Position numbers and translations under genes: made by a program. The notes under the pieces were generated by a model. That model was not told where the DNA came from, did not search any database, and saw nothing but the letters and a program-made list of their open reading frames with translations. Source: Liolophura sinensis (Eukaryota > Mollusca > Polyplacophora > Chitonida > Chitonidae). From it: a stretch of 64,000 nucleotides of DNA. Of the stretch, positions 1 to 64,000 are shown piece by piece; the first letter of the stretch is position 1, and each line of letters opens with the position of its first letter. The stretch covers positions 45,619,385 to 45,683,384 of the forward strand of contig NC_088295.1 of NCBI RefSeq assembly GCF_032854445.1, written 5' to 3'.

Positions 1-1119
1 GACATCCAGTGCCATGTTTAGAGTTCAATAAACTTCCTGTAACGTCATAGTTCCTAACCTCAGTTAGTACGGTCCATAAAGCCCACCTTAGAATTCAAAT
101 GTTTGAGCGCCTTTAACTCTTTTCACAAAAATCTAAAGAAATAAATGAAAGTATACTTATGCATGGTTCTAAATGGTCTATTTAGTGATGACTATATTGA
201 TTTTTAGAGGTCTTTTCATTTATTTTGTAAAATTTGTAATCACACTATTAACTCATTCATACGACACCACTATCAAATAAGTTGGATTTAGGCAATACAT
301 ATGTATATGTAGACTAGGAAATTAAGGAAAAAAGATAAATACATGTTTTCATCAGACTTATTTACTATTTATTTGATAGTTATTTATTGCCAAGAATTTT
401 TCAGTCAGTTATACAGCAGTCAGTTATACAGCAGTCAGTTATACAGTTGGAGGAAACTGTATGTAACGTACAAACATTGCACTTGATATTGTTGGAAGAT
501 AACAGGTCTTCCTAAAGTCTTCCTAATTCTCCCCGAAGTGCCGCAGTCAGTCAGAGCTGGAGAGTCTACAAATTCACTGTATGTCAAAAGTCTTAAGACT
601 GTGACCTAGGGCTGATTTAACAAAATCATTTGTCAAAATTTAAGAACTCTAAAAACGCTACTAAATTTTTGGTAGCGGAATATGAAATTTACACATACTG
701 GTAATTGTATGATAACACTGATGATGTAGACTAAAAATTTATTGCTAAAGCCCTAAAAAAAGTTTGAAGATCATATTTCAAAGTTTGACTTAAGTCAGGA
801 ATGGCTGTTTGGAATCACCCCATGGCTTTATCAGGTGTTTGCAGAATTAGATTAGGTCTTTAAAAGACATGATGGAAACTGCAGAAGACAGTTCACAGTC
901 TAAACATATCTATCAGTGCCTAGGCTATAGCACTGAAGGCTATGGTCACAACCCAGGGCTCAGTTTATCTTATTTTATTTTTTCCTGTGAATTGTGTATT
1001 CTTTTCATTATTTGACTTGAAATTACATCCTAGCCTTTGCTAAGTTTCAGCTTTGACAAAAATTAAAATAATAGCACTAAATTTACCAAATTATGTGTAA
1101 ATGCCCAGGGTTATAATGT
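1..1119. other. Intergenic DNA downstream of YRDC
   Basis: AT-rich sequence with no coding segment that I recognise on either strand. It holds three direct copies of a 16-base unit (CAGTCAGTTATACAG-type) near 402-446. On the minus strand there is a possible polyadenylation signal, AATAAA, at 974-979, about 235 bases past the YRDC stop. Confidence 0.6.
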
Positions 1120-1211
1120 TTAGGCATTGTATGTCCTGCAACAAGGAAATCTGGGTTTGGCACACCCGAAACTGCTATAAGGCTGTTTTTTTAATCATCA
1201 GGTCTACAGGC

Positions 1212-4200
1212 TTACCTTCCTTCTCTGATGATCCTGAATTGGCCAAGTTTTGTCAAGTCAATCACTGTGGACCCAAACCTGGACTCAGGAGTGTTCCCTA
1301 ACTGACCCCCATCAAAAACCAGGTGGAGTTGTGGCCACAGACACTTAAACTCCTGCAATACACAATCAAACGGACTTCATGAATCCTGCTAAGTTTAATA
1401 GAAGTAAAACAAAGTGGAATGGCTAAATTCATTTATGTTAAAAACAGTGAAAGACATCAAATCTATGCTTGAATAATAAAAAAATTTTTTTTTTTCAATT
1501 TGATCAGTGTTTTACGGCGAACATTCACTTATACGAACACAGGCAGCATAATGATTGGAGGAAACCACTGGCCATCCTGTAATTAAACTAAAGATGATGT
1601 TTACCTTGCCAAATATTAGTGTATGTAACATGTAAGAAATGCTAGAGCAAAATCTAGGTAATAGATGGGAGTTGCCCTTGTGTTGCTGAATTCTCTCTGC
1701 TGGGCTGGAACTCTCCAGTATTTTGGGTAAATTGATCAAGTTTGGCCCACATACTCAGAACTGAGGTTATATGGAAGATTTAAAATTTGACCTGCTTAAA
1801 AATAAGTCTGAGATATAGCTTTTCCACACATACAGTACAAGAGTTGTTATTTCCATAAACTGAATGTTACTTTAAATCTTGTTTTATGCTGTCCTTTAAT
1901 TCTTTTTTTTTTGAACACAAAAAACAAAATGCTATATTTGAATAATGCAAAGGATGAAATACTTCATTTATCTTTATTTGTGATCTTGTGAATCCAAGGC
2001 CTTTGATCTTCAGTAGCATGAGACCATACAGCCCTTAACCAGCTCAGAGGACTCCGAAAGTGGCAGAAAGTTACAAATAAATTCATTTCAAGGAATCTTT
2101 GGCTGCCTTGTACATCATAACCAGTCATAATACTGAAATGGACTTTTTAATGATTTTCACTTCACAACTGCTAAATGTCATAGTAAACCAACCATGGCCA
2201 CTGAGCACATGCTTTAATAGGTCTATACAATTATGCACAGCCCACAAGAAACATATATCTGATATAAAACCTTTGTCTTATTTACACCTACCTGTATACA
2301 TAATGGGCTCTGCTCTGATGTGATATTAGCACTTGTCAAGGCTATCGGTCCGTCACATGACCTGGCCAGACTCCTCACGAAGTCGTAGTCTGGTATGCGG
2401 ATTCCCACAGACGACGTCCCCTCATTAAGTGCTGGGTTTAGCTCAGGTGTACGTTGGAACACCAGGGTGACTGGTCCAGGCAGCAAATCATGTAACAACT
2501 CTCTGCTGACAGTCACCTTACCCCATCTGCAGCATAAGTTCATACTGGAAAATCTAAAATCTATGCTTAATAAGGCGGGACCTCCTAGGCCCACATGGTA
2601 GTCTCCCCTGATGCCCTAATGAGATCTGTTACGTGGCTAACAGACTTGGATTGCTGCATCCATCCATAGCTTTTTGGTATTTGTCTGAGGCCAGTGGTAT
2701 GCTGCACTCACTCGTATTTCCTCTTCACATATTACATACCACTGATGTATGTACGCAGTATGAAGTGCAATATTCTACGGTGCACTTGTAAACTCCAAAG
2801 AATTATATTCTGTAAGCCACCTTGACTTATAAATTCTATTTTAATATACACATGAAAGTCTATAATTAAAATTAAAAGGTCCATCAACTATGAGAACTGA
2901 TACTAACATTTAAACTACTACTTGCTGTATTTCCCCAACAGCTTGCTAGTATGCTGTACAACATCTTAAGAAGCATATGAAGGCTTAAAATGATACATCT
3001 GACGGCAACACTTTAGTTTTTCTGCTAAGAATCTAATTAAACTTCACAAAAAATTCCTCTGTGGCTCTATATGGTGGATGAATCAATCAAAATCAAGCAA
3101 AATATGTCACACTTTGGTTGAAATGTGATACTGTATCTTCCAAGTTATTTGTAATGTATAGACAGATAAGGCAATGGTGGAAAACTTGGAAAACATACTT
3201 GTAGACATCGTCAATATCTCCCACACTAATGGCAACTGCCTTAGAGATGTTTCTTCTTTTCACATTGAACAGTTTTGTGATGGCTCCAGAATCCTGCGCC
3301 AGAGCCGCTACCCCATAGATCGTGTCTGTTGGCACAGCTATCACATGACTGGCTTTCAAACTATCTGCAGCTAAGTGTGCCTGAGATTCAGCCTCTGAAA
3401 TTCAATAAGGGGTGATAACAAAACATTAGGCAAACTCAGAGACATAAACAGGGAATGAGAAAATGAGAAAAAAAGTTTCTGTGAGAACAGTATCCCTGTG
3501 TTTTGCCAGGTTCCTGACTTAAAGCTGTAGCTGAACCAGCTCAAGCTGAGCCCAACCTCACTGAGTGGCCAGTTGGGTGCGTCAAGAATGATGCCTAACA
3601 ATAGAGGCAGTTTGAACTCCCTACTGAGTCCACCAGTACAAGTGTAAAGCAACATGTTTATTTATTTGTATTTTCTGAGTAAATTTAGCCTGAGACCTCC
3701 GTCTAGGGATGGCTATTATATACTGAAATGTAGGGACCGCTGGCCACCCTTAGCCCGAAAGTTATGTGGACCCGATTCCAGTATAATGCTTTCAAAGAGC
3801 TACTCCCTCGTTCAATTAGATTCATCCTTAATTAGAAACCGGGCAGAGCCCGGGGCAAACCCACGACCATCTGTAGATCCTGGAAGACTCCTTGACTGTG
3901 ATCTATGCCTTACCCCATATTAAAAGATCACAGTCGAGATCCTTTCACTAGAGTAATATAAGCTTTTTCATATTATAAGCTAATACAAGCTTTAAGATCT
4001 CCCAACTTCGAGGCGCCTGCTCGAATCATTGGGCCACCAAAGTGGTCCTATTTCTTAATGCGTTGTATATAAAGTGGCCTAACATATAAATTACAAAAAA
4101 GCCCCACAATTGTGCTAGCCTTCCGCCTTCATAAAGCATAGTGAGTTGGTAGGGTCTGACTGTTGAAGCCCAGCCCCAGAATTGTGCTAGGTTGTGTTTA

Positions 4201-4955
4201 CTATTTGGACCTGTCATAAGATTGCCAGACGGGCGAACGTTGTCAGTACACACAGCAGCCTAGTCTAGTCATGGCTGGGTCCCCTTCGCCCTGGTGGAAA
4301 GAATTGTACAATTTCGGAGAACAGTCGATTATTAACCTACCATACCCAGCCAGTTACTTGTTTACAATGTTTAGGGTCCTTGGGCACCTGCCTGTTAAAC
4401 CCAATTTTAACAGGCAGATGCCCTAGGACCCTAAGCATTGGGCGGGCGTGGTAGGCTAGTTATCGACTGTTTTCAGAAATTTTACAAATTTTCCTACTGG
4501 GGCGAGGGGGACCCTGCCGCGAGCGTTAGCACCAATATAAAAGAGCGCGGCGTAGTCGTCCAGGGCTAGTCGGTTGTTTGGGTTAGGTCTATAGTTAGAC
4601 GACTGCCGACGACTAACTACAAACTTCTTTACAATAGTCAGTACAACTCCCGTAACAAACAATAATGTGCACAAACTTTCATGTATAACCAAAGATGATA
4701 TCAATCAATTGTTACTAAGTATGAATGCTACTACGAAGACATGACCTCTGGTCGGTCTACTTAGTTTTTACAGCTTGCTGTTGTTGTTGTTCGCAGGGAC
4801 ATATCTGATAGCTCACCTGCTCTGTCAATCTTTATAATTTCAGCCATAGTCGACATCTCCGGAGAGTTTAAAGAAGTCCTTCCCTTCCCAAATAGTTGTT
4901 TGAATAATTCAGGGAAGTTAGATCTTATATAAAGCCTTTGAGACCAAGAAAACAT
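1212..4955 (-). CDS. YRDC: YRDC: threonylcarbamoyl-AMP synthase
   Basis: YrdC/Sua5-family enzyme. It makes threonylcarbamoyl-AMP from threonine, bicarbonate and ATP, the first step of t6A formation at A37 of ANN-decoding tRNAs. Exons (minus): 4955-4817, 3394-3199, 2526-2292 and 1352-1212. All junctions are GT-AG and the phases fit (1, 2, 0). Seen: PTDTIYG nucleotide-binding motif, LLPGPVTLVF, VGIRIPDYDF, GPIALTSAN and LVFDGGQLG, in family order. The first exon (MFSWSQRLYIRSNFPELF...) is basic and hydroxylated, like a mitochondrial leader; the human protein also has one. The last exon reads REGR then TAA, with the stop lying inside a good donor (GTAAGC at 1215-1210). An alternative tiny last exon at 1135-1120 would add four residues (TYNA). 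Odd: the family's K-P-L after the K-x-R motif reads K-A-V here. The product is about 236 residues, against 279 in human. Confidence 0.93.
1492..1600 (-). repeat. Degenerate tRNA-derived SINE, tail half
   Basis: Old copy of the common SINE of this window. It retains recognisable parts of the tail region (TGATCAGTGTTTTACGGCG, then CACTTATACGA and GGAGGAAACC) next to a T-run. The tRNA-like head is not visible. Confidence 0.6.
3837..3900 (-). repeat. SINE fragment in YRDC intron 1
   Basis: Short middle piece of the common SINE (ACCGGGCAGAGCCCGGGG, then AACCCACGACCAT). Neither the head nor the AAATA tail is present. It lies within the 3395-4816 intron. Confidence 0.6.
4275..4516. repeat. Foldback (inverted-repeat) element in YRDC intron 1
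   Basis: Two arms of roughly 115-125 bases face each other across a loop of about five bases (4400-4404). The inner parts pair almost perfectly (CCTGTTAAA against TTTAACAGG; TTTAGGGTCC against GGACCCTAA). The outer parts pair with mismatches (CTGGGTCCCCTTCGCC against GGCGAGGGGGACCCTG), and the left arm has a small extra segment. It is probably a foldback MITE. A transcript of YRDC intron 1, or an antisense transcript, would form a long hairpin. Confidence 0.75.
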
Positions 4956-5283
4956 GGCATCAATGGATCAACCTGACGCAACCACGTTGTAACAAGGGAG
5001 CAGACATCTTGCGTCTATCTACGCATGCGTACTACAAAGTTTCATCTCTACTTTTTTTTGCGAATCCTGAGTATACATTTCGAACAATATCTAACAAAAA
5101 GAACATTTTTTCGAACTCGTGGGGAAAAAGTTTATCAAAAATTGGTGAATACTGATTAAATTTTGTATAGCATACCAAATGTTGTGACTGTTCAGTTATA
5201 CTTCAGCAGAGATTGTTTAAGATTTTGTCAATTTGTTATCACTATGAGTAGTTTATACGAAAGGTCGAGGTCACAAATCCAGA
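4956..5283. promoter_or_regulatory. Bidirectional promoter region YRDC/CDK5RAP1
   Basis: 328 bases between the two divergent start codons (YRDC at 4955 minus, CDK5RAP1 at 5284 plus). Both 5' UTRs and a shared core promoter must fit here unless there are upstream noncoding exons. I see no clear TATA box in either direction. The GC content is only slightly higher near the YRDC side. Confidence 0.55.
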
Positions 5284-8200
5284 ATGGCAGCTTGCAGAGG
5301 AGTAGCAGTCAGAGTATGTCATCCCAAAATAGCTCTTCATAGACTGTCAGGGGGTGAAATCAGAATATCCTTTCGCGAATTTAGAATTTCGGTTGAAAGA
5401 CATCAGAATCTGACTAGTGATTCATTCCGACACGGCGGATTACTGCTGACATCCTTGGAGTTTTCCAAAAAAACAGTTCCCAAAATCTGCACTCCAGCTA
5501 CACTTTCAAGAAGCAGACGATCCATTGCACATGGCAACCGCGCAAATGACGTTGTTGTAGAATCCAACACGCAGACAAGTGGAAAGAGCAGTCATTTAGA
5601 AAGAAAGTTAAGCAATGGCCCATCCTTCGAACATTTCCTTGCAAATATAAACGATGGCTCGGGCAGTAAATCAGTGGCAAGCTCTGAAGTTATACCTTAC
5701 CTGAACAAGTCATTATGGAGTGGAAGGGGAAAGAAAGGTATTAAATACGTAATATGTGTGTTGCTCCTCTGACGTCATATTTGAGTGTCATTATTTGAGG
5801 CCAAGGACATCCTGGAACTTAGCTTGTACAAGTCAGCAGCAAGCAGACAACGAGGTGAAAGATAAGCTGGGAAGGTATAGGGAAATGAACAACATTGGAC
5901 GATTATATTCAGAGGGGTAACGGTACATCTGATGATAACCCAAAATAAATTGTGAAAGTCAACATAACCTGGTTTTAGACTTATGAACAAGGCCGTGCAG
6001 AGTTTTGTATTGACTCCCATGTTATTTGGACAGTGTTTTCCCTGCCGTGTGTGAGATGTCCGTAGTCTTGAATCTAAGCCATATCTAGAAAAACATTAAA
6101 GGTTCTGATCCTTAGCAAGTTATAGTCTGAAAGTTAGCCTAGATGTAATACTACTTAAATAGTGGTCACTTTGTGAATATACATTACCAGAGGCTCTTCA
6201 GAATGCACGTAAATGAAACCGAAATTTCATGGAATTTTAATTGAACTACCTCATCATGCTGCATTGAAAGGCAGCATTTTGACATTTCAGTGAGTAATTG
6301 TAACCGCAGTTGCATGTCCATGGAAATGCAGCATGTCTTTCTTTCATAGCACATTTGTCTCTTGTAATTCCCAGTGTGCACCTTTTGTGTTTTGTTTTTA
6401 CTCTTTTCAGTGTACTTTGAGACGTATGGGTGTCAGATGAATGTGAATGATACTGATATAGCCTGGTCTATCCTCAAACAGAATCACTTCCAAAGGACAC
6501 CAGAGTTGTCACAGGTACAGTACTATGACATGTGTGGACAGTTTGAGACTGTAACAAGTTTACAACTCACTGCCCCTATTCAGTGCAATGATCCAAAAAA
6601 TGATGATCACACCAGTGCAGAGTGGACTTCAATAAAGGATAATCATATTTGACTTCCATGAAAATCTTGCAGGATTTTGAGATGGAGTAACACTTGTCAG
6701 GAAGGCCTATTATTGCCTTACTCTGGATTTCCATGGACAACCACTGCACCAACTGATTATTTAGGCACTTATTTATTAGCACATTCCAACATAAAAATGT
6801 AGTGGATAATTTGCAGACAGATCCAGCATGAAATGATGATGGATGTCATGTGCATCCCTAACCCTACAAAAGCCTCAGTAGTTGCTTTTAAAAAGACATT
6901 GCTTACTTTAATATTGCTTCCTTTAGTTATGACATTTTGTCTCTAAAAAATTGACATTTTGTCTTGGAGAGGGCTTTTACTACATTTGTGTAATAAACAT
7001 TTATAGGACATAAATACGATTTCTGGATGGCTATTTTATCTGTTATCACAGAAAACTGTTGAACAGATTTTACCTATAGGCATACATTAAAAAGTTGTTC
7101 ACTTGGGACCCAACCTAACCATTGAAAGATAACTTCAGTAATTTAAACATTACCCTAATTCCTCAACTTCTTCACCTGTGAAAGAGCAACTTTCAGAGAC
7201 AAAATTACATTGGCTTGATTGGCCATTTTCAGGGCATCACATAAAGTATAATTTTAACAGTCTACAAAGATGAATGCCCTCAGAATATGCTTGAATTAAC
7301 ACTTTGCAAACACGCGAAAAGGTTGAAGAATCACAGTGAACTATCATGTCTTAAAAGTGGAATAATTCTTTTAATAAATTTATTTAAATTTAGAATAACT
7401 TTCAAAAGTAATACAAAAGCTGACCTACCTACTTAAAATTTGTAAGCTGAGCTTGTTACCACAAACAGATAACATTTTTAATTTTTGACCCTATGGCTTA
7501 CTATTTGTATTTTTCAGGCAGATGTAGTTCTCCTCATCACATGTTCTATCAGAGAAGGAGCAGAGACAAAGATCTGGAATAGGCTGCGGCATCTGAGGAC
7601 CATCAAGAAAAGACGCCCCAGAGGAGAAAATAAAAGCCCTTTGAAAATTGGCCTGCTTGGTAGAGTGTACATATGCAATGGGAATAAATAAAACTAGATT
7701 CACTACCTGTTTTATAGCTCAAATAGTAATGTGTTAATGAGTATAGAAATCTGATTAAGACATTCTTCTGGATTTCAGGTAGGATTACTTGTATCTGTTC
7801 TCATGTGCAATCCATTAAGATCTTTATCAGGTACATATACTCAGAGCCCCCTTGTTTTCTTCAGATGTAAATCTGACCTCCATTGTTTAAGTGAATCACT
7901 CAGAAGTACAGCATTAAAATACCAATGAGATAAATAAATGAAATTAAATTCTTTTCATAGTGTATTATGTTTTCTCGACCTTATCTAGAAATGCTAATGT
8001 CAGCCTTCTTCAAACACTTTTTGATTGGAACATTCATCCAAACTATAGCTTATGCATGCTTTGAACTTTAGTATGACTTTCAACATCAGATCCTAGGGTA
8101 TTTTGGCATCTTCTGCATCTGTGGAGGTAAAGATGTGTTGAGTCAGTTGTTAATTCCTGTGAGGAATCTTGTTTAATCATGCGAGGAGTGACGGAGCTAG

Positions 8201-11200
8201 TTGTGTAGTCATGTAGGGAGTCAATTTCTCATTCCTGTGGGGTGTCAGTTGTTTAATCATGTGGGGAATCAGTTGTTTAAAAATCATGTGGGAAGTCTGT
8301 TGTTTAACCATGTGAAGAGTTTGTTGGTTAATCATGTAAGGAGTGTGTTGTTAAATCATGTGGGGAGTCATTTGTTTAATCATGTGAGGAGTCTGTTGTT
8401 TAATCATGTGGGGAGTCAGTTGTTTAATCACGTGAGGAGTCATTTGTTTAATCACGTGAGGAATCATTTGATTAATCATGTGTGAAGTCAGTTGTTTAAT
8501 CATGTGAGGAGCCTGTTGTTTAATCATGTGGGAAGTCAGTTGTTTTATCATGTGGGGAGTCATTTGTTTAATCATGTGGGAAGTCAGTTGTTTAATCATG
8601 TGGGAAGTCAGTTGTTTAATACATCACAGATCTATGCACAGGTTGTATGGCAGAAAGGCTGAAGGCTGACCTCTTGGAAAAGGAGCACCTGGTGGATGTT
8701 GTGTGTGGTCCTGATGCATATAAAGATCTACCCAGGCTTCTGTCTGTGACAGCCTCAGGACAAACAGCAAGTAGGACAATCTGGCACTGAATGATTGAAG
8801 GCTATATGTTTTATTGTGTGGTGTAAATCGGTTTAATATATTTTGATTGCTGACCTCGTCACTCTTTCATAAACTTCATGATAATTTCATAAATTCTTCA
8901 CTTCTAAATCCAGTAGACTGTGACATGCACAAAAATGTTACTGGAAATATGATCTGCAAGGCTTGTGAAAGAGTTCTCTATTTTCCTGAAAGAGTAACTT
9001 TTAACAGTTTTAATTTTGTACATCTGATTGAATCATGCACGTGTTTAAAGTCCAAATAAATTGAAACAATCCACAGTTTAAGTCTTTCCTTTCTGACATT
9101 TTTTGTATTCAGTACTTTACATAATTTTGTTTGAAGTTCATAGATTGATTTTAAAGCATGATGTTTATTTACATTTCCAATCACGTTATTTCATGTGACT
9201 TGTTTTATTTGTTGTTTTTAGTAAATGTTCAGCTGTCATTGGAGGAGACCTATGCTGACATTGTTCCTGTGCGGATCAGCGAATCCTCCCCGTCAGCTTT
9301 TGTGTGAGGCATTTTACATACTTTGATATACTATCTGTGACCAGATCTGCCAAGCTTAGGAAGTTAAATGTTCAGTCTCCCTTGAAACTGGAGGAGTACT
9401 GTAATTCTTCAACCTATTCACATGTTTACAAGGTGTTCATTGGAGCATGCTCCAAAGGCATTATTCTGTGGTGACTGGTAAAATTATGCTTTTTGTGAAG
9501 CACTGAAACTGGCCAATTTAGCAAATGTAGTTTTGTCTTAATCAAATTAAAAATGTGCATTAATTACACTGTAAGTTCCTCTTTCATATGCTAAAAGGTG
9601 GAAGAATTAGGGTAGTCTCCCCTTGCTGATATTTTGTATCTGATGTGTCCTCTTTGGCTAAGTGTAATAGGTTTAAAGTATTAATTATCTTCAGTCTGGA
9701 CAATTGTATTTAAAGTTTCATTGATTATTAATGAAAACTGGAGTGAATTAAAATTTTAAGTCTGACTCGTATTTTAGTACACTTTTGAGCGACTGGTTCC
9801 TGTTGATGGCCCCATAGTGTATTGAAAGGGACATGTCGCCAACATTGAAAAAATTGTGCTGTTGTTTTAGACGTCATCTACATTAAGTAGACTTTCAGAT
9901 GTCTACTGATATGTAGCTAACAATCGAATGTTCAGTTTTATCCTGGGTTTCCCTTCAACCATCAACTCATTGTATTTAGAAAGCCTGACTTTTTAGTCAG
10001 TTACCTCCCCTTGTTGTCTAGAGGATGGGAGATGTTCAGCGAACTTGAGATGTCTAACACAGTATTGTGATGTAATTATGCGTTCTAGTGTGTAATTTCA
10101 GTTCTGCAGTACAGTGTTTGGAATTACGAATACTTTATAACGCAATATCGATAGAAAGGAAGATCGTATTTGGTTTACTAGAATTGTAATTCGCTTTCAA
10201 TCTATCGTATTGTTTACATGTGCAATATACAAGTGTCCCTTTAATAGTCCTCCAAGAGATCAAGTCATTCTGGGTTGTTCACAGCACCCGATTTATTTAA
10301 GATAGCTTAAAGATAAAAAGAATGAAAATTAAATTGGTCCCTTGCTCGCATATTCAGCTAAAGTGTTTTTTTTTTTTTGCCAAATCTGAACAGCTTCTGA
10401 CCAACAAAGTGTCACTGGGTTTCCCCCGTGCTCTGTCCGGTTTCCTCCCTTCATAATGTTGGCCGTTGTATAGGTGAAATATTCTTGAGTATGGCGTAAA
10501 ACACTAATCAGGTAAATAAATAAAGCCTCAGATTTGAAATTAACTCCTGGTTTGTTCGCCTACTGTTTAAGGTGAAATGTTTTTCAGCTATTTGGCTAGG
10601 ATTGGTTGTTTGCTCTGGTGTCTTCAGTTTCCTCTTCCATAAACCAAAGTGCCTGACTACCATTATTAGGTATAATGGTAAACAATATGAGGTATGGCAT
10701 TAAATTACCATCAAATAAAGAAGTTAATATGTTCATTAAATCTTTTTCACCATTACACTCTGACCCCTGAAAAGACCAGTATTTCTTACATTTTGTGATG
10801 GTTTTTGTGATATGTGTTTGCCAAGAATGGAAAATTAACAGTGACTGACCTCAGCTTGCTGTTTTTCTGCAGGTCAATAATGCGAGGCTGTGATAACATG
10901 TGCTCCTACTGTATAGTGCCGTTCACTAGAGGGCGGGAGAGGAGTCGACCCGTCACGTCTATACTTGAGGAAATACGATATCTGTCTGATAAGGTAAGGT
11001 GACCAGGTCAGTAATGCAAGGCTGTGATAACATGCGCAGCTACTGTATAGTGCCGTTCACTAGAGGCAGAGAGAGGAGTCGACCCATCACGTCTATACTC
11101 GAGGAAATACAACGTCTACCTGATCAGGAAAAGATGCATTTCAGACTCTCTGATTTCACAGATTCAGACCTAATTCTAACCATCAATCCCATGAGTAAAA

Positions 11201-14200
11201 GAATTCTTGGACTATGAAATTAAACAATAATCAGATAAATAAAAATAAATCTCCTGCATGACCAAGCTAGTCTGGCATGATGGGAAAGTTGGGTGCATGT
11301 TGTTGATAGCATATCTGAGATGTGCAATTGCATTTGTGTTACAGGGTGTTAAAGAGGTCACTTTACTGGGTCAAAATGTCAACAGTTATAGGGATATATC
11401 AGAAACTATTTACCACAGAAACAAGACGACAGTGTTGCCACCTGGATTTAAAACTGTATACAAAGCCAAGTCTGGAGGACAGCGGTTTGCTGATTTGTTG
11501 GACAAGGTTTCTTTGATCGACCCAGAAATGAGGATTCGATTTACATCTCCACATCCTAAAGATTTCCCAGATGAGGTAAACACAGATGTCTTCATTACAA
11601 TATTTGTGATTTGTAATAGGCTGTATTTCAGTACTTCAAAAGCGTTGAAATTTAATACGTTGTTAAGTACATTGTCAGTGATTTTCAGTATGATGTCTGG
11701 TCCTAAAAGCTGAATGCAGTGCTTTCAGTTGAGGTTTTTTTAGTTGACATTTTCATTGTGGAAGATTTTTTGACAATCGTCCAAAGTAAGGTTATATGGA
11801 AATTATGTATCTGTCTTTAATAATTTGTTTTTAGAATGTCACGTCATTGGTGGTGCCTGCCATTCATGTTTAAGAAAATGTAACATTTTTTTATTACCGA
11901 TGCTTTGACACCACAACTTTCGAAAATTCAAGGGGAACAAGCCTTGGTGTTTTTAAGACTATACTAGACTGTCCAGTTTGTATAGTTTATTTTTGGCCAA
12001 AAATAAACTACAAATTGCATACGCATATTCAAACTTTGTAATAGAAAAATGTAAGACAACATGTATTTACTCTTGATAACTTTAAAGTTTCAGAGCAAAG
12101 AGCAAAACTCATTGCAGTTCACTTTAAAAAGAGACTTGTATCAATATTTACTTAACATAAAAATGTACCATATTTGTTGTTACTGAATTTGCCAGGCGAC
12201 CTTACGCAATAATTAACAAAGTCATTTGCATGTTTGTCATGCAGACATCAGCTGAGTATAAGCACCCACTGCCAGGTATGGGTGTTAATTGTGTTCCTGC
12301 ATCTGGTAAGTGGTTGAATGATAGTCTGAGGGGTAAATTTATAGATATCTGACATTAGGAAATGCTGAAGTATGTTAATTCTACATCCCAGTCTGCAAAG
12401 AGCCTATGAGATAGGAAAAATGCATGTCTGTTCTGTATAAAATGACAAGGGATTTGTCTGAACTTACCAACCACAAGGAGTGATAAGCAGTGAATATCTC
12501 CTTTATACACTGGTGTATAACTCCTTTATACATTGGTGTATAACTCCTTTATACGCTGGTGTATAACTCCTTTATACTCTGGTGTATAACTCCTGTATGA
12601 ACCGCTTATCACGGCTCTTGTTCAGAGAAACTGGACTACACAAAAATTAAAACACTTGTGGGCAACAGTAGTGACAGTATCTATGTAACATCAGTTATCA
12701 ACGTCAAATGCACCTATGTTTTGTTATGGTTATAGGTGTTACAGTTGATCCGAGATCGTCCCAATATCTGTAACCAGTTGCACATCCCAGCACAAAGTGG
12801 TAACAGTGAAACACTGAAGGCCATGAGGAGAGGGTACACCAGAGAGGCTTACCTGGACCTTATACAACATATCAGGCACATATTACCAGGTATTCCATCA
12901 AGTGTATTAAATTTGAGGGCCATGAGAAGGGGGTACACCAGAGAGGCTTACCTTGACCTTATACAAGGTATCAGGCACATACTGCATTACCAGGTATTCG
13001 ATCACATGTGTATTAAATTTGAGGGTCATGAGGAGGGGGTACACCTTTTACAACACATCCAAAAACTTTATCATTATAACCAATTGTAAACAAAGTTTGC
13101 TTAAATTGAAAACACATGCATACCTGGTGGTATGATATGAAGGGTGCCATTTTACTGATGAAATAGGGGGCTTGGGTTGTACTATTGGAATATTTAACTT
13201 CTTCAAAATCGTAAAACTGCGACATTTTTGGAATGAAACGTAAATAGATGTGGCTCACCGTGTTAAGTTTAAAGATTTATGATTCACGATCGAGGATTTG
13301 GGACTTTCCCTATGTATAATATATCGAGAGTAGAAGAGGAGACATCAAACGAAAAGTTGTAAAAGGAGTTATTTTTCTCCGTGTCATTGGCTTGGACATG
13401 TCCAAAACAATAACAACACAACCCTAGACATCTACACAGTGACAAGAAGAAGAGAGGGAGAGAGAATACTTACAGTCTTGCTATATTCCTTTCTTTAAAT
13501 TTCAGATTTAAAAACAGTATGTTAAAATAGAAACTAAATGTAGCTTACCATGAATCACTCAGGTAACACGCAGAAGATTGGAATTGTCCACGGTTTGAGA
13601 AGTATTTCTTAATTTCTAATGATGGACTTGGAATTTTGTGCAAATCACTGTGACATTTTTGTGTATTGCATATGCGCACATGAAATGCACAAAATCTGCT
13701 GAATTGTGTATGACTGCAGCTAAGGGTTGCAGAACTTTGTATGTTTGGTATGTGGATATGTTTGTCTGGCAGCAAAGATTGAAATCTTTGTCATGTGACA
13801 TTCATCACATTATGAAAGCTTAAATGTTTTTTTCTCCTATAACAATCATGTTTTCTTATAGCCATCTGTAAACCCAGACATGGCCACAGACAAAAAGATA
13901 ACTTAGGACAGAATATTGAGGTACAGGGTTTTATGCAAATGTTGTGACCAAAGACTTTATAAATGCTACTTGTTGCTGTCTCGTTTACTGCATCTCAACA
14001 CGTAGAGAATAGAACAAGGAAAGAGGACTGGTTGGCCCCAGGGTCAGTATAATGTGTCTGGGTGGGGTGTCATGTCTGGCGTCTTAGACTCACTCTGCCA
14101 CAAAAAGAGAAAAATTGTAAAGTACGATATAAAACTTCATGCATACAGACATACATACATGCAAAAGCTATCTTTCAGATGTGGCCCTATCCAGTGACTT

Positions 14201-17049
14201 TATCGCAGGGTTTTGCGGAGAAACGGAGGAGGCTCACCAAGATACCCTGTCACTAATGAGACAAGTTCAGTACAACTTTGTCTTCTGTTTCCCGTACAGT
14301 ATGAGACAGGTAGGAAATTGTAACATATGTACTGCATGTCCACAATTTACTATAATTACAAGTTTTCACCCTACAGTCAAATGAAAATCAAATCTCAATA
14401 AGCTGCCTCAACGAAAATTGTTCTTTTTTCAGATTTTTGTGTCTTTACGATGATTTTATTCCGCATCTGCTAATCTATCCACTTTTTTTGGAAAGAATAG
14501 AGTGTGAGAGTCTGGTTTCATCAAGATTCTATCTGCTGCGCACTCTTTCATTTGGAAAAATTCAATTGGGTTTGGAAGTTTCTTCATTAAGCATGATGTG
14601 TCTGTCCACTATAATATCGTCAAATATTGCTATGATTCACATTTAATTTAATTGAATTAATGATGGGGATGGCTGTCAGTGGATATCTTGGATATCTTCA
14701 CTCAGACATTTAAAAGTATGTGCATATAAAGCCTGAGCAAGATGGTCAAAATTTCGGAAACCTGACAAACCTCCTGGCTAAGCCGTCACTGAACCAGCAA
14801 GAGCAGGAGTCATGCCTTAGACCGTTATTATTCAGGGACCAGTCAGCCGTGGCAAGGACAAGGGTTTATCTGATTGAGACAGTTTATAGAACTGTGCACT
14901 GTAATGAGTTAAGGTGTAGTGCGTTAAGGTGTAGTGAGTATGTGAAATATTCACATTATGAAAGACACCTAACTTTTCTACAGTATGATTTGTGGAACTC
15001 TTCTTTTAAATGCTTCGCATAGTACTTAAAGTATGCAATACTATTTTTTTAGATTATGTTGAAGTAATTTTATTTATTTATTTATTTGATTGGTGTTTTA
15101 TGCTATACTCAAGAATATTCCACTTTTACTACGGTGGCCAGCATTATGGTGGGAGGAACCAGGCAGAACCGGGGAGAAACCCCTGACCGTTCGCAGGTAG
15201 CTGCAAGACCTTCCCATGTTCGGCCGGAGAGGAAGGCAGCATGACCTGGACTTGATCTCACAGCAACTGCATATGTGTGAATTAATTTTGAGTTGCACAT
15301 AACATTATTTATTTTAAATATATTACCATAAGTGAGCGGTGCTAAAGTAGCAAGCATCTACAAAATGGTTCAGGGAAGGTAACTTATCAGTAGTTGCACT
15401 CAAGGAAGAGGAGATTTTGGAAGCGCATTCGTCGTATATTGAGCCTTGGATGAATTAAATGGAATTTTATCTTAGTATCTTTTTATCTTTAAATACTTAG
15501 TAATGAACAAAGAAAAACATACTTAATTCATTTACAAATTCATTCCTTTGTGTCCAACAATATTTATAACTTCTCACTTGTAACTATGTTTTGTATATCG
15601 GCCACATTGCAAATTGTGTCTGACAAAAAGTTGAAAGTCTATTATTTATTTACAGAATTGCATCCTGATGAGGGTGTTGAAATTCCAGTCATGCTGTCTG
15701 CATTCATGTCTTTCTCAGAAAACCCATGCTTCTCACAGACTGAAGGATGATGTTCCTGTAGAGGTCAAGGCCAGACGCCATCTTGAACTGACCAACGAGT
15801 TCAGATTAATAGCTGAGAGACTTAATCTGTCGCAGATTGGCCAGCAACAGCTTGTCCTTATTGAAGGGGTGAGTTCAGTGTGACATCTCAGGGACAGAAA
15901 TATGATACTGGTACTGTATCAGTTTTTCCAGTGACTTGCAAAACTTATTGGAGATTGGTATAAAATGATAGGAAAAAGTATTTCTGCAGATGGTTACCCT
16001 GTCTGAGAGGTAATGCAGTCCGTCAGGACTGAGGATAAGTCTTCTCACTCAGCAGTTAAAGGGAGATAACAGTTATCACTCAGCAGTTAATGGGAGATAA
16101 CTGTTCTCATTCAGTACATGTAACTGTTCTCACTCACGCTATATACTGTAACCGACCTTGGTTATTTCTGTAACACAGGATAGTAAAAAATCTTCCCAAG
16201 ACCTGGCTGGAAGGAACGATGCAAACACCAAAGTGATTTTGCCTAAGGTGGAGGTGCCTAGTGTTGATGGCCATGACAGTATGCGAGCCTTACAACCAGG
16301 AGACTATGTCGTAGTTCAGGTGAGAGCCCAGAGTTTAGCAGAAACTGACATGGGCAATAGGTCTTTACCCTGTTCACCTGTCCGTGCACATGCATAGAAC
16401 GCATCAATACAGTAGACATACAAAAGCATGTGGCCCTTCATGACTATGCTACAACCATCTTATTCTTAGTTTCCTTCGTTTTCCTTATTTAGCAGTCAGG
16501 AATAAGATAATTTAAGACTAGTTACCTAGTCCGGTTTTGTTACTCTACTTAAGAATAGGTCCAGGGTGTCCTTTTATGAAACAGTTGATTGGACGTGTGC
16601 TTGGCATAACAAATTATCTGTTGCTGTTTAAGATATGAATGTGCACATTGCCAGAGTAAATGTGTTTGATGCAGCGTTATCAGAGATGTTGAAATTTTCT
16701 ACCTGTTTATATAATTATCTATGATATGAATGGTGATTTATTCCTCTTCCATTGTTAACCTCCATGGGAATTTCTGTCAGCAACCTGTGGATGGTCGTGG
16801 GTTTCGTCCGGGCTCTACCCATTTTCCTCCCACCGTAATGCTGTCGTATAAGTGAAATATTCCTGAGTAAGGTGTAAAACACAAATCAAATAAATAAATA
16901 AATATTGTTCACTTCAGGTCAATGCTGCCACCTCTCAGACATTGAAGGGGATTCCCCTGTATTACACGACTCTGCAGGACTTCCACAGTCACTTACCAAT
17001 ATACCAGCCTTGGTATGATGCTACTTCCTGCTCTACAGCTTACGTGTGA
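5284..17049 (+). CDS. CDK5RAP1: CDK5RAP1: mitochondrial tRNA methylthiotransferase
   Basis: Radical-SAM MiaB-type enzyme that turns i6A37 into ms2i6A37 in mitochondrial tRNAs. Twelve exons with matching phases: 5284-5737, 6411-6514, 7518-7659, 8642-8770, 9222-9303, 10873-10993, 11345-11575, 12736-12889, 14179-14309, 15719-15868, 16179-16319, 16918-17049. They give 656 residues (human 601). Seen: N-terminal MTTase cysteines in ETYGCQMN (C159), LITCSIRE (C195) and LGCMAERL (C235). The radical-SAM cluster motif C-x3-C-x2-C is in [10 protein letters not shown] (C310, C314, C317). [29 protein letters not shown] and [14 protein letters not shown] follow, then a C-terminal TRAM region (about 545-650). 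The N-terminal 150 residues are poorly conserved and start MAACRG, consistent with a mitochondrial leader. Odd: exon 6 is duplicated, exon 8 is partly triplicated, and the last exon seeds a tandem repeat. Confidence 0.96.
8175..8625. repeat. 24-bp minisatellite in CDK5RAP1 intron 3
   Basis: About 18-19 tandem copies of a 24-base unit (GTTGTTTAATCATGTGGGGA plus GTCA, with variants). The unit is a multiple of three and free of stops in some frames. It therefore creates spurious repetitive open frames on both strands (plus 8201-8485, minus 8351-8599). It ends just before exon 4 at 8642. Confidence 0.9.
9825..10242. mobile_element. Short inverted-terminal-repeat element (MITE-like)
   Basis: 418-base segment bounded by AAAGGGACA at 9825-9833 and TGTCCCTTT at 10234-10242, with weaker complementarity further in (ACATGTCGCC, CAAGTGTCCC). 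It has no coding content and lies in CDK5RAP1 intron 5. The flanks are TATTG and AATAG, so no clean target duplication is visible and the family is not assigned. Confidence 0.5.
10415..10527 (+). repeat. tRNA-derived SINE, 3' part
   Basis: Tail half of the common SINE in plus orientation (GGTTTCCTCCC, ATATTCTTGAGTATGGCG, then AATCAGGTAAATAAATAAA). It is 5'-truncated and lies in CDK5RAP1 intron 5. Confidence 0.8.
11007..11127 (+). pseudogene. CDK5RAP1: Duplicate of CDK5RAP1 radical-SAM exon 6, degraded
   Basis: A second 121-base copy of exon 6 starts 13 bases after the first ends; the spacer is GTAAGGTGACCAG. It still translates in frame, but the second cluster cysteine is arginine (CDNMRSYC instead of CDNMCSYC). 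The donor GTAAGG after exon 6 has become GAAAAG here. Without a donor and without the 4Fe-4S ligand it cannot replace exon 6, and its inclusion would probably need a cryptic donor further on. It is nonetheless about 90 percent identical, so the duplication is fairly young. Confidence 0.9.
12480..12600. repeat. Short tandem repeat in CDK5RAP1 intron 7
   Basis: About five copies of a 23-base unit (CTCCTTTATACACTGGTGTA plus TAA) with internal dyad symmetry (TATACACTGGTGTATA). Confidence 0.85.
12819..13060 (+). repeat. CDK5RAP1: Partial triplication of CDK5RAP1 exon 8 3' half
   Basis: The segment coding [16 protein letters not shown] at the 3' end of exon 8, with some flanking intron, recurs at 12918 (99 bases later). 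A shorter copy recurs at about 13023. The second copy still reads [20 protein letters not shown]. It lacks the upstream exon half and a proper acceptor, so it is most likely intronic debris. Confidence 0.85.
15066..15270 (-). repeat. tRNA-derived SINE
   Basis: Minus-strand copy with a TTTATT-repeat tail at 15066-15090. The tail region (TTGATTGGTGTTTTATGC) and the middle (CGGCCGGAGAGGAAGGCAGC) are clear. The head is truncated near the B-box region. It lies in CDK5RAP1 intron 9. Confidence 0.88.
16775..16905 (+). repeat. tRNA-derived SINE, 3' part
   Basis: Plus-strand tail half (GTCGTGGGTTTC, TTTTCCTCCCACCGTAATGC, then AAATCAAATAAATAAATAA). It ends 13 bases before the acceptor of the last CDK5RAP1 exon, so the acceptor tract abuts the SINE tail. 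Confidence 0.88.
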
Positions 17050-17380
17050 CACAGACTGCCGGTATGACAGATTGCTGTGTACAGTACAACTCTACAGGAC
17101 TTTTACAGTTCTTTACCTGAATCCCAGCCTTGGTATGATGCTACTTCCTGCTCTACAGCTTACGTGTGACACAGACTGCCGGTATGACAGATTGCTGTGT
17201 ACAGTACAACTCTACAGTTTCACAGTTCTTTACCCGAATCCCAGCCTTGGTACGATGCTGCTTCCTTGCTCTATAGCTTATGTAGAGACACAGATTGACA
17301 TTATTACATTGAAGGACTTTCACCATCATGAAGCAGGACTTCCTGCTCTATAGCTTATCTGTCACACAGACTGCCAAAAT
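16971..17380 (+). repeat. 120-bp tandem repeat seeded by the last CDK5RAP1 exon
   Basis: The unit starts at TCTGCAGGACTTCCACAG (16971), inside the final coding exon, and recurs at 17091 and 17211 with exact 120-base spacing; a degraded fourth partial copy follows. The natural stop (TGA, 17047-17049) lies in the first unit, so the remaining units form the 3' UTR. The last 26 or so codons of the protein are thus part of the repeat. Confidence 0.9.
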
Positions 17381-20300
17381 AACAAATGCCCCTGTGGGGC
17401 ATTAATGGGCTTGTGACAGTTTCCTTTGTGTTTAATGCTGAAAGCATTGTTATATGTGTACGATTCTCAGTATTGAAACAGGATTCTCCACAACTGTTAT
17501 AAAGGCCACAGGACAACGTTCTCTTCTCAGCAGCTTGAAGTGTGATACAAACAACATCAGCATACCAGGGCTGGGCATCCTTCCCTTTAACTCACCTTGA
17601 ACTCATTTGAGTTAAGGAAAAATGGTGCATGTGATATTTAAGTACAAGGTCATTACATTGATATGCATATGTACATGTCTGGTGTCAGTGAAATTCTATT
17701 TAAAATGAGCAGGCTTATGTCAAGGTGCTATGCAAACGAGTCCATACTGGTGGGTTACTAGGTTAACTTTGTGCGGTTTTCTAGATGTTTGACTTAGTTG
17801 CGTACAAAAATCCTATAAAAGTATCTGAACGGTAAATATAACTGTAGATACTGGCAGCCATGAACATTTTCATGTACTTAGATGTACATTTGTACATCAT
17901 TATATTTTGATACTTCAGAAGTCAGTGTCATGTTAGCCCACACAAGTTCATTGTAGTTGTAGTTTTCTTCTTTGCCTCCTTGTGAAATGTAGGGCTTCCG
18001 CTGGCACTCGCCATTGTTGCAGATTTAGAACAATTGTTTGAAATGGCGATAAAATTTGAAAAAATGCAAATGTTTTTGGCGACAAATTTGTTTACTTAAG
18101 AAGAATACAAACGTTATACAAAATCCACCATGAGAGTTTTCTGAGGTTTCTAGCGGATTTTGGCAATTTTTCAAATGAAAATCATCAACTTACTTCCTTT
18201 TCAAACGGCCTCATCTCCGCGAAACAACAACAACACAGTTGTATGGCGATACCTTGACAGAAATGTACAAAGGGGGTTCACCATTGTTGGAAGTTGACTT
18301 ACATTAAATAACGAGTGAGAACCATTTTGGGGAATGCCTTTCACCGCCAATTGTAAAAAAAAAAAGAAAAAAATATCAAGGGAGATAAATCTAGGTAGAG
18401 TTACACCTGTAAATGAAGTTACCTCCCATGAAAAACTTCCATTTCACAAACTATTTTTTCTTTTAGATCCGAAGTCAGATATTTCAAAATATATGCCGGT
18501 ACATATATGTGTACGACGTCTGGTCTTCTCCTGTCAGACTGTGTTCGTCCAATGTACTGATCATAATTCTGCATTTAAATAAACTGAATTTACGAATTTA
18601 TTCTGTGACAAATTTTTCTGATGGAGGAAATTACATTTTACTGGGATCCTACAGATTGGTTGAAAAAAGGATTGATTTTTTTTTTCAAAAAGACAAGAAC
18701 ATGCTGCCAATTATTGATCCATTATTTTAAGAGCAATTGTTGTAAGTGTAACGTTTGATAAACTCCAGATATAGCTGGAAGAGGCCAAATTGATTCTAGC
18801 AGCTACACCAAGGCAGATAAAAACAAATTACAGATGGAGACCTATAAGAGTCATGAATGCTGCTTCCATTCAATCAGTTGATCAGTTCAATCAGTCACAA
18901 GAGATTAAGTCAAGGCTGCTAAGGAAGTATGGCTAAAGAAAAATAGTATTTGCTACAAAATCTGATTAGTGGCTAAAGTGACTGGCTATAAAAAATGCTG
19001 ATCCATGGGAAGCCCTGGAAAAGGAATACGCCTTCTGAGTCTTCCACATTTCTACAAACAGGAATGATTATCAACACCTTACCTATTTAATCCAGCCCGT
19101 CTGGATAATACAGTAGGGATAATACAGTAGGGAAAATTATGCAGTCTTACACGAAGCTTACTGGAGGCCATTTGCCTTCCACACAGATGACATGTCACAT
19201 GTGGTAAAGTTCATGCAAGATATCTGGCTAATGGCTGGTAATTACCCTGGACCCTGTTTCCTCCACCATAATATACTGGCCCCCATGTAATAAGTGAAGG
19301 ATTATTTAGTATGGCATCGAACAAACTACAAATAATGATCTTAATACCTGTAGCTGTGATACTGGAACAGTAAACTTCACTCTGCACACCTTATATTCTG
19401 CAGAAAAAACAGACAAGCTAAAATAGATGTTGCATTTTGGTGTTTGAATATGGAGAGAATTCTTTTTAAATACAGGTATGTGGGAAGAAAAGTACATTTA
19501 TGTTTTCAAACAAATATAGATACAGCTCTTCCCACATACAACAGCAAGTTTTCATGGCATTTGTTAGAGAAAACAAATACATCAGCTTTGAACAGAATCA
19601 TCTCTTTTATTTCAACCAATTTATCTGGTTGTATGTAAACTAATTTTTTATTTATGTACACATTAACATATCAAATAGGCTGTAAACAAAGTTTTATTTG
19701 AAAGAAGTAGTCCTGTAACTCTGCTTACAAACTCATATACATCTAAATATACAGGTAATATCCAACAACAACAGATACACCTGTACAGGCCTGATGCATT
19801 ACAGCAGTACATGTCATAACATATAAAATATTGCTCAGCAGTAGTTTATGATATAATAAATGGAGATGTCTCTATGAAGAAAAAAGGGCAGCAGTAACAG
19901 TTGTGTGATATGAGGTACACCTTAATGTACATGTACCTGTAGAATTCACTGGGGATTGCTGTTCACTTTATATATCTGTTTTCATGGTTAACTGTATGGT
20001 GGTTTGATGCTTTGATGAGAGAAATGGCTCTGATGGGGGGACTGCAGTAAAATAACACAAGTCAATTCATTCATGTTGCAAAAAGAATATGTACCAGCAT
20101 ATGTGTTACAATGTGGGATTGAAATAAATAATTATCAAACATAATCAGAGTGTGAGGTTTACATGTATGTATGGTCACGGGATGAATAAAAGGTTTGTTT
20201 CAAAAAAGCAGCTTGATAATGTTTTTGAATTAATCTAAAATATAGAACTCCTTACTTAAACAAATAACAGGCATGTATGTGTATAAAGCGCATATACCAA

Positions 20301-21579
20301 GAACCTGCTGTGAATTCAGCTTCTCAAGCCATGTTACTGTGGGTGCATATGTTAGCAATTAAATTTAATTTTGATTTGAGTTTTCTAAAACATGCCTTAA
20401 AGAAAAGAGTAAAAACTGGGCTTCAAACACCAAGCAAAACCTCTTTGGAATGAAAGCGGACGACTGGTAATACATCACAGATTTATAAAATTCTCCATAA
20501 ACATTATCAAAAAGTACACATAAAAATATATGCTGGATGATATAAAATGATTTTAAACATGAAATACATATATATATGCTACTTGTACTTCTACAAGCAA
20601 CTGACATGCACTGCACTGACTAAAAAGTTGTGTGCATGTCTATAAAAGATGCAAGTTGTCTCAATTCTAATTTTCTTAAGTTTTTACATATCCTCAAAAT
20701 ACAAGATGACAAAGTCTTTCCTTTCATTCATATAATAATTTATGATTTTTTATGATCATATCATAATATTTTAAATGTTACTATTTTGTTATAAGGATTT
20801 GAGGACTGGAAAGAAGAAAAACATAAACTGATGCACTCATGCAAATATTTTAATGGAAATAGATGACGAGATGACGTTTTGCACAAATAATATTTCACCT
20901 AATCCCAAGGATTGCAAATTACACTTTTTATCATAATGAACATTTCAAAAATAGTCAATATTGTTGGAAATTTTTCCAAAGTCCTGATCAAGATTCCTAT
21001 AAACATGTATAAACATAAAATGCTCCATCTTCTCAGTAAGTCAAACGACACAGCCATACAAGTCTTAGTCCTTCACATCATGGCTATGATTTCTTGGCAG
21101 TCCATTGCAGAGGGCTGTGTGTTACAGCCCAGAGAGGGTCTGTAGTGGGTGGAGGGTGGTGGTGGTGAGGGGGGGCAGGGTGCTCTTGTTTGTATAAATT
21201 GTAAGTGCTGTAGGTAGATTGTAAGTTGTAGAGATTGCGCCTAACAATCAAGAAATTTATGTTTTACATGACTGTTTTCCTGAAAAGATTTAAGGATTTT
21301 ATTTTTTTCCAGGGACTGTTGCCTGCAGGGGTTGTACGTATGAGACTGTATGTTGTGGGAATTGTATTTTGTATGGATCTGTATTGCAGGAATTGTATGT
21401 TGTATGGCACTGTATTTTGGAGGGATTGCATCTTTACAAACCAGAGATTTTATGTTTTGATTCAGGTTTTATATGATGTAAATACAGCAAGCTTAAGGAG
21501 CTTCTAGATTCAAACACCAGACTTAAACACACACCCTTCTACAACATCAATACAGGGTACTAAGATGGTGTGGGTGCTG
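17050..21579. other. Convergent intergenic region CDK5RAP1/UBXN11
   Basis: Apart from the 3' UTR repeat and one SINE remnant, no gene is seen. It should contain both 3' UTRs. A plus-strand AATAAA lies at 18579-18584, and a minus-strand AATAAA (TTTATT at 21297-21302) lies about 280 bases past the UBXN11 stop. A G-rich tract at 21146-21180 (GGGTGGAGGGTGGTGG and onward) could form a quadruplex in the plus strand. Confidence 0.5.
19225..19345 (+). repeat. Very degenerate SINE remnant
   Basis: Only the order of tail blocks is recognisable (CCTGTTTCCTCCACCATAAT, ATAAGTGAAGGATTATTTAG, TATGGCATCGAAC). Assignment rests on that order. Confidence 0.4.
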
Positions 21580-24500
21580 TTATTCTAAGCTCTTCCCTCC
21601 TGCCAGCATTGTCCCCTTCCTGACCCGCAGGTGTAAGGTAGCATTAGGGGTGAGGCCACAGCTTTGTAGGGAGACAGTGTCATCCTCCAGGATCCGGCTA
21701 GGGAATGTAGACATGATGTCATAGGCTGGGGAACCAGGCAATCTGAAACACAGACTCGGTATCAGATACAGGGCTAGTGTATTTTCTATTATAAATACAC
21801 AAGCATATGTTGGAATTGTTACATGATACACTGACTGGATTTCTCATTTCAAGATCTTTGATCGTTGAATTTGAAGGGAAAACTCAACAACATGAGCTGA
21901 ACATACATTTTTTCCAGCACCATGAGTTATTAGTATTCAATATTTTCTAGTGGCAAATGTCTCTGAGCCCAGAATGCAAAACGCTACAGGTATATTTTTT
22001 TCATTAACTGTGTTAAAAGCTGCAGTCAAGAAATTTTCACTTATATGACATGTTTGATGGCAGATAAGTTTATGGGTGGGGTACACCACTGCCCTTCTCC
22101 AGGGTGCCTATATTAATTCTGCATCCAAAGCAGCAAGATCTGGGTTTGGATCAGTCCCAGCAAACCAGCACTTAATCCATCAAAGCTGTTTCCAAATACA
22201 ATAGTACTACCTATGAGTATCTAGGTATCTCCTCAAGTCTGCTACTGTGTCTGTGAACTTCATTTTCAACACAAAGGTTTTCTCCCCTGTTTCAGCTTTG
22301 ATTCTCAGCGTGGTGATATTTCGTGGAGTTGGAGGTCTCTTCTTCTGATCGATTTCCAACCTGTAAAATAATAGTACATTCCACATTTTGAAAATCCAGC
22401 CAAATCTTGTTAACATATTAAAACTTTTCAACCTTCTCTCTAGTTCAACTCCATGCTGGACGGTGTCCAACAATTCTTCAGCATGCTATTCCAGTGAGGC
22501 ACCACTATATTAAAATGTCAACACTGGGAATATTCTTTTAAAAGGAAAAATCCTTGTAATACGGTTGAACAAGTCCTCATGCCCAAGCAAAAAACAAATC
22601 AAACAGGACACAGAAATAATTTACTTTTGTATTGATAAGCTGTTCATTAAAGTATAAACTGAAGAACGCATATTATAATTCGTGTTAAACTACGGTTAAA
22701 CCAGTGCCAGTCACAGAATACACACCGTTTCTTCATGTCCATGACAACTTGTGTTTCTACCACAGTCACATCATTGGCAGCTGAGGATGGCTGAGGGGAA
22801 TAAGAACAATTCATGTACTGACATACATGTATAAAACTGGGAGTGTAGGTCATCTGTTCCCTGACGCCCTATGTAAACTTTGTATGATCTTGCACTGTGC
22901 ACAATATGCTAGAAGATAATGTTAAGACTTTTGAATATAAAGTAATACAATGTTCATGTATTCGCTAATAAGAAATCACACAAAGTGAGAAAACGACAAA
23001 CATGTTTTCATTTCTCTTCAACATTTTAACCATATTTTGCAAAACAAGAATGCATTTTTAATAAGGATTACAATAACTTAGATGGAGAAAGACTTAACTA
23101 TAACTAAATACAACTCATGCATATGTGTGTCTGAAATCTTGCTAACAAACAGCAATTTCAACATTTCTCCTGCTTGTACCCATATATCCTGTCTGAGGGA
23201 CTCCCTGATATCAATCACTCTCCCATCATGGATAACAGATGAGGGCAATAAGCCCAGGTATTGATCCACAAACACCTGTGTAGTGAGGACCTACCTGTAT
23301 GTCCTGTCTGAGGGACTCCCTGATATCAATCACTCTCCCACCATGGATAACAGACGAGGGCAATGAGCCCAGGTATTGATCCACAAACACCTGTGTAGTG
23401 AGGACCTACCTGTATGTCCTGTCTGAGGGACTCCCTGATATCAATCACTCTCCCACCATGGATAACAGACGAGGGTAATGAGCCCAGGTATTGATCGACA
23501 AACACCTGTGTAGTGAGAACCTACCTGTATGTCCTGTCTGAGGGACTCCCTGATATCAATCACTCTCCCACCATGGATAACAGACGAGGGCAATGAGCCC
23601 AGGTATTGATCCACAAACACCTGTGTAGTGAGGACCTACCTGTATGTCCTGTCTGAGGGACTCCCTGATATCAATCACTCTCCCACCATGGATAACAGAC
23701 GAGGGCAATGAGCCCAGGTATTGATCCACAAACACCTGTGTAGTGAGGACCTACCTGTATGTCCTGTCTGAGGGACTCCCTGATATCAATCACTCTCCCA
23801 CCATGGATAACAGACGAGGGCAATGAGCCCAGGTATTGATCCACAAACACCTGTGTAGTGAGGACCTACCTGTATGTCCTGTCTGAGGGACTCCCTGATA
23901 TCAATCACTCTCCCACCATGGATAACAGACGAGGGCAATGAGCCCAGGTATTGATCCACAAACACCTGTGTAGTGAGGACCTACCTGTATGTCCTGTCTG
24001 AGGGACTCCCTGATATCAATCACTCTCCCACCATGGATAACAGACGAGGGCAATGAGCCCAGGTATTGATCCACAAACACCTGTGTAGTGAGGACCTACC
24101 TGTATGTCCTGTCTGAGGGACTCCCTGATATCAATCACTCTCCCACCATGGATAACAGACGAGGGCAATGAGCCCAGGTATTGATCCACAAACACCTGTG
24201 TAGTGAGGACCTACCTGTATGTCCTGTCTGAGGGACTCCCTGATATCAATCACTCTCCCACCATGGATAACAGACGAGGGCAATGAGCCCAGGTATTGAT
24301 CCACAGACACCTGTGTAATGAGAACCTACCTGTATGTCCTGTCTGAGGGACTCCCTGATATCAATCACTCTCCCACCACAGATAACAGACGAGGGTAATG
24401 AGCCCAGGTATTGATCCACAAACACCTGTGTAGTGAGAACCTACCTGTATGTCCTGTCTGAGGGACTCCCTGATATCAATCACTCTCCCACCATGGATAA

Positions 24501-27500
24501 CAGACGAGGGCAATGAGCCCAGGTATTGATCCACAAACACCTGTGTAGTGAGGACCTACCTGTATGTCCTGTCTGAGGGACTCCCTGATATCAATCACTC
24601 TCCCACCATGGATAACAGACGAGGGCAATGAGCCCAGGTATTGATCCACAGACACCTGTGTAATGAGAACCTACCTGTATGTCCTGTCTGAGGGACTCCC
24701 AGATATCAATCACTCTCCCACCACAGATAACAGACAAGGGTAATGAGCCCAGGTATTGATCCACAGACACCTGTGTAGTGAGAACCTACCTGTATGTCCT
24801 GTCTGAGGGACTCCCTGATATCAATCACTCTCCCATCATGGATAACAGACGAGGGCAATGAGCCCAGGTATTGATCCACAGACACCTGTGTAATGAGAAC
24901 CTACCTGTATGTCCTGTCTTAGGGACTCCCTGATATCAATCACTCTCCCATCATGGATAACAGACGAGAACAATGAGCCCAGGTATTGATCCACAGACAC
25001 CTGTGTAATGAGAACCTACCTGTATGTCCTGTCTGAGGGACTCCCTGATATCAATCACTCTCCCACCATGGATAACATACGAGGGTAATGAGCCCAGGAA
25101 TTGATCCACAGACACCTGTGTAATGAGAACCTACCTGTATGTCCTGTCTGAGGGACTCCCTGATATCAATCACTCTCCCATCATGGATAACAGACGAGGG
25201 CAATGAGCCCAGGTATTGATCCACAGACACCTGTGTAGTGAGAACCTACCTGTATGTCCTGTCTGAGGGACTCCCTGATATCAATCACTCTCCCACCATG
25301 GATAACAGACGAGGGCAATGAGCCCAGGTATTGATCCACAGACACCTGTGTAATGAGAACCTACCTGTATGTCCTGTCTGAGGGACTCCCTGATATCAAT
25401 CACTCTCCCATCATGGATAACAGACGAGGGCAATGAGCCCAGGTATTGATCCACAGACACCTGTGTAATGAGAACCTACCTGTATGTCCTGTCTGAGGGA
25501 CTCCCTGATATCAATCACTCTCCCATCATGGATAACAGACGAGGGCAATGAGCCCAGGTATTGATCCACAGACACCTGTGTAATGAGAACCTACCTCTAT
25601 GTCCTGTCTGAGGGACTCCCTGATATCAATCACTCTCCCACCACAGATAACAGACGAGGGTAATGAGCCCAGGTATTGATCCACAGACACCTGTGTAATG
25701 AGAACCTACCTGTATGTCCTGTCTGAGGGACTCCCTGATATCAATCACTCTCCCATCATGGATAACAGACGAGGGCAATGAGCCCAGGTATTGATCCACA
25801 GACACCTGTGTAATGAGCACCTACCTGTATGTCCTGTCTGAGGGACTCCCTGATATCAATCACTTTCCCACCACAGATAACAGACGAGGGTAATGAGCCC
25901 AGGTATTGATCCACAGACACCTGTGTAATGAGAACTTACCTGTATGTCCTGTCTGAGGGACTCCCTGATATCAATCACTCTCCCACCACGGATAACAGAT
26001 GAGGGTAATGAGCCCAGGAATTGATCAACAGACTGCTTGGGTCCTGTCAGTAAATTAACATCTATAACTTCACAGATTACAATTTTTGGGGTTTATACAC
26101 AACTTCCAGTGAATAAGCAGTCATTAACCCTCTACTATATATTATCCACTGTAAATTGTAAACTTTCAGCAAATTATATTTAAAATAATCAACACAATTT
26201 TAATGATTACTACCTATGTTATAAATTATAAAGGATCATCACTGATTCATGTATACCTTATACACGAATACAAAAACTATAAAATGAAAATTTATTCATT
26301 TGTTATTCAGACAATTTCACGAGAAGAGACCTGGAATCTATTCCACAGACCAATCACATGCTCAGTAGATTGTTACTACCAGGGCAAAAAGTGGGGAGGA
26401 CATGCATGAGATGCTGCCATGGTAGTTATGATCAACTTTAGACCACTATTGTTCTGTTGATCAGAGCACTGGCTGTAGACGTAGTACGTTTGTATTGTAT
26501 GTGGGTGCGGATTTGCATGAAAGTGTACAACGTGTACAATGTTTTGTTATACATGTATGTGCTGCTCATATTATTTCATATCACAGGACTTTTAATACCA
26601 GTAGAGCTCTGGGCCCACTTTCACAAAACTGTGCAAGTCACATTTCTTGTAAGTTTTTGGTAAAAGATGTTGTTTACATTATAGTGCCATAAGGCAACGT
26701 CATTTATGAGAACAGTTACACAACTGATTTACGAAGTTGTGTGAAAGAGGGCGCAGTTACTGAACAGTTACAAAACTGATTTACGAAGTTGTGTGAAAGA
26801 GGGCGCAGTTACTGAACAGTTACACAACTGATTTACGAAGTTGTGTGAAAGAGGGCGCAGTTACTGAACAGTTACACAACTGATTTACGAAGTTGTGTGA
26901 AAGAGGGCGCAGTTACTGAACAGTTACACAACTGATTTACGAAGTTGTGTGGAAGAGGGCGCAGTTACTGAACAGTTACACAACTGATTTACGAAGTTGT
27001 GTGAAAGAGGGCGCAGTTACTGAACATAATACATAACTGCTGCAAAAGGAGAAAAGGAAAAGAGAGAAAAGAGTAGAATTTTAAAGCATAAAAAACTAAA
27101 CCAGTGCACACCCCCCACCACAACCACTCACCTGGTAACTCTGTCTCTTCCACCAGCCCCTGGGTGTTCTCTGCACTGGCTGTCTGTGTCCCCAGGTTTA
27201 GATTACTGGGTATCAGCCGTGAGGGTTTGGTCTCCCCACCCAGCAGTTGTCCTGACCCCTTAAACACATCATCATTCCGCTTGTCTCTGAAGAAGACTTC
27301 TCTCTTGTCTGTTATCTGGGCAAAGGAACATGATGAGTATAATGATTATGTGAATGTGTGGCTCATTATAAAGGAACATAACTGTTTCCAAACAACCCAG
27401 GTATGCAGCCATACATGAATATATATATATATATAAACAAACTGTTGCTGTAGAATTCAAGCATGTCCTTTTACAATATCCAGCTGCCATCAGGAAGATT

Positions 27501-30500
27501 TCTAACAATATATAAAACAATATACATGTAATATTTTCCCACATTTAGATTGAAGCTGACACTCACTGATTTCAGATGACACAAGTGCATAATGTATTAA
27601 ACTGAACTGTTCATCTTTTAATAATTGGCACCATCCTTTAACATATTCCTATAGACAAACTGTACAAAAATGGCGACAACAAAAAAAAAAACATAACTTT
27701 GTTGAAAATGGACAACAAAACTTGAGCTTGATCTCACAGTAGCTTGAGGTGGTGAAGCTGTGTACAATTTTTAATTCAGAATAAGAAACTGTTTTGCAGT
27801 GTAGACCTGGATTTCATGCCTTTGACTCTATAGACCTGATATGTTTCAGGGAATTAGCCTCTAAAATGTGAGGACCATCGTCCCTGAAGTTGGAGAGTCT
27901 TTGATACGCAAGTTTCAATTTTTCTAACTCTCAGAGGCTGTGTATTATAAGTATCTATATATATATATATGTATATACCTGTAAGGGGATGCCCTCAGGG
28001 TACCTGTTCTGAAGCTCTGTGGGAAAGTAACCATCCATCAGGTCTTTCACACACTGCTGGGTGGCGGGGTCCGTGAAGGGGCGGAATGGACCAGCAAACA
28101 GGACAATACCATTAGCATACAGGACTAATGGTACAGAGTCAGGAATCTGAAATAAACAGAAAAATCATCACATATCACTTTAATAGTTATTTGTATTATC
28201 TTATTTTGACAGGACTACGTTCATGACTTTATACACTCATTGAATGCATTACTTGTTTAGTAATGAGACAGCAGCAGAACAGCCTACAGGACTTATACTG
28301 TATATATAATTACTGTATGTTTATAGAACATAAAACTACATGTATTTAGTATATATATTCAAAAGCAAAACAAGATTGCAGGTGAACTAAATATCATTTC
28401 TACAGCAGATATAGGGAAATTGGCAATCTGGTTTAATACTGGGCCAGCAACTGCCAAAAGGCGTGAGATAAAATGCATATGCATGATAACTGGTCGTAGC
28501 CCAGACAATAGGCCATACCTATTTATGCTGTACTAAGTAGACATAGGGAAAATGGCATGGCTGTAGCAATGGACAAATGTGAGGCATGACAAATGGTCAC
28601 ATCCGTATCTCTATCTATGTATTTTGACTTTTGACTTTGGATAACAAGTGTCCATGATTATACAAGAAAATTATATGCAAGAATTATGCCAGCATTACAG
28701 TGAGAGGAAACTGCGCACAGCCCCGGGGAAACCCATGACCATCCACAGGCAACTGGCAGACTTTCCCATGTACGGCTGGAGATGATTAAGCCATCATAAG
28801 CTGGACTTTAACTCACAGGGACCGCACTGGTGGGAGGCTCCTGGGTCATTCTGGCGTGCTGGTGTACTAATCCCCTCAGCCACCGAAAAAAACAGTTATT
28901 AGTAGAACACATGAAAAGCCTACTCTCATGCCTGTGTTAACTGACAACCAGTGTCCCACCTTAAGTCTTGCCCCGTCTGTAGTCCTCTGTACCCTTGCCA
29001 CTCCCTCCCCGGCCAACACGTTCAGTTCCTGCACATTCTTTATCAGCTGATTGTAGTCCACCTTCAGCTCAGTTGTGGGCACAGATGCTCCTGTTATATT
29101 TGTACAAATTTGTGAAGGTAAAAATATCTTGAAATTTTATTTATTTTTCTCCTTCATAAACAAGTATGAATTTGACTCCACCAACCCTCCTGAACTTTCA
29201 TTCCATACATGGGAGGATCTTTAATATTTGAGTATATCAAAGCTAGAAATTTTGAATAAATTTGACATGAAAGCTCCAATTACCAAATATACATTTAAAA
29301 TGTAGTGAACCCTTACGAAATTATGCTGAAGTACTAGTATACTGCAGGCTTTCTTCAAAAACTCTAACAAAATATAAACCTGCAGGATAACATTTATATG
29401 ATTCGGTAATACTGCCACAAGTCGGTAGCTTTTTATGCATGCTTCTGTCATACTTCCAGAACTTTGAATGATTTGCCCTATACCGCTGTCATACTTCCAG
29501 CATTTTGAATGATTTGCCCTATACTGCTGTCATACTTCCAGCATTTACAATGATTTGCCCTATACCGCTGTCATACTTCCAGCATTTTGAATGATTTGCC
29601 CTATACTGCTGTCATACTTCCAGCACTTAGAATGATTTACCCTACACCCATCATACTTCCAGCATTTAGAATGATTTGCCCTACACTGCTGTCATATTTC
29701 CAGCATTTCAAATGATTTGCCCTACACTGCAGCCTTACTTCCAGCACTTACAATGATTTGCCCTTCTATTGCTGTCATATTTCCAGCAGTTAGAATGATT
29801 TGCTCTATACTGCTGTCATACTTCCAGCACTTAGAATGATTTGTTCTACACCGCTGTCATAACTTCCAGCACTTAGAATGATTTGCCCTACACTGCTGTC
29901 ATATTTCCAGCATTTCGAATGATTTGCCCTATACTGCTGTCTTACTTCCAGCACTTAGAATGATTTGCCCTACACTGCTGTCAGACTTCCAGCACTTAGA
30001 ATGATTTGCCCTATATTGCTGTCAGACTTCCAGCACTTAGGATGATTTGCCCTATATTGCTGTCATACTTTCAGCACTTAGAATGATTTGCCCTATATTG
30101 CTGTCACACTTCTAGAACTTAGAATGATTGCCCTATACTGCTGTCATACTTCCAGCACTTAGAATGATTTGCCCTATACCGAGTACTGTTGTTATACTTC
30201 CAGCACTTAGAATTATTGCCCTACACTGCTGTCATACTTCCAGCACTTACAATGACTTGCCCTATATCTAGTACTGCTGTTATACTTCCAGAACTTGAAA
30301 TGTTTTATGTATATTCCACTGTTGGACTGCCAGCACTTTGAGTAATTTTCTCTACAGTGTTGTTATAATGCCAGAACTTCAAATCATCTCAAGTGCTTTC
30401 CAAAAATGATGATACTGCAAAAATACTTCCAGCAAAATTTTCCAATGGTTACATAAAACCACCATTATGATTTGTAACTTGGAGCGGCAGAGGTCTGGTA

Positions 30501-33500
30501 GCTAGAGGTGATTAACTGTCTTTCAATTGCTAGAATGCACAAGGTCTTGGACAACAAATTTGTAGATTACCGCGCTCTCACTGCTTGTGGAGCTTAACTG
30601 AACCTAACAATTTATTAGATCAAATTTCCCTCAACAACCCCCATGAACTTCCATTCTAAACATGGAGGATATTTAATATTTGAGTATATCAAAGCTAGAA
30701 ATTTCAATTAAATTTGACATGAAAGCTCCAATTACCAAAAGTACCTTTCAAATGTGATGAAGGCTCCAGTTTATTTACATATGACATACAATGAAAGCTC
30801 CCATTGCATCTGACAAGAAGTGACTGCTCACATCAAACAGTGCTACTGCTTATGTGGACAAGTGACAGGCAGAATATACCATATTGAATTTACCTGGTCT
30901 CCATATGCCCTGGTTACTTTTAGTGGACTGAGTATCGTCTTCATCGCTGTCGGCCTGATAGACATCTGAGTCATCGTCAGCAGACTCACCCACCCACACC
31001 ATCCCATAGTCGGCCAAGAATTGCTACAGATACACAATTTAAGAATGAGATGCAAACATAAATACAAACATACACCAGACTGACCGATCTGTGTTTAAGG
31101 CCTTACTTAAGAATTGCCCAGTTATAGAATGGCAGCCAGTTTTCAGGATGCAGGAAACCAGTATGACCAAAGTAAACCACCAACCTTTGTCAAATTACTG
31201 ACAGAGTTTCACACCAGGGAAGCTACAATGCACATGCACGTATATGCATATGTAAATATGGCCAGCCAACCTTAAGACAATCGATAATCACACTGCAGCA
31301 AATCACAGCACACTGACAGCAGGCTAACAAAATACTGGCAGAAGGCAGGTCTGTTTGATATGCTGTCCTCAGAGAAACTAAGTGATATACATGACGGTAG
31401 AAGCCATAGTGTGAAAGAAACCTAGTATACACATGCCCTGAGCACACTGGTAGAATTGATAATTGAAAATTTCAAGACTGTTATTATTTCTGAGTGTAAT
31501 TTCCCAGTCCTAAATTGTTTCTGACATTCATTCACCATGTAAATTGAAATTTATTCAGTTTATCTTGTCTTCAATACCACATTGTACATGTACATTCAAG
31601 ATCTGTTTTCATTACATCTGCTACTTCGTGATTCGTGTTACATTTCTGTATGAACAGACATGATAAAATTTGCCATAGTAGGATAATTGTGCAATATTTA
31701 CACAGAAATGAACTTATTGCTAAATAATGCGACTAAACGCACTTTGTAGAAAATCAATACCAATGACACTGTTAAGATAACTTCCCTCTTACATCATACC
31801 TCCATTTCATGAATCTGCTGCTGGAGAAGCAAGCACTTTTTTTCTAAATGCTGTGTTTTTCCAGGACTGTCCGATTCTGAAATGATGTAAGACAAACTAT
31901 ACGTGCATGTCATTATATGTGTGCTATAATACTTTGTTGCAGTTACAGCCATTTTGAAAACATGATGTAAGATGATTTTAATGCAGAAAGTCATGCTAAA
32001 TGCAGCATTAATTTAGGCACATTACATTTTTTTTCTTTTTCTGGCCAATGTACACACTTCCAGGACATATTTTACTTACCTCTGGCTTTATTCAAAATTT
32101 TCACCTTGTCTTCTAATATTCGAATTTTCTTATCCTGCAGATACATAAAATCCATCATAAATGATTTGTTTGTTTGCTTAGGAGTTTAATGCTGTTTTCA
32201 AAATTATTTCAGATTTATAATACAGAAAGCAGTAGAGCCTTGGTAAAGTCTTGGCTGAGAATTAGTTTGTGCCAGACTGACTTTTTAAGGAAATTACATG
32301 CACTATATCAACATACAGGGAGCTTGTTTATAGAATGTGGCTACCGGCCACTTGGGCCCTGCTAATTTTGTACAACATCTGAGCTGGTATTTGCCTACTT
32401 TTTCGAATGCTCCTATTTTACTCCTAATTTTCTATCAGGTATTGAACCCGATATTCTCATTAATCAGATCAAGCCTAACACTTACACGTGTACATCTGGG
32501 TGATAGTCTCCCATCACAAAAAACTCACAATTTGTGACAATTCATCTGGTACATGTAAATTATATTTATTTATTTATTTATTTGATTGGTGTTTTACGCC
32601 GTACTCAAGAATAGTTCACTTATACGACGGCGGCCAGCATTATGGTGAGTGGAAACCGGGCAGAGCCCAGGGGAAACTGACGACCATCCGCAGGTTGAAG
32701 AGGAAGCCAGCATGAGCTGGACTTGAACTCACAGCGACCGCATTGGTGAGAGACTCTTGGGTCATTACGCTGCGCTAGTGGAGGCTCCCTGTAACTTATA
32801 CGCAATCTGTTTCTTCTAGTTATTATTTTAACTTGTTTATGGGCAATCTATTCATTGTTATTGTACATGGAATTACCTTATCACAGATATCTTTGGTCTG
32901 ATATTGAACTTTCTGCTCCAGCTGGGCCAATCTAGCCATCATGATGGACATCAGCTCATGGTCAGACGTTTCTATCAAGCATGAATGATACACGGTTAAT
33001 CTGTTTTCTTGGCAGGGTTATGTCGCATTGACCTTCAAATGGATGCTTCCAAATGGTCAAACGCAGAAAAAATCCAAAAAGTCTACAGTTTATTTTGGGT
33101 CCTGAAAATTACCTCGTCTGTAAGAATTCTTTTTTTTTTTTTTTTTTTGATTTCATAGTAATGTTTCTTGCATTGTGATTGTACTTTCTTCTTCATCAAT
33201 ATAGACAAAAAAGATATTCTTAATGTAACCATGTTAATGCAAAATGAAAAATACATGCATATTAACCACCATATTTAAAAATCACTATTCTTCACTTAAT
33301 CAGAATATAATCTTTCACTTTAATGACAGATTAAAACTTTAGTTTATTACTGGGATTCAACAACAATAAAGTACATGTATTTCAATCAGCCTTCCACATA
33401 CTTGTGCTTGTAGTTGATCTTGGACTTGTCTGGACACTATTAGAGTTGCTTCCCCTGGACACATTTGATCGCCCACTTGATGCATCTGAAGGTTTTGGCA

Positions 33501-35413
33501 ACCCACCAAGAAAAGGGTCCCTCATGCCTCTGGGGCGAGAGGATGCCATGCTGCTTGTGATCTCGTCCAGGAGTTTGTGTTCATCATCTGTGAAAATAAA
33601 ACATAGGTACATGCCAAATTAGTATTCACCTCCATTGACACAAGAAGACACATGTATGTCAAATCAATTAAGCTCAACTCATATTTCACTAGACAGCAAG
33701 TCCAAACTGTAACCAACATTTGTTTGTCATTAAAATGAGGTACATCCCCATGGATATGAAATATAAATTTGTTAAAGGAGAAGAAAATGATGCCAAAATA
33801 AGATGAAAGAGCATCAAAACTTATTTGCAAATATGATCTTTAATATTTTTTTGGATTTTTTTTTTTTCAAGAGAAAAGGGTGTTTGAAAATATTTTTGTA
33901 TGGTGGGTATTTGGGACCAACTTTTGGTATTTATCGTTGTTGCATAACAATGTTCTAAGTAAAGATGTGATGCTTGTCTCATAAATTTATTTGAATGAAA
34001 ATTTGTTGTTTATATCGAAACATATGCATTTAACCTAAATTATGATAATATTTATGAACATATTAAAAATATAAATATGATCCAAATTGAGATTTAATGC
34101 ATCTGCTAGCTGAAAAGAACAAATTCTAGTGCAAAAATATTTATTAAACCTGTGTTACATCCTCATTTATGACATTATCAAACAAAGACTATAAATACCA
34201 ATAGGTGGTCCCAAATACCCACCATACAACTATTATTTTCAAGTGTCTTTTCTCCTTGAGGAGAAATCGGAAAAAATATTCAGATCATTCAGACCACATT
34301 CAGGAATAAATTTTTGCACTCTTTCATCTGAACTTTATGTCATTTTTATATTTTCTCCACCTTTAAGGAAATGAAAACAAAGACAAACTGTTTCTTTAAT
34401 TTCCTGTAATAAAATAAAAAACACTTTTATCATTTATGGTTATATAGCCATCTAAAGCTACATCCATCTTCACTCTGATTTACACCAAACCAAGATTGGA
34501 TAAACAAACTGAAGACACACACTGAAATACACAGTCGTTCATATTCCATACATGCCTCAGAGTATTGTTTGGACCTAGCTAGGTCAGTTATACCCTGAGG
34601 CATGTCCAGGACTATGAACAAAGGTTCATGATGTTAATTACCTGTATATCCTGGTCTAAAGGGAACTAATGGCTTCTTAACATCATTGGAACTGCAAAAT
34701 GAAATACTGAATTACAGTTTACAAATACATTTGCAGGGCTTCCGTGACCAAGTGGTTAACGTGCTCATAAAGCCTCTCACCGATGCCATCACAGTATGTT
34801 GCTCTGCATGAGGTCAAGTCCAGCTCATGTTGGTTTCCCCAACCTGAGGATGGTTGTGGGTTTTCCCTGGGCTATGTCTGGCTTCCTCCCACCATAACGC
34901 CACTGAGGAATAAGTGAAATATTCTTAATTGAGCACCGCCAGTTAAACACCAATCAAATAAATAAATAAATAAATGATGATAAATACTGCAGGTTTGCAG
35001 TTTCATACATTGTAACTACAAAAAAAATGTTGTCATATTCAAACATATGTGCTATTAATTAATAATGACACTGAATCAGTTATGTCAATGATTCAAGTTA
35101 GGCCTCGCCACGATATGGCTGAGATATTGCCGATGTGGCGTTAAGCCATAATCATTCATTCAATCATTCATTCAACGTAGGCCTATGTACCATATTGTAA
35201 TTTGCACATTAAACTTAAAACTTACCACTACGTTGTGGCTTAAACATATTGAAATTCAAGACATTACTTCAAATTCACTCAATAAGTGGTAAGCACCAAT
35301 GACGAAAATAACAACACATCGTGGATGTACTGTCTACCATACCCCATCGCCAAATGTCCCAGGCCCAATGCTGATTTGTGGTTCTTTTTCAAACTTGACA
35401 GGGGTGAACTCAT
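21580..35413 (-). CDS. UBXN11: UBXN11: UBX domain protein 11 (socius-like)
   Basis: UBX-domain protein; the vertebrate homologue is reported to bind Rnd GTPases and act on the actin cytoskeleton. Exons (minus): 35413-35343, 34691-34642, 33587-33402, 32971-32877, 32134-32080, 31876-31800, 31023-30894, 29090-28960, 28146-27979, 27315-27132, 26043-25940, 22790-22726, 22360-22211, 21742-21580. All phases agree, giving 542 residues (human 520). Seen: MSSPLSSLKKN start as in human; Ser-rich stretch; coiled coil (about 103-178); QFLADYGMVWVGES; SEP domain (about 266-330; VPLVLYANGIVLFAGPF); SVDQFLGSLPSSVIRGG linker; UBX domain (about 452-530). The canonical UBX loop FPR reads FPS, so p97 binding is uncertain. 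The 3.1 kb intron after the linker exon contains 24 further copies of that exon. Confidence 0.94.
23180..26043 (-). repeat. UBXN11: 25-copy exon array in UBXN11 (115-bp unit)
   Basis: The exon at 26043-25940 (phase 1 in, phase 0 out, donor GTAAGT) is followed, in gene direction, by 24 copies spaced exactly 115 bases apart. Their exon 3' ends are at 25825, 25710, 25595 and so on to 23295 and 23180. Each copy is a 96-base open cassette (VxVDQYLGSLPSSV... RQDIQ) preceded by ACACAG and followed by GTAGGT. The spacer is only 19 bases (GTAGGTYCTCAYTACACAG). Because 115 is not a multiple of three, read-through shifts frame and hits stops; only spliced copies stay in frame. Copies 16-23 (gene 3' side) are almost identical and read VFV, and copies 1-11 are more varied and read VSV. 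The last copy (23275-23180) has a weak donor (GTACAA). Confidence 0.95.
26710..27021. repeat. 52-bp tandem repeat with internal hairpin, UBXN11 intron
   Basis: Six units at 26710, 26762, 26814, 26866, 26918 and 26970, nearly identical, with a broken seventh. Each contains ACACAAC and GTTGTGT separated by about 11 bases, so every unit can form a small hairpin. It lies between the exons at 27132 and 26043. Confidence 0.92.
28688..28886 (-). repeat. tRNA-derived SINE lacking the AAATA tail
   Basis: Minus-strand copy carrying the middle (CCCCGGGGAAACCCATGACC) and the head side (GGGAGGCTCCTGGGTCATTC). The tail is missing. It lies next to the UBXN11 exon 29090-28960. Confidence 0.8.
29444..30300. 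repeat. 41-bp minisatellite in UBXN11 intron 7
   Basis: About 20 imperfect copies of a 41-base unit (GCTGTCATACTTCCAGCAC, then TTAGAATGATTTGCCCTATA). Some units carry short insertions such as GAGTACT near 30180 and 30270, and it decays towards 30400. It is flanked at 29220-29280 and 30661-30725 by two copies of another segment (TTTAATATTTGAGTATATCA, then AAAGCTAGAAATTT), so the array may sit inside a larger direct duplication. Confidence 0.9.
31085..31405. repeat. Dispersed repeat, second family (copy 1)
   Basis: Shares blocks with 40680-40880: GGAGGAAACCAG-like, CCAACCTTTGTCAAATTACT, then ACTGGCAGAAGGCAGGT. The block order is the same in both places. It differs from the common SINE and is not assigned to a class. 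It lies in UBXN11 intron 6. Confidence 0.6.
32558..32795 (-). repeat. tRNA-derived SINE, nearly complete
   Basis: Tail TATTTATTTATTTATT at 32562-32585, TTGATTGGTGTTTTACGCC, a middle with a small deletion, and head side CAGCGACCGCATTGGTGAGA. In the sense direction it shows a B-box-like GAGTTCAAGTCC. It lies in UBXN11 intron 4. Confidence 0.92.
33776..34362. mobile_element. piggyBac-like MITE with long terminal inverted repeats
   Basis: 587-base element bounded on both sides by TTAA (33772-33775 and 34363-34366), the target site of piggyBac-type transposases. Terminal arms of about 160-180 bases are imperfect inverted repeats. The ends are AGGAGAAGAAAAT and, reversed, AGGTGGAGAAAAT. Inner blocks include ATGAAAGAGC and a long near-perfect match (TATGGTGGGTATTTGGGACC). 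It has no coding capacity and lies in UBXN11 intron 2. Confidence 0.82.
34734..34976 (+). repeat. tRNA-derived SINE, full length but diverged
   Basis: Plus-strand copy. The head (GCTTCCGTGACCAAGTGGTT, A-box-like) is followed by GAGGTCAAGTCCAGCTC (B-box-like). The middle is GTGGGTTTTCCC and the tail is ACACCAATCAAATAAATAAA. It lies in UBXN11 intron 1, beside exon 2. Confidence 0.9.
35098..35176 (+). repeat. SINE tail fragment, third family
   Basis: GATATGGCTGAGATATTGCC, then ATGTGGCGTTAAGCC, ending in CATTCATT repeats. Tails of this kind are common in molluscan SINEs. The head is missing. Confidence 0.55.
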
Positions 35414-35989
35414 CGTTGAATCGACGTTTCCTCGAGCGCTGTTTGAGGTACTCCTTCGTTTATCGTAACAAACACAATATGCTGTTCATTTTGAAAACCA
35501 TCTCCCTAAAAAAGTTTGTATAAAAAGTGTATAAAATAAGTCATTTGCTATCAAATTTAAAATCTTGCGTGTTTCCATGGCTTGTAAACAAGACTGAGTC
35601 GCGCCACAACGGAAGTCGAGCGGTGCTACAAATTGACCCAAAAAGGCAAACCTAAATTTGATCCGGCAGGCGGACATTTCTGTGGAGATAACTGACACTT
35701 CTTATTCCAGTTGACGTTCTGAACAATGGCAAGCCTACATGTTTGTATACTTTACATGGTATTCTTTGACAGTCCATGACTACTATTTACGTGGGTGTGA
35801 AAATATCGCTGTAATTATATACAAGCGCTCAGTTTGTCACGCCGCAGTCATCACGTGAAAACCAGTACCGGTATATGCACCTAAGCATGGACATATACCT
35901 ACGTTAATACAATGGCAACTTGCATTCGCATGGTTTTACATAGCTTTCCACGATCGTGCGATGACTCGTGACGTGACTATATGAACAAC

Positions 35990-36930
35990 TGACACACAAT
36001 TAAGCGTCTGAATCATATACATATAGCTTGTGACGTGTATATGAAGGACTGATAGACGAGCATCTAAACCATACATCATGACGTATGAATGAACCATTGC
36101 ATTTATTTACTTATTTATTTGATTGGTGTTTTACTCCGTGCTCAAGAATATTTTACTTATACGACGTAGGCCAGCATTATGGGCGGTGGAAAACGGGCAG
36201 AGCCCGGGGGAAACCCACGACCATCCGCAGGTTGCTGGAAGACCTTCCCAAGTAGCCAACATGAGCTGGAATTGAACTCACATCGACCGCATTGGTGAGA
36301 GGATCCTGGGTCATTACGCTGCGCTAACACGCTAACCAACGGAGCCACGCAGGCCCCTGAACCATTGTAAGACAAGCGTCTGTATCATATACCTCACGAC
36401 CTGTGTATGGACGATTGAAAGTCAAGTATATAAACCATGCCTCGTGACGTGTGTATGAACGATTAAAAGACAAGCGTCTGGATCATATACTTCGTAACCT
36501 GTGAATGAAAGATTGAAAGTCAAGAAACCTAAATCTACGATTGAAATACAAGCGGCTGGAACATATAGGGCCTACCTCGCGACCTGTGCATGAACGATTG
36601 AAAGTCAAGTATATAAACCATGCCTCGTGACGTGTATGAACGATTAAAAGAAAAGCGTCTGGATCATACACCTCGTAACCTGTGTATGAAAGATTGAAAG
36701 TCAAGTATCTAAACCATGCCTCTGCTATGTGAACGATTTGAAGTCAAGCGTCTAAAATAAAACCATATAGACCTCGTGACGTGTGTACGAAAAATTGAAA
36801 GTCAAACGCCTAAAGTAAATCATGTACCTCGTGACGTGTGCGTCAACGATTACAAGACAAGCATCTAAGTCATGTGCATGTACCTTGTGAAGAGTGTATG
36901 AAGGATTATTGAAAGACAATTCTTCTGGCT
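35990..36930. repeat. Satellite of ~48-bp units in a ~96-bp higher-order dimer
   Basis: Diverged tandem units alternate between two types: GATTGAAAGTCAAGTATATA with AACCATGCCTCGTGACGTG, and ATTAAAAGACAAGCGTCTGG with ATCATATACCTCGTAACC. The array begins about 600 bases upstream of the UBXN11 start codon. It is interrupted by a SINE at 36100-36357. Confidence 0.85.
36100..36357 (-). mobile_element. Complete tRNA-derived SINE with target-site duplication
   Basis: Full copy from head (GGGGCCTGCGTGGCTCCGTT in sense) to AAATA tail. It is flanked by a perfect 10-base duplication TGAACCATTG at 36090-36099 and 36358-36367. It inserted into a unit of the satellite array. The B-box-like GAGTTCAATTCC is intact in sense. 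Confidence 0.95.
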
Positions 36931-38424
36931 TGACCTTTAGATAGCATTCTAAAATCAACAGTTCAACGCCAAAGCGAAAAAAACGAATCTATAAATCTGT
37001 ATATATAGTGGTACAATATTAAGCCAATTAGAAAGCCGGATTGAAATATAAAAAAAATAACATAAAACAGCCAGTAAGCCTGTATGCTGATCTAGGAAAT
37101 CCATGTTGTTTAGCCGTGCAGCTAGGATGACAGACCTTGCATGTTAGACAGGTATATTTCCTTGTTGATGGGGTGTTAATCCAATATAACACAGATTATG
37201 CCCGGACGAATGCTGTTACTGAATACAAGCATACATACACATGTTCATTTATTTACACTGGCGGTGTCGATGGCTGATTGCTTAAGTCGATGGCGTTCAA
37301 GACAAATGTGTACCTCCCAAGACATCGCAAAATCGAGGGTTACTTGGGTGCGTTCGCGATTTGCCGCGCAAGAGGGACGAGATAATTCATGAATTATTCC
37401 TGGGGTTAATTTAGCACGGTCGTGACGGACGCATCAGGGGGTATATTGGCTCAAAGTTCACCGGCTCAGTGGTTATAGCTGGCACGTGTCCATTGGTTAC
37501 ACATTAATATATACAAGTAAATAAAATGGGCATGCCGTGCTCGTGCGTTTACATAATATACACGCAAAATGGTGTGAAGAAAAACAGGACTGCATCTATA
37601 TACGGAACCTTTAATATCTAATTCTGCATAAACAACTCTCTATAAACGCCGTTTGTGTATATATACGTCCATCTTAGCTCAAGCATATTCCTGAAATCGA
37701 TTGTATGGTGATCAGTTCTATGATGAACTGTAGACATGCATGCAATGCACAGAAGAGATTTGAAGGAATAAGTTTGAGCTAGGACTAATATAATTTAGTT
37801 CTAGGTTTGAGCGACTGTCAGTCAGTTACGCAGACTGCTTTCAGGCGGGTGGTTCTTTTCCTTGTATGAACTTTTTTCAGTCTGGTATGTTTAATACCAC
37901 GTCTTGAGCTTGATCGTGCCAAACGTATTAAACGAAACAGCGGAATAAAACATTGTGTGTCAGCATTAAGTCCACCCTATAACATTTAGTATTGCGCTTT
38001 CCGGGTAAACGACACACATTCTAATTAATGCTGGAAAATGTGTTGTGATAATGCACTCGGGGTTCAAACCCTGTTCGGAAACATTTTCCAAATTATTGCA
38101 TGGGCGTTCAGGGTATTGTCGTATACAAACATACCTAATACCATCCTTATGAAGTATATGCAGATATAGGTGCCATGTTTATCCGTGTTAATCTTTCCAG
38201 GATATTCATCCATGTAGCTTCGAGCACCCTAAAAGCTATAATTCTCATATTTTTAATCTAAAATCTTCTTCAATGCCTATTCCACCTGGGTTAAATTCGC
38301 CGTTACTTTTCACCTCCAGTACTCTAGTCACGTGACTAAAAGGTGTGCTGATGATTGACTCAGAGCAGCTGTGACATCACTGCAAAACAATGATTGAAGC
38401 GAACGTTGCGGATTTAAGTCACAC

Positions 38425-38572
38425 TATTTATTTATTTATTTATTTATTTATTTGATTGGTGTTTTACGCCGTACTCAAGAATATTTCACTAATACGACGG
38501 CGGGAAACCGGACAGAGCCCTGGGGAAACCCACGACCTTCCGCAGGTTGCTGGCAGACCTTCCCACGTAAGT
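38425..38572 (-). repeat. tRNA-derived SINE, head-truncated
   Basis: Long tail of seven TTTA units, TTGATTGGTGTTTTACGCCG, ATTTCACTAATACGACGGC, then CCACGACCTTCCGCAGGTTG, stopping at CCCACGTAAG. A small deletion removes the GCCAGCATTATGGTGGGA part. Confidence 0.92.
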
Positions 38573-40679
38573 CACCCTAAGCAACGTATATGTGTACGTA
38601 GTTGCGGAATGTAACTCTCTGTAAGTGAGTGGTGGAATTACGGGAAATCACTGCTTCTAATGTGTCGGATCGACGGTAAGCCACATTTACCGCATCTTCA
38701 CACTCGCATTAAATCTTTCCTAGCGTGAATCGATGTCAACCAAATGGTCCCCATAATCAACTAACCTGTTCTGAGTCTCACCGAATCAAAAACAATCCAT
38801 GACAACCGCACAAATTCCCAAAATAAATAAATACACAACTAAGTGTACGCTGCGATTAAGACGCCTATCTTTAAATCCCAGATATACGTGAGCCTACAGA
38901 CCAAAGGTTACGACGAATAAAGTTCACAACACTTTCCATCTTGCGTTGCATCAAATGTCTTCAGCATGTTTTTATAGCTCCTGTGTATTACAAACCTAGT
39001 CTTGGACTCGCCGTACCAAAAACAACCTGTTTTGCTATCACAGTCCGATATGGGCATATATTTATGTCCGAACACTCCGCTCACTCCGCACGCACGTTGA
39101 TGACGGTGATTTCGACATTTGAATAATGATCTCTCTATTTGAAATATGTGTTGCTCGTACCTATGCACCTATGTCTGTAAGGTTAGGCCAAGGCGAAATG
39201 TTGTTTTTTTGGAGACTATAGCGATCAAGTAACTCTTGGTAGAAAGGTGTACCTAGTACGCATGCAGTCTCATATAAGAACCATGGATGCATGTTGCATT
39301 TCAACACATTGCTGGTGTAACCAGTATTATAAGAATTCCTGCATGCATGCATGAGAAGAGCTAATTCAACAGCACTAAATGTACTAACTTCATATTTTTA
39401 TATTTCTGACATTCATTCGGCCGGTGACGACATAGAAAATACATGTCAGAAAGTTAAATATGAGGAGGGAGATCATTTACCTTGCTGAGTAACATCGAAG
39501 AGCATGCTCTTTCCGTGCTATATACCCATATATTGATCTTGCCTAAGAATGAGAAACATTGAGTATATGGAAGCTAGGTAATGCAAACTGAATTGCTTTC
39601 CCTGGGAATTGCCCTCCATTCCTACTAAGAAAGTGCATGGTTTCTTTCTGGTTACGAGTGTATATTCGATTAATATTTATATATTACAGATTCTTTTCAC
39701 AGTCCGATACCGCATTGTGAAAGATTATATGTTATGTCATCTCTCTTGGGTTATCACAGTTCAATATATATTCATGCATATCCAATATTGTTTATGTTCG
39801 TGTATATGTACCTAGGTTAAGCTAAAGTGATTTCCTTGAGCAACGCAGTACTATACTTGTGTAGTGTTTGCCTTGACTTTTTTCAAGAAACACTCTGTGT
39901 TGGACAGGCAAAAAGTTCCTGACATCAGAAATTCAAAATTAATATTACAGGTAATTTAAAAACGATTTATGAAGGAGGGCCGTACATAATTCTGCCTAGA
40001 ACGGTCTCTGTGGCTTCGAGCTTGATAGAAGGGTACAGGAACAATACAACCATTCTGTAAGATGTGGGCATAAGATATCACCGTTATATAACAGAAATAA
40101 TGCTCATCCAAAGCATTGCTTAATCCAAAGAAAACAGTTGAATGGGATATTATCAAATAGAACACTTTTCAAAAAAGGTTAGAAAAGCAATTGTACATGG
40201 ATCTAACAAAAAAGTCACATTCACAGTACTGGTTTTATAATAAATAATACATAATTTCAGATCATCAGATCATTTCACATCCATGTGATGAACATGGAAT
40301 TCACAAAATGTGTTAGTTTAAAATTATGTGCTTTGAAATCATCACTTCTTTTGATGCTGGTACTAGATTTGGACATAACTTTGGTGGATTCCAATGAAGA
40401 AAGTCTACGGAAATTCACTTGGATTCTGGTTAAAAATGACGAAAATAAAGCCCTGACTCCAACCTGCTTTTAATAATATTTTCGTCATTACAATCAGCAC
40501 ATCCCTAAGTACATGGGCTGGCTTGGGTGGCGTATGAATCATGCTCCCGTGCTGGAACAACATGCTGAAGGCGCACCAGAACTGATAACTCTGTCTGTCA
40601 TATTGACATTGGATTAGTTGGTCAATTCTTACTTCGCTTATGAGAAAAGCCAGTCTGGGGTACACATTTTGTTGATTTT

Positions 40680-40880
40680 GAAGTATGACCGGACTTTGGC
40701 TACAACATGCTCACGGCATGGCAGTCTGTTTCGTGGGTGGAGGAACCAGAGTGCGGTAAACCAGGTACTAACTTTGATAAGTTACTGACAAACTTTCCCA
40801 CATGTGATGCACAGATATGCACACCATACTGGCAGAAGGCAGGTGCAAATATTCATACCAATGCCGTCAACAGGTGACTA
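40680..40880. repeat. Dispersed repeat, second family (copy 2)
   Basis: Partner of 31085-31405. It is better preserved: GGTGGAGGAACCAGAG, AAGTTACTGACAAACTTTCC, CATACTGGCAGAAGGCAGGT. Confidence 0.6.
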
Positions 40881-43593
40881 TTACCAATGTAAGCTCCCTA
40901 ACAGTGAGTACGGGGAATTTTCTAATTTATAACATTGTCTATAACAACAAAAGGCGAAGAATAAAAAACAATGTTTTTTAAAGCTATATATTTTAAGACA
41001 ACAAATAACCAAACATCTATGTATACATACATTAAATAAACCAACAGTTTAACAATTAAACAATTAAATCCGCTATCTCATATAGCACTATAGTATAATC
41101 ATGCACTGTATACTACTCTGAACCAAACTGATGTGCATACATAAACTAAACGAGTGAGATCATTATAGCCACTACTACACTCAATGTGCATAAATTAAAT
41201 TCACACAAACTACTCATTTCAGAATACAATTCAATGTTAACTACATTTAATAAAATCAAAACTCAAGTGTTTAAAATCATATTTAACTGTTTGTTTTGTC
41301 AAAATACTGGGAAAAGACCAAATTGATTACCCTGAATCTTCAACAAATTTAAGCATGCAAAATGCTCTAAGCTCACAGTGAATGTCCCTTATACCTGCAT
41401 GTATGATAAATACTAGCAGATATGATCATCATCTTATTCAGTTCTCGAGTCATACACTACTAACCTGTACATGCTTACATACCTATGCCAGGAAAGTACA
41501 CGTAGGATTCCAAATAAGGCTTCATAGGGACCCCCAACCCCCACCCCCACCCCCACCCTAAAAGAACAACAAACAATCAGTTCCACACCCCTTCACTGAA
41601 AGGCTGTGATTTGAGGTGAAAGAAAGCAAAATAAAATTTTTATCTTTTTTTAAATCTGAATAAAAAGCAGCCAAATTTGATGGTGAGCCTTTTTGACCAC
41701 TACATGTTACAATGTTTTGTTTTTCTCATGCGAAGTATGTAATGTTGGAATACTTTATATGTGCATGAATAGACAAAAAACTGGTAAACATCAACAGATT
41801 TTTAATCAATGGAAAAAATCAGGTACAAAAACATTTCCTGGCTTCCATCATCATATCATTTATATGGTCAATATTGTCCACCATAGAATTCAAGCATGTA
41901 ATTGGAGTGTAACTGTTTAAAAAAAATAATGTTTGAAAAGGTAGTTTTGATATAATAGTCCATGGTCCTAAATACTGGATTCGCTATGCTGGACACAATT
42001 GCCCATGGTCATAAATATATATGATACGTCACCAAAAAATTGACAAACACATAGCAAAGTGGTAAACAAACAAAAATCCACAATGATATGACCATATAAT
42101 TAGTGATCTGTTACTTCTGAAAAACATTTAAAGAATCTAGTCATTATATTTCTATATGTGAGCGATTTTATACATGATGGTTAATACTGATATACATGCA
42201 TGGAAATTTCATTGCATCATGTGAGTGCATGCATATCAACAGAGGTGACAGCACATGGACAAATCTTTCAGTTAAAATTCCACAGAGGTGAATCTGACAA
42301 CACTTACCCTTAAAATTCACAAAAACGGATTTGTTGCAAAAAAAAAAATAATAAATAATAAACTTCTGAATCTATTGTACATTACTACAGTCCTAATAAT
42401 CCTAATACTGGAGTTGGTAAAGATGTACAAAATATTGTATATCACAGACGTGCTGTTGATCACACTCATTGCTTAACCATAAATCTAATGCCAAACAAAC
42501 CTGAAATATTATAACATATAAACATACACATTTTCAGACAGTACACTGCAAACCAATGCCATCATGCATTTAACACATGCAATGTCCAAAGGGCTGTTAC
42601 AAACATTATGGGTGCAGTTACAAAGACATAATTTTGTAACAGTACATGCATGTATACAATTTGGCAATGGAGGTTTAGTTTTGGTCAGTGTACATACTAG
42701 GCCTACATGTAAATGTAACTATAAACAAAATGTAACATATTCACAGATTATATATATATATATATATATATACAAGTAATTTAAGCCAGAAAAATGTGAA
42801 CAAGGGTGTCCAGATTTCTCTCTCTCAACCCCTCCCCCCCCCTGCCAAACTTCTTTTTAAATACATGGGTGGTTATACACAGAGGTGTACTTTTTTGCAT
42901 GGTCAACTTCAGTACATGTTTTTTTTTATCCACCAATGTTGTATGTTTTATTCCAAAGTATCACTGTAATTAGCATATTGTATTTGAATAAAATTCAGAA
43001 TTATAACACTGTGGGTTCTCCAGATAAATACTTTGAGCAAGAAATGCGTTGGTTTCTTAGGTTATTCTTCGCGACGAAATGTGACATGCATTGACAGTGT
43101 CTTTTCGACCTCCGTTTTTTCATTGCCACGAATGCCTTACCTTGGTTTTTTATACATTCCATAGCAAATGAAATCGCGTTTTTTGGGGTGATTAGCAAAT
43201 AAAACATATTTATCTTGTGTTTCCTTGGAAAATATCGCTTCCAGTTATTTGTTAGTCGGACGAATATTGTCCGTCATCCGCTACATAAATCTTTGAAAGT
43301 TCTATTTTGAGAAAGAAATAAAAGTTACTTGAAATTTTTGAAGTCACTGTGTCTTGTTTGTTGATGTTTTTAATGTGATCAGTCAAGAATGGTCTTGCTT
43401 TCCGTTGTTTTCGAGAAAAGACAATTAAAAATAATGTACTTCGCTTTCTGTCCGAAGTTACGCCCGACACACAGGCGTGTGTAAACCCCCCAAAAAACGG
43501 GCTATTTATAGTAAACGTGCGGTCTACCGTCTGCCTGTTTCCTACAATAGTGAAAAGAATAGTTCTCACTTTATACCAATATCCAATTTATGT

Positions 43594-43991
43594 GTCCGTC
43601 TTGTGTTCGTCCAACATCTAAGTTGTCTGTCTTATGTTCATCCAACATATATTTTGTTTTGTTCAAGTGCTTATTTTATGGACAAGATCAGTTTTCAGGC
43701 ATTTTTTTTTTGTATGAAATCATTCTACTAGCAACTGTTTACATTTTCTTAACCAGCTGCATTTAAGGGCAATATTATTTGGACATTTGGAGAGGGCACT
43801 GTCCGTCTTGTGTTTGTCCAACATAAATTAGGTATTTCTGTAAAATATACTAATTCAGAAATTTTTGCAGACTTCTTTAGTTTAGAATTGGTTTGCACTC
43901 TCAAAAAAATGCATTTTTAATAAACTTTTCCATGAAAATCTATTATTGTGTATGAAATTCACTTGTGTGTCTGTCAATGTTCGTCCAACAT
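43594..43991. repeat. Four copies of a 24-nt motif, irregular spacing
   Basis: A motif reading GTCCGTCTTGTGTTCGTCC followed by AACAT occurs at 43594-43617, 43625-43648, 43801-43824 and 43969-43991, all in the same orientation with one to four changes. Spacing is irregular (31, 176 and 168 bases), so it is not a simple minisatellite. A near-palindrome with the same core (GGACGAATATTGTCC) lies at about 43258-43272. Confidence 0.8.
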
Positions 43992-45784
43992 ACTAAAACC
44001 ATCGACTATTCTTGGATTGTTATAGGTCAACAGGGCTGCTTAGTTATCTAATAGATATGCTTTTCAGAAAATACAATGATTATTTTATGTGAAAAACAAT
44101 TCATAATGTGAATCATGGTATTTTGAAAATTTTTTCAATTGTCACACATCATGGTACACCTTTGCATATAAGCACCCACATGTGTAAAATGCTTAGAACA
44201 GGTTGTCCTAAAAGCACTAATTTTCTGTTTTACCCTTTCCACTTAGATGACGAGTGAATGCATAGATCGATCTATAAGCTGGCTTAGTATAACTCTATAT
44301 GATCTGTCTATCTAAATATGTAAAGAACTTGGCAGTCCAGTTCATGACTTCATTCAAGCTATTACATTTTCTAAGTGATGGAGGCTTAACTGAAGGAGAC
44401 CACTATCGGCATCATGACATTCTGAAAAGGAGAGATAAGCTATGCATGTAAGCTATAGCACAAATGCAAAATTTATATTAAACGGAAAAATTAGTTCATT
44501 ACTTCCACTGTGAAAGCTTCCACAGCTTTATGCCACAGCAGAAGAGGCTCTTTAACAAACGTTTTGAAAAAGTTTTAAAGGGCTTACATGTATCTATTCA
44601 CCTATAAGAATGAACCTGAGTAATCCTGTACTAAACATTTACTACGCCAAACTAAAGACAAATATTTATAAATAAATACAAATATTTTATATACATGTAT
44701 ATAGATACTGATGCTAAGCTTGTATAAGCCAAACCCTTGAGATCTGTGTTCTTTGCCAAGTGCTCTCCAACTTTCTGTGAAAATAAAAAAAGACAACTTG
44801 AAATACACCTTCACATGTAAGTAAGTATAGAAATTACTGTAAGTATACAAATTCTATCAATAGATTAATTGTTGAGAAATTTTTTGGCTGAAAAACAAAA
44901 AAAAGTAACTAAACTTTTACAACACAACTGCTTGTAATGAGTGAAATTTGAATGGCAATTGCTAAATTAAACACTTTGAACAAATTATTGCATTTAACTT
45001 AAAAACATGTCAACCAGATGTATTAAAATTCATAGTATTACATGTAATAACTAGTGGTGCTGTTGATTTTAAAAGCAATGACTGTGATGGATTCTCTGTG
45101 ATATTAAAACCTGTAAGATCTGCCTCAAATTAAACCTTTATTAGTGTGCTAAAGACAGGCCATTGATCACAGTGACAGAGCCGTGTTTGCACTCCTGCTA
45201 TACCCGTGATTATCAGACATGTCAGACTGCATGTGAACCTCAGTGGTTATAGCTTAACCCACTCTGGCCTCTATAATGCTGTGCACGCATTCTGATTTAG
45301 ACACAACAATTTGAGAAGCCAGGTAATTGAGTACTATTTATGACGACCTCACGGACAGCTGAATTTGCAGACTCATGACAAACCTGAGAGTTAACTTCTA
45401 TAGCGTTATAGACCTATACCCACATGTACTAGAAAAGCATTGCCACTAGCCAAGTAGGCTTGAAAATGGCCTTAGAATTAATTTGAATATTGCAGATTGC
45501 AATACAGCCAGCTAATAAACCTTTTGAAGCTGTTATACAAATGTGTAACTGTCATTCCCTTACAAGTACATGTATTACCAGTACACACGTATCACACTGC
45601 TCACTAAAATAAAAAAGTGTTTTCCCTTTATGATTCTCGGCTTCTCTACATTTTGCAATGCTTTACCAACATAAGAAACATGTAAATATTCATTTATTAT
45701 TTCTTTATTTTGCATCTACCATTTTACCCATATATTCATTTTAAAACTACATATGGCAAATAGTAATATCAGCTGTTATGTTCC

Positions 45785-46010
45785 ATGGCCAGGTTGTTAG
45801 CATACTAGTGCAGCACAATAACTCAGGAGCCTCTGACCAATGTGGTCATTGTGAGTCCAGCTAAATTGTGAGTTCAAGTACAAGTTGTGGGTTTCCTCCT
45901 GGGCTCTGGCAAGTTTCATCCCGCCCTTACATTGACCGCCGTTATGTAAATGAAATATTCATATAATATTATGAAACAGCATAACACACCAATCAGATAT
46001 AAATAAATAT
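45785..46010 (+). repeat. tRNA-derived SINE, diverged
   Basis: Plus orientation: AACTCAGGAGCCTCTGACCA, GTGAGTTCAAGTACAAG, GTGGGTTTCCTCC, then ACACACCAATCAGATATAAA. Confidence 0.75.
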
Positions 46011-46539
46011 GCATGTTTATGTATGTACTTGTATAAGAAAAGACATTTACATGTATGTGTACTTACATGTACAGTGCTTTAGTAAGCATGTACATGTAAC
46101 TTACACTTTAACAACATTTTTCCTTTAGATGTACATGTACATATATATGCCTTCCAAGAAATTGTCACCACTGGCAATCCACAAATATCAAATACACTAC
46201 AATCATTACAATGCATGTTTAAATTATTATACACAGCAATAACTTAATACTCAGGACATATGGACTTATTGGCCTGAGGGTGACATATAGCAACAGATCT
46301 GGCAAGTAGCCATTATATGACATAAAGCACAACAGAGATAAGCCCAGCTGAGATTGGCACCTTACAAGGGTTATTAACCTTTGCCTGGTGCCCTTTGTGG
46401 TACATTCTTTAAAAAATTCTGCTTGGATTTTCACACAGATACATGGGCCTCCTGCACTCCTGCACTTCACACTGTGCCTATTCCTTCATATGAAAATGTA
46501 AAAAAAAAAAAACCCCAAAAAACCCTGTAATCTCATATT

Positions 46540-46650
46540 TTTATTTATTTTAATTCATTTATTTGATTTACGCTGTACTCAAGAATATTTCACTTACATG
46601 TATACGACAGCAGCCAGCATTATGGTGAGGGGAATCTCATCTCCTTACCA
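46540..46650 (-). repeat. tRNA-derived SINE, tail half
   Basis: TTTATTTATTT tail, GATTTACGCTGTACTCAAGA, then CAGCCAGCATTATGGTGAGG; truncated after that. Confidence 0.8.
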
Positions 46651-47817
46651 GGTATTAACTTTAAGCGTGTTTGTGTGTACTCAATAGGCAGGTAGGCATA
46701 CCTAGAGATTCTATATGTAATCAGCTGATTGCTTCACTCAGGTGCCTTCATGGGGTAGACTTAAGCTTAATTTTTAATAACACTAAGTGAATTTTATCTC
46801 TTCAAATCACAGTTCACATCTGTCCATGTAAATGTATGTACACGAAGATGTTGAAAGATATTGACTATGCTCAAAGAAATTATAATTAATACTGTCCATC
46901 TTAGTTATCATTCATGCTTTGAATTTCTCACGATTATCACATACCACTACATCCTTAAAACAAAACCTCCTTAATTATTCTTATTAAAGTTTTATTTCAA
47001 AATTTAAACATCCAAACGTGGAGAAAATGCCAGATTGGAGTGAAAGAAAAAGAAGTTCCTTTTTTCCTGAAAAGCCATCGACACAAAATACTTAAAACTC
47101 TCAAAGAATTGTAATAGTAACTACATTGCATACATATATGTCTTCTTATCTTTTATGTAAAGAAACCATCAAATAAAATTACTTTTTATCCCTTCATACA
47201 GTATCCTTTATTCCTAAACAATTAGGTGTTAAATAATACTTTAGCATACATATTTTACAGACACGATATAAATGAGCTAGTTCTCGTTGAACACCACACT
47301 GACAACACATACAAGTACATAAATATAGGTTAACAAAGTAAAGGTCACCCTCTACTTTGACTTTGACTGTCAGTTTGTATTTCATCTGGACTGCATTCAG
47401 ACACATACATCACCATGTACATAGACAAAATGCTCCTTTATATTAATATTTATGTAAGTTAAACTCAGCATGTGAGTACCCATTTCAGTACTACTCTACA
47501 GAGCTAAGAGAGCTATGCAGAGGCACTTAATACTTTTTATAATAACAGTGGTATACTCTCAAGTAGAAGCACTTAACAAGTATGACAGAGATTTTTTGTC
47601 TGTCATATTACTGGAGATATGAAGGTGTGTCAGCTTTGGCAGAGCTATTTGTACATGTACACAGAAGTCTGAGAAATGACCAAAGCTACACTTCAAAAGA
47701 TGGGTTATTTGCAAACCCGAAATGTTTACCTACAAAGCAATTTACTGCACAGTACATGTACATACAGGTATATATACATACATGTACAGTATGGTGTTAA
47801 GACTACACAGTACATAT

Positions 47818-47945
47818 TCAATTTATTTATCTGATTGGTCTTCTATTGTGTACTCAAGAATGTATACATGTGTATGACTATTACCTTGTTGACAGGTGTA
47901 CGGTTTTAACATGGGTGGAGGAAATCTCCACAGCTCACTGTGTAC
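47818..47945 (-). repeat. Degenerate SINE remnant
   Basis: TTTATTTATCTGATTGGTCT, TGTACTCAAGAATG, then GGGTGGAGGAAATC. Strongly diverged. Confidence 0.5.
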
Positions 47946-48253
47946 AGGACAGACCTCCTGATTTAATCCGAAAAGAATGAATAACACAGGTGCAAAGTGA
48001 CAATTGCAAATGCAACTTACATATGCATGTGAGATCAGTTGTCAGACTGCATGCAAGCAGTCAAACAGAATGAAAAAACACATGAAAGGTATTTCAATTT
48101 TTTTCTTGTACACAACTAAGTCTTTGAGCTTGGTCAGGTAGCTCACAGCGGTCAGCATTGGTTTCCTCTCATTCCCTCACCTATAAATCTGTTCAACAAT
48201 ATCATATAAACAAGAATGAAATAAATAAACAAAATCCAACTTCAGCTCACCTC

Positions 48254-51200
48254 TCACAAATATCTAAACTTCTGCTTCTGGAAATCGTAGTGGTGCCCAA
48301 AGTTGATCAGGGACATCTGCAGGTTGCAGAGCTGCCTAGGCTTAGGAGGACTTCCAGTGCGTATCTCTAACAATGATTTTTTGAGCACTTTTTGACATTC
48401 TTGTATGGCAAGCCGAACCTCTAGCACAGGTTTGGAAGCTTTTAACATGCCATCATTGATAGGAAAAACCAAAAAGTAGTTACCCACTTGTAATGGTGGT
48501 CCACTTTTTGGAGGCGACTTTGTGCAGAGAGAGAACTCCTTGCAATATGCTGTCCACTTCTGACCCTATATGAAGCATTTCCAGGTCGAGGGCCAAATAG
48601 ATGCCTGTCACTAGTTGAAAATGAAGATCTGTTTAAATTCCTGGCTAGCAGTGGTGTAACTACGTTACACCGACTATTGGAATATGATCTTTGGACAAAT
48701 CCAGAGGAACTCAAATTGTCCATGCTCACACATGATTTTATGCCTAGTTGTTTTGAGGGTGACCACTCTGAAGAAATACCAGTAGAAGAAGCAGAGGGTT
48801 TCACGGAAAGAAGGAAAATGGGCTTGGACCTACAAGTTCTAGCAGTCTGAGACCCGGAAGGTGCTCCATTCTGGCTGTTTTTCCTTCTAGAGCGTGGTTT
48901 CTGTTTGCCTATGGATGCATTTGCATTTGTGGCACTTGGACATCGATCAGATTCAGAAGAGAAAGCACTATCAGAGTTCACAGATAATTTTGACTCCTGT
49001 TTTACCTTAGTATTCTTAGTGGTTCCAGCTTTATTATCTTCCAGAGACTTCTGGTTTCTTGGAGTTGCACCAAGGCTTTCCTTGCTTTCTTTCTACCCAC
49101 TGTTGCAGGTGACTTGGGCCTTGTTGATCCTCTGTCCTGTTTTCTCGTCTTTTGCCCCTGATTGCTCCCATGGCTGCTTGGCACTTGAAAACCCTGAACT
49201 GTCGCTAGCCTGTTGTTTTATGTCACCTCTGTCTTTGATGATAGGTAGACCACCACCTGCCATTGGTCTTAGGTTAGTCACAACAGGTTCATCATCACTG
49301 TCCTCTTCTTCAAACTCATAGCAATAAGATGTTTTGTTCTGAGAACTAAGAGACATGGTGCTTCCTCCAAACTTTGCCAAGCCTGCCTTACTGAAACTGT
49401 TAATACTTGCAGTCCTTTGTCGACTCACCAAAGACTGCCTTCTTGCATACACAGAGGTGTTGCACTTGTTTCTAGTTGGACTTTGGCAGTTTATTGCCAA
49501 AGACTCACCTCTTTCTTTGTCAGATTCTTTAAATCTCATTAGTCCAGCAGATCATGAATTAAAGGTTTCTTTACAATGGAATCTGCCTGACAGTCCATGC
49601 CAAGAGCTGGACTGAAATTTACTTCCAGCAGCCAAGGCTTGAGGTTTTCGTCAATAATGATGTCAAATCCGTAGAGTTCAAAACAGTTGTTTACTTTAGG
49701 AACTTGTGGAGCTTGCATGATGAGAGTAAGAATCACAATGTTGGTAATCCTTGCGAACAACATTCGGTCATCAATGTTGTTCTGGTGGAAATAGTGTCGT
49801 AGTTGTGTTAATGTCCATTTGCAGCCAGGCCCAACCCGTTCTTTGTCGGTTGTATACTCTGGGCTGTGTTTATTTATTGAAGTGTTTGTTAAATGAGAGA
49901 AAATATTGTTTAACGAGTCCAGGTCGAACTTCTCGGTGCTGAATCGCACTAAAACCCTTCTTGTATATGTAGATGGCTAGAGGTTGAAAACATGGCACAA
50001 GAACATAGATCCTAAGGTCAAATTTGTAGCCACCAATCAACAGTGGGTTGGCTATGTATCTTTGGACAACGGCAGAGCAGTCATACTGGAGATTAGCCAG
50101 CTCTCTGAACAGAAAAATTCCTCTTCCCCTAGACAAATCGGCTGGCTTGCAAATCCACAGGACCATTTTGGGATCTTCCAGCTGACGTAAACCGGTGTAC
50201 TCTGACACAAACTTTGTGTAATCATTTGGCAAATTGAAGGCAACAGGGCTGAAATTGTAGACACCATTTCATAAATGCCTTTCATACGTTTCAGGTTTCT
50301 TGCCAAACAATCCTTTTTGGTTATGGACAAAGACTTTGGAAGTGGTTCACTCTTTTGCCATGGCATAATGAGATCATAATCTCCAGTTCGAAAACGTGAT
50401 GTTCTCCAGAACAAATTCCAGTCATTATCCTCTTGTTCATCTTCAAACTCCACCCAACCTCTCTCCAGAAACACCTGTCTCACAAGATCAGGGCCCTGGC
50501 CATTTTCATTCAAACGAAAAACAAAGGCGCCAAGTTGCCTCATTTCCTCTGAAAGAATTATACTTTGAAACTTCCATTCTCACAGCTTATGTAACTTTAT
50601 AACGTTTATGTCTTCTCATGGTTAATTCATGCAAACACAGATCTGACAAAATATAACGACATCTGTATCTCTGACTCTTGATAAATGTAAAAGACATCAA
50701 CTATTCTGAAAAACAAAACAAAACAAAAAAAACATTCAGTAAGAGAATGTAAACTTAGTGTTTATAAATTGTGATGAAATGAAATGGCCAAGACATTACC
50801 AAATATATGCATACACAATCATTTTCACTTATTTAACTTACAAACAAATATAAATATTTTAAGGTCCATTTATTGACAGGATATGCTGTATCTACATTTA
50901 TCAGGCATCAGACAAAAATACTCTGCTTTTCATTGGACAGCATCGGTCACGTGGGAGACGATTAGATGAGTATTCCTATAATTCTGCAGCCAACATCATA
51001 TGTGTATCCGACTTGGCTATCTTCCTTTGTTTGTGTGTGAAAACAATGGTCATTATCACTGAAGTGATATGAGGGTCACTGACACCATCTATTTCCGTAT
51101 CCTATCACTGAGTAACCATGTAACAATAGTACACAGCTAGTGCCAACTTAATATACTGTATTTCACCTTAAACTTGGATATACTTTAAGATAGTCATCAA

Positions 51201-52894
51201 GGCCTTAATATGATACTTTTGATGCCAACTCTTAAGTTTTTCTGTTAAGACAATTAATCAAACATCACAAAACACTTAAGTGGGACCATGTGGTAGATGA
51301 TTCTATCAAAATCAAAAAAACATGTCACTTAAAACATGCTAAACTTCAGGTGAAATACAGCATATGGTGATTATGATGTACTGCTGCAGTACTGTCTAGA
51401 ACAGAAAGCTACCAAATGTAATATTTAATACTGTTTTTTAAATTGAATTACACCTGTTCCAATGGATAAACATCAAGTAATCAATTATGTGTCTGACATG
51501 TTCATGTGAAAGACATATAAACAAAATGTTTTCAATAAACTAGTGGTTTCTTTCTTACACATGTGCTGTGTAAAATCACAAAAGTGAACACGACTACATT
51601 ATTTCATCGAAAGTGTAACTAATTGGTTTGAAACGCATTTCATTAATAAATAAGTTAATAAATAATTTGATAGATATAGACCTCTAAGAAAGCAAGCAGC
51701 TACTTTATTTACGTAACAATTTTGTTCTTCAAATTAGCTTGAACAGAAATAACTTTAAAACTGCCTTCATTTTTAATGGGCTTCTATAACGACATACAAA
51801 TTTTTTTATTGACTTAATTGTTGTTTAATGCCATACCTAAGATTTTAATCGGTCACATTTAAAATTATTTTCTGTCATAAGTATGGGATAATTGTATAAG
51901 CATATACTATACTATATTCTACCTTTATACAGCTGTACTTTCTTTGCTGAATCTGTGGATCTGTACATAGCTTATTAAAAGTTAATCAAACAATTTAGAT
52001 CAGACTTTTGTAAGAATTTAATATACACACAAATCTCCAGAAATGCACTACACTTGTAACTTACTGTGTACTGAGGTAAGGTAGGCATGTCTTACAACAT
52101 TCATATGCATGTGATCAGACATTGCAAAAATTAACCTGAGGTATAATATATGGTTATAATGTGGAGGAACTGAAATCATATGTAATTGTCAATAACACCA
52201 CAAACTTATATCCAATATGCCAGAACACAATTATCGTAAATGTTTATTGTAGTTACAGAGCATGGTAACTTGCTTTAGTGAACTGAGATATATTGGATCT
52301 TTCACAGAACAGATAGCCTTTGTAGGCCTACCCTGGTTGTCACTTATTATAAAAGACTGACAACTTCTCAAGAATCTATCAATTATGTACTCTCAACACA
52401 CTCTCATGTACACGTATTTTAGGTCTACCATTTGTCCGTGGGTAAAGCTACAAGTATGCCGCCACAGGTGGCCTACTGCTAAGGTCTATAGAGCAGTTAT
52501 TAATTCTGAACAGTTTGGGGGTCAGGCGATAGCGAAAAGACATACATATGCTTGGCGTGACAGGTCTTGGAAATACACGAGTGCTGTTTGAACGGACACG
52601 CATCGAACTGTGCTACGCGTGTTATTGGGTGACAATTTACAAGCACACACAGCCTAGGAAACTGTAAAAGAATATAATGGTTCAAAGTTTCGAGTACATC
52701 GGCACTGCATGACCAAGTGGGACGAAGTAACACATCACGATTACAAGTTCGCTCCGATCGGGTGCATCTAGCAGTTTATTCGATTTACGAGAAGCGAGAT
52801 ACATGTGTCAGTCTTAATTTACAATTCCTGAACAACTACTGATCCAGATTCACTTACCTTGTACAGTCAATATCTGCGAAATTACGCCGTACAT
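48254..52894 (-). pseudogene. TTLL2: TTLL2: tubulin polyglutamylase-type gene with six frame breaks
   Basis: Tubulin-tyrosine-ligase-like protein 2, a family that adds glutamates to tubulin tails, notably in cilia and sperm. First coding exon 52894-52858 (MYGVISQILTVQ, donor GTAAGT), then one large exon from 50548 (acceptor TTCTTTCAG) in matching phase 1. Seen across frames: GAFVFRLNENG; ERGWVEF; DWNLFWRTSRF; DYTKFVSEYTGLRQLEDP; CKPADLSRGRGI (ATP binding); NPLLIGGYKFDLRIYV; HLTNTSINKH; NCFELYGFDIIIDENLKPWL then LEVNFSPALG (catalytic). A Ser/Arg-rich tail follows, then GNYFLVFPINDG, typical of the TTLL2 C terminus. The frame breaks near 50260, 49952, 49540, 49141, 49085 and 48485, mostly at short homopolymers. 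No in-frame nonsense codon is seen outside the shifts. It is either a young pseudogene or a cluster of assembly indels; the other genes here have none. Confidence 0.88.
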
Positions 52895-53693
52895 TCTAAG
52901 CGTCAATGTTCGTCTGCATTTTTCGATCGCTCATGCTTGACGCTGTGTAAACGGTGTTTATATCACGTGACATTAGTGATGGTGGTAACATCCAATCAGA
53001 AAAGTTCTTACATATTGAGTTCAACCTTGTTCTCAAGTGCAAGGTGTTGGCTGTTCCTAAACCTTGCACAGCTGTGTCTGGGACTGTTATATTAGTCCCA
53101 GACTCTATATAATGTAGGTAAAAGGAGGAAGTGGGTTGGCGGTATAAGCATATTGATTACCCCGGAACTGTCTGGGGGATTTAGGGACAATATTATGAAT
53201 TTGCAAAGCTGCTCTGAAATTACAATGGCGTTTGGGCCGTTCTACCATTAACGTTTAACATTCAGACCTTGACACTTTTTTTTTTTAATGTAGCACTTGG
53301 TAGCCTACTACGGGCCTAATTTAAAAGACCTTAGATTCAAATGTAGCCCTACCAGACCCGTAAAGATCCGTAAAATTTCATACAACTCAGGATCTAATAC
53401 CTGTGACTAATATAACAGTCTGTTATATTAGTCCCAGCTAATGCGATGGACTAATCTGGACTCTCCCCTTTCAGCGGCAAAATTTTACCTCCTCCCCTGC
53501 GCCACCCTTCCCATTTAATGGCCATAGGCATTTGCGAATTTTATATATTTTTTTTAAATAAAGGAATAAGTAGACTTTAACCATTTTCATTGCGACACGC
53601 ACCGGGTTGACGTTCGAACCGCCAGACGTTTTCTAGGCTATTTATAGGTATATAAATAATTGTGCAATGCATTCTACATGTAATTGACATTAA
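52895..53693. other. Upstream region of TTLL2
   Basis: Probably includes the TTLL2 promoter. A short upstream open frame (ATGCAG... TAG, eight codons) precedes the proposed TTLL2 start. A perfect palindrome with 14-base arms lies at 53405-53433 (GACTAATATAACAG and its complement around one base). A related shorter copy (GTTATATTAGTCCCAG) lies at about 53086. I see no gene. Confidence 0.45.
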
Positions 53694-54231
53694 AGGATAA
53701 AAAAATGTAAATATCAAACAATACCAGTGAAAAGAGTATGCATTTCCTCGCAGGTGCATGTCATAAGATAAATTCTAACACGTACCTCAAGTTGATAAAT
53801 TATAAATAAAGTCAGCGCCAAAAGCCGTTGTGGGCGACTCCATTTTGCCTAAGAACTAGTCCTGAAGTCTTCTGTGTTACGAGGAGAATTGCCGTCGGAA
53901 ACCGCCGAAGTGCAGTTCGTACAGTACAGTTCGTTTTTCCGCTTGGCGATCGGGAAACCGGAAAATTAGACGTAGGTTCCAAGTTTACACGAACAAGATG
54001 GCAGTTTCAACGACTCTCATTGGCTGAGAGGCAACACAGCCCCAGCATAAATTACAGCATGTTAAAGATGGAGGACGCGATGGATTCAGCGATTTATGTC
54101 AGCTTTGACGTTTTCAGGCTTTACGTGTATGGCAAGGAAAAGTCGCAAAATTTTGCAGCAGGCACCACCAGATAGAAAAAATGTGCTATTTTCAGCCTAC
54201 AGTGTCATTTTTTTTTAAGTTTTCGTCTCCT
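53694..54231. mobile_element. Possible TTAA-flanked nonautonomous element
   Basis: Bounded by TTAA at 53690-53693 and 54232-54235. The ends resemble those of the element at 33776 (AGGATAAAAAAATG on the left; AGGAGACGAAAAC reading in from the right). The interior is GC-richer, contains CATTGGCTGAGAGGC, and holds a 115-codon open frame (53828-54175) with no recognisable domain. The inverted repeats are short, so this is tentative. Confidence 0.35.
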
Positions 54232-54352
54232 TTAACAGAATGAACCAATAATCTGTATGATATTGGAGACAGCGACCTCACTGATCGAAGGCCGATAGGC
54301 CTATGCCTATGTAACCTACTTTTATTTGGCCACTCATCTAAGCCCCAAATAT

Positions 54353-54540
54353 GGATATTATCAGAGGTACATAAATCTAGGCGTACATATTAAATTAAGA
54401 GGGAAGCATGCGGAGTGTCATTTTTAAAAGTTTTCTTCTCCTTTAACAGAATGAACCTATAATCTGGATAATAATAATGTGGATATTACCAGAGCTACAT
54501 AGGTCTAGGCGCACATGTTAGAGGGAAGCATGCGGAGCCG
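54353..54540. repeat. 128-bp tandem duplication
   Basis: GGATATTATCAGAGGTACAT, then GAGGGAAGCATGCGGAG, recurs 128 bases later (54481 onwards). The unit includes TTCTCCTTTAACAGAATGAA, also seen at 54225, so part of it derives from the element end just upstream. Confidence 0.75.
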
Positions 54541-54655
54541 CTGCGTTATATCGTAGTACGCATGCAAGTTCCCTTATCGTCCATGCAGTGGGATGGAAAC
54601 TGGGGGCGATGTTACTAAAAATAGGCAGCGCCATAACAGATTTATCCATGATGAA

Positions 54656-55920
54656 TGTTTCTGAGGCCTTCGAATTATAATATGGCTGTTAATTTCCCCT
54701 GCAACTTTAGATCAGAAAGTTTGTCAGTGCTTTCATTCAGGGATAAACCCGGCTGCCCTCAAACTATATGTATATGTAAAGGAAATATGCTTGATTTGCA
54801 CTTGAAACACTAATCAATGAAATCAATAGTCAGATAATCTTGATAAGGCTTTTATATTAGCACGAATGTACAAATCGCAATCTTTATTCGATCAACTGGT
54901 CACACGAGAAGTGCCTGTATGAGATATATACCATTCCTTTCTGTAAGTTTGCATGACTGTGCCCCAAGGCTCTGGCCCGATTAACCAGAAGAGAGATGCT
55001 ACTTAAAATACACAACGCAAAACTCAGGTATTCTGGGAAATAACTGTTTGTTGTTAGTCCGAATACGCTAACACCGACTTTTCCCCATTATTGAATTCAT
55101 CAAGCAATGCTCATTGAAACCGATAGATGGGGAATGATTCAAAGGGAACCTGACACTCTTATATGCAGTGTATATACTAATGATTATGTAAAAAAATTAG
55201 TCAAATCACCCGTTTAGTAATCTGTCCATCAGCGAGATAAGTCAGTCAGTCAGGTTTGAGAACATATTGTTCTATGAAAGATTACTGATAGAACAGTTTC
55301 GAGTTCGAACTCTTTTATTTCTAACGGTAAATTCATAGTCCATCACGTGACCTGTCCAAATTTTGTGGTTATGCAACTATTTTTGATCACTTTTACTATA
55401 ACATAGGTGTAACATAAAAAGATTATTTGGAGTAGATGAACGATGTAGAAAATGAAAGAGCTGACCTTTAGTGGACTTAAGGAGTTCCTGAAGAAATGAG
55501 GTGTCATTTATGCATTTAGAAGACGGTAAAACAGATAAATAAATGTCAGCTAAGGTTGTTTAACAATTTTGGCAAGTCACACGATGCAGAATAACTATTT
55601 TTACCTTTAGCGACAAAAGAGTTCGAACGCGAAACTCCCCTATTGTAACGTTGTTGGCAAACGTTTTTAGCCTATTGTCGCGTTTATGACCTCACGGCGT
55701 CCTCATTGTCTTGCGTCACAATAGCTTCCCATGTGAGACGTGCGATCTTTGTCGGTGACTGATTGGTCAAAACGACTCACGTGACGGAGACAATCAGAGC
55801 GCGCGCGCTTCGTTGATAAGATATGCCTGCAGTTTAGTATAACATAGTCAGTGAATAAACGTTAACAGTCTAATGAAATTAATATTTAGGGCATCGTATG
55901 ACCTGAATTGATGGGACAAT
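54656..55920 (+). promoter_or_regulatory. Upstream region of STMND1-like copy A
   Basis: This 1.26 kb aligns with 58978-60349 upstream of copy B, so the duplication carried the promoter. The best conserved block is 55660-55870. It has an inverted CCAAT box (ATTGG at 55762-55766), an E-box CACGTG at 55778-55783, and a GCGCGCGC run at 55800. Two upstream ATGs precede the main start: one at 55898 (three codons) and one at 55911 opening an overlapping out-of-frame frame of about 54 codons. Confidence 0.6.
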
Positions 55921-56481
55921 ATGGGTTGTGTACAGTCCAGAAGGAAGAACAGAAGGGTAGCTCCATTGTCCACGGAGACAAGGCCGTCGAGCCGGGAAGT
56001 CACCATGGTCCAGACCATTTATTTACCTCTGTCAATGCAGCCTGCTCTCGAGGAGCCCCGCAGGAGGAAGACTGAAGAAGAGGTTCTGAAAGAGCTGAAG
56101 GAAGAAGGTCTCTTGAAATGTGAGACACTCCGAGAAAAAAAGAATGGCAGTGTTGCTTTCTACGTATCTTTGGATGGCAATCCCTATCCATCGGGAAAAC
56201 CTCGGCTTTTGGAGCCGATTGAGCTGAAACAAGAGCGAGAGAAGATCAGGGAAAATCTTAACGACAGGATGAACAAGGCGACGATGCTCAGAAGACAGAA
56301 GCTGTCTAGAGTGAAGAGGAAAGCTCGGATTATTTCGGCAAAACAACGCCAAGCCATGGTAAAGAAACAAAAAGCCGATGAGGAGCACCGAAGGATCCAC
56401 AAGGAGCGACTTGAGGAGAAGATGGAGCGGGCCTCCAGGAACCGTCAGTCTAGGCTGGCGAGTGATGGACAGATGTGTTAG
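55921..56481 (+). CDS. STMND1-like (stathmin-domain) protein, copy A
   Basis: Single-exon gene, 186 residues. Start MGCVQS fits N-myristoylation of Gly2, with Cys3 as a palmitoylation site and a basic patch (RRKNRR) behind it, so the protein is probably membrane-tethered. A stathmin-like module follows: EEEVLKELKEEGLL (about 51-65), a strand segment GSVAFYVSLDG (about 77-87), GKPRLLEP, then a highly charged helix (about 97-180; repeats of K/R and E with QKLSRVKRKARI). The order MGC, short helix, hairpin, charged helix matches stathmin domain-containing protein 1. Known for the family: tubulin binding through the long helix. Confidence in the family is moderate because the charged helix alone is weak evidence. 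No intron is needed, and a polyadenylation signal AATAAA lies at 57292-57297. Confidence 0.72.
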   Translation: MGCVQSRRKNRRVAPLSTETRPSSREVTMVQTIYLPLSMQPALEEPRRRKTEEEVLKELKEEGLLKCETLREKKNGSVAFYVSLDGNPYPSGKPRLLEPIELKQEREKIRENLNDRMNKATMLRRQKLSRVKRKARIISAKQRQAMVKKQKADEEHRRIHKERLEEKMERASRNRQSRLASDGQMC

Positions 56482-57300
56482 AGAAAGCGGGAGAGAGAGA
56501 GTCCAGAGATGCCACCACTGCAGGGCAGTGGGTACATGTACAGCTACGACAGACAGAGAGATATAGAGGGAGAGACATTGAAAGACAAGATACGGTACCA
56601 AAGACCATCGATGGTACGCAAGAAAGACAGTAGGTATGTCAGAGTTTAGTCTACACGAGGATGACGAACAACAGATGGAGGAAAACTACACAAGATAAAC
56701 AGATCAAACGGATGAAAAATCGGGTATATAACTGACAAAAAGAGACAAAAGAATCTTCTCATAAGTTCAATCAATATATTATAGATGAACAGTTTACAAG
56801 AGAGAATTTCATACATTTCATATCCTCACAATAATGTAGTACGTGATGCGAAATTATCATTTTTGAGTCAAGTAAATTTACATCTATTGATCAATGAACT
56901 TATACCGATGCGACAAATCCTAAATGTTTTTTTTTCTACAAGACATCAATCATATTTTAACTGGAAAAGCATTGCGTGCTGTAAGAATGATGGCATATGT
57001 GATAAAATTGGCAGGCAATAGATATAGTTACAGGCATTATACATTTAAAGCCACTGCATGCATGTTTGCCTTACAACTATTTTTTAGAAATTAATATTAT
57101 CATCTGATGAAAGAGATCTTTGAAACCGAAAACATGCAATTCAACACTTAGCTATACACCAATTATCATTTCAGCGAATCAGAGGCAGTTGCATAAAGCA
57201 TTCAAATGTTTATGTTCTTTTTTGCTTTGTTATCTCGATTGTTTCTCTTCAACTCGAAGACTGTATCAGTATATACCCTGTGAAACATGGAAATAAAGGA
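56482..57300 (+). other. 3' UTR of STMND1-like copy A
   Basis: Aligns with 60911-61695 after copy B. Relative to B, copy A has an extra segment of roughly 200 bases (56880-57085) and lacks about 100 bases present in B after 60930. GA-rich purine tracts follow the stop in both. Confidence 0.65.
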
Positions 57301-58977
57301 CTGATTTTAAAATATACAGGGTGCGTATTCAACATGTGTTATTTTTGTTAGCAACAGAGCTGTTTCATTTGCATTTTTAATACTTGAAGATCCCTTTATT
57401 CCACGTACGAAAATATTCTTTATTTACCTAAAATTCACCTCAAATATTGTTTTGTTTCCTGCATATCACGCGTAGCCCTGGGTGAAATCTTGGCCGTTGT
57501 AGAAAGGAATTAATAAAAAAAAATTAATAACATTTTTGGGAAATTTCCAGCTAAAGTATGTGCTAAAATAGACATGAATATTGATTTATGCCTTGTGGTC
57601 AGACGGTGGACACGTCCACTTCTCCGGTCTGTATCTGAGGCATATCATTTCACTGCAAAGTCTTTGTTCACATATACTAACTTTATCCGAATTCATCCCA
57701 TCGGAATCGTCTATATAAAAAGAAACGTCAGATTAGCTGATATATGATTGCATATAGGTCCCAATCAATGTACAACCTTTATTTGGTTTATTTGATTGGT
57801 GTTTTACGCCGTACTCAAGAATATTTCACTAATACCACGGCAGCCAGCTTTATGGCGTGAGGAAACCGGGCAGAGTCTGGCGGAAACCCACGACTACCCG
57901 CACCTTCCCACGTGCGGCAATGTACACTAGTTGGAGTATATACGCTGATGGGGAATCATATAAAGAGAGTTCGGTTTACCTCTTTATCTATTTGTGTACC
58001 CGTGGCATTATAGACAGCCCTGCATTTAACTAGGCCACATGATTACGTGCAAGGTATACGCTCAATAATCAAGTGTGAAAAATCCCTGGTATTGAAGCCG
58101 ACAGAAGGGAGACTACTTTGCACCCCAAATATGTCGTGAGTAGCGTTCAAACGTGCGGTCAATATGCAGACGAAGGATTTCCTAGTTGATATTTACAAAG
58201 CTTTAATGTGCAGGCTACTGATGGCGTAAACTGATGTTTAGTCCTACATCCAGATGTAGTTTACTGTAAAGTATGCCAGCCATTCCGGGACCAAACTCCT
58301 TTCAAATATAGGAGGTTTGTACTCACTTTATCCGAGTGTGCTTGCCTTGGATATAAATCTGTATATACATTGAGAAAGCAGAAAGATGTATGGTAGAGAG
58401 ATTGTGTGAGCATGCCTCTGGGCAGAACAACCAGGTCAATAACCACTTGAAAGAATGTACCAATTTTATTTATTTTTATCAGTTTCACGACGTGTTGAAC
58501 CCCGTTTCGGTAGAGAGAGAGAGAGAGTGGGTCAAAAACACTGTTCTCAACAACACAGAAGTGAATGATCGTGCCAGAAGGTGGGATGATTTGTTGTTGA
58601 AGTGGGCAATACACGTTCATAAAGCCGAATTAAATCATGGGGTAAAAGCTTGTAAAAAGAATTGTCAGTGTTTTACTGAGCGTAAAATACTGTTCGCCAG
58701 CCCAAGGTCAAGGTATCGCTACTACCATTGTTAGTGATACTGCTATTGTTCTTGTTACAGCTTTTGAGTTACAGAATTGGTTTGCTTTTTATAGGGATAA
58801 CAGTTCACTATTAGGATAAATATACATGTATATAAGCTCTCAACACACATCTGTTGCCTTGTAAATAATCCTCGGAGTGACCTGCGTACTTTATTATGTG
58901 AAGTTAGTGGATCTAATGGATTCTGATATCTGTGCCTATGTGATTTGTGGAGAAGGGAAGGATTTATATATCGTGTA
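57301..58977. other. Spacer between the duplicated genes
   Basis: Unique sequence between the two duplication units apart from one SINE. A 114-codon open frame at 58390-58734 (plus) contains a GAGAGA run. It has no recognised domain and probably is not a gene. Confidence 0.4.
57783..57920 (-). repeat. tRNA-derived SINE, head-truncated
   Basis: TTATTTGATTGGTGTTTTAC, ACTCAAGAATATTTCACTAA, AGGAAACCGGGCAGAGTCTG, ending at CCCACGTGCGGC. Confidence 0.9.
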
Positions 58978-60349
58978 TGTTTCTGAGGCAGCTGCAGCCT
59001 TACATCAGAATGTTTGTCGGGTTAAAAACCTCGTGATGTGCGGTGCTTTTACTCACCCATTAAACCTGGCTGCCCTCAATTAATTTACGTATACGTAAAA
59101 GAAATATACTTCATCTGGACGATCAATGAAATAAATATTCAAATAATCTTGAACAGGCTTATATGTGAGGACAAATCGCGATCTGGTCATACCAGAAGTG
59201 CCTGATCATAAATTATGAGATATATGCCACTCCATTATATAAGTTTACATGACTGTGCCCCCAGGCTCCAGCCTGATTAGACAGTAGAGAGATATTACTA
59301 AAAATAGACAACGCGATACTAATGTATTATGGAAATTATTGTTTGTTGTTAATCCCATGATAACTTGAACCTAATACCACTGACTGGGCTGACGTGGAGA
59401 CCGGGGCAAAATTGGTTGATTGCTCTGTCTATAGCCATTTCGGACAAATCGACAGGGCCCTTCTTCCCAAATAACGCATTTTCATGAACAATTTTACAAA
59501 AATAATTCACGATACATCTGTCTATAAAAATGGCCCGAAAAACCTAAGACCGGCTTTTATCACCATTGAATTCACCAGTCAATGTCCTGGAACAGATAGA
59601 TTGGGAATGATTCTAAGCTAACCTGACACACATCCTTGTATATTTGTATATGCTAATGATTGTGTAAAAAAAATAGCCAAATCACCCGTTTATTAATCTG
59701 TCAATGAGAGAGATAAGTCAGCCATTCAGACTTGAGAATATGTTGCAGACTTTGCAGATTATTGATATGAGAGTTTCGAGTTCGAACTCTTTTATTTCTG
59801 AAGGTAAATTCATATTATATCACGTGACCTGTCAAAACTTTTTTGGTTATGCAACTATTTTGATCACATTTACTATAACATAGGTGTCACATGAACAAGT
59901 TATTTTGGGTAGATGAAGGATTTAAAAGACTGAAGAGCTGGCCGTTTGTGGACACGGTAAGACAGGTAAATTGATGTCAACTAAGGTTGTTTAACAATTT
60001 TGGTAAGTCACATGATCAGTAGAACTGTCTTTACCTTTAGCCGCAAAAGATCTCGAACTCAAAACTCTCCTATTGTAACGTTGTTGGCAAACATTATAAC
60101 CCATTGCCGCGTTTATAGCGCATCACGACGTCTTGCATCATAATAGCTTCCCATGTGAGATGGCGATCTTTGTCAGTGGCTGATTGGTCAAAACGACTCA
60201 CATGACGGAGACAATCAGAGCGCGCGCTTCGTTGATAAGGTGTGCCTTCAGTTTAGTGTAACATAGTCACAGTGAGTGAAGAAACGTTAACAGTCTCATT
60301 GAATCAACATTTATGGCATCATATGACCTGAATTCATGACACATGCAAT
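58978..60349 (+). promoter_or_regulatory. Upstream region of STMND1-like copy B
   Basis: Paralogous to 54656-55920. The inverted CCAAT box is kept (TGATTGGTCAAAACGACTCA at 60180-60199), but the E-box is CACATG instead of CACGTG, as expected from CpG decay, and the GC run is two bases shorter. The upstream ATG differs too: ATGACACATGC at 60336 opens an out-of-frame frame of 60 codons overlapping the gene, in a different frame from that of copy A. Confidence 0.6.
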
Positions 60350-60910
60350 ATGGGTTGTGTACAGTCCAGAAGGAAGAACAGAAGGGTGGCTCCATTGTCC
60401 ACGGAGACAAGGCCGTCGAGCCGGGAAGTCACCATGGCCCAGACCATTTATTTACCTCTGTCAATGCAGCCTGCTCTCGAGGAGCCCCGCAGGAGGAAGA
60501 CTGAAGAAGAGGTTCTGAAAGAGCTGAAGGAAGAAGGTCTCTTGAAATGTGAGACACTACGAGAAAAAAAGAATGGCAGTGTTGCTTTCTACGTATCTTT
60601 GGATGGCAATCCCTATCCATCGGGAAAACCTCGGCTTTTGGAGCCGATTGAGCTGAAACAAGAGCGAGAGAAGATCAGGGAAAATCTTAACAACAGGATG
60701 AACAAGGCGACGATGCTCAGAAGACAGAAGTTGTCTAGAGTGAAGAGGAAAGCTCGGATTGTTTCGGCAAAACAACGCCAAGCCGTGGTGAAGAAACAAA
60801 AAGCCGATGAGGAGCACCGAAGGATCCACAAGGAGCGACTTGAGGAGAAGATGGAGCGGGCCTCCAGGAACCGTCGGTCTAGGCTGGCGAGTAATGGACA
60901 GATGTGTTAG
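60350..60910 (+). CDS. STMND1-like (stathmin-domain) protein, copy B
   Basis: Second copy of the 186-residue gene, 4,429 bases downstream in the same orientation, single exon, fully open. It differs from copy A at six residues (V30A, D114N, I136V, M144V, Q174R and D181N, numbering approximate). All are conservative or in the charged helix; the MGCVQS acylation signal and the whole N-terminal half apart from V30A are kept. Synonymous changes are few, so the duplication is recent. A polyadenylation signal AATAAA lies at 61690-61695. Same functional inference and caveats as copy A. Confidence 0.72.
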   Translation: MGCVQSRRKNRRVAPLSTETRPSSREVTMAQTIYLPLSMQPALEEPRRRKTEEEVLKELKEEGLLKCETLREKKNGSVAFYVSLDGNPYPSGKPRLLEPIELKQEREKIRENLNNRMNKATMLRRQKLSRVKRKARIVSAKQRQAVVKKQKADEEHRRIHKERLEEKMERASRNRRSRLASNGQMC

Positions 60911-61983
60911 AGAAAGCGGAAGAGAGGGGTAAGGGAAAGGATGAGGGGGACGACAGACTGCACCCCAGGCCATCGGTGGTACGCAAGCAGTAGAGTAGAT
61001 AGGCCTATAGCCTATCTAGAGATCTTAGAGAGAGAGAGGGAGTGTCCAGAGATGACATAACTGCAGGGCAGTGGGTACATGTATGTTAGAGAGACAGAGA
61101 GATATAGAGGGAGAGACACTGAGAGGCGAGATACGGTACCACAGACCATTCGATGGTACACAAGAAGGAGTACGCCACTGGTGAACGTGGAGCAAGAGTG
61201 TACAAAGAAAGAATCCAATGAACACGTCAGAGCATAGTGTAGATGGATGAAAACTACGCCAGATAAACAGATCAAACGTATGAAAAGTTGGTTATATGAC
61301 TGACAAGAAAGAGATAAAGAATCTTTTCACAAGTTTGATCAATATATTATAGATGAACAGTTTACAAGGGAGAATTTCATACCATTCATATCCTCACAAT
61401 AATGTAGTACGTGATGCGAAATTATCATTTTTGAGTCAAGTAAGTTAACTTTCTGCATCTTTTCTCACAGCTATTTGCATAGATTAATATTATCATCTGC
61501 TAAATGGGATTTTCAATCCGAAAACAGTTCAGTACTTTGCTGTACATTTATAATTATTTCAGCCAATCAAAAACTGTTACATAGGTGTGAAGCATTCAAA
61601 TGTTTTTGTTCTTTCATTTTATCATCACGATTGTTTCTCTTCAACCCAAATGCTGTATCAGTGTACACCCAAACATGCAAATAAATGGCAATAAAGCGTG
61701 AATATCAATTATCTATTAAATTTTTCTTTGCTACAGGATTATTTTTTAGTAATTTTAGTACCTCAACATCTGTTTACCCTGTTCGAAAAAATTATTTACC
61801 TATATATCCCTAGAAGATATCCCCAAGAAATATTTAATGTAAAAGTACTAAAATCGGCAAGAGCCAGAGTTGAAATAACGAGTCAACCGATGAGAACCTA
61901 CAGCAGGAATCATAACCCCATTTGTGAAAAGCCTCGTGACGATTCCTCCATACAGCTTAGACTTAGGCATTTCTTCATAATGA

Positions 61984-62080
61984 AACCTCTGCCTGGTTTC
62001 CTCCAACCATAATGCTGGCCACCGTCGTATAAGTGAGATATTCTTGACTACGGCGTAAACACCAATCAAATAAATAAATC
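61984..62080 (+). repeat. tRNA-derived SINE, 3' part
   Basis: CCTGGTTTCCTCCAACCATA, GCCACCGTCGTATAAGTGAG, then AACACCAATCAAATAAATAA. Confidence 0.9.
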
Positions 62081-62419
62081 CAATAAAATCATAATGGAAC
62101 ATTCAGTGGATAACTTATTGCCTGGTAAATGTCTCAGTCTTGCTAACTAATAATCATATTCCTGATATTCATAATCTATGTTATTGGTTGATGCTAATCC
62201 TGGCATTTGTTTTAATGAAAATCGATACATGTCCCCATGGAAACGGTACATAAGGTTAGCTTCATCTGTATCTGTACTTGCAGCCAGGTTGTTGAAATTT
62301 AATGCTCTTTGAAATAGTAGGTAGTATTTTGTAGGATTTTTGTAAGTTGATGCTAGGAAGCTGAAAGTTTTTGATACTGTATCTCCGAAAACCTGGAGCG
62401 TAAACTGCAGCTTAAAGAG

Positions 62420-62772
62420 ATGACCGGCCCGGATAGCACAGTTGGTAGAGCGTCCGCTTCGGGACCGGTAGATCAAGGATCAATCCTTGATCGAGTCACA
62501 CCTAAGACTTTAAAAGAAGAAGTTGTAACTTCAGGATGAAGGGGATAGTGCAACGACTGGTTGACCCGTATCAGTATAATGGCTCGGGCGGGGCGGCTTA
62601 CTTGCCTTCGGTAAGTCGTCTCAGTGAAGCAGCATTAAATAAAAGAGCGGTGGAAATTCGTCCTGCAACAAGGAGGCACATTACACGTACATGCACACTA
62701 ATGATTCCTTCGTCGTTATATGACTGAAAAATTGTTGAGTACGACGTTAAACCCCAAGCACGCACGCACGCT
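62420..62772 (+). repeat. Second tRNA-derived SINE family, complete-looking
   Basis: The head GGCCCGGATAGCACAGTTGG with TAGAGCGTCCGCTTCGGGAC resembles a tRNA 5' half with an A box. A B-box-like segment follows (GATCGAGTCACACC). The body contains TACTTGCCTTCGGTAAGTCG. The tail reads TTGTTGAGTACGACGTTAAA followed by a (CACG)n run. It is not a functional tRNA gene, because no paired acceptor stem closes the 5' part. Confidence 0.75.
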
Positions 62773-62963
62773 TAAAGAGATATCTGTTGCTGTATTTTTA
62801 AGAGAGGAATAGCGAATAAATTTAGTGCAAGTGATTTTTTCGCGATTTTTGCAATGCATGTTATTTTGGGTAGCTCTTCTATCAGTTATAATAGATTTTT
62901 TTTTACAGCTTCACAGATAAAAAAGTGTTTAAACATGTTTCACGTTTGGATGTAATTTTAGTT

Positions 62964-63158
62964 TAATTTATTTATTTATTTGATTGGTGTTTTACGCCGT
63001 ACTCAAGACTATTTCACTTGTACGACGGCGGCCAACATTATGGTGGGAGGAAACCCACGACAATCCGCAGGTTGCTGCAGACCTTCCCACGTACGGCCGG
63101 GGAGGAAGCCAGTATGAGCTGGGCCAACACGCTAACCAACTGAGTCACGAAGGCCCCA
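62964..63158 (-). repeat. tRNA-derived SINE with internal deletions
   Basis: Tail TTTATTTATTTATTTGATTG. The GGCAGAGCCCGGG block and the B-box region are deleted. The head AACTGAGTCACGAAGGCCCC is present. Confidence 0.92.
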
Positions 63159-63545
63159 ATTCTGGTTTGAAGACTTATGTCCTTCAGTATGAATAATATT
63201 GTAACGCATTGTTTCACTTGTGCATATAACGTCTTTTAGGTTAACAGATCGTGAAAATTGATCCAAGCACAGGACATGGGGCATCACACCACCTTGCAAC
63301 ATACCTCACTGCCTTAACAAAATCAAAGCTTGGCATTGAAGAGGGAGTTTTGTTGAAATATGTGGTCAAGCTGGCCATCGATAGAAATCATATTTCAAGC
63401 TTGGCTCTTCCCATGTGTATCTGTCGATAACTCATAACAGTACAATTTGTAGAAAATCTCTCCGTTTCTGTAGTTGACATGTGTATTTTAAAGTAGGGGG
63501 TTGGGGGGGGGGGGACAGAATCGTTTGCGTCAGCAAGAGTAAAAT

Positions 63546-63806
63546 CTATTTATTTGATTGGTGTTTTACGCCGTACTCAAGAATATTTCACTTATATGAC
63601 GGCGGCCAGCATTATGGTGGGAGGAAACCGGCCAGATCCCGGGGGAAACCCACGACCATCCGCAGGTTGCTGAGGACCTTCCCACGTAGAGCCGGAGAGG
63701 ACGTTAGCATGAGCTGCGCTTGAACTGAGAGCGACCGCATGGGTGAAAGGCTCCTGGGTTAGTACGCTGCGGTAGCTCGCTAAACAACTGAGTCACGGAG
63801 GCCCCC
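63546..63806 (-). repeat. tRNA-derived SINE, full length
   Basis: Best preserved copy near the window end: TTGATTGGTGTTTTACGCCG, CGGCGGCCAGCATTATGGTG, CCCACGACCATCCGCAGGTT, then head ACTGAGTCACGGAGGCCCCC. It is preceded by a G-run (63497-63513). Confidence 0.95.
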
Positions 63807-64000
63807 GCAACAGTAAGCGTCCAACAAGCTATCTTAAACCATGGAGGTAGAACAGATTCTGCTCCATGCTTAAATCAGTGGGTTAAAGTTAAGTACTAAT
63901 TAATGGTCTAGACATGCGCCAGAGAGCGCCCCCTGCAGTTCACGAGCAGGTTTTTGCAGCTTCCGATTATAAAACAGAAATCATCGGCTTGGGACTTCAG

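Follow-up and report, generated by a model that had tools for sequence, protein, structure and literature searches.

Does the tandem array of exon-like copies within the UBXN11 gene of the chiton Liolophura sinensis supply exons to the transcript, or do the copies look like exons only through descent from one? In the 64,000-nucleotide stretch of genomic DNA that we analyzed (hereafter, the window), a first-pass annotation described this locus as a splice-competent exon array able to take up cassettes in any number. We consider it very probable that the array is an intragenic minisatellite derived from a coding exon, and that its copies are pseudoexons removed with the intron in which they lie.

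The UBXN11 gene and its source exon

The UBXN11 gene occupies positions 21580..35413 on the minus strand, from ATG to stop, and contains 14 coding exons; in our gene model, 12 exons have GT-AG sites and consistent phases, and the first two exons were located separately. Pfam analysis identified a SEP domain (E 8.7e-17, residues 231-303 of the 501-aa model) and then a C-terminal UBX domain (E 4.1e-8, residues 412-486), the arrangement that defines UBXN11. The model is a 100% match to an L. sinensis protein annotated as UBX domain-containing protein 11-like (P0001), and tblastn with P0001 as single query spanned residues 1-542 along positions 35413-21583. Among the matches listed, further UBX domain-containing protein 11 relatives came from Haliotis (57%), Gigantopelta (55%), and Lingula (54%). 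The two domains and the 100% match bear out the initial assignment of this gene to UBXN11, and the gene carrying the array is intact.

The only UBXN11 coding exon within the array is its source, exon H (25940..26043, minus strand), which is 104 nt long, lies 3' of the SEP domain, runs from phase 1 to phase 0, encodes residues 342-376 of the model, and ends at the donor CAG/GTAAGT. The next constitutive exon, exon I (22726..22790, minus strand), starts in phase 0. Intron H-I (22791..25939, minus strand) is 3149 nt long, and its splicing would remove all of the array 3' of exon H. P0001, a single database protein, joins exon H straight to exon I with no cassettes; the 120 matches listed include no other protein of L. 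sinensis.

Structure of the 115-bp array

TRF identified the array at 23183..26033 (minus strand) with a period of 115 bp, 24.8 copies, 97% matches, 0% indels, and a score of 5198, in agreement with the earlier description of an exact 115-bp array of about 25 copies. Each unit combines the 3'-terminal 91 nt of exon H with 24 nt from the intron that follows. When the minus strand was cut every 115 bases from position 26033, units 0-23 aligned gap-free with 0-7 differences from the consensus; unit 24 breaks off and has 22 differences. With near-identical units arranged head to tail, the array has the form of a minisatellite; 115 bp is a long unit for that class.

The array yields 24 exon-like cassettes (23180..25920, minus strand), here taken as pseudoexons, each 96 nt long and spaced 115 nt apart, with the start of cassette k at 25920-115(k-1). 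All 24 gaps between exon-like copies are 19 nt long; the first (25921..25939, minus strand) has the form GT...AG and is probably too short for splicing.

Two candidate origins for the intron part of the unit were rejected. The 18-nt core of this part can be aligned with the native exon H acceptor as TTAC(TG)ACAGG, but 23% of 1000 shuffled targets scored as high; for the downstream flank, shuffles equaled the score in 73%. No match to the core within 4 mismatches was found elsewhere in the window outside 23100-26050. Among the matches listed in a search of the open-access literature, we found no description of the UBXN11 115-bp array.

Mis-assembly of the array or of its copy number is extremely unlikely. 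Tandem repeats are error-prone, and HiFi coverage of the published assembly is 14x; however, the mean HiFi read of 8,347 bp is nearly three times the length of the array, the variants are distinct and ordered along the copies, and three smaller duplications occur nearby.

Those three duplications are on the plus strand in CDK5RAP1. The first (10870..11128; 134 bp x 1.9, with a 13-nt gap) duplicates the exon encoding the radical-SAM CxxxCxxC motif, and its second copy has a motif Cys changed to Arg and lacks a GT donor. The second (12815..13045; 99 bp x 2.2) repeats the 3' part of an exon with the start of the following intron, and the third (16969..17294; 120 bp x 2.7) repeats the C-terminal coding end with the stop codon and following bases. 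All four TRF arrays in the window with a period of at least 90 bp overlap coding exons, an outcome with a chance probability of ~2 in 10,000 by a post hoc calculation. That CDK5RAP1 holds three smaller exon-overlapping duplications supports our account of the UBXN11 array.

Reading frames and splice sites of the cassettes

All 24 cassettes are open in phase 0 and are directly preceded by ACACAG. GTAGGT directly follows 23 of them, as CAG/GTAGGT in 22 and GAG/GTAGGT in one more, and the last cassette is followed by GTACAA. The open 96-base cassettes, the AG acceptors, and the 23 of 24 GTAGGT donors noted initially are all seen in the sequence, and the phases are compatible as described (exon H 1 to 0, cassettes 0 to 0, exon I starting in phase 0). 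The phases had been read as a telling sign; however, they are not, because they would have been inherited from exon H. Of the 96 open bases in a cassette, 91 derive from the exon, and a single duplication, which would fall in the right phase one time in three, accounts for all copies.

Substituting cassette 2 for exon H (exon G joined to cassette 2) causes a frameshift and stops; in trials with this cassette, the frame is kept only when it is added after exon H. Read-through from exon H to donor 1, 2, or 3 meets an in-frame TGA. This result bears on a reading, highly unlikely in our view, in which the 23 near-consensus 5' splice sites downstream of the real donor bind U1 and either tune splicing or yield a non-productive isoform. 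Such an isoform is conceivable because splicing at the next donor would lengthen the exon by 115 nt and bring in a stop, and GTAGGT is present in 23 of 24 copies; however, recent homogenization already predicts identical donors, and the native GTAAGT donor is both nearer to the consensus and first in line.

We scored acceptors with a small matrix built from 21 acceptors of UBXN11 and CDK5RAP1, omitting two CDK5RAP1 acceptors (near 14166 and 16170). Cassette acceptors score 1.9-5.2 and real acceptors 0.2-11.7 (median 6.2); 10 of the 21 real acceptors score lower than the best cassette acceptor. Of 578 other intronic AGs, just 4-7% reach the cassette scores. Judged by these scores, the cassette acceptors are weak, yet not clearly dead. 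The nearest upstream AG is 14-15 nt from the cassette acceptors, and the median distance for the 21 real acceptors is 31 nt. This spacing does not exclude cassette use, because it is 12 nt or less in three of the 21 real acceptors, and we dropped branch-site spacing as an argument on that ground.

Splicing from neighbor to neighbor appears very unlikely, because the 19-nt gaps are shorter than the introns of 37-65 nt that a human study validated. An absolute exclusion of 19-nt introns would be too strong, because the RNA-Seq study PMC5435141 reports candidate human introns of 10-70 nt, some of them canonical, with bins of predicted introns down to 10 nt. It also confirms four short introns by RT-PCR, and ciliate introns of ~25 bp are mentioned elsewhere in the literature. 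Joining of non-adjacent cassettes, which are spaced 134 nt or more, is possible. From the first-pass reading of a splice-competent exon array, we retain the identity of the gene, the existence of the array, the splice-like dinucleotides, and the compatible phases; we do not retain the significance given to the phases or the addition of any number of cassettes, given how improbable the 19-nt gaps make joining between neighbors.

Sequence change among the cassettes

Substitutions in cassettes 1-23 comprised 12 nonsynonymous, 3 synonymous, and 0 stop changes, compared to 10.1, 4.3, and 0.56 expected from neutral simulation; this count omits cassette 24, which is incomplete and has more changes, and the 4-9 changes in 91 bases that separate each cassette from exon H. 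Based on this comparison, cassettes 1-23 show no sign of coding constraint. Their open frames say little, because 56% of the neutral simulation runs were also without a stop. Variable sites occur at about equal density in the cassettes (15/96) and in gaps 2-24 (2/19).

Several changes affect residues that are conserved among 65 aligned UBXN11 proteins. At residue 391, 64 of the 65 proteins have Phe, but 23 of the 24 cassettes encode Tyr. At residue 401, where 63 of the proteins carry Lys or Arg, 20 cassettes encode His and the other 4 encode Cys; these are the two residues to which CpG decay converts the CGT of exon H. All 65 proteins have Pro396 and Arg409, and each of these residues has been lost from one cassette. 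None of the 65 aligned relatives has the segment motif twice.

The cassettes encode 10 peptide types, the three commonest of which account for 17 of 24 and lie one or two residues apart; no differences separate cassettes 16-20. Diversity falls from 0.035 in copies 1-11 to 0.015 in copies 12-23, a pattern that fits recent homogenization.

These data make it very improbable that the array is used, with some transcripts carrying one or more non-adjacent cassettes, each lengthening the SEP-UBX interval by 32 residues, and the 19-nt gap acting as a steric rule that bars neighbors. Such use would be consistent with the 0-0 phase, the GTAGGT donor that 23 of the 24 cassettes have, the weak to moderate AG acceptors of all 24, and the 134 nt between alternate cassettes, which is a spliceable size. 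It is countered by the lack of any sign of coding constraint, the alteration of residues conserved in the 65 relatives, the little diversity that near-identical cassettes provide, the occurrence of a doubled segment motif in 0 of 65 relatives, and the cassette-free structure of P0001, the single L. sinensis entry in the 120 listed matches. A live exon ladder, in which a minority of transcripts contain one or several non-adjacent cassettes, the 19-nt gaps bar neighbors, and SEP-UBX spacing varies in 32-residue steps over a range set by copy number, is highly improbable.

Discussion

We infer that a tandem duplication captured the 3'-terminal 91 nt of exon H together with the 5' splice site and 24 nt of the following intron, and left out the acceptor and branch region of exon H. 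Unequal exchange or slippage would have expanded the duplication to 24.8 copies, with the 3' half probably the most recent. The first copy would stay the working exon, because no other copy has kept the GTAAGT donor or the native acceptor, and the other copies, inside the 3149-nt intron H-I, would be spliced out. The array would be tolerated because the real acceptor and the first donor remain intact, and the cassettes would be exon-like because they are copies of exon H, not through use. Counting against this account, the cassette acceptors are weak rather than plainly inactive, GTAGGT has been kept, and no stop codon has arisen.

As an exon-born minisatellite, the array would be a clean case of exon-like features (an open frame, matching phase, and conserved splice dinucleotides) arising in bulk from one duplication, with no selection visible. 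It would also be a warning to gene finders and to sequence-only reading. Together, UBXN11 and the three CDK5RAP1 cases raise the question of whether duplication in this chiton favors the 3' ends of exons over chance, or whether survival is limited to duplications that retain the native acceptor and first donor.

The first-pass annotation named Dscam-type arrays as the nearest comparison. Dscam-type clusters (PMC6071210) share with UBXN11 many tandem exon-like copies flanked by constitutive exons; however, the likeness does not extend to whether copies can replace one another, how they are spaced, how far they have diversified, or whether coding constraint acts on them. The UBXN11 copies cannot replace a constitutive exon (cassette 2 causes a frameshift), and all 24 gaps are 19 nt rather than spliceable introns between variable exons. 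The copies are 97% alike, with 10 peptide types and substitutions as under neutrality, rather than diversified, selected exons. The gaps bear on the Dscam likeness more than on use, because a too-short intron, one cause of mutual exclusion named in PMC6071210, can alone enforce exclusion.

Earthworm metallothionein exon 4, as described in PMC12783039, is a tandem exon duplication with unused copies, and the family also holds minisatellite-length repeats. UBXN11 differs in having 24 extra copies and a tight 115-bp period.

With intragenic minisatellites, or VNTRs, the UBXN11 array has in common head-to-tail units, no indels, one half that is more identical than the other, and the company of other tandem arrays within the window. 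It differs in that the repeated segment takes in a working exon's 3' end and splice donor, and for this reason each copy mimics an exon.

Structure of the UBXN11 gene and its tandem array

The exon model of UBXN11, on the minus strand, comprises 12 exons, and two further 5' exons start at 35413 and near 34690. Pfam places a SEP domain at residues 231–303 of the model protein and a UBX domain at residues 412–486. Its best match is the database protein P0001, named “UBX domain-containing protein 11-like [Liolophura sinensis],” with 100% identity across all 501 aa of the query; P0001 alone, when aligned to the window, extends from 35413 (residue 1) to 21583 (residue 542). The species of the published chiton assembly (PMC11068029), first given as L. 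japonica, was later corrected to L. sinensis (PMC12441733).

The array arises from exon H (25940–26043, minus strand), which codes for model residues 342–376, C-terminal to the SEP domain. TRF identified it at 23183–26033 with a period of 115 bp, 24.8 copies, 97% matches and no indels; units 0–23 align without gaps, each with 0–7 differences from the consensus, and unit 24 breaks off. The exact 115-bp periodicity claimed in the first-pass annotation was thus borne out. Each unit consists of the last 91 nt of exon H plus 24 nt of intron, and exon H is followed by 24 exon-like 96-nt cassettes, each with an open phase-0 frame. Extraction of the cassettes also confirmed the AG acceptors and GTAGGT donors described earlier: ACACAG precedes 24/24 cassettes, and GTAGGT follows 23/24. 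Two more tandem arrays occur within UBXN11 introns, at 26710–27026 (52 bp x 6.1) and 29445–30266 (41 bp x 19.9), neither overlapping exons of the model.

Growth of the array and comparison with relatives

Mean differences between copies increased with distance, from ~3 for neighbors (2.4 for copies three units apart) to 5–7 at the far end. Cassettes 16–20, including the gaps that follow them, are identical, and diversity per site was 0.035 in copies 1–11 versus 0.015 in copies 12–23. This is the pattern of divergence that stepwise expansion with local homogenization would leave. None of the cassettes has the CGT codon or the GTAAGT donor of exon H; therefore, the array has not overwritten the exon at these places.

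We compared the cassettes with an alignment of 65 homologs, hand-picked among the 120 listed of 287 found and nearly all from named sources. Residue 391 is Phe in 64/65 relatives versus Tyr in 23/24 cassettes, and residue 401 is Lys or Arg in 63/65 relatives (Gln in the other two) versus His (20) or Cys (4) in the cassettes. CpG loss on either strand would give the cassette codons CAT and TGT from the CGT of exon H. Pro396 and Arg409 are invariant in the 65 relatives; one cassette has Phe at 396, and one has Trp at 409. Elsewhere, the cassettes fall within the range of the relatives (e.g., Asp at 402). A loose motif for this segment occurs once in 59/65 relatives, is absent in 6/65 and never occurs twice.

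Splicing and coding constraint

The first-pass annotation regarded the array as splice competent, which stands only in part. Neighboring copies lie 19 nt apart (GTAGGTTCTCATTACACAG or a near variant), and splicing between direct neighbors, whether exon H to cassette 1 or one cassette to the next, is very unlikely; splicing across one or more skipped copies (at least 134 nt) is possible. A minimum intron size is not absolute, since intron candidates in human RNA-seq reach 10 nt, the shorter ones more often having non-canonical ends (PMC5435141). If a cassette replaces exon H, the joint with the preceding exon G loses frame and stops follow, and read-through past the exon H donor into the following copies meets a TGA.

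On a matrix built from 21 acceptors of UBXN11 and CDK5RAP1, cassette acceptors score 1.9–5.2. Real acceptors, scored leave-one-out, range from 0.2 to 11.7 (median 6.2), with 10/21 below the best cassette. The median cassette score is attained by 6.7% of 578 other intronic AGs, and the highest cassette score by 4.3%. Cassette acceptors are weak, not absent, and these scores therefore disfavor a flat claim that the cassettes cannot be used. P0001 has exon H joined straight to exon I (RQDIQPSSAAND). It forms a one-sequence cluster, and no other L. sinensis protein appears among the 120 matches listed. Its naming style suggests NCBI automatic annotation, which as a rule draws on RNA-seq.

The exon-like appearance of the cassettes carries little evidential weight, because 24 copies are not 24 observations: 91 of the 96 open bases were handed down from exon H, and a single duplication, with a 1-in-3 chance of a phase match, set the phase for all. 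The earlier suggestion that the phases are telling was accordingly not upheld. Relative to a consensus in which codon 16 is CGT, cassettes 1–23 carry 15 derived changes (12 nonsynonymous, 3 synonymous, 0 stop). Neutral simulation, placing 9 transitions and 6 transversions at random in 20,000 runs, expects 10.1, 4.3 and 0.56, respectively, with 56% of runs stop free. Variable sites number 15/96 in cassettes versus 2/19 in gaps 2–24. Neither substitution counts against random placement nor variable-site density gave a sign of coding selection on cassettes 1–23; weak selection would be compatible with so few changes.

Exon-overlapping duplications in CDK5RAP1, and other coding regions of the window

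TBLASTN with a human sequence identified the plus-strand neighbor as CDK5RAP1. A duplicated exon (10870–11128, plus strand) carries the radical-SAM cysteine motif: the first copy, CDNMCSYC (10873–10993), is followed after a 13-nt gap by a CDNMRSYC copy that has lost one motif Cys and has no GT donor, the copies differing at 16/121 bases. Also on the plus strand, the 3' part of an exon with the start of its intron is repeated at 12815–13045 (99 bp x 2.2), as is the C-terminal coding end with its stop codon at 16969–17294 (120 bp x 2.7).

Within the window, all four TRF arrays with periods of at least 90 bp overlap coding exons; the next-longest period, 88 bp, is a doubled 41-bp unit and intronic. 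Under random placement of four such units, the probability of all overlapping exons by at least 50 bp is ~0.0002. An alternative count of near-tandem BLAST pairs gave 4/7 overlapping (probability ~0.005), the seven being those of 11 clusters that we sorted as having an offset of at least 90 without a short-unit build. The excess is a lead, because the 90-bp cut was set after the list was seen and the exon maps of other genes are rough. In all four exon-overlapping arrays, the intact copy comes first in transcription order; a duplication that leaves the native acceptor and the first donor intact may be harmless and survive, whereas others may be removed.

Two almost identical long plus-strand open frames (55912–56478 and 60332–60907; MxQTIYLPLSMQPALEEP...), presumably stathmin-like, probably represent a recent gene duplication. 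Minus-strand coding stretches at 48257–50579 and 2226–3401 are, by our reading, a putative tubulin tyrosine ligase-like gene and a putative YrdC-type gene.

The UBXN11 array is real and striking. Its most likely interpretation is a neutral, exon-derived minisatellite made up of pseudoexons, a new case of an ordinary kind.
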